Shown here piece after piece: positions 1-48,218 of a stretch of DNA of 48,218 nucleotides. The stretch is from Chthoniobacterales bacterium (GTDB lineage: Bacteria > Verrucomicrobiota > Verrucomicrobiia > Chthoniobacterales > JACTMZ01). Under the pieces are notes generated by a model. The model had not been told where the DNA came from. It worked only from the letters and a program-made list of their open reading frames with translations, and did not search any database. Position 1 is the first letter of the stretch. Every line of letters starts with the position of its first letter. The stretch spans positions 1 to 48,218 of the forward strand of contig VEQL01000022.1 of the NCBI GenBank assembly GCA_018883245.1. The letters run 5' to 3'. The position numbers and the translations under genes are program-made.

Positions 1-1710
1 GAACAAGACAGGCTACGAGCCAGAAAGGAACTGCGGGTCGCCTTGCATTCCTCTCCAGGCAATGTGCTCGTGTTCTCCGCCGAAGCGTTGTCGCACCTGC
101 AGGAGGAGGAGTTGGCTGATTGCCTCGGCCTTTTCCGGGATCTCGATGTGAACCTCGAGGCTATAGCCTACGTCCGCCACTACCAGAGTTGGTGCGAAAG
201 CTTTTTCCAGCAGGCAGTCAAATATGGCGACTGGCCGACGAATCTCTTTCCATTCGGCACTGGATGCTACCGCTTTGCCATCGAGAAGTTCGACCTTTTG
301 CTGGGGCGGGACAAGGTGAAGCTTTTCAAATACGACCGCAGTGCCTTTGCGCAGGGATGTGTCGTGCGCGATTTTTTTCTGCAGGCAGGACTCGGCGAAT
401 TTTCCGGCAGCAGCGAGAATTACAATCCAGGACTTTCCTTGGAAGCTGCCAAGTTTCTCCGTGCCTTTCACCAGAGCGGGATCCGCCCTCTTTCCGATAC
501 GTCCGGCATCATCCGGAATCACCGTTTGGCCATTTACATGCGGAGTCTTCGTGGCACCAAGGTCCGATTTCACCCGGAGCTCATGCAAGAGCGCATGCAG
601 GCTGATGAAGCAGACTTGTCTTGGATTGAGCAAAGACTGGGGCAATCAGTCCGAGACGAGTCCCACAAACCACATCTGGAAGGAATGATCCGGCGCGAAG
701 CGGACCTTGACAGATTCAGCGAGGCCAGTCTCGCATGGTTAAGTCGCGAATCCGGAGTGGCTTTGGACCCTAACGGGGATCGACGGGGGCTTCCGTTGGA
801 AGTGGCCCGTGCAATGGCCGCTCTGCAGGACAAGATCTTGGCTGATCCGGAAATGCGCAAAGCCCCGCATGTTTCACGGCGTGTCGTGCCGAAGATCATA
901 TGGACGTTTTGGAGCCAAGGAAGGGAGAACGCACCACCATTGGTGCAGAAGTGCTTTGATTCGTGGCAGGAGATGAATCCCACCTGGAGTTTGCGCGTGC
1001 TCGACGCCCGCGAGGCCGAGCCCTATCTGTGCCGCGCGGCTATCCCGCCGCACCGGCTCAAGGCATTGCGCATTGAAAAGCAATCGGAGATTTTGCGCAT
1101 GCGCCTGCTTTCTGAAGTCGGTGGTGTTTGGACCGATGCCACCAATTTTTGCCTGCAACCGCTCAGCGACTGGCTGCCCGACTGCATGGACGCAGGCCTC
1201 TTCGCCTTCCGGGATACTGCACCGTTCGTCATGGTCAGCAACTGGTTCCTCGCCGTGTCGCGAAGCAGCCGGCTCGCCGAGCTTTGGCGCGACCAACTCG
1301 AGCGGTATTGGGCGTCCAAGGATTATTTGCCAAACGGTAGCTATCCCGGAGAAAAGGCGATGGAGCTTCCGCCCTTTCAACGCGCACTTCTGCAACTTTT
1401 TCACCAATGGTTCGACCGCGACACTCGATCGACGCGTCATTGGTTCCATCCCGCCGTCCGCCTTCTGTTCCGCAGTTATCCCTACTGCGTAATGCTCTGC
1501 CTTTTTTCCCGGGGATATCACCGGGATCCCGAATGGAAACACCTCGTCGACGAGATGCCTTACAGACCGGCGAAGCCGATCCTCTCCCCTTACGGCCTGG
1601 TGGAGGAGGGAAAAACTTTCGATGAAATTCTCGGGATCGGGCGAAGCAGGAATCTTCCGCTGATGAAGTTCAATTGGAAAAGACCGCCCCGGATCCAGCA
1701 AAGCGCGTAA
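1..1710 (+). CDS. Sulfotransferase-like / GT32-type glycosyltransferase fusion (5' partial)
   Basis: The reading frame is open from base 1, so the gene begins upstream of the window; a TTG at 43 is a poor start. Two regions are visible. The N-terminal part (first ~260 visible residues) has AEALS, AYVRHYQS and QQAVKYG, which resemble the post-P-loop part of a bacterial sulfotransferase family. Its PAPS P-loop would lie upstream. From about base 880 (VPKIIWTFWSQG) the protein looks like a capsular-polysaccharide GT32 glycosyltransferase: an EILRMRLLSEVGGVWTDA block carries the sugar-nucleotide/metal motif in a G-G-x-W-x-D form, and VSNWFLA follows. A bifunctional enzyme that adds a sugar and sulfates a glycan is inferred. 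It faces the minus-strand operon convergently, 32 bases from the sulfotransferase fragment. The GT32 call is firm; the sulfotransferase call is moderate because the diagnostic motif lies outside the window. Confidence 0.75.
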   Translation, partial: EQDRLRARKELRVALHSSPGNVLVFSAEALSHLQEEELADCLGLFRDLDVNLEAIAYVRHYQSWCESFFQQAVKYGDWPTNLFPFGTGCYRFAIEKFDLLLGRDKVKLFKYDRSAFAQGCVVRDFFLQAGLGEFSGSSENYNPGLSLEAAKFLRAFHQSGIRPLSDTSGIIRNHRLAIYMRSLRGTKVRFHPELMQERMQADEADLSWIEQRLGQSVRDESHKPHLEGMIRREADLDRFSEASLAWLSRESGVALDPNGDRRGLPLEVARAMAALQDKILADPEMRKAPHVSRRVVPKIIWTFWSQGRENAPPLVQKCFDSWQEMNPTWSLRVLDAREAEPYLCRAAIPPHRLKALRIEKQSEILRMRLLSEVGGVWTDATNFCLQPLSDWLPDCMDAGLFAFRDTAPFVMVSNWFLAVSRSSRLAELWRDQLERYWASKDYLPNGSYPGEKAMELPPFQRALLQLFHQWFDRDTRSTRHWFHPAVRLLFRSYPYCVMLCLFSRGYHRDPEWKHLVDEMPYRPAKPILSPYGLVEEGKTFDEILGIGRSRNLPLMKFNWKRPPRIQQSA

Positions 1711-1742
1711 AGCTCGCGCCCGATCACCCTGCCGGGCAGCGA

Positions 1743-2084
1743 TCAGTTGCCGCGCGCAAGCATGTGCTCCAACCGGCTTGTCCAACCCGTGGCATATCCG
1801 CCGAACCGTTCGGTGCACCGGCGAATGATGTCTTCGTGGGCATGCGCTATTGCTCGCGTGGCCAGCGCCAGGTTCTTGCTTCCTGCGAATTTGCGCGCGA
1901 TACCATCGCAGGAAAGATGGGACGGTGAAGGATACACTGGGGAGCGCGTGAAGTAGTGGACCTCCTTGCATGGCGGTATCCAAAAGTCGGCGCTTTTTCT
2001 GAGATTCCACGCCAGCCAAGAGGTGCCGGAACGCTGGGCTCCGACACAGAGAAAGTGGACCCCGCATGAATCACGATGTGCCAT
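1743..2084 (-). pseudogene. Truncated sulfotransferase (N-terminal fragment)
   Basis: The 113-codon frame starts at ATG 2084, 18 bases after the terpene-cyclase-like gene. It opens with a clear 5'-PAPS loop, GAQRSGTSWL, and then KEVHYFTRSP. Both match the complete sulfotransferase at 24434-25366, which has GAQRAGTTW and KEIHYFDR. After roughly 75 residues the resemblance stops. The 3'-phosphate loop (R-D-P-x-x-R/S) and the rest of a ~300-residue enzyme are absent. The last ~40 residues (from about FAGSKNL) look unrelated or rearranged. The fragment sits where the operon meets the convergent gene ending at 1710, so a deletion at that junction is likely. It could still be translated but should not sulfate anything. 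Confidence 0.7.
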
Positions 2085-2102
2085 ATTCAAGATCGAGCCG
2101 CT

Positions 2103-3125
2103 CTACAGCTTCCCGTATCGCTCCAGTGCTTCGATGCAGAAGCCCGTTGTCAGCTCGCGCGAGCCCCAGCACAGATCTCGCCCGTAACCGTCGTAGTAGA
2201 AGGCGCATGCCGGCCATCCACCATCCTCAAGCTGTGCGGATAAAAGCGCAGAAACTTTTTCATCGAGGTTCGCCGAGTCCGGCGCGACGGAACTTTGAAC
2301 GCGGATGCAAAGAGCCAAATACAGGGACGAAAGTCCGCGCCAATCGATGCCCGAAACCCGGTCCGAGATCAGGGGCATCAAAGGGCGCACGGATGCGCAG
2401 CCTCTTTCGACCGCGCGGGTCAAAGCATAAAACAAAGCAAGGTCGCTCTGGTAGTAACGATCGGTGCCGCTCGCAGCACCTTTCCGGACTACACCGGAAA
2501 GCCATGACGCGACCGGCAGAGTCTCACGGATATCGCCCAAATACAGCAGGACGTTGGCATTGACCACCGATTCAAACGTGTCTTTGCGCGGTATTTCGGA
2601 GCCGCATTCGAAGAAAATGCGGCGCGCCGCCCGGCTGGATAAAGAAGCTGACAGAAACGCCCTGCCCTTCCGAAAGAGCAAATGTTTGCTACTGGGCGTG
2701 ATCCATGTGCGGAATAGCCCTTGCCGGTTGAGGTTGGCCAAGAGCATCCGCCGGTTGTCGGGCATGCTGTAGCCCAGCGCGCCAAGCAGTGAGGCCGCGC
2801 ACGCCGTGTCATCGACGTCCGGCGGCATACCCCGGCTTCCGGGGTGCGCTTTTGTCCAGAATTTCCAGAGGCCGCCGGGCTGCATTTCCGTAAGGAGAAA
2901 GTCTGCAGCGTGCCGGACGATGCGCCGCGCCCCTAGATCATCGATATCAATAAGCGATGTTGCCACGTTGACCGCGGTAAAAACCGAGGGATCGTGTTTT
3001 GCATCCTGCAATAAATCCGGTCCCGGACCGACCAAAGTTAAAAATTCCCCGCTGGGAAGTTGGGACTTCTCGAGAAACTCCAATCCCGCGCGGACGGATC
3101 TCTGGCAATCATGCCGAAAGTTCAC
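2103..3125 (-). CDS. Class II terpene-cyclase-like alpha/alpha-toroid protein
   Basis: Translation is placed at GTG 3125. It overlaps the stop of the upstream ABC ATPase gene as GTGA, and a GAGGGA Shine-Dalgarno lies 8 bases before it. The frame is open further upstream, but that part lies inside the ATPase gene and is low-complexity shadow. The 340-residue product has repeated amphipathic helices typical of prenyltransferase/squalene-cyclase barrels. It has a PPDVDDTACA motif at residues 101-110, which matches the catalytic D-x-D-D-T-A acid motif of class II terpene cyclases. A QLEDGGWP segment near the C-terminus recalls QW repeats. At 340 residues it is about half the size of squalene-hopene cyclase, so it probably forms a single barrel. 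The coupled P450 and nearby UbiA suggest a prenyl substrate (inference). It might instead be a non-catalytic toroid. Confidence 0.7.
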   Translation of the reverse strand: MNFRHDCQRSVRAGLEFLEKSQLPSGEFLTLVGPGPDLLQDAKHDPSVFTAVNVATSLIDIDDLGARRIVRHAADFLLTEMQPGGLWKFWTKAHPGSRGMPPDVDDTACAASLLGALGYSMPDNRRMLLANLNRQGLFRTWITPSSKHLLFRKGRAFLSASLSSRAARRIFFECGSEIPRKDTFESVVNANVLLYLGDIRETLPVASWLSGVVRKGAASGTDRYYQSDLALFYALTRAVERGCASVRPLMPLISDRVSGIDWRGLSSLYLALCIRVQSSVAPDSANLDEKVSALLSAQLEDGGWPACAFYYDGYGRDLCWGSRELTTGFCIEALERYGKL

Positions 3126-4408
3126 GACCAGCTTCCCTCGAGACGGATCAGCTGGCCGAGCGTGCGTGCGCGAACGTTCGCGCGCGTGGGTTCGCCGGCC
3201 ACCACAAACCGCGCGGGAGAATTTTCGATTCCGAAAGTGGCCACGGGAATCCGTGAGCAGCCCTCCCGAATTGCCGCGCGGATATGGAACAAGCCGGGCA
3301 TGAGGGGCAGAGCGGGCACCGTGAAACGGAAGTAATTCTTTCCCGGCCGGCAAGGAACAGGCGCGCCGCTGTCTTCCGAGGCGACAACCGTGAGCAGGTC
3401 GCGGGAGAGAATCGAGATGACGGCGAATGCCTCGGACTCTTCCCGAAAATCGGCGGTGATCACGATGTCCACGGCTTCGCCCGTGCGGATGTTGCCGCCG
3501 GCGCTGGCCGATGCAACGGTCACGGAGTCGATCCTGCATTTTGCGTTTTGAGCCGGGCTGAAATTATCAGCGTGGATTCCGCCGGTGCCGGGCGACGGCC
3601 GATGCAGATCGCTTTCGTAATAGTGATCGAGCGCCTCCAGAGCGGAACCCCGGAAGACGCTGCGTCCCCGGTCGAGGACAAGGCCGTGCGTGCAGAGCAT
3701 CTGGATTTGGTTGGCCGCGTGCGAAACAAAGACCAGCGTGCCGCCTTCTTCCACGAATCCCTGCATGTGGCGCAGGCACTTTTGGCGGAAATCGGAATCG
3801 CCCACGGCGAGGACTTCGTCCACGAGGAAGATATCCGGCGCGAGACCCCTGCCGATCGAGTAGGCCAGCCGCGAGCGCATCCCGGAGCTGTAGAACCTGA
3901 CCGGCGTCTCCATAAAATCGCGCAGGCCGGAAAATTCGACGATGGAAGGAAGAAGCTCGTCCACCTCCTCCCGCGGAAGCCCGAGGATGGAAGCGTTGAT
4001 GTAAACATTCTCGACCCCGGAGAGAACGGGATCAAAGCCCGCCCCGAGTTCGATGAGCGCCGCCATCCGCCCGTTGATCGTTATTTCCCCCGCGTCCGGC
4101 TTGATCAGTCCGTAAAGCAACTTGAGCAAAGTGCTTTTGCCCGATCCGTTGCACCCGATCACCGCCAGCGCTTCGCCCGGGCGGACTTGGAACGAAATGT
4201 CGTCCAACGCCCAAAATTCGCCGGGCCGCAAACGCGCGGACTTCCCATCCCCCAGCAAAAACTCGCTGGCGATATCGGCGATGCCGTAGCGCAAAGTTTG
4301 CCCGAGGCTCTTCGCGAATTTTTTGCCGAGACCGCCGACTTCGACGCGTGGAGACGAATCCGCTTGGGAGGGGAGCGCCGCGTCTTCGTTGGATGGCGCG
4401 GTCAGCAT
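3122..4408 (-). CDS. Polysaccharide ABC exporter ATPase with Wzt-type C-terminal domain
   Basis: This 428-residue protein energises export of a lipid-linked glycan across the inner membrane. Residues ~20-260 are the nucleotide-binding domain: Walker A GCNGSGKST (85-93), a degenerate YSSGMRSRLA signature near 173 as usual in Wzt/TagH proteins, and Walker B DIFLVDEVLA near 193. A long N-terminal helix region precedes the ATPase core, as in polysaccharide exporters. Residues ~290-428 form a beta-rich tail like the Wzt carbohydrate-binding domain, which in known systems recognises the modified glycan terminus. ATG 4408 overlaps the end of the P450 gene by 7 bases, and the stop overlaps the start of the terpene-cyclase-like gene. 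Both junctions imply translational coupling. The permease partner is encoded at 5590-6444/6456, with the P450 gene between the two subunits. Confidence 0.93.
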   Translation of the reverse strand: MLTAPSNEDAALPSQADSSPRVEVGGLGKKFAKSLGQTLRYGIADIASEFLLGDGKSARLRPGEFWALDDISFQVRPGEALAVIGCNGSGKSTLLKLLYGLIKPDAGEITINGRMAALIELGAGFDPVLSGVENVYINASILGLPREEVDELLPSIVEFSGLRDFMETPVRFYSSGMRSRLAYSIGRGLAPDIFLVDEVLAVGDSDFRQKCLRHMQGFVEEGGTLVFVSHAANQIQMLCTHGLVLDRGRSVFRGSALEALDHYYESDLHRPSPGTGGIHADNFSPAQNAKCRIDSVTVASASAGGNIRTGEAVDIVITADFREESEAFAVISILSRDLLTVVASEDSGAPVPCRPGKNYFRFTVPALPLMPGLFHIRAAIREGCSRIPVATFGIENSPARFVVAGEPTRANVRARTLGQLIRLEGSWS

Positions 4409-5583
4409 AGGCGCACACGAAGACGTCTGATCGAGCGGAAGGCATCGCTCGGCTCGTAAGGCACTTCATCGAGCGGCTGATCCGCGCGCATGGCCGGAAG
4501 CCGCGAGGCCAGCGCGGAAGCGACTCCGATCGCCATGGTCTTGGCGATCATTGCACCAAGGCAGAAATGGATCCCGTGCCCGAAAGCAACCGAGGTCACG
4601 GTCCGGTCGAAGCGGAACTCCCGAGGCTGCGGAAAAACCGACGGATCGCTGTTGGCCGCCAAAATGCAAATTTTCACCATCGCATTGGCCGGGATCTTCA
4701 CGCCGGCCAACTCGAAGTCCTGCAGGGCCTTGCGCGGGAGAACACCCGTGGGGCCTTCCATGCGCAAGGCCTCGTTGACGAAGCCCGCGAGGAGGGCTTT
4801 GTCCGCGGAGAGCTTTTCCGCAAGGTCCGAGTTTTTCAGCATGAGAAGGATCAACGAAGGCAGAAAATGCGTGCTCGTCGATGTTCCGGCGAACCAGAGG
4901 AGACGGAGCAGGCCTGTGATCTCGTCGTCCGAAAGCGCGTCTGGAACGCCCAAGGATTTCAGGGCACCGAAAACGGTGGATGGATCACGATCGTTCGCGG
5001 CAGAGACCAGTTGCGAAAGATAGGCCGTGACGTCCGGCCAGCTTTCGTTGAGCTGCGTGCGATTGGACGGCCGCATCGCCATGAGGGTCTCCGTCTCAAG
5101 TTTGCTTAGTCCGAGCATGTGCCCCGTGAACTGCTCGGGCAAAGGACAAGCCAGATCTCCCACCACTTCGAACGCCCCGCCGTTTCCTGCCGTCTTTTCC
5201 AGGAATGCCTGCATCCAGTTCGCGGTGTAGGATTCGACCATGGCGGCATCGCATCCCGCCATGGCGCGCCCGAGGATCTTGCGGTAAGCCGTGTGCTCGG
5301 GCGGATCATTGCCCACCACCAAAGGATCGAATGACTCCGTATACTTGCTGGACAAGATCTGGGGATTTTTGAACGCCCAGACTGCTTCGTCGTATGACAG
5401 CACATACCACTCGCCCAGCGACGCATCGAAGCAGACAGGCGACTGCGCGCGCGCCGTGCGGTAAAACTCGTGCACATCAGGTCGAGAACTGCTGAAGGAA
5501 AAGTCAAAGGAAGGAGCACCTCCGGTGGAAAAGCGCGGGCGACTGCGGAAAGACTTGGCAAGACGATCAAGGAGAGGACGCAT
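4402..5583 (-). CDS. Cytochrome P450
   Basis: This is a soluble bacterial P450 of 393 residues with the expected landmarks. The I-helix oxygen-activation segment is LLWFAGTSTSTHF. The K-helix ExxR is EALR starting at residue 271. The haem loop is FGHGIHFCLGA at 334-344, with the thiolate cysteine at 341. PPEHTAYRK near residue 95 matches the conserved PPxHxxxR segment. Such enzymes hydroxylate or otherwise oxidise a hydrophobic substrate using electrons from ferredoxin partners; no ferredoxin or reductase gene is seen nearby. The gene lies between the ABC permease (6-base gap) and the ATPase (7-base overlap). Its substrate is therefore probably part of the exported molecule, plausibly the prenyl or cyclised terpenoid moiety (inference). 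Confidence 0.95.
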   Translation of the reverse strand: MRPLLDRLAKSFRSRPRFSTGGAPSFDFSFSSSRPDVHEFYRTARAQSPVCFDASLGEWYVLSYDEAVWAFKNPQILSSKYTESFDPLVVGNDPPEHTAYRKILGRAMAGCDAAMVESYTANWMQAFLEKTAGNGGAFEVVGDLACPLPEQFTGHMLGLSKLETETLMAMRPSNRTQLNESWPDVTAYLSQLVSAANDRDPSTVFGALKSLGVPDALSDDEITGLLRLLWFAGTSTSTHFLPSLILLMLKNSDLAEKLSADKALLAGFVNEALRMEGPTGVLPRKALQDFELAGVKIPANAMVKICILAANSDPSVFPQPREFRFDRTVTSVAFGHGIHFCLGAMIAKTMAIGVASALASRLPAMRADQPLDEVPYEPSDAFRSIRRLRVRLC

Positions 5584-5589
5584 GAAAGT

Positions 5590-6444
5590 TCAGAGCCGCG
5601 CGACAATGTGGGGCCGGGCGGCCCGGTAGAAAACCCACGCGAGCAAAAGCGCCGCGAAGGATGCGATGGTGACGGCAAAAAAACCGGGCGACGGAGGCAA
5701 TTCGAACCCCTGCAGCCATCGTCTGCCCGTAAGCAACAACGGAACCAACGGGTTGAGTTCGGAAATGAGCGAAACGGGCCAGGTTTTGGGAATCGGGTAA
5801 ACCACGGGAGTGATGAGGAAACCGAAGCCCAGCGCCACATCGAGCGTGCGGTTGATGTCGTCGTAGAGGAGCCCGACGGGCGCGAGCAAAAGTCCGACTG
5901 CCAAGCCCAGACAAATGATCGAAAAGAGAACCAGGGGAGTGAGCAATACGGTCCAACCGGGCAGGCGCGCGTAGTAGAGGAAGGCGACCGCCACCAACAA
6001 AGCACGGATGAGAAAGTTGAAAACCACCGTGCCGATGCCGGCGAGCATCACCGCCTCGTGGGGCAGGCGCACTTTCCCGAGAATGTCGCGCGAACTCTTG
6101 AGATCAAGGAGCGGACACTTCAACGCATCGACAAAAACGAACCAGAACATCGTGCCGATGAGGACAAAAAGCGGATACGGGACCTTGGTCTCGCCCACGG
6201 TTATGACGCCCGATTCGTTGAGACCGGTCCAAACGACGGCGGAGGCAAGCGGCGGCAAGAGCAGCCAAGCATACCCGAGTAAGCTTTGCCGGTGCTGACT
6301 GCGGAGATTTTTCAGAAAAAGATGCTTGGCCGGCTCCCATGAGCGGCGCACATCGGCAAAGGCTTCGCGCAAAAAACGGCGCGGATCGCGCAGCGCGGAG
6401 GCTGCCGAGTAAACCGTCACGGATTTGGCGGAGGTGCTCTTCAA
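5590..6444 (-). CDS. ABC-2 type polysaccharide export permease (Wzm-like)
   Basis: This integral membrane subunit has about six hydrophobic segments and is the channel partner of the ATPase at 3122-4408. The N-terminal cytoplasmic stretch ends in LKNLRSQHRQSLLGYAW, a hallmark of the Wzm/TagG family, and is followed by repeated membrane spans. A C-terminal NPLVPLLLTGRRWL segment also fits the family. The frame has no ATG near its start. TTG 6444 has GGAAGG just upstream and is chosen here; TTG 6456 (288 aa) and GTG 6420 are alternatives. The gene follows the UbiA gene closely and precedes the P450 gene by 6 bases, so it belongs to the same operon. Confidence 0.9.
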   Translation of the reverse strand: MKSTSAKSVTVYSAASALRDPRRFLREAFADVRRSWEPAKHLFLKNLRSQHRQSLLGYAWLLLPPLASAVVWTGLNESGVITVGETKVPYPLFVLIGTMFWFVFVDALKCPLLDLKSSRDILGKVRLPHEAVMLAGIGTVVFNFLIRALLVAVAFLYYARLPGWTVLLTPLVLFSIICLGLAVGLLLAPVGLLYDDINRTLDVALGFGFLITPVVYPIPKTWPVSLISELNPLVPLLLTGRRWLQGFELPPSPGFFAVTIASFAALLLAWVFYRAARPHIVARL

Positions 6445-6464
6445 AGTTCCTTCCAAGATAGCGA

Positions 6465-7475
6465 TCAGGCGTCTCTTTTCATAGCCGCGGGACGCCAGAC
6501 TTGCCGCGCACGATAAAAGATCCGGCGCCAGCAGTCCGGAAAAAGCGCCAACTGCACCGGAAACAAAACCAAGTAGCGCGGATCACCCCGGGATAACGCC
6601 AGAATCAAAGTGAGCGGGAGCCACAGCTGGTAATATTTAATGAGAGCAAAGCGGCAATCCGGGCGGGGGACGACCGCTACCGAAGCTATCCCGCAGCGGC
6701 GCCAAAGGATGAGCTGCGTGACGACGTAGGCTACCGCAAAAAGCGGCACGAAAGCAGACCAGCCCATACACAAAAGTGCGGCCAAAGCGCCCAGTTCGAA
6801 CGGGAGAACAAAGAACCGCACAAAGTGCCGCAGCTTCTCCAGCCCGAGCTTCACCGCAAGTGTCTGCACTCCGGCCACGCGATCGGCGGTAAAATCGCCG
6901 GCTTGATGGTAAAGGATGCCGCGCAAGCCGAAGGCAAAAGACCAGACCGCCAGTGCGAGGATAAAGGTCGTCTGCGCCTCGGGGTTTGCCAGAAGCGCGC
7001 ACCAAAGCGCGGGAAATGCGGTTCCACCGCAGGCATCAGCCACCACACCTGCCGCACCGCGCACTTTCAGCCGGAAGGGCTGCACGGAATACAGCGTGAA
7101 GATGATCCAGTTGGCGGCATAAAGCAGGCCCGCGCTCCGGTTGCCGGAAAAAAAGACGAAGAAGCAAATCAATCCTCCGAGAATGCAGGCCAGCACCCAA
7201 CCGGCTTTCAAGAAGGAAGACTTGCCCTGCATCGTGTTGCTTTTGCCCGCAGTCCGGTCCTCCTGCTCGTCCGTGATGTCGTTGATAACGCACACATAGG
7301 AAGCGAGGGGGATGATGGAGACCAAGCAGGCGACGAAAGCAGGCCAAGCGGCGAAAAAGTCGATGCCGCCGACAAACGCAGACAGGTAGGCGATGCCGAG
7401 AAAAATGGCCGCCTTGAATTCCCACCAGGTGCGCGCACGCATCGGCGCGAAGAAAGCAGCAACCGGCGCTAGCAC
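6465..7475 (-). CDS. UbiA-family prenyltransferase
   Basis: This membrane-embedded aromatic/phosphosugar prenyltransferase has about 336 residues. The two Asp-rich motifs that bind Mg-prenyl diphosphate are present: NDITDEQED at 65-73 and a second motif with D194 and D198 in HQAGDFTADR. Roughly eight to nine hydrophobic helices lie between and after them. GTG 7475 is chosen because GGAAG precedes it by 7 bases and it overlaps the end of the glycosyltransferase gene; ATG 7442 is the alternative (325 aa). It is a paralogue of the UbiA protein at 20543-21595: YSVQPFRLKVRG against YSVRPIRLKERG, with the second Asp motif at the same residue numbers. It could prenylate a sugar phosphate or ring acceptor to make the lipid carrier of the exported glycan; the acceptor is unknown. 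Confidence 0.88.
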   Translation of the reverse strand: MLAPVAAFFAPMRARTWWEFKAAIFLGIAYLSAFVGGIDFFAAWPAFVACLVSIIPLASYVCVINDITDEQEDRTAGKSNTMQGKSSFLKAGWVLACILGGLICFFVFFSGNRSAGLLYAANWIIFTLYSVQPFRLKVRGAAGVVADACGGTAFPALWCALLANPEAQTTFILALAVWSFAFGLRGILYHQAGDFTADRVAGVQTLAVKLGLEKLRHFVRFFVLPFELGALAALLCMGWSAFVPLFAVAYVVTQLILWRRCGIASVAVVPRPDCRFALIKYYQLWLPLTLILALSRGDPRYLVLFPVQLALFPDCWRRIFYRARQVWRPAAMKRDA

Positions 7476-8650
7476 AACAAAGCTTCCAGTTTGTCGGCGA
7501 ATGCCGCGCAGGGATCGCGGGGAAAATAGCGCCAGACGCTCTCGGACGCCTTGCGTCCAATCCCAGCCCACTCGTCGCGACGCGCCCACGCCCGCTCCAT
7601 CGCTTCGTCGAGCGCATCGACCGTCGAAGCCGACGCAACGAAGCCGGTCACGTTGTCCTCGAGGATCTCCCCCGCCCCGCCGGCCGGGCAAACGATGGGA
7701 ACGCGGCCGCAGATCATGGCTTCGACTTGCGCCAGCGGCAGACCCTCCGCCCTCGAAGGCAGCACGAGCGCATGGTGGTCCCGCCAAACCGTGGCGATAT
7801 CGTCGCTGAATCCGCGAAAACGGACGTTTTTCAGTCCGAAAAACTCAGCCATCCCCTCGAGGCCCGCAGCGTGGGAACCGGATCCGTAGAAACTGACTTC
7901 CACCGGACGCTCACGCCACTTTGGCCGCGAAAGGACCTGCAAAAGAATGTCCTGACCCTTTTCGTCGGCGTAGAGCCTTGCGACACAAGCCAGGCGCAAG
8001 ATGCCGTCCTGCGCCGGAGGCCAGGGCAAAGGTTCGTGGGTGGCAACGCAGAAGGGATTGCGAAGCACCTCGCCGTGGGCCAGGGGCAAGCCCAGTTGCA
8101 TCCGGGCCACATCGAGATTGTGCTCCGAAACGAAGTAGATTTTTTCCGCCCGGGAAAAATGACCCCGGTATCTTTCGCGAAGATCGTCGTTGGGCCACTC
8201 GGTTTCGGTATTTTTCTGGCAGACAAGAACAAAGGGCTTGGCTGCTTGGTGTGCGATCAAAGGCAACTCGACGGAATACATCGCATCGTAAGTGTTGCCT
8301 TGGGCGATGACGACCAAGTCGGGTCGGAGTCGCCGCAACCGGAAGCACAACCACCGGTTGCCGAGGCCGTAGAGGAAAAAGGCAAGGGGCTTCCAGAACA
8401 GCAGGACAGCATCCGGCACGGCGCGCAACAACATTGGAACGGTGAAGCCTCCGATCTCGAGGCCTTGGGCTCGCAACTTCTCCCACCTCGGATGCTTTCG
8501 CCAATCTCCGCCCCTCTTGCTGCGACTGCACAACACCCGATGACCACGTTTGTGCAATTCGACGGCTGCGCCGGACCACAGTTCCTCACTGCCGCCCCAC
8601 ACGTCGTAGCAAGAGGTCAGAAAAAGAATCGAACGTGAGCGCTTGGCCAT
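7469..8650 (-). CDS. GT4-family glycosyltransferase
   Basis: This GT-B retaining glycosyltransferase has 393 residues and starts at ATG 8650. The N-terminal Rossmann domain opens with ILFLTSCYDVWGGSEELW, typical of GT4 acceptor domains with a glycine-rich loop. The donor half carries LRLACVARLYADEKGQDIL, a VSFYGSGSH strand, and the E-x7-E donor-binding signature in EGLPLAQVEAMICGR, followed by GGAGEILEDNVTGF. It acts at the cytoplasmic face on a lipid-linked glycan; donor and acceptor cannot be read from sequence. It lies 73 bases downstream of the tandem-domain glycosyltransferase gene, and its stop overlaps the preferred start of the UbiA gene. Confidence 0.9.
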   Translation of the reverse strand: MAKRSRSILFLTSCYDVWGGSEELWSGAAVELHKRGHRVLCSRSKRGGDWRKHPRWEKLRAQGLEIGGFTVPMLLRAVPDAVLLFWKPLAFFLYGLGNRWLCFRLRRLRPDLVVIAQGNTYDAMYSVELPLIAHQAAKPFVLVCQKNTETEWPNDDLRERYRGHFSRAEKIYFVSEHNLDVARMQLGLPLAHGEVLRNPFCVATHEPLPWPPAQDGILRLACVARLYADEKGQDILLQVLSRPKWRERPVEVSFYGSGSHAAGLEGMAEFFGLKNVRFRGFSDDIATVWRDHHALVLPSRAEGLPLAQVEAMICGRVPIVCPAGGAGEILEDNVTGFVASASTVDALDEAMERAWARRDEWAGIGRKASESVWRYFPRDPCAAFADKLEALLC

Positions 8651-8723
8651 GCGAGCAGCCCGTAATATCCCGCACGACGTCGTGTCGCGCCATCGAAAAT
8701 AAGCCCTTGGCGCGACTTCAAGT

Positions 8724-10751
8724 TCAGCGGCGGGGACGGATTGAGTAGGAGATCCGCCGCGAGACCCTCCGCAGAGAAGCGATCGGGTCGCGCACAATGC
8801 CGAAAAACCATTTGGGCCAGGTCATCCAGCGAGCAATTTCCGGCGGAGGGACGATCGGGCCAGTGGCACGCCGCGAAGGCTCGCCGACAATGCCGGAAAA
8901 AATCTCGACGTAGTCATCGATCATTCGTCCGAGAGAAAATTTCTCGGCGATGGTGCGTGCGGCAGCCACGGACATTTGCCGACGGTCCGCCGGGTTTCGC
9001 CAAAGCCACTCCAGTCGATCCGCGAAAGCTTCGGTGTCGCCCACCGGCGCGATCAAACCATTCTCGCCTGCGACTATCGCATCAGGCACACCGCTCCGGA
9101 TATCGCTCACCACGGGAACCACGCCGCGGGACATTGCTTCGAGCATTCCGAGGGAAAGACCTTCGAAGGCCGAGGGCAGCAGATAGGCGTCGCACGCGGG
9201 CAGCAATCGGAGCACGTCGGAATTGGAAAGCGTGCCCTTGAAGACGATCTTGCCGACATCGATCAGATCGGCTGCGGCCTCTTCCATGGCTCGCCGGAGT
9301 TCCCCGTCGCCGACAATGGCCAACTCGAAGGGCACTCCCCGTCCGTCGAGCGCGCGGGCGATGGAAATCAAATCAAGCGCCCGCTTTTGGCATTGCACCA
9401 AGCGACCCGTGTAAATGATGCGCAACGGATCACCGGGAAGTCGGTGGCTGCGCGCAGCGCAAAGATCCTCAATCGGGTCCGGCGGAAGCGCGATGCCGTA
9501 GGGAACGGTGTGCATCTTTCCCGAAAATCCGGGAGCAATCGCGCGGAGATGTCCGGTGATCGCGCTGCTGACGCCGACGATGGCATCGCAAGCGTGGCCG
9601 ATGCGGCAAAGATTTTCGTAGTGCCACGGATCGTCGCTGTGCCCGATGCCGACCACCCGGACACGCCCGAAAAGTTGCGGGCAGATGCAGGCGTCGCCAG
9701 TATTGTAATCGGGCACATAGATGCAGGGTGCCAACCGCTCGATATGCTCGATAGCGAGACGCCAGCGATCCGGCCATGGCAGGAAATCACCTACCGATCC
9801 AGGATCCCGGGCTTCGAAGGGAAGATCCGTGGGGGGCGTGAGAGGGCTGGTCGCGGTATTCGGAGACGGACCGTATAACCTGGCGTCGATACCTCGTTCA
9901 CACAGGCCGCGCACCAAAAGGCCGGCGAAGGTATCAACCCCGGTGATGGTCGACGACGATGTTGCCACGATGACCTTGCACTCCGCGAGACTCCCGGACC
10001 AAGACGGAGCAGGTGGGCGGGCCGAGGCGTCGACCAGCGGGGCGTCGGGCCAGGGCACGAGTTTGTTGGCATATTTGACGTCGCGGTGGCCGTGACACCG
10101 TGTGATTTTTTCCGCACCTGATGTCTTTCTCGGAGGCGGGACGAGCAAGCCGCGGCGGCGGACAAACCCGCCACGGGAAGAACGTTCCTCGATCCGATCG
10201 AGGAGAGAGACATATTTTGCCACCGTATCCTCGGACAAACGACCCTCCTCGCCCGCTACGGGAATGCAGACGAGACGGGTCTTCAGGAAAGGAAATCTGC
10301 GGGCGAGTTGCTGCTCCAAGGGACCGCTTCCCGCGATGACCGCATCCAGGTAACGGCCGAGGCGCGCGAACTGCCTGATCTCCGCTTCGCTTCCGCAACC
10401 AACGAAGCCGATTGCCTTCACATTCCGCGAGAGCCGTGGCACGACGACGTTATAACGCCAATCATCCGGCATCAGGTAAAAGCACGGCGCCCGTTCCTCC
10501 AAATATCTCTCCAACGCCTCCCACCGCTGGCCCCATGTGTCATCCGACCCGACCGGAAGGCGCTCGCAAATCAAGGACGGCGACTTGAGAAGACTGGGCG
10601 CCGAAGAACTGCCATTCCCACGATCTATTCCGGTCAGCAGGAGCTTCGCATCATGGCCTCGGTCTACCAATCCACCTGCCAAGAACTCCGGGAAAGCGAT
10701 CGTTTCTCGCCGACTTAAAGTCGAGATTCCGAGGATCACTCTATGCGGCAT
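8724..10751 (-). CDS. Tandem-domain glycosyltransferase (two GT-B acceptor domains, one GT4 donor domain), copy 1
   Basis: This 675-residue protein (ATG 10751) is much longer than a normal GT4 enzyme. Residues ~255-640 are a full GT4: acceptor Rossmann fold from VIVATSSSTITGVDTFAG, then IIYTGRLVQCQKRALDL and the E-x7-E signature EGLSLGMLEAMSRG. Residues 1-215 look like a second copy of the acceptor domain without a donor half: VILGISTLSRRETIAFPEFL parallels the later strand-loop, YLEERAPCFYL parallels HIERLAPCIYV, and RLGRYLDAVIAGSGPL parallels RIGHACDAIVGVSSAI. The function of the extra domain is unknown; protein-protein or glycan docking is possible. A full paralogue with the same design lies at 16628-18619. 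The gene is first in the minus-strand operon. Confidence 0.88.
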   Translation of the reverse strand: MPHRVILGISTLSRRETIAFPEFLAGGLVDRGHDAKLLLTGIDRGNGSSSAPSLLKSPSLICERLPVGSDDTWGQRWEALERYLEERAPCFYLMPDDWRYNVVVPRLSRNVKAIGFVGCGSEAEIRQFARLGRYLDAVIAGSGPLEQQLARRFPFLKTRLVCIPVAGEEGRLSEDTVAKYVSLLDRIEERSSRGGFVRRRGLLVPPPRKTSGAEKITRCHGHRDVKYANKLVPWPDAPLVDASARPPAPSWSGSLAECKVIVATSSSTITGVDTFAGLLVRGLCERGIDARLYGPSPNTATSPLTPPTDLPFEARDPGSVGDFLPWPDRWRLAIEHIERLAPCIYVPDYNTGDACICPQLFGRVRVVGIGHSDDPWHYENLCRIGHACDAIVGVSSAITGHLRAIAPGFSGKMHTVPYGIALPPDPIEDLCAARSHRLPGDPLRIIYTGRLVQCQKRALDLISIARALDGRGVPFELAIVGDGELRRAMEEAAADLIDVGKIVFKGTLSNSDVLRLLPACDAYLLPSAFEGLSLGMLEAMSRGVVPVVSDIRSGVPDAIVAGENGLIAPVGDTEAFADRLEWLWRNPADRRQMSVAAARTIAEKFSLGRMIDDYVEIFSGIVGEPSRRATGPIVPPPEIARWMTWPKWFFGIVRDPIASLRRVSRRISYSIRPRR

Positions 10752-10848
10752 GGGATAGAGGGAGAAGGAAGCACGATCCGCGAGTCATCGTAAAATTCAA
10801 TATTTCCCACGAAGAGATCGATGCCAATAAAAAGCAAGAGCCTGTGGA

Positions 10849-11036
10849 GGCTTGTTTTCTCGGGATGTCGGGAATTCTGTGAGTCTCCCATCCATGAAAT
10901 GTTTGCGCCTACCCAGCCAGTTCATTCGGACCATCACTGCCGTTCTTTTTGTTGGAGGTGCCGCCTAATCAGCCGAGGCCTCACGGTTCCTCGGGAGACG
11001 GACCAAGACATCGATCTGAAATTCCGCAACGGCTAG
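10849..11036 (+). pseudogene. Degenerate 5' end of a GT87 gene (duplicate of 29939-31120)
   Basis: DNA from the ATG at 10894 closely follows the first ~140 bases of the intact GT87 gene at 29939. The encoded start is MKCLRLPSQFIR against MKRLRLPSPFIW. The copy then meets a TAA stop and a frame change before recovering ETDQDIDLKFRN against QTDQDIDLKLRN. Similarity also runs upstream of the ATG (GGGAATTCTGTGA against GGGAATCTGTGA), so a promoter/leader segment was duplicated as well. Nothing recognisable of the remaining ~350 codons is left. The rest of the 10752-11152 gap holds no gene I can support; 11037-11152 is open in one frame but matches nothing I recognise. Confidence 0.8.
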
Positions 11037-11152
11037 CAGGATAATTTCCCGTGACGGCACCTATCGCATCAATGAAAACAGCAACGGGAAGGGATACACC
11101 GACATTTCCGCACACCGGAACGCGCCCAAGAGATTCGACATGACCGCAGGGT

Positions 11153-12247
11153 TCAGGCGTGTTTGCGCGAGGCGACGATCCCGACGAAAAGCATCAGCAG
11201 CGCGACGACAGCCGCGACTATCAGGCGCGGCTCCAGATACTCCTTGAAAGGGCCCAAGGCAAGCAGCGCGCCGCCGAGGAAGCAGGCCATCCAGATACTC
11301 GAAATAGCGCCGAGTTCCGCTCCGGCACTGCGTTGTCTGGCCGTCGCGCAGAACCGCAAAATACCAATGGTCAGACCGCCGCCTGTAGCCGCACCGCAAA
11401 GCGCAGCGCCAGCAAGTTGCAAGGCTCCGAATGCTGGAGCGAACACAAGCACAAGCGCGACGACGAGCGCGGAAGCACCCGCGCCGAGAACAACAGTCCG
11501 CCCCGGCACACGCCCGGCGGGAACAAGCCGTGCGATCACCAGACAAGCAGCCATGGCGCATGCGAAAACAAGAAATGGACGAGGAAGAATCGGCGTTTCT
11601 TTGGTGGTGTCCGCCACCACAAAAGTGGTGACAAGAAGTCCGCTCACGATGGCAATACCTGCGATGAACACCTTCCACCACCGCGCATAGGGCGCACGGT
11701 TCGATTCCGAAAAACCGTGCCAGAGCCCGTGCATGGCGTTCATCCCAATCAAGGAAGTAGCGGGAAGAGAGTCGGGTAAAAACAATACCGATAAAATCAA
11801 AGCGACGATCGGGACGAGCAGCGTCACCGCGGGCGAGTAAAGGCCAAGAACCAGCATGCTGCCGCCAAAGAAGGCGCACGCAACGACACCACGCGCAAGA
11901 TTGCCAGATCGCTGCTCCCGTGAGTCGAAGGTGAACGCGATGGCCAGGGGAAGACCCGCCGTGACCAGGCCATTCACCACGGAAAAAATAAATTGCTGCG
12001 GTAAAGCCAAGCGCAAATAACCCACTGCGGCGGCAACCAATGTGGCAACGAGCGAGTAAATAATGGCTTTGCGGCGACCAATGCGGTCTGAAACTGCACC
12101 CCAGACCGGAAGCGCCACAATCTGGCAAGTCATGAAGGCAAGAAGAGCCAACGACGTCCCCTGATGCACCAGAAAAGCGCCGTGCGTCGCGGCGACCATT
12201 GCCAGAGCAGCGATAGAAACAATGTTAGCTGGCAGTGAGCGACCCAA
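11153..12247 (-). CDS. MFS transporter
   Basis: This major facilitator superfamily protein has about 364 residues and about 11-12 hydrophobic helices. The cytoplasmic loop-2/3 signature is present as WGAVSDRIGRRKA, matching G-x-x-x-D-R-x-G-R-R. The protein is somewhat short for the family (~400). The only early start is TTG 12247, since an in-frame stop lies just upstream at 12260-12262; ATG 12199 is the next choice. The N-terminus may therefore be trimmed by one helix. It is divergent from the acyltransferase gene across 139 bases. The substrate is unknown. Its position inside the glycan locus hints at export of a precursor or small molecule but does not prove it. Confidence 0.8.
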   Translation of the reverse strand: MGRSLPANIVSIAALAMVAATHGAFLVHQGTSLALLAFMTCQIVALPVWGAVSDRIGRRKAIIYSLVATLVAAAVGYLRLALPQQFIFSVVNGLVTAGLPLAIAFTFDSREQRSGNLARGVVACAFFGGSMLVLGLYSPAVTLLVPIVALILSVLFLPDSLPATSLIGMNAMHGLWHGFSESNRAPYARWWKVFIAGIAIVSGLLVTTFVVADTTKETPILPRPFLVFACAMAACLVIARLVPAGRVPGRTVVLGAGASALVVALVLVFAPAFGALQLAGAALCGAATGGGLTIGILRFCATARQRSAGAELGAISSIWMACFLGGALLALGPFKEYLEPRLIVAAVVALLMLFVGIVASRKHA

Positions 12248-12386
12248 GAAATTTACGATCTACAACAGACGTTCATCTGGCAACTTTCTTCGACCGCCGC
12301 TGAATATTGGACAACGGCGTAAACAACGGCGCATCCGAATAAATTTTTCCAGAGGGAAACCCCATCCACTCGCAGCCGGGCTCATC

Positions 12387-14354
12387 ATGACCAGCGAACG
12401 CACAAAGGCAAACAAGGGAGGCTTTGCCTACCGCCCCGATATCGACGGGTTGCGGGCAGTGGCGGTCATTGCGGTGATGTTGTATCACGCTTTTCCAGGT
12501 ATTTTCCGTGGGGGGTTCTGCGGCGTGGATGTTTTTTTTGTCATCTCCGGATTTCTCATCACGGGGCTCATTCTGGCGGACATCGACGTCGGACAGTTCT
12601 CGCTCGGAAATTTTTATGCGCGACGAATCCGACGGATTTTCCCGGCGCTGGCCGTCGTGCTGATCCTGTGCCTGCTCGGAGGTCATCGCATGCTGTTGCC
12701 GGAAGAATTCCATCTGCTGGGCCAGCACGTCGTGGCCAGTGTCGGTTTTTTTGAAAATGTGCTGCTGGAGCGAACCGTCGGGTATTTTGCGACCGCCGCC
12801 GAAAAGCTGCCTTTGCTGCACCTGTGGTCGCTTGCGGTCGAGGAGCAGTTCTACCTTGTCTTTCCGCTCGTCGTTCTGACTGCCGTCCGGTTGCGGTGGC
12901 GCTTGTCGTGGTTTCTTGGCGCGGTGCTCCTGCTTTCTTTCGCGGCGAATGTGTGGATATCCCACCGCAACCCGAATGCGGTTTTCTATCTCGCTTGGTA
13001 TCGCGTCTGGGAGTTGCTGGCGGGTTCGCTTCTCGCCCTGCTCTGGCGAGGCGGCAAGCTGCCCGCAAACAAGCCAACCGCAAACGTCCTGTCGGTCTGC
13101 GGCGCGATCGGGCTCGCCGTGTCGCTGGCCTGGCTCAACCCGTCCATGGTTTACCCAAGCTGGCGAGCTGCCGTTCCCGTGGCATCAACCGTTCTCCTTA
13201 TCGCCGCAGGGCCGGACACTTGGTTCAACCGTCGATTGCTCTCGATCAAAGTGCTGGTGGGCATAGGTCTTGTGAGCTATCCGCTCTACCTTTTCCATTG
13301 GCCCCTTCTTTCCTTCCTGCACATCCGCGACGGGGATGTGTTTTACCATTCTTCTGGCGGTCGCATCGCTGCGTTGATGACTGCAACCGTCTTGGCGGTT
13401 TTGACCTATGCCTTCATCGAGCGTCCAATCCGTCGAACGAGGGGCTGGCGGATGGTGGCGATGCTTTGCTTGGTCATGGCAGGCATCGGCTTGTGCGGCG
13501 AGTTGATCCGGCGCGGCCTTGTTCCCAACGGCAACGATTCTCCCGGCGTCCTGCGAGTCACAACCGCTCTGGCGGACAAAACATTTGCGAGCCTGCCGAA
13601 AGGCATCTCCACAGAACCCAACGTCTGGAGGGTCGGGGGCACAGGGCGAACAACACTTTTCTGCGGCGACAGCATGGCGCTACAGCATCTGCCGCGACTC
13701 ATACGCCTTTTGGAGAATTCCCCAGAATCCGGCCGTGGAGCGATGGTGTTGGCCGACGGTGGCATGGCGCCCATTCCGGGATTCCGCAATCCCATCGTGA
13801 ACAAGAATGGTGGTGTGCTGGAGACACGGTTACAGCGCGCCATCGATGAGGATGCATCCATTGACAGGGTGGTTCTCCTCGGGAACTGGCTTGCATACTT
13901 CGGTCCAAATTCCTTGTGCTCGGTGGACGGTCAATCCGTCGCTCAAGAGCCCGGACGTCGCGCCGCCGCGGCTGCTCTTGAAAAACTCATGCGCAGCTTG
14001 GTCGCGCGCGGCAAGCATGTGACGCTCGTTCTTGGATTCCCGCAGCACAGCCGACTCGATCCGATGACATTTCTGCACCGCGGTCTCGACGGTGTTGGGG
14101 CCGTGACTCCTCCCACGGTGCTTCGCCAGGATGTCTTGAGCGAGCGTGCAAGTGGTTGCGAGTGGCTCTTGGAAATTGCAGAGATTGCCAAAGGACTTGG
14201 TGTCGAGGTGATCGATCCGATGGACTTTCTGTGCCCCGATGGAATCTGCTTGGTTGAGAACAACGATGGCCCCATTCGTCACGATTCGAACCATCTGCGA
14301 GCAAACTATGTCCGCGAGCACCTCACCTTCCTCGACCATCTGCTCGCCCCGTGA
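12387..14354 (+). CDS. Acyltransferase-3 / SGNH-domain glycan O-acyltransferase (OafA/OatA-like)
   Basis: The protein has 655 residues from ATG 12387. The first ~380 form the acyltransferase-3 membrane domain: YRPDIDGLRAVAVIAVMLYH, GVDVFFVISGFLITG and WSLAVEEQFYLVFPL are near-invariant family signatures. They are followed by multiple membrane spans. The C-terminal ~240 residues form an SGNH esterase-like domain facing the periplasm, with block I as CGDSMALQHL and the catalytic Asp/His pair in RHDSNHLRANYV. Proteins of this design move acetyl (or other acyl) groups across the membrane and transfer them to O-antigen, peptidoglycan or exopolysaccharide. The location between two glycan-export modules suggests it decorates their product. 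The 14355-14513 interval after it holds nothing I recognise. Confidence 0.92.
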   Translation: MTSERTKANKGGFAYRPDIDGLRAVAVIAVMLYHAFPGIFRGGFCGVDVFFVISGFLITGLILADIDVGQFSLGNFYARRIRRIFPALAVVLILCLLGGHRMLLPEEFHLLGQHVVASVGFFENVLLERTVGYFATAAEKLPLLHLWSLAVEEQFYLVFPLVVLTAVRLRWRLSWFLGAVLLLSFAANVWISHRNPNAVFYLAWYRVWELLAGSLLALLWRGGKLPANKPTANVLSVCGAIGLAVSLAWLNPSMVYPSWRAAVPVASTVLLIAAGPDTWFNRRLLSIKVLVGIGLVSYPLYLFHWPLLSFLHIRDGDVFYHSSGGRIAALMTATVLAVLTYAFIERPIRRTRGWRMVAMLCLVMAGIGLCGELIRRGLVPNGNDSPGVLRVTTALADKTFASLPKGISTEPNVWRVGGTGRTTLFCGDSMALQHLPRLIRLLENSPESGRGAMVLADGGMAPIPGFRNPIVNKNGGVLETRLQRAIDEDASIDRVVLLGNWLAYFGPNSLCSVDGQSVAQEPGRRAAAAALEKLMRSLVARGKHVTLVLGFPQHSRLDPMTFLHRGLDGVGAVTPPTVLRQDVLSERASGCEWLLEIAEIAKGLGVEVIDPMDFLCPDGICLVENNDGPIRHDSNHLRANYVREHLTFLDHLLAP

Positions 14355-14513
14355 AGCGTGGTCGCGAAACGTTTTCACCCCCACGACTAAAACACGTGCG
14401 CAGCAGCTTCTGCCACGCTGGACGCGACAGCTATTGGCGATTACTTTGAGCGCGCTGTTAACACCGCAAGCCAAGCCTCGCTCAAAGCCCAACGATAGCA
14501 GCTAAGCTTCCCG

Positions 14514-15344
14514 ATGGTAATCAACGACTCCGAAAGCCGACTGCGGCATCCGCTCGATTTTTTGGGAGGCTTTGTGCGCGATCTCTTCGCGTCGCGGTTT
14601 GCGACAAGCACGCTTCTGAAAAGAAATCTTGCCCTGCGTTACCGCTATTCCTCCTTGGGAATCTTGTGGGCCGTGGCCCCGCCGTTGGTGACCGCCGGGG
14701 CCATAACTCTCGGTCGGAGATTTGACCTTTTCAGCGCAGGGGGGCCGGGAGTGCCTCTCGTTTATTACGCGGTTTTCGGTGTTGCTATGGCCCAGACGTT
14801 CCTCGAATCGATGAATATGATGAAGGGCATCTTCGCGACGAATCGTCAACTTCTCGCCCGCGACAACATGCCACTGGAAGGGATCATTGCCTCGTCGCTT
14901 TGCGAGGAAGTTTTCCATACGGCTGTCCGCATGGCCGTGGTGTGCTTGGGATTTGCTTTCGGCCTGAAACCGTCCATTGCCACCTTCCCGTTGGTCTTTG
15001 TCGGGTTTCTCGGGCTTGTTTTCGCGGGTGCGGGCATCGGTCTGCTCATCGCGCCCATCGCCAGGTTCAAGGGTGACATCGACAAGGCGATGGCGGTTTT
15101 TCCGTGGATCTTTTTTGCCGTCACACCGATCTTTGTTCGCTCGGGTGGCCAAGGATTTTTACACACCATTTACGCCTGGAATCCTGCCGCGTGGGTTTTT
15201 GACGGTGTTCGCGCTGCGGCCTTTGGTGGATCAGGATCGCTCTGGGCAGCGGGCTTATCGCTGCCTTTCGGGTTGGCACTTTTTGTCGCGGGATGCCTCT
15301 GGTGCCGCGTGGCTAGACCTTACGTCGTGGAACGCTCCGTTTAG
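14514..15344 (+). CDS. ABC-2 type polysaccharide export permease (Wzm-like), second copy
   Basis: This 276-residue integral membrane protein starts at ATG 14514. LLKRNLALRYRYSSLGILWA is the Wzm/TagG-type entry into the first membrane helix. Further spans follow, and the C-terminal part has the conserved NPAAWVFDGVR segment. It pairs with the ATPase gene that starts 11 bases after its stop, and together they make a second ABC glycan exporter. Sequence similarity to the first permease (5590-6444) is limited to family features. The two exporters therefore probably handle different glycans or are anciently diverged, unlike the near-matching glycosyltransferase and UbiA pairs. Confidence 0.9.
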   Translation: MVINDSESRLRHPLDFLGGFVRDLFASRFATSTLLKRNLALRYRYSSLGILWAVAPPLVTAGAITLGRRFDLFSAGGPGVPLVYYAVFGVAMAQTFLESMNMMKGIFATNRQLLARDNMPLEGIIASSLCEEVFHTAVRMAVVCLGFAFGLKPSIATFPLVFVGFLGLVFAGAGIGLLIAPIARFKGDIDKAMAVFPWIFFAVTPIFVRSGGQGFLHTIYAWNPAAWVFDGVRAAAFGGSGSLWAAGLSLPFGLALFVAGCLWCRVARPYVVERSV

Positions 15345-15355
15345 AAACAAAGTCC

Positions 15356-16657
15356 ATGTCCGCGCCGATTCTCGAGGTCTCCGCTTTGTCGAAGAAGTTC
15401 TGCCGCGACCCGCATTTCGGGTTGAGATATTTCCTGCAAGACGTTGGCCGCGAAATACGCTGGCGATCACCATTACCGCAATTGCGGGCGCAAGAATTCT
15501 GGGCGCTGCGCGACGTGAGTTTCTCGATGCAATCCGGCGAGGTGCTCGGAGTTATCGGGCATAACGGCGCGGGAAAAAGCACTCTGATCAATTTGTTGGC
15601 CGGAGTCATGCGCCCGACCACGGGCCGAGTGACTTTGCATACGAAGAGGGTCGCCCTCGTCGAGCACGGGGGCGGACTCGACCCATCGCTCACGGGACGG
15701 GAGAACGCGCGCAACCGGCTCGTTCTGCACGGTTGTCATGGAAAATCATTGCCTGAAAAAGAACGCGGCGTGATCGAGTTCGCCGAGATCGGCTCCTTCA
15801 TCGATGCCCCGGTCGGAACCTACAGCCTCGGCATGCGCCAGCGATTGGCCTTCTCGATCTACACGCAACTCGAACCGGAGTTGTTCATCATCGACGAGGC
15901 TTTGAGCGGAGGGGATCTGCGCTTCAGCCGCAAGTTTTCGGCGTTCCTCAAGACTTACGTGAAAAATGGCGGCAGCATACTCCTGTGCTCCCATTCGCTG
16001 CCTTCGATCCAGTGGCTCTGCCCCCGAAGTATCCTGCTGGATGGCGGCAAACTCCTCGCCGAGGGGCCAACCACCGACGTTATAGACGCCTACCAAAAGC
16101 TCTGTGAAGATCGGGACAAGCGCAAACAGGTCGGATCGAAAAACGCACATGCGTCGCATGCACGCGAGAGCAGCCCCGAGGAAGTGAGGATCCTGAATGT
16201 GTCCGCCACGGGCGCCGATGGAGGCGCTATTGTCCCGCGCTGCGGGGTGCAGATCCGGGTGACTTTCGACAGCCCTCGCCCCATGGGCAACCTGTGCTGC
16301 AGCATCGAAATCGGAAACGCGGCGGTCTTCCCCATCTCGGTTCTGCACGGGGGTTTGGAGGATGACCTCCAGCTTTGCGCCGGCTCAAGCACCATGACTT
16401 TCCGCATTCCATCCCTGCCTTTGACCGCCGGCACCTATCGCGCCCAAGTTCTTCTCGTGGAAAAGGACAATGCTGTGCCTGTCGCGCGCTATGGTTTTGA
16501 TGGTCCTGCTTGCGAGTTTGTGGTGACCAAGGAGCCGGATTTGATGTCCAACATGGCCGCCTACCGGAACTACCTTCTGAATATCGAACACGAATGGTCC
16601 ATTGAATCGGGGAATGCACCCGCCGAACTAACCCCCGGAACGCAGCAGCCGTTGTGA
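15356..16657 (+). CDS. Polysaccharide ABC exporter ATPase with Wzt-type C-terminal domain, second copy
   Basis: This 433-residue ATPase partners the permease at 14514-15344. Walker A is GHNGAGKST (68-76), the signature loop is YSLGMRQRLA, and Walker B is LFIIDEALSGGD, where most Wzt proteins have DEVLAVGD. EHGGGLDPSLTGREN is typical of polysaccharide exporters. Residues ~280-410 form a beta-rich C-terminal domain like the Wzt glycan-recognition module. Its final ~10 codons overlap, on the opposite strand, the 3' end of the tandem-domain glycosyltransferase gene (30 bases), so the two transcripts converge through coding sequence. Role: ATP-driven export of a lipid-linked polymer. Confidence 0.92.
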   Translation: MSAPILEVSALSKKFCRDPHFGLRYFLQDVGREIRWRSPLPQLRAQEFWALRDVSFSMQSGEVLGVIGHNGAGKSTLINLLAGVMRPTTGRVTLHTKRVALVEHGGGLDPSLTGRENARNRLVLHGCHGKSLPEKERGVIEFAEIGSFIDAPVGTYSLGMRQRLAFSIYTQLEPELFIIDEALSGGDLRFSRKFSAFLKTYVKNGGSILLCSHSLPSIQWLCPRSILLDGGKLLAEGPTTDVIDAYQKLCEDRDKRKQVGSKNAHASHARESSPEEVRILNVSATGADGGAIVPRCGVQIRVTFDSPRPMGNLCCSIEIGNAAVFPISVLHGGLEDDLQLCAGSSTMTFRIPSLPLTAGTYRAQVLLVEKDNAVPVARYGFDGPACEFVVTKEPDLMSNMAAYRNYLLNIEHEWSIESGNAPAELTPGTQQPL

Positions 16658-18619
16658 CACCCTTTGCACGGAAGCCAAAGGATCGGAAGCAACGCGGCTC
16701 AACCAAGCAGACCATGTCATCTCGCGCGCGATGTGCGCAGGCGGGGCAAACGGTCCGAACGAGCGGCGGGAGGGTTCGGCCAGGATCCGGGAAAAAATTT
16801 CCACATAGCTGTCGATCATTCTTTCGAGAGAGAAATTATCGGCAACAGTGCGAGCGGCCGCAGCCGACATTTTCATCCGCGCTGCGGGATTGCGCCACAG
16901 CCACTCGAGCCGGTCCGCAAAAGCCGCCGCATCCCCAGCCGGGGCAACAAGACCGCTTTTACCCGGGACGATGGCGTCAGGAACACCGCTGCGGATGTCG
17001 CTGACCACCGGCACCACACCGTGCGACATCGCCTCGAGCATCCCGACAGAAAGCCCCTCGAACGATGATGGCAACAAATAGGCATCGCGTGATTCGAGAA
17101 ATTTCAGCACGGCAGCGTTCGGCTGCGGACCAGCGAACCACAATTTCTGTCTGATAATGAGATCGGCAGCCGCTGCTTCCATTTCCGCTCTAAGCTCGCC
17201 GTCTCCGACAATGGCCAATTCAAAAGGCACGCCGCGCCGGTCGAGTTCGCGGGCGATGGCAAGCAGGTCAACCGCCCTTTTCTGGTGCAGGACCAGCCGC
17301 CCGGTGTAGGCGATACGCAGAGGTGCATCAGGTTTGCGCTCGCGACGGATGGCCGCAAGGCTCTCCGCAGGTTCCTCAGGCAGCGAGACGCCATACGGGA
17401 TAGTTCGCAGCTTTCCGGAAAATTTTGGGGCGATGGCACGGAGGTGAGCGGTGATAGCTCCGCTCACACCCACAATGGCATCGCATGCATGGCCGATGCG
17501 GCACAAATTTTCATAATGCCATGGATCGTCGCTGTGCCCGATGCCAACGACCCTGACTCGGCCGGACAACTGCGGGCAGATGCACGACCACTCGAGGTTG
17601 TAGTCAGGAACATAAATACACGGCGCAAAACTCTCGATCTGCTCCACGGCCAAGCGAAAACGATCTTTGTAGGAAATGAAATCCCACTCCAAACGAGGAT
17701 CGCGCGTCTCGAAAGGCAGATCGGAGGAGGTCTCGAGCGGACTGGTGGCTTTGGACGGAGCGGGACCGTGCAGTCTTGCGTCGATGCCCCGCTGCCGCAA
17801 CCCGCGGACCAAGCGACTCCCGAAGACATCAACTCCGCTGATGGTTTCTGCCGAGGCGGCAACGATGATCCGGCAATCCTCGAGCTGACCAGTCCACTCC
17901 GGCACGGGCGCGATAAGCTGCTCGCACGCAACCGGACCATCAGGCCAATGACCGTGCTTGTTGACATAGAATCGTCCCTCTTCAAGGTCATCCTCGGCAG
18001 TGGAGACTTTTTTCGCCAAGCTTACTAAAGGGCCAATATAGTGGCGGGGGCGTGGGCATCCGCCACGCGCCTCCAATTCGCTGATGCGCCCGAACAAGTC
18101 GAGGTAGGCATCGGCCATGGCTGGCTCGTCACGAATCATGCAAAGCCGCGGAGCAAGATGTGGAAAACGACTGGCGAGTTTGAAATGGATAGGGGTGCTC
18201 GAGGCAACAATCGCAGCCCAAAAGTGTCCGAGGCGCCCGACCTGCTCGATCTCCGCCTCGTCATCGACAAGCAAGACACCAATCAGCTTCACATTGCGGG
18301 AGAGGCGCGGGGCAATGATGTTGTTACGCTGGTCACCCAACATGAGGTAGAAGCAAGGGCCGCGTTCCTCGAGATACCGCTGCAATGCTTCCCATCGTTG
18401 GCCCAACGTATCGTCAGGACCCGCAGGCAACCTGTCGCACGGAATGTCGCAGGGCACGGAGAGCTCCTCGTCGATACCGTCCACGAGGCGACATCCGCTT
18501 TCTGTGAGAAGGACACGGGCATCTTCGCCCCGGGCCTCGAGGCCACGGACCAATCGCTCCGCAAACGAGACTTCACGGTGCACGCCCCAGCTGGGAAGTC
18601 CTAAAATTATTCTGCTCAC
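16628..18619 (-). CDS. Tandem-domain glycosyltransferase, copy 2
   Basis: GTG 18619 gives a 663-residue product whose start (MSRIILGLPSWG) lines up with MPHRVILGIST of copy 1 at 8724-10751; TTG 18658 would add 13 unmatched residues. The architecture is the same: an unpaired GT-B acceptor-like domain (~1-220), a second acceptor domain (~250-440), and one GT4 donor domain with IAYTGRLVLHQKRAVDL and the E-x7-E signature EGLSVGMLEAMSHG. Long identical blocks such as VVGIGHSDDPWHYENLCRIG occur in both copies. The closeness of the copies points to a duplication inside this locus. The gene is on the minus strand, convergent with and overlapping the second ABC ATPase gene. Confidence 0.87.
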   Translation of the reverse strand: MSRIILGLPSWGVHREVSFAERLVRGLEARGEDARVLLTESGCRLVDGIDEELSVPCDIPCDRLPAGPDDTLGQRWEALQRYLEERGPCFYLMLGDQRNNIIAPRLSRNVKLIGVLLVDDEAEIEQVGRLGHFWAAIVASSTPIHFKLASRFPHLAPRLCMIRDEPAMADAYLDLFGRISELEARGGCPRPRHYIGPLVSLAKKVSTAEDDLEEGRFYVNKHGHWPDGPVACEQLIAPVPEWTGQLEDCRIIVAASAETISGVDVFGSRLVRGLRQRGIDARLHGPAPSKATSPLETSSDLPFETRDPRLEWDFISYKDRFRLAVEQIESFAPCIYVPDYNLEWSCICPQLSGRVRVVGIGHSDDPWHYENLCRIGHACDAIVGVSGAITAHLRAIAPKFSGKLRTIPYGVSLPEEPAESLAAIRRERKPDAPLRIAYTGRLVLHQKRAVDLLAIARELDRRGVPFELAIVGDGELRAEMEAAAADLIIRQKLWFAGPQPNAAVLKFLESRDAYLLPSSFEGLSVGMLEAMSHGVVPVVSDIRSGVPDAIVPGKSGLVAPAGDAAAFADRLEWLWRNPAARMKMSAAAARTVADNFSLERMIDSYVEIFSRILAEPSRRSFGPFAPPAHIAREMTWSAWLSRVASDPLASVQRVSQRLLRSGG

Positions 18620-18699
18620 GCGAGGTGTTTTCGATTTTCCCTTGCTACTGCACGGCAAGGTAAAACATACGAAAATAACAAACCTTCTCTGCAGCGCCT

Positions 18700-18717
18700 A
18701 TACCCTCTGCAGGGTAT
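18700..18717. repeat. 18-bp palindrome ATACCCT-N4-AGGGTAT, copy 1
   Basis: Two perfect 7-base arms flank CTGC in the 345-base gap between the divergent glycosyltransferase (start 18619) and sulfatase (start 18965) genes. The same arms with a different 4-base core occur at 37391-37408. Dyad symmetry, conserved arms and a variable core are what a dimeric repressor or activator site looks like. No T-run follows in either direction, so an intrinsic terminator is unlikely. The regulator is unknown. Confidence 0.6.
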
Positions 18718-18784
18718 CTCAAACCAAACGCGAAAAGGTCGTGGACTATTCGCCTCCCCCGGCAGGAACGACTGGCCCAGCTGT

Positions 18785-18809
18785 CCGCACTCCTTGCAAA
18801 GAAGTGCGG
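18785..18809. repeat. Imperfect 25-bp inverted repeat upstream of the sulfatase gene
   Basis: CCGCACT and AGTGCGG arms flank a centre that continues the symmetry with CTT/AAG, leaving one mismatched pair and a GCA core. It lies about 155 bases before the sulfatase start. It could be an operator, or a transcribed hairpin in the sulfatase leader. No poly-T follows. The rest of the 18620-18964 interval shows no further gene. Confidence 0.4.
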
Positions 18810-18964
18810 CGGTCGGCTGAGTCAGCGGGCTCTACCAATCGAAAACCTTGGTGGAGTCCAAATCTTTTTGGGACTTGGTATCACTTACCACTGGCAGCGC
18901 TTGCAGCCTGTCATCGCGTTGCATTGCAGTTTCGTTGAAGTATCGTCTCACGTTCTACCCTACG

Positions 18965-20353
18965 ATGTCCGCCCTTCTCCGCCGCACCGCCGCTCTCGGT
19001 CTTTGTGCACTCAATCTTGTATCGACCCCTTGTTCTGCCGGCCAGACCGAGGAAACGGCCCGGCAACCCAATGTGCTGTTCATCGCCGTCGATGATTTGA
19101 ATCACTGGGTCGGCCATCTCGGGCGCAACCCGCAGACAAAAACTCCGAATATCGACAGACTCGCCGCTTCGGGCGTGGCTTTTACCCGCGCCTATTGCAA
19201 CGCGCCGGCGTGCAGTCCATCCCGTGCGTCGGTCTTGTCGGGACTCAGGCCCAGCACAATGGGTGTCTATGGAAATGACCAGGATTGGCGACGTGCAATC
19301 AGCGAAGACAAACTGCTGAATACGCATTTCTCAAAGGCCGGCTACCGTGTGTATGGGGCCGGAAAGATTTACCACGGCGCAAATGAGCCCGGCGGCCCTT
19401 GGGATGATTATTTCGCGGGGCAACCCGGCACCGGTCCTCTTGTCATGCACCCGTCCGCGAAGGATGAAGGCGTCGGAAGGATCAAATTCTACCCATTGGC
19501 AAATTCTGATGAGGAGATGCCCGACTACCATTCCGTGAGCTACGCGATCGAGCGTCTCGAGGAAAAAAGCGACAAGCCCTTTTTTATTGCCGTTGGGCTG
19601 CTCAAACCGCATCTGCCTTTCAGTGTTCCGAAGAAATGGTTCGACCTGTTCCCGCTCGATTCGATCGAACTGCCGCCGCACCGCGAGGACGATCTCGACG
19701 ACGTTCCGCCGCCTGGCGGCGCCATGGCCAAGCCGGGGCAAGATCACGCGGCGATTGTCGAGTCAGGCCGTTGGAAGGAGGCGGTCCAGGCTTATTTGGC
19801 GTCGATTGCCTTCTGCGACGCCCAGATTGGCCGTCTCCTCGACGCGCTGGACAAGTCCGAATATCGCGACAATACGATCGTTGTCTTGTGGTCGGACAAT
19901 GGGTTTAGCCTTGGCGAAAAATCGCTCTGGAGCAAATTCGCGCTCTGGGAGGAACCCACGCGCATCGTGCATGTCTGGCGCGTTCCTGGTGTCACGCAGC
20001 CCGGCGGCGTTTGCGAGCGCACGGTGGACCTCCTCAGCATGTATCCGACCCTGTGTTCGCTGACGGGCATTCCGGCGCCGGCGCACCTTGAGGGATACGA
20101 CTTGTCGCAACTCTTGATAAACCCTTCCGCCGAATGGAAGCACCCAGCCATCACGACGCACGGGCCCAACAACCACGCCATTCGCACCGAGGGTTGGCGC
20201 TACATTCGCTACGCGAACGGCGACGAGGAGCTTTACGATGAGATATCGGATCCGCTGGAGTATACCAATCTCGCGAAATCAGAAAAACACGCCGACCGGC
20301 GCGCGGAGCTTCAGGCCATGCTCCCAGCGGAAAATGTGCCTGCGGTGCCGTAG
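18965..20353 (+). CDS. Secreted type I sulfatase (iduronate-2-sulfatase-like)
   Basis: The product has 462 residues from ATG 18965 and an N-terminal signal peptide (LLRRTAALGLCALNLV, likely cut after PCSA), so it acts in the periplasm or outside. The formylglycine motif CSPSRASVLSG carries the cysteine at residue 83 that an FGE must convert. Metal ligands D43-D44 (AVDDLN) and the downstream SDNGFSLGEK match the S1 sulfatase family. The overall pattern, including EWKHPAITTHGPNNHAIRTEGWRYIRY, is that of iduronate-2-sulfatase-like bacterial enzymes, which hydrolyse sulfate esters on polysaccharides. Next to sulfotransferase genes it may edit or recycle the sulfated glycan; scavenging of external sulfated sugars is the alternative. 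Confidence 0.93.
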   Translation: MSALLRRTAALGLCALNLVSTPCSAGQTEETARQPNVLFIAVDDLNHWVGHLGRNPQTKTPNIDRLAASGVAFTRAYCNAPACSPSRASVLSGLRPSTMGVYGNDQDWRRAISEDKLLNTHFSKAGYRVYGAGKIYHGANEPGGPWDDYFAGQPGTGPLVMHPSAKDEGVGRIKFYPLANSDEEMPDYHSVSYAIERLEEKSDKPFFIAVGLLKPHLPFSVPKKWFDLFPLDSIELPPHREDDLDDVPPPGGAMAKPGQDHAAIVESGRWKEAVQAYLASIAFCDAQIGRLLDALDKSEYRDNTIVVLWSDNGFSLGEKSLWSKFALWEEPTRIVHVWRVPGVTQPGGVCERTVDLLSMYPTLCSLTGIPAPAHLEGYDLSQLLINPSAEWKHPAITTHGPNNHAIRTEGWRYIRYANGDEELYDEISDPLEYTNLAKSEKHADRRAELQAMLPAENVPAVP

Positions 20354-20366
20354 AAATGCCTCAGTC

Positions 20367-20536
20367 CACTTCTCCGCCGACCAGCTAGCTGTGCGCCAAC
20401 TCATGAGCGACAACGGCTCGGCTTACCGATCCGGTTCCATCGCTACAACTGGCACCGACCCCACACCGCACTTAAACTCAAAACTCCGATCGAGTCCCTC
20501 AATCTACAAGTCAACAACGTGTTAAGACTCCACACT
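20367..20536 (+). mobile_element. IS481-type transposase remnant, internally deleted
   Basis: The interval encodes two pieces of an IS481-family DDE transposase joined by a deletion: MSDNGSAYRS (the catalytic DDE-core strand with its Asp) and then RFHRYNWHRPHTALKLKTPI...NNVLRLHT, the conserved C-terminal end of these proteins. About 80 codons are missing between them and everything upstream is lost. The C-terminal frame has no stop at its usual place and runs into the UbiA gene. No terminal inverted repeats can be assigned. It marks a past insertion between the sulfatase and UbiA genes. Confidence 0.8.
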
Positions 20537-20542
20537 TGGCCA

Positions 20543-21595
20543 ATGACAACCGCAGCCCCGCTCAAAGTCGATCGCTGGTGGGCGAGCCACTACGGAATGA
20601 TGGTGGCATTCGTCTATCTCGTCTTGGCCATCAGCCCGTCACCTCCGACTCTCACTGCCCTCCTCCAAACGCTCGCACTCTTCACCTTCGCATCGCTGGG
20701 CATAGGCACTTTTGGCCATCTGCTTAACGACCTCACGGACGTAAGACAGGACAGTCGCAGCGGCGCTTACAATGTGCTGTCCACCAAAGGCCCGGTTGCG
20801 CGTTTCGCGTTTTTAACGGGCGCATTGGTCGCGGGAATCGCTCCTTGGTGGTGGCTGCCTACCACGCCTGTTGTGGCTGCGCTGGTTGCTTCGGAGTTTC
20901 TTCTCCTTGTGATTTACAGCGTGCGTCCTATCCGGCTCAAAGAGCGGGGCATGCTCGGTGTGATCGCCGACGCCCTGTATGCCTATGTGGTGCCGAACGC
21001 TTTTGCCGTGCTGCTTTTCGACAAGCTCGGCGGTGGCGGCACGCCGTCATGGATGATCGCGGCAATCCTGTTTTGGTGTTTCTGCTTCGGCCTCGAGCGG
21101 ATCATTCACCACCAACTTCTCGACGCCACTCGCGACGAGAAAGAAGGCGTCCAAACGTTCGTGGTCCGCCGCGGATGGGTGAATTCTTTCCGATTTTTGT
21201 CCATTTTTGTCACTCCCACGGTTGGCTTGGCCCTTGTAGTTCTCCTTGCGGCTTGCGCCACCGTCTCCCCTCTCGTGCCGATCGCATTCGCCGTGCATGC
21301 CGTTCTCGTTTTGGCAGTGTGGAGCCGTTTGAGCACACTGCACGACCCATCACTCGGCAGACTGCCGCCGATCAACCTTTACCACGTGATCGCCGAGCGA
21401 TTGATCGCCACATTTGTCTGGCGATGGTTTGCTTTGCTTTCGCTCATTGTCCTCGTCATTGCGCATCCGCAATACCTGCCGTTGATACCACTGCACCTGA
21501 TGTTGTTTCCCGGCGGCGCGCTGTGGGCCCTACGACATGGAATTCCGCACACATGGAACTTGTTCCGGCCCGGTCGCGCATACGGATTGCACTAA
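20543..21595 (+). CDS. UbiA-family prenyltransferase, second copy
   Basis: ATG 20543 gives 350 residues; the frame is open further 5', but only into the transposase remnant. Asp-rich motif 1 is NDLTDVRQD (62-70). Motif 2 is HHQLLDATRDEKEGV, with D194 and D198 at the same positions as in the paralogue at 6465-7475. Eight or nine hydrophobic helices are visible. Between the motifs the two proteins share YSVRPIRLKERG and a following G-V-x-A-D-A segment. UbiA enzymes transfer a prenyl chain to an aromatic ring or to a phosphosugar (as in decaprenylphosphoryl-ribose synthesis). The acceptor here is unknown; a lipid carrier for the exported glycan is the favoured guess. The gene is followed by the sulfotransferase/P450-like fusion 30 bases on. 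Confidence 0.87.
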   Translation: MTTAAPLKVDRWWASHYGMMVAFVYLVLAISPSPPTLTALLQTLALFTFASLGIGTFGHLLNDLTDVRQDSRSGAYNVLSTKGPVARFAFLTGALVAGIAPWWWLPTTPVVAALVASEFLLLVIYSVRPIRLKERGMLGVIADALYAYVVPNAFAVLLFDKLGGGGTPSWMIAAILFWCFCFGLERIIHHQLLDATRDEKEGVQTFVVRRGWVNSFRFLSIFVTPTVGLALVVLLAACATVSPLVPIAFAVHAVLVLAVWSRLSTLHDPSLGRLPPINLYHVIAERLIATFVWRWFALLSLIVLVIAHPQYLPLIPLHLMLFPGGALWALRHGIPHTWNLFRPGRAYGLH

Positions 21596-21625
21596 GATGT
21601 TCTCCCGCTACCGACTCACCGCCAC

Positions 21626-23557
21626 ATGTCCTCCGCTCAAAATGAATCTCTGAATTCGGCAAGCCCGAAGAAGATCATCATGATCATGGGGGTGCAAAGG
21701 TCGGGCACGACGACCTTGTTCAATGCTCTGGCTAGCGCCGCCAATGTGACGGCAAGGGAGGAATCGCCGGACGACCAAATTTATTCCGATTATTTTCTGC
21801 GACCGGAGCCCGAGATCCGCGATGTTCTGCAAGGCCTTCCCGGAACCATTGTTCTCAAACCGGTGCGCGAGTCCGAGCGACGCTCGCCGCTGGAGGTTGC
21901 CAACGAATATGCAGACTACGACCTACGCATCATTTGGCTCTACCGCGACCCGGTTAACGTCTTCGACTCATATTTGCGGTGTGACTGGCTCACAATCCGG
22001 AAGCGCACCGATGCGCTGACCTTCGCGGGAAAGTGGCACGAACGAAACGCCCAAGCCGTCGCGGACGCGGCAGATCTCGGCGACCGGCTGGTTGTCGTCA
22101 GCTACGAGGATCTTGTCACCGACCCGGACGTTCTGCGACGTCTTGGTCTGGCTTTAGAGCTGCGGGTGAAAAACACCTTTCGCGACGACTCTGCTCTCGG
22201 TCGGATGCGCCAACCGGGTGCTATCTGCGGCATGATCGACGACGCAACCGCCAGTGTGCGCAGCCATCTCGACCGGATGCGTTTGGTGAAGCCGGCCACG
22301 CCGGGAAAAGCACCCGACAGCCTGGCGAGTCGTTTCACCCGATGGATTCATCGATTCCGGCCCGCATCCCGGCACCACAACGCTCCCCAGGAGAACACGG
22401 AGAACCGGGACATCGCGGTGGACCAGAGCGTGCCTGCTGTCGTCACGGCGGTTCTGCGGACCTCCCACTACTGGGAAGTGCTGCTGGGGGAAGACCCCTC
22501 CGCGCTGTATTCCCGCTGGCTCGCCGCGGGCCCGCTCCGACACCATGCTGATATCAACACATTCGTGGCGCTCGGATACAACGCATCACGCGCGATACTT
22601 GAAAGATCGGCGCCCTTTCGTCCGGTGCCCACTTTGGCTCAGGGCGTGCAGCCACCGGCATGTGTGGTTGAAATCGGCCGATATATGGCAGAATGCCACA
22701 ACCGCGTTCGCGATCGACTGACCGCCACGCTTGCTGCATGGGAGGCCGCCCTACCGCGGGGCCAGCAGGGCAATCTGCTCGAACAACTTGCCCCTCTCAG
22801 CATCGACTGGATCGCAATCTGGCTCGATATTTCGACAGATCTCGCAGCCGCCGTTACCTCGGAGATTCAAGGGCTGTATTTTTCCACTGACTCTGCGAAT
22901 CCGTCGCCCGCTTGGGAAAGCCTGGCGGCGTCGATCTGCCAAAAAGGCGTGGTCGCAGACCTATGCGCGGCAGGCTTGCTGCGTCGCGAGGATGTTCTGG
23001 GCTTTGTTTGCGACGCGGTCACACCGGCAATGACGATCCCCCCCGCGGTTTGCAACTCGCTCGGCGCGATTGCGGCGCAGCCTGATGTTCTCGCACTCGC
23101 GCGCCAATACCCGGAGAAGATCCCTGCCATTTTCATGGAGGCCATGCGGCTCGTGCCCATGTGGTTCAGCCTCAAGCGGCGGCTAAGCGAGGCCATCAGA
23201 ATCGGTGATGTGTCGCTCCCGAAAGGTGCCACCGCCGAGGTCTTTATTGCGACGGCCAATCGCGATCCGGCGGCGTTTGAGTCTCCCGATCAGTTGATTG
23301 TCGATCGGCAAAGCCCTCAGCCACTTCTGCCCATCACGAGGTCGGCCTCGTTGGGTGATGGAGAAAACGATCTCGAGAAGATCGGCCGCAAAATGTTTCT
23401 TGAGCTGTCTTCTTCGGTCCTCGGCCGCCTGCTGGCGGCGCCGCTGCAATTTCCATCTCCTATGCCTCCACGACTTCGTGTCTCACCGCTTCCCGGAGGC
23501 GATGTTTTTCAAAAACCCCAGGAACTAATCGTAGCTTTGGAGGGCAACCCGGATTGA
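21626..23557 (+). CDS. Sulfotransferase fused to a cytochrome P450-like domain lacking the haem cysteine
   Basis: This is a 643-residue two-domain protein. Residues 1-~230 are a sulfotransferase with the PAPS loops intact: GVQRSGTTT (22-30) and the 3'-phosphate loop LRIIWLYRDPVNVFDSYLR. From ~270 onward the sequence follows the P450 fold: an I-helix-like VLGFVCDAVTPAMTIPPAV, the K-helix ExxR as EAMR (505-508), and IRIGDVSLPKGATAEVFIAT then ANRDPAAFESPDQ, which is the usual stretch before the haem loop. The haem loop should follow at about 570, but LPITRSASLGDGEND has no F-G-x-G-x-H-x-C, and no cysteine occurs after about residue 470. The second domain is therefore probably a catalytically dead P450 serving as a binding scaffold. 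The coupled neighbours suggest it presents a terpenoid or lipid substrate for sulfation (inference). Confidence 0.82.
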   Translation: MSSAQNESLNSASPKKIIMIMGVQRSGTTTLFNALASAANVTAREESPDDQIYSDYFLRPEPEIRDVLQGLPGTIVLKPVRESERRSPLEVANEYADYDLRIIWLYRDPVNVFDSYLRCDWLTIRKRTDALTFAGKWHERNAQAVADAADLGDRLVVVSYEDLVTDPDVLRRLGLALELRVKNTFRDDSALGRMRQPGAICGMIDDATASVRSHLDRMRLVKPATPGKAPDSLASRFTRWIHRFRPASRHHNAPQENTENRDIAVDQSVPAVVTAVLRTSHYWEVLLGEDPSALYSRWLAAGPLRHHADINTFVALGYNASRAILERSAPFRPVPTLAQGVQPPACVVEIGRYMAECHNRVRDRLTATLAAWEAALPRGQQGNLLEQLAPLSIDWIAIWLDISTDLAAAVTSEIQGLYFSTDSANPSPAWESLAASICQKGVVADLCAAGLLRREDVLGFVCDAVTPAMTIPPAVCNSLGAIAAQPDVLALARQYPEKIPAIFMEAMRLVPMWFSLKRRLSEAIRIGDVSLPKGATAEVFIATANRDPAAFESPDQLIVDRQSPQPLLPITRSASLGDGENDLEKIGRKMFLELSSSVLGRLLAAPLQFPSPMPPRLRVSPLPGGDVFQKPQELIVALEGNPD

Positions 23558-23584
23558 CGCGGTGATGATGGCATCGATCCCCGA

Positions 23585-24400
23585 CTAAGTTTTTTTGTAA
23601 GACAGCTCCAGCCACTCGCACCAATCGACCCTCTCGCCGCCTTCGAAAATGTTGATTTGATTTGTCGTGGCGAATTTTTCCATAAAGAACTCCGAGAGTT
23701 CGAAGCCAATCGGCCGACACGTCACCTCCTCCAAGCCTGCTTCGGCCAAAGCAGCGCGCACTGCGGAGACCTCGCGGACGTTACACCGAAACTCGCGCTC
23801 GACACGACTGCTTACCACATCGGCCCAAGCTTTCCGCGCCGGATCGCTATGGTGCTTCCGGTAAAAATCTTTGACGTAAACTTGGCCCCCTTTGCGAAGA
23901 ACATCGCGACATTCCCCCGCCACCTTGCCGAGCCGCTTCGCGTGGCAGAGTGATTCGAGAAAAATGATCCGGTCGAAACAATCGTGTCCGAACATCGCGC
24001 CCAGTTCGGAGTAGTCGCCCAGATGAACCTTGATCTTGTCGGATAGACCGCTCTCTCTCACGCGTTGGCGCGCGAGATCAGCTTGGACGGGCGATATGGT
24101 TACTGCATCGATTTTGACATCGGCGATTTGTGCAATCCGGATGCTCGGACCGCAGACTCCGCACCCAGCATCGAGCACGCGCATCCCATCCTCGATTCCC
24201 GCCATGCGGACAAAGTAGGCGATAAGGTCTTCATCCCGCTCGGCCCGGGCGGCCTGAAAAACATCGCCGAACGAATCGAGATACCGGTCTGTCCAAGCAT
24301 CGTAATATTGCCGCACCGACTGGCGACGGCGGCGCACAAAAGCAGAGATGGACTTCCAAAAAGCCAAACTAGAAAAAGTGCCGAGTAAGCAGCGCTTCAT
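23585..24400 (-). CDS. Class I SAM-dependent methyltransferase (sterol/prenyl C-methyltransferase-like)
   Basis: The protein has 271 residues from ATG 24400. Motif I is VLDAGCGVCGPS starting at residue 75; VTISPVQADLARQRV and the later LRKGGQVYVKDFY are the usual post-I and motif III regions. YYDAWTDRYLDSFG before motif I and the cysteine-containing motif I resemble sterol C-24 and geranyl-diphosphate C-methyltransferases, though small-molecule O-methyltransferases remain possible. It converges on the sulfotransferase/P450-like fusion with a 27-base gap. Methylation of a prenyl or terpenoid intermediate would fit the context but is not shown. Confidence 0.8.
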   Translation of the reverse strand: MKRCLLGTFSSLAFWKSISAFVRRRRQSVRQYYDAWTDRYLDSFGDVFQAARAERDEDLIAYFVRMAGIEDGMRVLDAGCGVCGPSIRIAQIADVKIDAVTISPVQADLARQRVRESGLSDKIKVHLGDYSELGAMFGHDCFDRIIFLESLCHAKRLGKVAGECRDVLRKGGQVYVKDFYRKHHSDPARKAWADVVSSRVEREFRCNVREVSAVRAALAEAGLEEVTCRPIGFELSEFFMEKFATTNQINIFEGGERVDWCEWLELSYKKT

Positions 24401-24433
24401 CAATCACAAAGCAGTCCACGCTCCGCGCCCATG

Positions 24434-25366
24434 CTACCCGGCAAGGATCCGGTCACATCTCTCGAGCCAGCGAGCCGGGTGACCGGCATATCGGTCGGCC
24501 AGTGCCGCAATCATAGGACGCGTGTCGCGAGCGATGCAGCTAATAACCTCACTCGGAATGTCAACGGACGGGCGGCAATTCCTCGCCGTAGTAATGGCTC
24601 CAACAGCAGGAACGATCAGAGGTGTGTGTGACACATCAACTCCAAGAAACGCAAACAGCTTGCCGAGGAAGCCGACAGGATCGGCCTCGAGATCGTCATA
24701 CCAACCAACGAAAAAATTGGAGGGGGGTAGATGCGCCGACCAGATGTTGATGGTGCGCAAGTAATCGTTACGCAACCGAAATTCCGGAGACTGAATCAGG
24801 TCCGCGAATGGCGTTTTCACAAGACCCAGGTCGTGGTTGAGCCGAATGTGCGAGATCGTCCTGGCGACAGGATCACGCAGAATGAAGAAAACCTTCACAC
24901 TTGGGAAAAGCGATGTGACATGCCTCACTCTGGGCTGGTCGAGGATTGCATAGGCTGGAGTGATTTCCCCCTTCACCAGTCCGTTGCCGCGGCGAAAGCG
25001 ACTGCGATACCAAGCGTCGTTCTTTTCTCCGTGGGCACAAAGAGAGATGCCCTTGGAGAGCGCGCGGAGTGACGCCTTTCGGCCCAGGGGAGCGCCGGTT
25101 GCCAACCCGCGAAGACAGCTGGCTAAAAGCTTCCACCGATTCGGAGCGTCAAGTCCTGTGCTTAAGCATACTTCCGCCACATTTGGGAGCGGTGGACCTG
25201 TCGGGGGCTCTCCCCACCCATGGCGCACAAGCCGGTCGAAGTAGTGAATTTCCTTAGCGTTTGGCAGCCACAACTCAGGATGATGCCTGAGGCAGGAGTG
25301 GATCCATGTTGTGCCCGCCCGCTGGGCCCCGATGCCGAGGAAGTCCACGACAGGTTGTTCGTTCAT
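24434..25366 (-). CDS. Sulfotransferase (complete)
   Basis: The protein has 310 residues from ATG 25366. The PAPS 5'-phosphosulfate loop is GAQRAGTTW (13-21), followed by LPNAKEIHYFDR, and the 3'-phosphate loop is VKVFFILRDPVARTISHIR. The length is normal for bacterial cytosolic sulfotransferases of the heparan-sulfate-like family. It transfers sulfate from PAPS to a hydroxyl or amine, here probably on the glycan or its lipid. The fragment at 1743-2084 looks like a broken relative. It is co-directional with and 33 bases upstream of the methyltransferase gene, suggesting a two-gene operon. Confidence 0.9.
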   Translation of the reverse strand: MNEQPVVDFLGIGAQRAGTTWIHSCLRHHPELWLPNAKEIHYFDRLVRHGWGEPPTGPPLPNVAEVCLSTGLDAPNRWKLLASCLRGLATGAPLGRKASLRALSKGISLCAHGEKNDAWYRSRFRRGNGLVKGEITPAYAILDQPRVRHVTSLFPSVKVFFILRDPVARTISHIRLNHDLGLVKTPFADLIQSPEFRLRNDYLRTINIWSAHLPPSNFFVGWYDDLEADPVGFLGKLFAFLGVDVSHTPLIVPAVGAITTARNCRPSVDIPSEVISCIARDTRPMIAALADRYAGHPARWLERCDRILAG

Positions 25367-25517
25367 GATTGGTGAAAGATGGGCCCGGTGTGGATGCGAG
25401 AAGCACTCAATATTCCCCGCGTGATCATGAGACGTCAACGAAACCAGACGCTGCAATTTGCGAACGCGGAAATGGAACTGCGAAAATTATCGTCAGCAGT
25501 GACCGCTCGAGATAGCG

Positions 25518-26411
25518 ATGATAGCCGTTGCTCAGGCTCGAACTCGCGAGAAAACCGCCGCCACAAATTTCGACATGACCTTCAACCCGAACTACGACCA
25601 CTTTTACAGGGCGCGGCCGGCGTGGCTGCGGGGGAGCATTTCGTATCGGGACGGCCTGTTTCTGCAAGATGCCATCCGGCTAGAGAGGCCCTCTTTCGTG
25701 CTGGAGATCGGGACGGCATCGGGCTTTTCGGCAGCGAGCTTGTGCCACTCGCTCGAGATTGCGGCGCGATCGCACGGGGGCAGATGGGACTATCGCGTGA
25801 TCTCTTACGACATCGCGCCGTATTTCTATGCCGATAAGTCGAAGTCCGTCGGCGATGCCGCAAAGTATCTCCTGGACGCAAGTCTGCTCGCGCACATCGA
25901 GTTTCGAAATCCCCGCAGGGCCGCTGACGCCATCGACGAGTTTCCACCCGACTCGGTTCCTTTCGTGTTCATCGATGCCAACCACAAGCATCCGTGGCCA
26001 GCGCTCGACCTACTCGCACTGACGAACGTTATCTGTCCTGGTGGGTCGGTTATCCTACACGACATCAACCTTCCAATCCTCCAGCCGACTTATCAATTTT
26101 GGGGCCCGCATCACCTGTTCGCAGATTTGAACCTCGAAAAGACGATTCCCACGGGACCGGGCAAGCCGGCAAACATCGGGCAGTTGCGGATGCCCGAGGA
26201 CAAAACGAGCCTGCGCCACGACCTCTTGACCATCATCAACGCCCATCCGTGGGAGATAGCGATTGACGACCATTACCTGAGTCGACTCGGTTTGCGTCGA
26301 GTTAACGGTGCCGCAAAGCGCGTCCCCGTTCTCGATCGGCTGCGGAGTTTTTTCCGATCCGCACCGACGCCGGCCGCCAGCCATGTCGAATTCATGACGG
26401 CCGACAATTAG
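25518..26411 (+). CDS. Class I SAM-dependent methyltransferase (Methyltransf_24-like)
   Basis: The protein has 297 residues from ATG 25518; a later in-frame ATG (MTFNPNYDHFY) is an alternative start. Motif I is VLEIGTASG (61-69). VFIDANHKHPWPALDLLAL followed by CPGGSVILHDINLP is characteristic of the group of sugar- and hydroxylase-associated methyltransferases often found in polysaccharide clusters. It is convergent with the membrane protein gene ending at 26422 (10-base gap) and divergent from the sulfotransferase gene. Likely role: O-methylation of a glycan residue, a common chain-end modification recognised by Wzt-type domains. Confidence 0.82.
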   Translation: MIAVAQARTREKTAATNFDMTFNPNYDHFYRARPAWLRGSISYRDGLFLQDAIRLERPSFVLEIGTASGFSAASLCHSLEIAARSHGGRWDYRVISYDIAPYFYADKSKSVGDAAKYLLDASLLAHIEFRNPRRAADAIDEFPPDSVPFVFIDANHKHPWPALDLLALTNVICPGGSVILHDINLPILQPTYQFWGPHHLFADLNLEKTIPTGPGKPANIGQLRMPEDKTSLRHDLLTIINAHPWEIAIDDHYLSRLGLRRVNGAAKRVPVLDRLRSFFRSAPTPAASHVEFMTADN

Positions 26412-26421
26412 GGAGCCTAGG

Positions 26422-28050
26422 CTAGGCGCGCGCGCGACTGGGCCAACGGATGCCGCGGAACCAAGCAATAGCCAAAACGATGCCCGCAGCCATCAGCAGA
26501 GAATGCAGCGCAGACAAAAGATGCAGATACCGGTGCGTGTCGAAGGAGTTGGCCACGGCAACGGTCAGGCTGGTGCCGAGGCACGAGGCCCAGAATATTC
26601 CGGTCACGAGAAGCGCATCCCTGAGGCTGTCGCCGTGGCTTCGCGCTCGTCGCCATGCGATGCGCACGGCGAGGAGCGGCCACGCACATACCCACAAGGC
26701 GAGGAAGGGCGGGCCGATGCGCTGAAGCAGGACATCGGGCACGGGGGGGGCCACGGCGACCTTTTTGGGAATGGCACCGACTCGGGATCTCGTCTCCGCC
26801 CGAACTCGCTCGTAAACATGGCCCAACGGCAACTCCGGCCGCATGGCGTCGTGGGCCTCAAAGGTGTCCATCGCACGCAGGCTCTGCTGAAAAAACGCTT
26901 TCCAGCGCAGGTTCTCCCCGTAGAGCGTGAGGGACAAATCACTGACGGACAGACGTAACTGCCGCAAGACCTTTAACAGCATCTCGGACGGGTGTGCGAC
27001 GAGCGCTTCGAAGTAGGCACGATACATGTATCGCCTCCGCTGAGCGGCATCACTGCAGTGCGGAATCTCATCCAGGAGATTCGAATGATAGAGCAGCGTC
27101 TCCGGATTGTGGCCAAGCACGAAGTGAAAGAAGGATTTCGTGACGCGGCGGCTCTCTTCGATCTTCGCTTCGAGTCGACCGAGGTATGCCTCTTCCTCCG
27201 CACTGGATCCGCCTTTTTCGACCCGCATGCGAATGGTCTTCGCGATGATGGGAGCGTGTAAGCAAAATAGTTCTTTCGGCAGGAAATCCTTGGCCCGTTC
27301 GTCCGGAATCCACCCCACAGACCAAGGGACAAAAAGGAGCCACACAACGGCCAAAGCGCCGCCCAAAGCCAGCGGGGACGCGCGCAAGATAACATTGGGG
27401 GGCGCAGTTTTCCCAATAAGACCCAGCGCAACTACCAAGACCGGCACCAACGAGGCAAATCCCCAACTCGGCTTGGTGCTGTAGGCGATAAATGAAACGA
27501 GAATGGCGGCGCCCCCGTAGCACATCATGGGGACGATGCGCGCGTCTTTCCAGCGCGCCCGGGCATACAGCAGGCACAACCATATCTGCACGAGGGCCAG
27601 CATCGGAAAAATCCCCTCGGGTCGGATCGATTCCTCGTAGCGAATCGCGTTGGCATTCCAGAGGTAGAGGGCGAGGAAAGCTAGTCCGGTCAAACGCACC
27701 CACCACGCGCGGTCCAGACGGGCCGGAAGCCAGGCCGCCCATTGAAGCCATGTGGCCCACCACACGAAGCCCGAAAGGATTCCGCTTACGTGCTGGACGG
27801 TGGTGATCGTGTAGTAGTCTCCGCCGCACTTCAGCACCGCCAGGAGAAAGAGAGGATAGGCAAGGTCGCGGCCCAAGAAAGTCTGGCAAAAACCCGAGCC
27901 GGAGAGCTGGCTGAGGGCGGGCATGATGTAGCTATAGGTGTCGAGATCCAATAGCGGCACGCCGGGCGCGCGTGTTCTCAACAGTATCGCCACTCCGAAA
28001 ATTAACGTCAGGAGTGACCACTCGAAATATCGCCGACCGCCAGTGCCCAT
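26422..28050 (-). CDS. Multi-pass membrane protein, GT-C glycosyltransferase-like
   Basis: The product has 542 residues from ATG 28050, about ten hydrophobic helices and a large soluble loop (~270-430). After the first helix comes PLLDLDTYSYIMPAL, an acidic loop-1 D-x-D-type motif as in GT-C polyprenyl-phosphate-sugar-dependent glycosyltransferases. The C-terminal helices end in an Arg-rich tail. No close family is recognised. The start is 2 bases after the stop of the preceding gene (28053-29651), so the two are co-translated. A role in adding a sugar to the exported glycan at the periplasmic face is inferred. Confidence 0.72.
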   Translation of the reverse strand: MGTGGRRYFEWSLLTLIFGVAILLRTRAPGVPLLDLDTYSYIMPALSQLSGSGFCQTFLGRDLAYPLFLLAVLKCGGDYYTITTVQHVSGILSGFVWWATWLQWAAWLPARLDRAWWVRLTGLAFLALYLWNANAIRYEESIRPEGIFPMLALVQIWLCLLYARARWKDARIVPMMCYGGAAILVSFIAYSTKPSWGFASLVPVLVVALGLIGKTAPPNVILRASPLALGGALAVVWLLFVPWSVGWIPDERAKDFLPKELFCLHAPIIAKTIRMRVEKGGSSAEEEAYLGRLEAKIEESRRVTKSFFHFVLGHNPETLLYHSNLLDEIPHCSDAAQRRRYMYRAYFEALVAHPSEMLLKVLRQLRLSVSDLSLTLYGENLRWKAFFQQSLRAMDTFEAHDAMRPELPLGHVYERVRAETRSRVGAIPKKVAVAPPVPDVLLQRIGPPFLALWVCAWPLLAVRIAWRRARSHGDSLRDALLVTGIFWASCLGTSLTVAVANSFDTHRYLHLLSALHSLLMAAGIVLAIAWFRGIRWPSRARA

Positions 28051-28052
28051 GT

Positions 28053-29651
28053 TTAGTCTGTGACTTTGGTCGCCGCCCTTCGGAAAACTTTCCTGCTTAT
28101 GGCTACGGTTGCAACCAAGAGCACGATCTGCGAGTTCTGCCACAAGGGTAAACCATACCGCGGTGTGATTTCGGTGAACATGGTGACCATGGTATTGGCT
28201 AAGGTGATCCCTAGGCCGACCGCAAGAAAGCCAAACATGGCCAGCAGCATCGTCGTGTCCTCGCCCAAGGGCCGCCTGTTGGTTGCGAGGACCACCAGTG
28301 CCGACGCAGCGGCGAGGAACCAAATGCCCAGCGGCACAAAGCCCCATGGGTCAACATACGCGCGGAAAAGCGGCGCCTTGCGCACAGAGTCCACGCCCCG
28401 TCTCGAGTAGTTCGCGAAGGTGTCCAACCGGGCGATCAACTTGTGTTCTCGCACGTCCTTTGTCTTTTGGTCGTTCAGTCTGTCGATGAGCTGCGCAGTG
28501 GTCGCGGGAGGTGTGGCCGCGATGTTAGACAGGGGCGTCAAAGATGCGGTCCAGAGATCCCGCCCCACCGAGCGGATCCAGCACGGATCCGGCGGCCAGA
28601 GGACCAAACGCGCAAGTCGATTGAGTCTCCGACGCGACTCGACGAAGAAATCTTTGTGTCCTCGCTCGCGAAGCATCCGCCGAATGTCGACCTCCAGTTC
28701 CGACCCACCTTGGTTCAACCCGCGAGCCGACCAGGCCCGGAGCGCCTCTTTTGTCTCGACGTCGTCCTCGGGGAGCCGCGCAACGATGCGCTCGACGAAT
28801 GAGTCAACCATGTCCCGCGGTTGTTTGTGGATTTGCAACAGTCGCCACTGGAAGGTGTAGCCCATGCTCGAGACGGGTTCGATGTGATAGCGGACGCAGA
28901 GAGTTTTCACGGTGGCCCAAGAAGCGATCAGCGCGAGGAGGGTCCACGCGAGAGCCAGCAGGATCGGTCGTAACTGGGCACCGCGCAGTGGGGCCAGCAT
29001 CGCGAATGGAACAATCGCCGCGTAGAGGACATAGACATGCCGCGACTGCAGGCACGCATAAAGCGCTGCACAGTAGATCACCCAATGCCACCACCGGTCC
29101 TGAGGAATCGATCGGATAAGCCACAGCACACTGGCGGCGAAAGCATAGACGGCAATGATGCCACCCGTCTCACTGCCGACGCATTGGGCAAAGCACGGAG
29201 CGATCGGACAGACGACTAGAAAAGCGGCCGCCCACCAGCGCGCCCGCCACGATTGCGCCGCCACCCCCACCAGCCACGTTTGCGCCAGCACGAGGGCACA
29301 GTGCTGGACAAGGATCAGCCCCTCCACGCCACGATCGCTGGGAAAGACTCCGTCTCCCAAGGCGCCGATGAGATGACGCGCGGCCAGACAATACAGCGGC
29401 GGCCACTGGATCACCGTCAGGTAGTCGATCTGGCGCAACGCTTGGAACATGCCGTCAGAATCACGCCACCACGCTGGTTGTGTGCAGTAGAGAACGGCGG
29501 AAGGAAGTCCAAGCAGCGTTACGAGCAGCAACCACTGGGCGAATTCATGTCGCCATGTTGGCCGGACCCCAGCGGACTGAGCACATGACTGCCGTGGCGG
29601 CGGCAGACCGGCACCCGCGTGTTCGTCACCTTTTTCCGGGGGAGTCCTCAT
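28053..29651 (-). CDS. Multi-pass membrane protein, GT-C glycosyltransferase-like
   Basis: The protein has 532 residues from ATG 29651, with a ~45-residue charged/proline-rich cytoplasmic leader, around ten helices, and a soluble loop of ~150 residues (~270-420). The first periplasmic loop has WWRDSDGMFQALRQID and then QWPPLYCLAARHLIG, an acidic loop typical of GT-C or oligosaccharide-polymerase folds. It matches no named family I can give with certainty. It is of similar size and layout to the next gene, to which it is coupled by a 2-base gap; the pair may be distant paralogues or a heteromer. Confidence 0.7.
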   Translation of the reverse strand: MRTPPEKGDEHAGAGLPPPRQSCAQSAGVRPTWRHEFAQWLLLVTLLGLPSAVLYCTQPAWWRDSDGMFQALRQIDYLTVIQWPPLYCLAARHLIGALGDGVFPSDRGVEGLILVQHCALVLAQTWLVGVAAQSWRARWWAAAFLVVCPIAPCFAQCVGSETGGIIAVYAFAASVLWLIRSIPQDRWWHWVIYCAALYACLQSRHVYVLYAAIVPFAMLAPLRGAQLRPILLALAWTLLALIASWATVKTLCVRYHIEPVSSMGYTFQWRLLQIHKQPRDMVDSFVERIVARLPEDDVETKEALRAWSARGLNQGGSELEVDIRRMLRERGHKDFFVESRRRLNRLARLVLWPPDPCWIRSVGRDLWTASLTPLSNIAATPPATTAQLIDRLNDQKTKDVREHKLIARLDTFANYSRRGVDSVRKAPLFRAYVDPWGFVPLGIWFLAAASALVVLATNRRPLGEDTTMLLAMFGFLAVGLGITLANTMVTMFTEITPRYGLPLWQNSQIVLLVATVAISRKVFRRAATKVTD

Positions 29652-29938
29652 GGAATCGCGAGGAATACGAGGATACCGCAAATTTTAAGGCGGAGCAGCA
29701 TTGGCTTTATTAGCCAGCAATAAGCGCGATCGTTAGCGGCTTTGCCGGCAACCACCACGAATAACGCCCAAGGCCAATGCAGCGACAAAAATCATGCGGC
29801 GAGCAAGACTTCTTTTCCATGCGGAGAAATCGAGAGTTCAAGAAAGCACACCCGGGCGCGAGCGCCGTTAGCATGGAGCACCTTAGCTGAGAGCTTTGCT
29901 TTTGCGGGAGGGCGGGGAATCTGTGACATTTTCCGCCA

Positions 29939-31120
29939 ATGAAGCGCTTGCGCCTGCCCAGCCCGTTCATCTGGATCTTGGCGGCCATGCTTTTCGCCGG
30001 TGGCGCGGCTTACATCGGGCGCGGGCTTTCCTTGCCGTGGCAAACGGACCAAGACATCGACCTCAAACTGCGCAATGATGAGCATGCCATTTTTGCGGAG
30101 CGTATTTACCCGCACGGACTCGTCGCCGCCGCGGACGGGCATGCGGGCATTACCAATTACACAGTTTATCCTCCCTACGCTTTTGCCATTTTCACCCCGC
30201 TCTTCGCTCCCCCGGGATACAACCCGGATCGAGCCCTGTTTCAATTCTTGAGCGTGGCTGCGCTCGGACTCATGGCTTTTTATGGGGCCTCGCAATTGCG
30301 TTTCGCGGGCCCTGCAGCGGCCGCTTTGGGCGCGGCGATTCCCTTGGCTTTCTCGGGGAACTTTGTCGCGCTCTGCCAAGGACAGTTCTCCATCATCAGC
30401 ACCGGATTCGTCATCGCGCAGATGATACTGCTAGACCAGAAGAGGCCGATCGCGGCAGGCCTCTGCTGGGCTCTGGCCATGATCAAGCCACAGATCGCTG
30501 TCGCTTTCGCCCTGCTCTTTTTTATCGGGCAACGAAGAAATATTCTCGGACTTATTGCAGGCGCGGTATCCCTCTTGGCCTTAAGCGGCGTCGCTCTTCT
30601 CTGGACAGGAACTTCGCCCGAAAATGCCGTCGTCGAGGGATTTCTCAGTCACCAACTGACACACCTGCAGCATCAGAGCAACGCCGCCGGAATGTGGATG
30701 GGGTCTTTTGGACTCACGCCGATCCAGGCGACCGCGGTGGCCGGCGGGCTCACCGGGCTTCTGGCCGTGGCTTTATGGCTTTTCGCGCGTCAAAAGGCTG
30801 AGTCAATGTCGATAGACAAAACCGCCGCCGTTTGCGCCGCGTTTGGTTACTCCGGATTTTATCATGTGCACTATGACAACATGATGCTCTTCCCTCTTTT
30901 GCTCGCTTTGGTCGTGGCGGCCTTGAGAAGCGGCGCCATTGTTCTTTGGGCAACTTCCGCCATTCTTGCTGCCATCTGCTACGCCGAGCCGGGATTTCTC
31001 GTGGGTGCAGTGCAAACGAGCGCTTTCGTGCGTTGGTTCGTCTTCCTCTGGCCGCCAGTTGCTTGCGCAGTGCTACTCTGCACGCCACGCACCGAACGCA
31101 CGGCTGCGGCACATGCCTAA
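29939..31120 (+). CDS. GT87-family membrane glycosyltransferase
   Basis: The protein has 393 residues from ATG 29939 and about ten membrane helices. After the first helix, WQTDQDIDLKLRNDEHAIF and then TNYTVYPPYAFAIFTPLF match the DUF2029/GT87 pattern of polyprenyl-phosphate-dependent mannosyl/arabinosyl transferases. Loop 1 carries the acidic residues and a Y-P-P motif. It would act on the periplasmic side using a lipid-phosphate sugar. A dead copy of its promoter and first ~45 codons sits at 10849-11036. It is the last accessory gene before the truncated tRNA. The 287 bases upstream (29652-29938) hold no gene I can support. Confidence 0.82.
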   Translation: MKRLRLPSPFIWILAAMLFAGGAAYIGRGLSLPWQTDQDIDLKLRNDEHAIFAERIYPHGLVAAADGHAGITNYTVYPPYAFAIFTPLFAPPGYNPDRALFQFLSVAALGLMAFYGASQLRFAGPAAAALGAAIPLAFSGNFVALCQGQFSIISTGFVIAQMILLDQKRPIAAGLCWALAMIKPQIAVAFALLFFIGQRRNILGLIAGAVSLLALSGVALLWTGTSPENAVVEGFLSHQLTHLQHQSNAAGMWMGSFGLTPIQATAVAGGLTGLLAVALWLFARQKAESMSIDKTAAVCAAFGYSGFYHVHYDNMMLFPLLLALVVAALRSGAIVLWATSAILAAICYAEPGFLVGAVQTSAFVRWFVFLWPPVACAVLLCTPRTERTAAAHA

Positions 31121-31215
31121 TCTCAGGAGCAGGACGCCACATGCCAAGGCGTAGCAAGTAGTTCCTCCCGGTTCCAAATTTGACACCGAGGTCGTCATTC
31201 AAACGCTCGTCCAAC

Positions 31216-31239
31216 AAATTGTAACCCAAATTGTAACCC
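31216..31239. repeat. Perfect 12-bp tandem duplication
   Basis: AAATTGTAACCC occurs twice head-to-tail with no mismatch, about 130 bases from the truncated tRNA. It is too short to be a minisatellite. It could be paired protein-binding half-sites or a small target duplication. Confidence 0.5.
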
Positions 31240-31366
31240 TACGACCGTCAAATGGGGTGGGGTGAGTTCACATGAGAGCTTTGAGAAAAGTTTCTAAGTC
31301 TCTAGCGACAAACGGTTAGCGCACGTGAAAGCATTTGGGGCGAAATGGGCGAAAAGTGCCGAAAAA

Positions 31367-31407
31367 TCGTTGCGAACGAGACGCTCTACCAACTGAGCTA
31401 TACCCCC
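31367..31407 (-). pseudogene. Truncated tRNA-Ala(CGC): 5' portion only
   Basis: Reading the minus strand from 31407, acceptor GGGGGTA, D-arm GCTC-AGTTGGTA-GAGC and anticodon loop TTCGCAA (anticodon CGC) fit tRNA-Ala. The 3' side of the anticodon stem begins CGA and then breaks into TTTTTC. No variable loop, T-arm (no GGTTCGA-like stretch) or 3' acceptor strand follows. The gene is therefore cut about base 41 of ~76 and should not give a working tRNA. tRNA genes are common integration targets, so this may mark the right edge of the accessory locus. Confidence 0.75.
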
Positions 31408-31447
31408 TGTCGCGGATGCGCGGATGAAATAAAACATCACGCGCTGA

Positions 31448-33799
<2,352 letters not shown>

Positions 33800-33838
33800 A
33801 TCCGGGATCGGCCGCGCGCGCAGACGGACCGTCGCGAT

Positions 33839-33862
33839 TCCCGCCCCCTCAATGGGGCGGGA
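33839..33862. terminator. Hairpin between convergent katG and membrane-protein genes
   Basis: TCCCGCCCC and GGGGCGGGA form a perfect 9-bp GC-rich stem around a 6-base loop, 40 bases after the katG stop and overlapping the last codons of the convergent gene. There is no T-run, so it would be a weak or factor-assisted bidirectional terminator. Confidence 0.5.
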
Positions 33863-34220
33863 GTGGACGGTTCCACCATAGCCATGCGAGCCCACCGCCC
33901 GCGGCGTAGGCCACCACATCGAGCCAATCGCCTGTCGCGCGCGCGATGAATCTCGGCGCGACAATTTCAAATAGCACTGACCACAGAAGGAGCACGAAGA
34001 CGATTTCCCGTGCATCTGGCGGTCTATCGTGTTTTCGCAATCCGGTTTTCTTTTCGATCCAGAGGCACACCGGAACTGCGCAGGGAATGAGCAGCAGATC
34101 ATTCAACGACCACGCAAAAAATCCATGCGGCACGAGCGGCTTGATCGCCCAGCGATTCACGGCGTAAAGCACGCAGGAAAAAAGAAACAGTCTGTCGCGC
34201 AGGTAGGCGAACGTGCTCAA
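33849..34220 (-). CDS. Small integral membrane protein of unknown function
   Basis: TTG 34220 gives 123 residues; no ATG lies in frame nearby. About four hydrophobic helices are present: LFLFSCVLYAVNRW, FFAWSLNDLLLIPCAVPVCLW, IVFVLLLWSVLFEIV and VVAYAAGGGLAWLWW. The SLNDLLLIP and SVLFEIVAP segments recall small membrane proteins that databases have labelled magnesium citrate secondary transporter; that label is unproven, so no function is assigned. The start overlaps the stop of the 22-codon frame just upstream (TTGA), suggesting coupling. Confidence 0.6.
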   Translation of the reverse strand: MSTFAYLRDRLFLFSCVLYAVNRWAIKPLVPHGFFAWSLNDLLLIPCAVPVCLWIEKKTGLRKHDRPPDAREIVFVLLLWSVLFEIVAPRFIARATGDWLDVVAYAAGGGLAWLWWNRPLPPH

Positions 34221-34285
34221 AGAGCAAAGGCTATGACCACACCGATGCCTGTTGCGATGGCGGCTTTGGCCAGTAGAAAACTCAT
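34217..34285 (-). CDS. Possible 22-residue hydrophobic peptide / leader
   Basis: The frame ATG 34285 to TGA 34217 encodes MSFLLAKAAIATGIGVVIAFAL. This is one uninterrupted membrane helix preceded by few charges, with AGAGGA 13 bases before the ATG. Its stop overlaps the TTG start of the 123-residue membrane gene, so its translation could load ribosomes onto that poor start. It may be a leader peptide, a small membrane subunit, or the true N-terminus of the next protein separated by a sequence error. Nothing proves translation. Confidence 0.35.
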   Translation of the reverse strand: MSFLLAKAAIATGIGVVIAFAL

Positions 34286-34327
34286 GGTGCGGCGAGCGTC
34301 CTCTGGAAATTGGCCTTCGGCAAGCAA

Positions 34328-36425
<2,098 letters not shown>

Positions 36426-36460
36426 CCTTTGATGATGGGGCACGGTTTTTCGCGGCGCCA

Positions 36461-36495
36461 ATAAAAAAGCGCCGCGAACTGGAGTCCGCGGCGCT
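36461..36495 (-). terminator. Intrinsic terminator after the DUF3597 gene
   Basis: On the minus strand AGCGCCGCG pairs with CGCGGCGCT around a ~10-base loop, and the stem is followed directly by TTTTTTAT. It lies ~20 bases after the DUF3597 stop and ends the long minus-strand series that begins at rplS. Confidence 0.85.
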
Positions 36496-36515
36496 TGTGA
36501 AAGGGCGTCGGTTTT

Positions 36516-36887
36516 TCAGGCCAGGAGATCCGACGGCAGTTTGCCGCCGTTCTTGGCGATTTGCTGCAGCACCTGCTTGTGGAGCCAGATGTTCATCTTG
36601 GCGGAATCGGCCGTGTCGCCCGGATAGTTCAGTTCCTTGGCCAGCTCTTTGCGCGCCGCAAGACTGCTGTCCATGCCCACCAGTTTCATCAGGTCCACGA
36701 TGGAAACTTTCCAGTCGAGTTTTTCTTTGGACTTCGAGGAGAGGTCGTTGAGGTAAGCGGTGACGTCGATTTCCTCGACGGGAGCGGCCGCTGCGGCCGG
36801 TGCCTCGGCGGTGGCTGCTATCTCGGATGCGGCAACTTCCTTTTTGCCGCCGAAGACTTTGTTGATGATGGTTGCGAGTAGACCCAT
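36516..36887 (-). CDS. DUF3597 family protein
   Basis: This 123-residue protein matches the DUF3597 pattern. It has a short N-terminal segment MGLLATIINKVFGG, an Ala/Pro-rich linker (~20-37), and the conserved globular part VDVTAYLN-like start, LDWKVSIVDLMKLVGMDSSL, ARKELAKELNYPGD and KMNIWLHKQVLQQIAKNGG. The family has no assigned biochemical role. The gene lies 23 bases after the DUF2780 gene and before a strong terminator, so it is probably the last gene of the operon. Its last residues (LPSDLLA) close the domain normally. Confidence 0.9.
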   Translation of the reverse strand: MGLLATIINKVFGGKKEVAASEIAATAEAPAAAAAPVEEIDVTAYLNDLSSKSKEKLDWKVSIVDLMKLVGMDSSLAARKELAKELNYPGDTADSAKMNIWLHKQVLQQIAKNGGKLPSDLLA

Positions 36888-36910
36888 GGTGTTGTCGGTG
36901 TTTGGTGTTG

Positions 36911-37336
36911 TTATTTGTTGGCGAAAAGGGAAGCGAGGGCCGGAAGTTGTTTCACGACCGCATCGACCGCGTCGGGGCCCGCGACCGACTTGGCCTGCTC
37001 GAAAAATCCGCCGGCCAGAGGACCGGCTTTGTCGAGAGGAATACCGGCGCCTTGCAGTGCGCTGATCGCCTGCGCTGCGCCACCCAAATCGCCGCCGAGC
37101 ATGCTGCCCGCTTTGGCCAATAGCCCGCCGAGCATTCCCGAGGCGTCGCCTGACGCACCCGCTGCCGGAGCCGATGACATCAGCGCGGATGCGCCCGGCA
37201 GCAAGCCGACCATGGCTTCAAATTGCGTGCCGCCCGCTTTTTGTTTGATGAAGTTGAGAAGAATCCCCACCCCGGCGCGGACGGCCGGCTCGGGAAGGCT
37301 GAGACTTTGACTGAGGGACTTGACGATTTGATCCAT
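36911..37336 (-). CDS. DUF2780 (VcgC/VcgE-like) protein
   Basis: This 141-residue protein has no signal peptide. The N-terminus (LSQSLSLPEPAVRAGVGILLNFI) is a helical segment, followed by GGTQFEAMVGLLPGASAL, an Ala/Gly-rich linker and KAGSMLG. The C-terminal QAISALQGAGIPLDKAGPLAGGFFE and LPALASLF complete the DUF2780 pattern. Function is unknown in the family; members are often linked to stress and surface proteins. A palindrome shared with 18700-18717 lies about 55 bases before its start. Confidence 0.85.
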   Translation of the reverse strand: MDQIVKSLSQSLSLPEPAVRAGVGILLNFIKQKAGGTQFEAMVGLLPGASALMSSAPAAGASGDASGMLGGLLAKAGSMLGGDLGGAAQAISALQGAGIPLDKAGPLAGGFFEQAKSVAGPDAVDAVVKQLPALASLFANK

Positions 37337-37390
37337 AAGGAACGCAGTTTTACCGGACCTCCTCCTCCGCCGCCAGTCTCCTCCGGCGTA

Positions 37391-37408
37391 ATACCCTGCA
37401 CAGGGTAT
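37391..37408. repeat. 18-bp palindrome ATACCCT-N4-AGGGTAT, copy 2
   Basis: The arms are identical to those at 18700-18717, with core GCAC. It lies 7 bases beyond the PUR-gene stop and ~55 bases before the DUF2780 start, inside an otherwise closely spaced gene series. It could be an internal promoter operator for DUF2780-DUF3597, or an RNA processing hairpin. It has no T-run. Confidence 0.6.
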
Positions 37409-37414
37409 GGGAAC

Positions 37415-37669
37415 TCAGCGGTCGGCGTCTTCCGCGGCGGCAGAGGCCGCATCGTCGGCATCGAGAATGCGACCGAGTGCGTCGTAAAAATCGTCGAGCG
37501 CCTCGTCCGGAACCATGATGGTGTCGCGTCGTCCGTTCACGTCCTCCGTGATTTTCAAGACCCGGCCACGACTGTTCTCTTTGAAATCGAGAAAGAAAAT
37601 CTTCCGTCCCGATACTACTTTTTCCGAGGCCAATACCCGGTCAGGACTGCGCGAATAATCATCATTCAT
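37415..37669 (-). CDS. PUR-alpha-like nucleic-acid-binding protein (DUF3276)
   Basis: This 84-residue protein contains one PUR repeat. SEKVVSGRKIFFLDFKENSR is the beta-sheet half, with the aromatic and basic residues that contact single-stranded nucleic acid. LKITEDVNGRRDTIMVPDEALDDFYDALGRI is the remaining strand plus the helix. The acidic Asp/Ala-rich tail is variable. Bacterial PUR-alpha proteins dimerise and bind single-stranded DNA or RNA; the physiological target is unknown. It starts 4 bases after the DUF4149 stop, so the two are co-translated downstream of trpS. Confidence 0.85.
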   Translation of the reverse strand: MNDDYSRSPDRVLASEKVVSGRKIFFLDFKENSRGRVLKITEDVNGRRDTIMVPDEALDDFYDALGRILDADDAASAAAEDADR

Positions 37670-37673
37670 GCCT

Positions 37674-38084
37674 TCACTCCTTGCTTCTCCTGAGAACCAA
37701 TAAAGAAGCGGCTGGAACAGCGATCAAGGAGAAAAGATTAAGCGCCATCGAAAGTCCGTGCCAGCGTGCAAAGCCGGTGGTGCCGGGCGCGTGCACCGCC
37801 ATCGCCGGCTGGATAAACAGCGGGATTGCTGTGAGAGCGGAAAGAGCGGCCAATTGCAGGATGAGCGCTGCGTTGGCATGCGGTGCTCGGCGGTTAAACC
37901 AGAGAATTAGCGTGGCGCCCAGTCCCAGCGCGATGGCGACGATGAAATATCCCGGAAACAAAGCCGTGGTCACTTCACCGGCGCGCTCGCGCGGGAACAC
38001 GCCGAAAAGATGACGTGCCACGCCGAAGGTGAAAAACCACAGCACGGCAGTCCAAGCTCCCGCCAGCCACGTGTAGAGAATCAT
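37674..38084 (-). CDS. DUF4149 (TMEM205-like) integral membrane protein
   Basis: This 136-residue protein has four hydrophobic helices. The family landmarks are visible: a first helix ending GVARHLFGVFPRERAGEVTTALFPGYF, and the later TGFARWHGLSMALNLF, in which the W-H-x-x-S pattern is conserved. Start ATG 38084 overlaps the trpS stop as ATGA, so translation is coupled. Function is unknown; the human relative TMEM205 is implicated in drug resistance but gives no firm hint for bacteria. Confidence 0.85.
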   Translation of the reverse strand: MILYTWLAGAWTAVLWFFTFGVARHLFGVFPRERAGEVTTALFPGYFIVAIALGLGATLILWFNRRAPHANAALILQLAALSALTAIPLFIQPAMAVHAPGTTGFARWHGLSMALNLFSLIAVPAASLLVLRRSKE

Positions 38085-39049
38085 GCCCGCAATCCGACTG
38101 CGCTTTCAACGCGCGCCATGACTTTGTCCGCGAGCGCGTTGGCATGCTCTGCGCCGCGGCGCAGGACGTCATCCACATGGCATGGATCGGACTCGAGTTC
38201 CGCGCGCTTGGATCGCATCGGCGCGAAATATTCCCACACCGTGGCAAAAAGTTGTTTTTTGAACTCGCCGTAGCCGGAGCCGCCCGCGCGGAACTTTCCG
38301 GCCATGGTCGCGGCGTCGTCCGCGGACGCGAAGAGTTTGTAAAGTTGGTAAATGGCATTGGTCTCGGCGTCCTTGGGCGCCTCGACCGGCGTGGAGTCGG
38401 TGACAATCGCCATGATTTTCTTCTTCATCGTTTTCTCATCGGCGAAAATCTCGATCGTGTTGCCGTAGCTCTTGCTCATCTTCGCGCCGTCCGTGCCCGG
38501 AACCACGGCCGCGTTCTCGCGTATCGAGGGCTCGGGGAGCTTGAACACGGGCCCGAAGGTTTCGTTGATTTTCACCGCAATGTCGCGGGTCACTTCCAAG
38601 TGCTGTTTTTGGTCCCTGCCCACCGGCACGATATCGCTGTCATAAACAAGGATATCCGCCGCCATCAGAACGGGATACGAGAACAGCGCGTGGGAGGGTG
38701 CAATACCGTGGGCGATCTTGTCCTTGTAGGAGTGACAGCGCTCAAGCAGGCCCATCGGCGTGACTGTGCTGAGAATCCAGGTGAGCAGCGGGACTTTCGG
38801 GATGTCCGACTGCCGGAAAAGGAACGCCTTCGACGGATCGAGTCCGCAAGCCAGGAAGTCGAGCGCCACATCGCGCGAGTAACGACGCAGTGCGACCGGG
38901 TCGCGTAGCGTCGTGAGCGCGTGCAGATCGGCGATGAAATAAAGTGCCTCGCCTTGGTGCTGCAATTCCACAGCCGGACGCATCATGCCGAGGTAATTGC
39001 CGAGATGCAGCGCGCCGGACGGCTGGATGCCGGAAAGAATGCGTTTCAT
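38081..39049 (-). CDS. trpS: Tryptophanyl-tRNA synthetase
   Basis: This class I aminoacyl-tRNA synthetase charges tRNA-Trp. It has 322 residues, normal for the bacterial form. The ATP-binding HIGH motif appears as HLGN at 15-18 after ILSGIQPSG, and KMSKS is exact at 190-194. VPVGRDQKQHLEVTRDIA is the conserved core before it. Start ATG 39049; its stop overlaps the DUF4149 start. No tryptophan-dependent leader is evident in the 61 bases upstream (39050-39110). Confidence 0.98.
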   Translation of the reverse strand: MKRILSGIQPSGALHLGNYLGMMRPAVELQHQGEALYFIADLHALTTLRDPVALRRYSRDVALDFLACGLDPSKAFLFRQSDIPKVPLLTWILSTVTPMGLLERCHSYKDKIAHGIAPSHALFSYPVLMAADILVYDSDIVPVGRDQKQHLEVTRDIAVKINETFGPVFKLPEPSIRENAAVVPGTDGAKMSKSYGNTIEIFADEKTMKKKIMAIVTDSTPVEAPKDAETNAIYQLYKLFASADDAATMAGKFRAGGSGYGEFKKQLFATVWEYFAPMRSKRAELESDPCHVDDVLRRGAEHANALADKVMARVESAVGLRA

Positions 39050-39110
39050 GCAGTGCGGACTTTAGTCGGTGCCGTGTCCTGAACGAAAGCGATTTGCAGT
39101 GCGCGTGGGA

Positions 39111-40070
39111 TCAGGGATTGACGACATTGATCGGCTTGCCTTGCAGGAATGCCCGGATGTTCTGCGCTGTCACCTCGAGCAGGCGCTGGCGCGCACGTGG
39201 TCCGGTCCATGCCATGTGCGGCGTGATGATGCAGTTTGGCAGAGTGCAAAGCGGATGATCAGCCGGTGGCGGCTCGACCGTGAGCACGTCCAACCCCGCG
39301 CCCGCAATCGGGCCGCGCCTCAGCGCCTGTGCCAAATCCACCTCTTTGATCAATCCGCCGCGGGCTGTGTTGATGAGAAACGACCCGGCTTTCATCTTTC
39401 CGAGGAGCGTGGAATTGATCATCCCGGCATTCGCGGGCGTCAGCTGGCAATGAAGGGAAAGGACGTCCGCTTCCCTGATCACCCGATCGAGGGCCGACAA
39501 TTCTCCACCGCCCTCCGGCTTGGACGGGCTGGCCATGAGGGCTTCCATGCCGAAAGCGCCGCCGATTTCCGCCACGCGCTTCGCGATGCGTCCGCGACCG
39601 ATCAGGCCGAGCGTCAGTCCCGACAACTCCGTGACAGCGGTCTGCGGAGCGCACCACTCGCGCGATGCCGACCAATCCCCCCTCGCGACGAACTGTGCAT
39701 GCAGTCCGACGCGGTTGCACAGCTCGAGGATCAGGGCGAACACATGCTGGGCAGCCGAATCCGTGCCGTAGGCCGGCACATTGCTCACGGTGATTCCATG
39801 CGTCCGCGCCGCGGAAGAGTCCACCACATTGTGACCGGTGGCGAGCACGCCGATGAATTTCAGCCCGGGCAGCGCGGCCAAGGTTTCCGCCGTGATCGGT
39901 GTTTTATTGGTGAGAATGATCTGCGCCCCCCGTGCACGCGCGACCACATCAGCTTCTGCCGTGTGCTTATACACCGTCAGCTCGCCCAAGTCGGCCACTT
40001 CGCCCCATGGCAGATTTCCGTCGAGCAAATGACCTTCATCAAGCACGACGATACGGTGGTGCTGTTTCAT
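39111..40070 (-). CDS. D-2-hydroxyacid dehydrogenase (glycerate/hydroxypyruvate reductase-like)
   Basis: The protein has 319 residues from ATG 40070; the frame runs further 5' but overlaps the yraN gene. The NAD-binding loop is LGLIGRGRIAKRVAEIG. The catalytic Arg lies in INTARGGLI, the Glu within the following PIAGAGLDVLTVEPPP block, and the His in TPHMAWTG. GVLATGHNVVD and AYGTDSAAQHVFALILEL are typical of the HprA/glycerate dehydrogenase group, which interconverts hydroxypyruvate or glyoxylate with glycerate or glycolate. It sits between yraN and trpS in the co-directional series. Confidence 0.92.
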   Translation of the reverse strand: MKQHHRIVVLDEGHLLDGNLPWGEVADLGELTVYKHTAEADVVARARGAQIILTNKTPITAETLAALPGLKFIGVLATGHNVVDSSAARTHGITVSNVPAYGTDSAAQHVFALILELCNRVGLHAQFVARGDWSASREWCAPQTAVTELSGLTLGLIGRGRIAKRVAEIGGAFGMEALMASPSKPEGGGELSALDRVIREADVLSLHCQLTPANAGMINSTLLGKMKAGSFLINTARGGLIKEVDLAQALRRGPIAGAGLDVLTVEPPPADHPLCTLPNCIITPHMAWTGPRARQRLLEVTAQNIRAFLQGKPINVVNP

Positions 40071-40117
40071 TCGTTTGATGCTGCGGCTTGTGCGCTTGCG
40101 GGCAAGTCCGGACTTGT

Positions 40118-40573
40118 TCAATAAACGTAATATTCCGGCAGCGGGAAGGCATTCCGGATGAGAGTGATCTCGGGATTGTCCCGCGTCGTCGCCAGAACTT
40201 CCACGATGTCGAATCGGAAGCGGATGTCGGGAAAATTCAGCAGGCGCAGCCACGCCATCGCACCGCGGGCGACGAGCCGCTGTTTCTCGTAATCGACCGC
40301 GTCGGCGGGGCGTCCGCGCTCTTCGGTGGCGCGGGTCTTTACTTCGACGAAAACGAGCGTGTCCTCGGGCTTGTCGCGGCAGACGAGATCGACCTCGCCG
40401 CCGCCGGGCGCACGGAAGTTGCGGTAAAGAATCCGGTATCTCTGGCGTCGCAAAAACTTCTCCGCCTCCCGTTCGCCCCACCGCCCGAAGGCGATGTGGT
40501 CAGGAAGCGGCGTGCGCGGCTTGCGCCCGAGCCACCGGCGCAAACGATCGGCGATGGGCGGGGCAGGGTCCAT
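40118..40573 (-). CDS. YraN/UPF0102 endonuclease-fold protein
   Basis: ATG 40573 gives 151 residues. The UPF0102 signature is complete: [20 protein letters not shown], then [13 protein letters not shown] and FVEVKTR, the E-D-EVK set of a restriction-endonuclease-like active site, ending FRFDIVEV. A nuclease or Holliday-junction-linked role is suspected for the family, not proved. The start lies 74 bases inside the 3' end of rnhB in another frame; rnhB-yraN adjacency is common in bacteria. Earlier starts would overlap rnhB even more and add residues with no family match. Confidence 0.9.
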
Positions 40574-41126
40574 GTTCGCGTAGGGCTTCAAGGTGCTCGC
40601 GCACACCATAGCCTTTGTGGCGTGCAAATCCATATTGCGGAAATTGCGCATCGAGCAGCTCCATCGCGCGGTCGCGCGTGACCTTCGCGATGATGCTGGC
40701 CGCGGCGATGCTCAGGCTCAGGGAATCGCCGCCGACGAGCGCCGTGTGTTCCACCGGCAGTCCCCGAACCGGAAGCCCGTCCACCAGCGCGTGGTCGGGT
40801 TTGCGAGGCAGTGCATCGACGGCGCGGGCCATGGCGAGATGCGTGGCCCGCAGGATGTTGAGATCATCGATCTCCGCCGCCGAGGCCTCGCCGACCGCCC
40901 AAGCCACTTCAACCGTCGCAGTGATCGCCGTGAAAAGTTTTTCACGCTTTGGCGGGGAAAGTTTTTTCGAGTCGGTCAGGCCGTCGAGGGCGAAGTCACC
41001 GGGCAAAACGACTGCCGCCGCCACCACGGATCCGGCCAGCGGTCCGCGTCCGGCTTCGTCCACGCCGGCAACCGTTGCAAAACCGCGGGCTTGGAGAAGT
41101 CGCTCGCGGCTGAGGTCGCAGGCCAT
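40500..41126 (-). CDS. rnhB: Ribonuclease HII
   Basis: This enzyme cleaves RNA in RNA-DNA hybrids and removes single ribonucleotides from DNA. It has 208 residues, with catalytic D23-E24 in [12 protein letters not shown] and further acidic residues in ALVDG and [19 protein letters not shown] and [10 protein letters not shown] are conserved RNase HII blocks. The domain ends at HRRSFAPV, and a short Ala-rich tail follows that overlaps the start of yraN. It begins 19 bases after rplS. Confidence 0.97.
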
Positions 41127-41145
41127 GGGGAGGCCCGGGGAAAGA

Positions 41146-41511
41146 TCAGGCAGCCGCGGATTCGGCGCCGGACTTCTCTTTCACCGTGGTCGCCGATTTG
41201 CCTTTGCGTTTGCGCAGATAATTCAGTTTGGCGCGGCGCACGGAACCTTTTTTCTCCACCTCGATCTTGGCAATGCGCGGGGAATGGAGCGGGAAGACGC
41301 GCTCGACGCCCTCGCCGTAGGAGACGCGACGCACGGTGAAATTCTCGTTCACACCGGTGCCTTTGCGGCCGATGACGATTCCGGCGTAAATCTGGATGCG
41401 CTCTTTCTCGCCCTCGATCACGCGGGTGTGAACTTTGACGGTGTCTCCTACCGAAAACTTGGCCACATCAGCCTTGAGTTGCTCAGCCTCGATTTTGTCC
41501 AAAACATTCAT
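41146..41511 (-). CDS. rplS: Ribosomal protein L19
   Basis: This 50S subunit protein at the subunit interface has 121 residues, as expected. [53 protein letters not shown] and [15 protein letters not shown] are the family blocks, followed by a Ser/Ala-rich tail. It is the first gene of a co-directional minus-strand series that includes rnhB and yraN. The usual trmD/rimM partners are not adjacent. The divergent 150-base gap to the cobalamin gene holds a palindrome at 41597-41616. Confidence 0.97.
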
Positions 41512-41596
41512 GACTTCTTTCCTTTCACAAAAATGGCCCTGTTGTTTATCGCCGTAATGGCTTCAGGGCAACAACTTTCCTTGGTTCGAAAAGAAC

Positions 41597-41616
41597 ATAT
41601 CTACATATCATGATAT
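41597..41616. promoter_or_regulatory. ATATCATGATAT palindrome upstream of the adenosyltransferase-metH pair
   Basis: A perfect 12-base dyad (41605-41616) is preceded by another ATATC half-site at 41597-41601. It lies 45 bases before the GTG start at 41662 and between divergent rplS and the cobalamin/methionine genes. Short dyads of this type are typical of ArsR- or MarR-family operators; methionine-cycle repressors of that class exist in other bacteria. The assignment is tentative. Confidence 0.35.
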
Positions 41617-41661
41617 TTTGATGGGTTGCTTTTATATGAGCCTCAGGTATTTAATCGCTCC

Positions 41662-42225
41662 GTGAACAGTATTGCCACTCGAACCGGGGACGATGGAACC
41701 ACCTCGCTGCTATTCGGATGCCGTGTGCCCAAGACCGATGCGCGCATCGTGGCCAACGGCCGGGTCGATGAACTCAATGCGCGCCTCGGCATGGCCAAAG
41801 CTTGTCTTCCGCCGGACGAATCCGAGTCGCGTGCTTTCATCGAGCAGGTGCAGCGCAATCTGGTCAATTTGATGGGCGAGGTGGCTGTTGCCCCGGAGGA
41901 CTGGGAGCGTTACGCGGCCTCCGGTATGCCGAATTTTGACGAGGCGCTGCTCGGCGTTTTGGATGGGCGGGTGGCGCGTCTGGAATCCGAAGGTTTCACA
42001 TACAAAGGCTGGGCGACGCCCGGTGCCAATCTCTCCGCAGCAGCCCTCGACTGCGCCCGCACCGCCTGCCGCGAGGCGGAGATTGCGCTTCTGTCGGTCA
42101 ACCAGGCTGGTCTGCTCAATCCCCAACGCGCCGACACAATTCTCCAGTCGCTGAACCGCTTGTCCGACGTCCTGTGGCTGGAGGCGCGTCGGGCCGAAAG
42201 CGCCATTTTTTCCCCGCGCGAGTAA
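41662..42225 (+). CDS. ATP:cob(I)alamin adenosyltransferase (PduO type)
   Basis: GTG 41662 gives 187 residues beginning [19 protein letters not shown], the expected family N-terminus; TTG 41626 would add 12 unmatched residues. The ATP-binding region T-R-T-G-D-D-G-T-T, then [20 protein letters not shown] and the C-terminal [21 protein letters not shown] are conserved in PduO enzymes, which make adenosylcobalamin. The gene is 8 bases before metH, a methylcobalamin enzyme, so both use the same corrinoid pool. It has no visible cobalamin riboswitch. Confidence 0.95.
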
Positions 42226-42233
42226 TAACTCCG

Positions 42234-45926
<3,693 letters not shown>

Positions 45927-46079
45927 GAGTGGGAAAGGGCTGAGACCTGAGTGTGAAACCTGAGTGAGGTTGTAGCGGCGCTCTGTGAGTGCCGGAATTT
46001 TTGAGCGGTCTCCACCTGGATATCTGCTCTGGCCGGCGCGCGAATTGACTGAGTATCTGTGCCTGGCTAGTTTTCAGTC

Positions 46080-46298
46080 ATGAGCACGGCGACGCTTGAA
46101 CTGATCCGTATCTGCGAATCGTTACCCGAAGCGAAGCAAGCTGAGGTCACCGACTTTGCCCGTTTCCTTCTGGACCGGGAGGGTGACAAGCGCTGGGAAT
46201 CTATCGTGGCCGAAGGCGAGCCGCGCCCGCGGTTCGAGAGTTTCCTGCGCGATGCGGCAGCGGAGCCAGCCGAGCCTCTCGACCTCAAGCGCTTGTGA
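46080..46298 (+). CDS. Antitoxin, DUF2281-like
   Basis: This 72-residue protein begins MSTATLELIRICESLPEAKQ and has the short helix VTDFARFLLDRE, the pattern of DUF2281-type antitoxins. The acidic/proline-containing C-terminal half is the likely toxin-wrapping tail. Its stop overlaps the toxin start (GTGA). It would neutralise the RelE-type protein encoded next and probably repress the operon. Confidence 0.8.
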   Translation: MSTATLELIRICESLPEAKQAEVTDFARFLLDREGDKRWESIVAEGEPRPRFESFLRDAAAEPAEPLDLKRL

Positions 46299-46558
46299 AG
46301 TCCCTTGTCCGTCCGAGTTTCTGGCGTGCCTACGGCCAGCTTTCGGACCGGGCACGAAAAGACGCGCGCAAAGCCTACGCTCAGTTCGCCCAAGATCCGG
46401 CGCATCCCTCGCTTCGTTTCAAAAAATTGGCTGGCTACGCGGATGTGTGGTCGGTGCGAGTCTCCGCGCAATACCGCGCCATCGGACAACGCAGCGGCGA
46501 TGAAATCACTTGGGTCTGGATCGGGTCGCACAACGACTTCGACAAACTTTTCGGCTGA
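46295..46558 (+). CDS. RelE/ParE-superfamily toxin
   Basis: This 87-residue protein starts at GTG 46295, overlapping the antitoxin stop. KSLVRPSFWRAYGQLSDRAR, FAQDPAHPSLRFKKLAGYADVW and SVRVSAQYRAIGQ followed by WVWIGSHNDFDKLFG form the helix-helix-sheet core of RelE-like mRNA interferases, with the basic residues R-x-x-Y-R-A-I and a His near the end. It probably blocks translation when its antitoxin is degraded. Its 3' end overlaps the remnant of a different toxin on the other strand. Confidence 0.85.
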   Translation: MKSLVRPSFWRAYGQLSDRARKDARKAYAQFAQDPAHPSLRFKKLAGYADVWSVRVSAQYRAIGQRSGDEITWVWIGSHNDFDKLFG

Positions 46559-46649
46559 AACGAGACGGCCAAACTTGAAGGAACAGAATCTCCGATCTGT
46601 TGATCGTGAGCAGAGCCGTCAGCGGTGATGTATCGGAGAGAACGATCAT
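46506..46649 (-). pseudogene. Truncated PIN-domain (DUF3368-type) toxin remnant
   Basis: Directly after the UPF0175 gene, and overlapping its stop as ATGA, a 47-codon frame starts MIVLSDTSPLTALLTINRSE. This is the first strand of DUF3368 PIN toxins, with the catalytic Asp in LSDTSPL. Similarity ends after ~22 codons and the frame then runs through the antisense of the RelE-type toxin gene. A working PIN toxin needs ~150 residues and three more acidic residues. The toxin gene has therefore been cut, apparently where the neighbouring module joined. Confidence 0.75.
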
Positions 46650-46903
46650 CGCGCCGACAGCGCATCGACCATCCGCAGATCCTCGGCGAGTTCGTGTTCG
46701 CCGTAGTGCATCGCAATACCGCGGCGCCCCAGTTCACGGAGGAAATCGCTTTGCGAGAGGCCGGCCGTGCTCGCCGCTTGGCCCAGCGTGGCTTCCTCGG
46801 ATATGAACAGCCCGATGGCCAGATGCAACGCAGCATCGCGGGTGGAAAGGCGTTCGCTCAGAGACTTTGGCAGCGTCAGCTCCATTGCATCAATATGAAC
46901 CAT
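46646..46903 (-). CDS. UPF0175 family antitoxin
   Basis: ATG 46903 gives 85 residues; TTG 46942 is less likely. MELTLPKSLSERLS, the middle helix-turn-helix-like EEATLGQAASTAGLSQSDFLRELGRRGI and the end HYGEHELAEDLRMVDAL match UPF0175, a family usually paired with DUF3368 PIN toxins. Here the partner gene is only a stub (46506-46649), so the protein is an orphan antitoxin that may still act as a DNA-binding regulator or guard against related toxins. Confidence 0.85.
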   Translation of the reverse strand: MVHIDAMELTLPKSLSERLSTRDAALHLAIGLFISEEATLGQAASTAGLSQSDFLRELGRRGIAMHYGEHELAEDLRMVDALSAR

Positions 46904-47037
46904 GACCCCAGCAGTAGCAAGGCGTGCTGCTCCACCTCTCAAAGCCCTTAGACACGCAGAAGGTGAATGGCGACGCTACGCCGAATGTCCGCGATCATCG
47001 GCGACGGGTAGTGGTGCGGTGGCGCGCATTGTTGGAC

Positions 47038-47337
47038 TTATTTAAGCTTGCGCAGTTTTCGGGATATCCACGATGGATCTCTGCGTAGATCCAAAACCGC
47101 CCGAACCAGAATCAGGTCGTCCCGCACTTCATAGTAGACGGCGCATGGAAATCTTTCCGAGAGAAGGCGATGCTTGCCAAAATGCTGCGGATGAATTCCT
47201 GCGTAGAGGAGAAGGGACTCGATATCGGAATAAAGTGAATCGAGAAAATAGCTTCCGAGTCCCGTCTGCTGTCTTTCGTAAAACCGAAACCCACCCTTCA
47301 AGTCCGCCAGTGCTGACGGTTGAATGACAATTTTCAC
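47038..47337 (-). CDS. RelE/ParE-family toxin
   Basis: GTG 47337, overlapping the antitoxin stop as GTGA, gives 99 residues. KIVIQPSALADLKGGFRFYERQ, then GLGSYFLDSLYSDIESLLLYAG and RFPCAVYYEVRDDLILVRAVLDLRRDPSWI are characteristic of the ParE/RelE toxins paired with TIGR02574 antitoxins. These act on gyrase or mRNA; the target is not decided by sequence. It is transcribed after its antitoxin. The 46904-47037 gap downstream holds nothing recognisable. Confidence 0.88.
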   Translation of the reverse strand: MKIVIQPSALADLKGGFRFYERQQTGLGSYFLDSLYSDIESLLLYAGIHPQHFGKHRLLSERFPCAVYYEVRDDLILVRAVLDLRRDPSWISRKLRKLK

Positions 47338-47552
47338 TGAAGCTCTTCTCGGAGCTGTTTCTTGGCAGTTTCCCAGTCGATGAATGTCTCTTCTCCAGAG
47401 GCGATCAATCGGTCCCGTTCCGCAAGAGCCTCTCCATGCCACTCGGGCGAGACTACTTCTGAAGCAGTCGTGGCAAGATTTTGCCACAATGCCTCCATGA
47501 GGCGCAGCTTGTCGGACGTGGTCATCTCTTGGAGGTCAATCATCGCGGACAT
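47334..47552 (-). CDS. Addiction-module antitoxin (TIGR02574-like)
   Basis: ATG 47552 gives 72 residues (GTG 47564 is an alternative). TSDKLRLMEALWQNLA, SPEWHGEALAERDRLIASGEE and DWETAKKQLREEL are the standard segments of the putative addiction-module component family. The protein is acidic and helical, and binds the RelE/ParE toxin encoded immediately downstream with a GTGA overlap. Confidence 0.88.
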   Translation of the reverse strand: MSAMIDLQEMTTSDKLRLMEALWQNLATTASEVVSPEWHGEALAERDRLIASGEETFIDWETAKKQLREELQ

Positions 47553-47610
47553 GGTTAAAGACACAGCAGCGATCGTGAGGAACTCAATTTTTATTGCCGA
47601 ACGACCGGCA

Positions 47611-47898
47611 TCAGGCGCCGAGCGGAGCGAGATTGGCTGCGCGCGATCGTTCGGATTTCTCCGTCTTGATGCGTTCGCTGAGCCAGACCTTGATGATCGA
47701 TTGACGCGTCACGCCGATGAGGGAGGCCTGTTTGTCGAGCTCGGATATCATCCAACTCGGGAGGTCCACATTCACCCGGCGCGGTTCCAGTCCGGGACGG
47801 CGTACGTTGTCCCAATCCAGATACGCGCTGATATCCTCGCCATCGTCAAAACGACGATCAAATTCCTCAGCGGTTATTGTAGCGTTCGCTTTCTTCAT
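47611..47898 (-). CDS. brnA: BrnA-type antitoxin
   Basis: This 95-residue protein starts at ATG 47898, 32 bases inside the 3' end of the BrnT gene. ITAEEFDRRFDDGEDISAYLDW is the toxin-binding N-terminal arm. RRVNVDLPSWMISELDKQASLIGVTRQSIIKVWLSERI is a ribbon-helix-helix DNA-binding domain. It should neutralise BrnT and repress the operon. The last codons contain a 20-base stretch nearly repeated at the window edge. Confidence 0.88.
   Translation of the reverse strand: MKKANATITAEEFDRRFDDGEDISAYLDWDNVRRPGLEPRRVNVDLPSWMISELDKQASLIGVTRQSIIKVWLSERIKTEKSERSRAANLAPLGA
47620..47639. repeat. GAGCGGAGCGAGATTGGCTG repeat, partner at 48198-48217
   Basis: The 20-base sequence occurs here (end of brnA) and, with one mismatch (GAGCGCAGCGAGATTGGCTG), at 48198-48217 upstream of brnT. 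Read on the minus strand the distal copy would encode P-A-N-L-A-A-L-S against A-A-N-L-A-P-L-G at the end of brnA. A second, mostly off-window antitoxin tail is possible. Confidence 0.45.
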
Positions 47899-48130
47899 TT
47901 CTTGATCTCCTTACCGATATGATGCGGATCGATTCGCTCCGCAGGGTGTAAATGGCAGTCCACAATGTTCCATCAAGCTCTGCAATGATAGCCTCGCGCG
48001 GTTCCGTGACGGATCGGGCAGAGACCACCAATCCTTTCCCATCAAGCCAAAGTCGTCTCGCATCATTGAAATCGATGCCATGCTTGGCTGCGTTGATTTT
48101 GCTCTTTTCGGGATCATACTCAAACTCCAC
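47867..48130 (-). CDS. brnT: BrnT-type ribonuclease toxin
   Basis: GTG 48130 gives 87 residues. EFEYDPEKSKINAAKHGIDFNDARRLW, then EPREAIIAELDGTLWTAIYTLR and RIISVRRSRNEESERYN match the BrnT family, a RelE-fold RNase; D-P-x-K-x-x-x-N-x-x-K-H-G-I is diagnostic and the R-R-S-R-x-x-E-R-x-x-Y end is near-complete. The toxin precedes the antitoxin gene, as is normal for BrnTA. Confidence 0.92.
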   Translation of the reverse strand: MEFEYDPEKSKINAAKHGIDFNDARRLWLDGKGLVVSARSVTEPREAIIAELDGTLWTAIYTLRSESIRIISVRRSRNEESERYNNR

Positions 48131-48136
48131 AAAAGG

Positions 48137-48164
48137 AGAATATTCATACCGAAAAGGTTGTCAA
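48137..48164 (-). promoter_or_regulatory. Candidate promoter for brnTA
   Basis: On the minus strand TTGACA (48164-48159) and TATTCT (48142-48137) are 16 bases apart. Initiation would fall at or next to the GTG start at 48130, so the mRNA would be leaderless or nearly so. Confidence 0.35.
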
Positions 48165-48218
48165 AGTGTTTATTTTGAACGCTTGAAGACAGCCGCTGAG
48201 CGCAGCGAGATTGGCTGG

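Follow-up and report, generated by a model that had tools for sequence, protein, structure and literature searches.

A sulfotransferase fused to a P450-like domain without the haem-ligand cysteine in a Chthoniobacterales bacterium

Introduction

What can a P450 fold do once it has lost its haem ligand and is joined to a sulfotransferase? This question is raised by a gene of a Chthoniobacterales bacterium (assembly GCA_018883245.1) located at positions 21626-23557 of the forward strand of contig VEQL01000022.1. Its product comprises 643 amino acids, with a PAPS sulfotransferase at the N-terminus and a P450-like domain lacking the haem-ligand cysteine at the C-terminus. The window, i.e. the whole stretch of DNA that was analysed, has a length of 48,218 nucleotides and corresponds to an entire contig (G000:C22) of a draft assembly of 84 contigs. 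An earlier note, written from the letters of this DNA, had described the second half of the protein as a retired P450 used as a scaffold to deliver a hydrophobic substrate to the sulfotransferase. Here, we examine the gene and its two domains, the origin of the fusion and its genomic surroundings. Then, we weigh the possible functions of the P450-like domain against known systems.

The fusion gene

The gene is a single open reading frame (21626-23557, +) with zero internal stops. Frame 1 obtains the best codon score in every block of 64 codons; the signal is weak at codons 321-384 and 577-640. Synonymous codon choice lies within the range of the neighbouring genes and the composition is even. 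Furthermore, codon signal and reading frame run unbroken through the join between the sulfotransferase and P450 parts. The linker contains a stretch that reads as a basic amphipathic helix (approximately residues 232-244, LASRFTRWIHRFR; 22319-22357, +) and that is modelled as a helix at low confidence by AlphaFold2.

The sulfotransferase domain

The sulfotransferase domain spans residues 1-225 (21626-22300, +). It was delimited by two Pfam families above their gathering scores and by an alignment with two free-standing sulfotransferases, one of 212 residues from a virus-derived contig (L110) and one from a genome of the same genus. Sulfotransfer_3 (PF13469) matches with an E-value of 6.3e-12 and 46.7 bits against a cut-off of 27, and Sulfotransfer_1 (PF00685) with 1.8e-5 and 24.7 bits against a cut-off of 22. 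The PAPS loops, which the earlier note had read as intact, are both in place. The 5′-phosphosulfate-binding loop GVQRSGTTT (residues 22-30; 21689-21715, +) provides R25-S26-G27-T28-T29, and the 3′-phosphate-binding motif LYRDPVNVFDS (residues 105-115; 21938-21970, +) presents R107 and S115 with the usual spacing. In addition, the E45-E-S47 segment (HExS; 21758-21766, +) is the candidate site of the general base according to the alignment, where E45 and S47 are invariant between the fusion and the two free-standing enzymes. The domain seems untruncated since the compact L110 protein has a similar length. PDB sequences gave no real match to this half. An APS kinase for PAPS supply is encoded in the same genome. 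Judged by its motifs, the sulfotransferase half is predicted to be active.

Another unusual sulfotransferase fusion occurs in the same genome, on contig C34 (L125:2076-4886, -). This protein of 936 amino acids combines, in this order, an alkaline-phosphatase-superfamily-like domain, TPR-like repeats and a sulfotransferase, the first two having been judged by eye.

The P450-like domain: retained fold residues

The P450-like domain covers residues 268-643, or about 260-643 (22427-23554, +), as delimited by Pfam, PDB matches, a sequence profile, an AlphaFold2 model and its VIA-align comparison. The Pfam p450 family (PF00067) is matched above its cut-off (5.6e-6, 25.8 bits against 22.8) and solved P450 chains of the PDB match with E-values down to 5e-12. 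Both kinds of match cover residues ~450-566. A more complete picture is provided by a profile of 45 P450s from which the fusion was left out, with 300 shuffles as control. Residues 260-643 score 93 bits (shuffles at most 4.6) and residues 260-450 alone still obtain 15.6 bits (shuffles at most 3.0). The last 79 residues (565-643) score -3.8 bits, below a shuffle maximum of -1.8, and this tail is unrecognisable as P450, whereas the tails of intact P450s reach 36-92 bits against the same profile.

Conservation follows the same division. All 14 columns that are conserved in at least 95% of the 45 P450s outside the haem loop are kept, against two of five inside it; five of these 14 columns form the ANRDP segment, which was partly a selection criterion of the P450 set, and nine of nine are kept without them. 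The retained residues of the fold core are E505/R508, R518, ANRDP and R561. The K-helix ExxR motif (EAMR; 23138-23149, +) lies at exactly 505-508 and the meander segment ANRDPAAF at 544-551 (23255-23278, +), both intact in sequence and column alignment and both as previously noted. Toward the N-terminal side, the C-helix segment HNRVR (358-362; 22697-22711, +) aligns with the usual HxxxR and retains its histidine and arginine, in a region that is modelled at low confidence.

AlphaFold2 was run on residues 220-643 with a P450 alignment and returned a model with a mean pLDDT of 70.7 and a pTM of 0.70. The core from helix I to helix K′ shows pLDDT values of about 90 or more, while much of the first half lies below 65. 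A Foldseek search with the model retrieved only P450s among its best 50 matches, and VIA-align superimposed it on P450BioI (3eje_D) with a Z of 23.7 and an rmsd of 3.7 over 310 residues. EryCII, a P450 homologue discussed below, is absent among the 50 VIA-align matches listed, which says nothing either way. No fold emerged in a single-sequence control (pLDDT 37). Because the P450 alignment steers the model, it is consistent with the sequence comparisons and not independent of them. From the profile and the conserved columns, a P450 fold is very likely for this half.

The P450-like domain: lost catalytic residues

The haem-thiolate cysteine of the FxxGxHxC signature is missing. At the expected place, profile, MAFFT alignment and a six-frame search point to a degenerate haem loop (residues 573-588, SASLGDGENDLEKIGR; 23342-23389, +). 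In the MAFFT alignment, the columns of the loop Phe, His and Cys are occupied by L576, N581 and L583, respectively, while an ungapped alignment places Asn581 in the Cys column. Cysteines of the fusion occur only at 119, 201, 346, 357, 438, 447, 462 and 476. The absence of a haem loop and of any cysteine near the C-terminus, the central observation of the earlier note, is thereby confirmed, with 167 cysteine-free residues at the end of the protein. The cysteine is kept in all of the ~80 closest P450s inspected.

The I-helix was recognised before as P450-like, and alignment and model agree with this assignment. Its oxygen-activation motif is lost: VTPAMTIPP (465-473; 23018-23044, +) replaces AGxE/DT, and of the acid-alcohol pair only T470 is kept and the acid is gone. 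The damage is thus wider than the cysteine. Three catalytic features were checked (the thiolate cysteine, the haem-loop Phe/His and the I-helix acid), and all are lost. A frameshift near base 23330, which would have hidden a normal loop, had been named as an observation that would overturn this picture. It is ruled out, since none of the frames of the two strands contains a haem loop around this position; past the end of the reading frame, none was found in six frames either.

The sequence therefore gives good support to the description of this half as a retired P450, joined to a sulfotransferase that looks intact: three catalytic features are gone, and fold residues and open frame are kept. 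The codon signal, 384 stop-free codons and the fold residues retained despite ~4 changes per site (see below) argue for a domain that is kept and not decaying.

Origin and rarity

Two P450 matches exist in the genome, both on this contig. In a quick tree, the dead domain sits on a branch of ~4 changes per site and groups with P450s from Billgrantia, Rhodoferax and Pseudomonas (L050, L037, L051; SH-aLRT 93). With HHalign, this group is the only one among those tested that aligns over most of the dead domain (285 columns), and other P450 groups score equal or better over shorter stretches. The kinship is suggestive, its placement resting on a long branch. Unlike the fusion, these three P450s are single-domain proteins which retain FGxGxHxC; they adjoin ArsR-like regulators, as judged by eye.

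The fusion is known from one genome. Samples taken at the level of genus, order, class and phylum, ~1,000 related genomes in all, yielded nothing but ordinary P450s or sulfotransferases. A scan of 85,000 species genomes returned no second fusion by a limited peptide-pattern search, which would miss distant copies. Lastly, no report of a sulfotransferase-P450 fusion was found in the open-access literature, which is weak evidence of absence.

Gene neighbourhood

Two sets of partly paralogous genes lie on the contig, one at ~2-11 kb and the other at ~14-23 kb. Between the sets, the glycosyltransferases are 58% identical, the ABC ATPases 33%, the UbiA proteins 29% and the permeases 24%. The fusion belongs to the second set and has a UbiA-family prenyltransferase and a methyltransferase as direct neighbours. 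The prenyltransferase gene (20519-21595, +) ends 30 bp before the fusion, lies on the same strand and probably shares an operon with it. Further upstream lie an ABC-2 permease (14514-15344, +; Wzm-like), an ABC ATPase (15356-16657, +; Wzt-like) and a GT4-type glycosyltransferase (16628-18658, -) with a paralogue at 8724-10751. The permease and the ATPase are, respectively, 66% and 53% identical to their counterparts in G129, another genome of the same taxonomic order. The locus glycosyltransferases match the GT4/GT87 families. A gene at 18848-20353 (+), upstream of the UbiA-fusion pair, probably encodes an exported sulfatase, as suggested by the formylglycine motif CSPSR; a desulfation function would thus sit beside the sulfation genes.

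The first set contains an intact P450 (4402-5583, -; FGHGIHFCLG), the sole other P450 found in the genome, a second UbiA-family prenyltransferase (6465-7787, -) and a terpene-cyclase-like protein (2103-3125, -; gene start estimated) whose DVDDTA is a class II cyclase-type motif. The two halves of the locus had been called mirror images, with an intact P450 and a broken sulfotransferase opposite the fusion. The intact P450 is indeed present. For the broken sulfotransferase, a single candidate came up, an open reading frame at 1-1710 (+). It is open at base 1 and the window is the whole contig, so that it has been cut by the assembly. Pfam detects only a C-terminal capsule-synthesis domain in it, and its N-terminal ~290 amino acids, truncated at the contig edge, are unassigned; this candidate was rejected. 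Special kinship between the two P450s is not supported either. An origin of the dead domain as a copy of its intact neighbour was rejected tentatively, as there is no BLAST match between them and no grouping in the quick tree, in which branches are long. The mirror image is thus not supported.

Comparable loci exist elsewhere. In genome G048, a UbiA relative and an intact P450 stand in tandem beside a CrtC-like/lipocalin-type gene (L119:9618-13353). In G129, two contigs (L120 and L122) overlap in one glycosyltransferase gene and yield the order sulfotransferase-UbiA-glycosyltransferase, ATPase-permease, acyltransferase-P450, squalene-hopene-cyclase-like protein and polyprenyl diphosphate synthase. 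The acyltransferase-P450 (L122:3514-5901, -) is a fusion of 796 amino acids with an acyltransferase domain (PF00698) and a normal haem loop, so that loci of this type have yielded two unusual P450 fusions. The G129 homologue of the cyclase-like protein has a weak match to the C-terminal domain of squalene-hopene cyclase. Both cyclase-like proteins, which are small (2103-3125, -, and L122:5897-6943, -) adjoin UbiA, P450 and Wzm/Wzt-like genes, and a terpenoid-glycolipid cluster is possible.

Like the locus studied here, the three UbiA-linked P450s (4402-5583, the one on L119 of G048 and the acyltransferase-P450 on L122 of G129) keep company with UbiA, and two of the three loci also carry an ABC exporter, a glycosyltransferase and a cyclase-like protein. 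All three have the cysteine, and none is particularly close in sequence to the dead domain. Since UbiA, a cyclase-like protein, an intact P450, ABC exporters and glycosyltransferases cluster here, the gene content suggests a product that is isoprenoid, glycosylated, sulfated and exported.

Comparison with known systems

The nearest precedents for a P450 without its cysteine are EryCII and DesVIII, P450 homologues that lack the haem cysteine and activate glycosyltransferases (PMC3391682). In these proteins, the haem and substrate region is degenerate and helices I to L are retained. EryCII acts on its partner EryCIII by stabilisation and allosteric activation, and its contact lies close to the acceptor site, not at it (PMC3391682). 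The fusion resembles EryCII/DesVIII (TIGR04515) in combining a P450 fold (very likely here), the loss of the haem cysteine and a partner for group transfer. However, EryCII and DesVIII are separate proteins serving glycosyltransferases, whereas the domain described here is covalently fused to a PAPS sulfotransferase. In addition, EryCII is devoid of the C helix, while the HxxxR segment of this helix seems kept in the fusion. Membership in TIGR04515 was considered and rejected: an E-value of 6e-13 looked specific, yet ordinary P450s score equal or higher. The fusion obtains 51.1 bits, below the NCBIfam cut-off of 343, and ordinary cysteine-bearing P450s obtain 44-165 bits, so that the model is not discriminating at this level. 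No glycosyltransferase partner of the DesVII/EryCIII type is found at the locus.

A second comparison is offered by the cyp128-stf3 operon of Mycobacterium tuberculosis, for which hydroxylation and then sulfation of a polyprenyl lipid has been proposed (sulfomenaquinone, S881; PMC6469627). There too, a P450 and a sulfotransferase are encoded together; for the present locus, the likeness is drawn from co-localisation only. The two systems differ in that Cyp128 and Stf3 are separate proteins and a catalytic role is assumed for the P450, whereas the fused P450 of the present locus is dead and an intact one is encoded 16 kb away.

Function of the P450-like domain

In our preferred reading, held tentatively and with somewhat less than even confidence, the dead P450 domain is a non-catalytic helper acting in cis, which binds a hydrophobic acceptor and positions it for the active sulfotransferase. 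The domain would have kept its P450 pocket to bind an acceptor that is hydrophobic and probably isoprenoid. The pocket would present this acceptor to the fused sulfotransferase or fit it there, and the sulfotransferase half would add sulfate to an alcohol, possibly one that the intact P450 in the adjacent gene set has produced. Export of the resulting sulfated (glyco)lipid may then proceed through the ABC transporters. We infer the sulfotransferase activity, the use of the pocket, the action in cis, the class of substrate and the order of steps. The substrate-delivering scaffold of the earlier note is plausible in this context and fits the isoprenoid-type neighbourhood. Several points weigh against substrate presentation: delivery of substrate is not how EryCII, the nearest precedent, works; the pocket may be distorted by the I-helix prolines and the degenerate loop; the fusion is known from one genome; and the first half of the model is of low confidence and P450-guided, the single-sequence control staying at a pLDDT of 37. 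With a shade more reserve, we suggest in broader terms a P450-derived helper outside the glycosyltransferases, covalently fused as a binding or allosteric domain, for which a hydroxylation-then-sulfation pathway may have kept the pocket and lost the catalysis.

Stabilisation or allostery of the EryCII kind ranks, as a guess, close behind substrate presentation, our leading guess. The domain, binding no ligand itself, would stabilise or allosterically activate a partner, which could be the sulfotransferase it is fused to or, in trans, one of the locus glycosyltransferases. EryCII, the solved cysteine-less P450 helper, acts in this manner (PMC3391682), and the low-confidence linker helices before the P450 core of the AlphaFold2 model lie where EryCII has an extra contact helix. 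We consider it less likely than substrate presentation in view of the distance to the TIGR04515 cut-off (51 against 343 bits), the GT4/GT87-type glycosyltransferases, which are not DesVII/EryCIII-like, and the C-helix HxxxR seemingly kept where EryCII is without a C helix.

The membrane-bound UbiA encoded 30 bp upstream, the basic amphipathic helix of the linker and the recurrence of P450s beside UbiA in other genomes would agree with a docking module, which would anchor the sulfotransferase, within an assembly at the membrane, to UbiA, to the ABC transporter or to the intact P450. The dead domain stands apart from the UbiA-linked P450s in the quick tree, and this reading is improbable. Hardly better placed is a recent fusion or decaying relic with a functionless P450 half, as might be expected from its occurrence in a single genome, without relatives in the genus, and from the two stretches of weak codon signal (codons 321-384 and 577-640). 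The domain has accumulated ~4 changes per site, yet there is no stop in 384 codons and the fold residues are kept.

In P450s, the positions of the C-helix His/Arg and of R518 contact the haem propionates. With H358/R362 and R518 retained, the domain might still accommodate haem, or a different porphyrin, with no thiolate ligand and operate as a sensor or a non-P450 haemoprotein. We regard this as very improbable: the loop Cys, the His and the whole loop signature are gone, and the retained residues may serve folding. Finally, a chimera of the assembly, in which a sulfotransferase gene was merged with part of a P450 gene, conceivable in an 84-contig draft and for a fusion missing from the other genomes searched, is scarcely credible given the frame and codon signal continuous at the join, the even composition and the lack of a haem loop past the end of the reading frame.

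Implications

Annotation pipelines would label the fusion a P450, and such labels call for caution. The helper role is testable with one gene split between its halves, which would tell whether the P450-like domain binds the acceptor, holds the sulfotransferase or does nothing. To date, the known P450s without the cysteine are mainly stand-alone proteins that activate glycosyltransferases of antibiotic pathways. If the proposed role is true, a fused version with a different partner would mean that the P450 fold serves in more settings than these as a module that binds or activates without catalysis.
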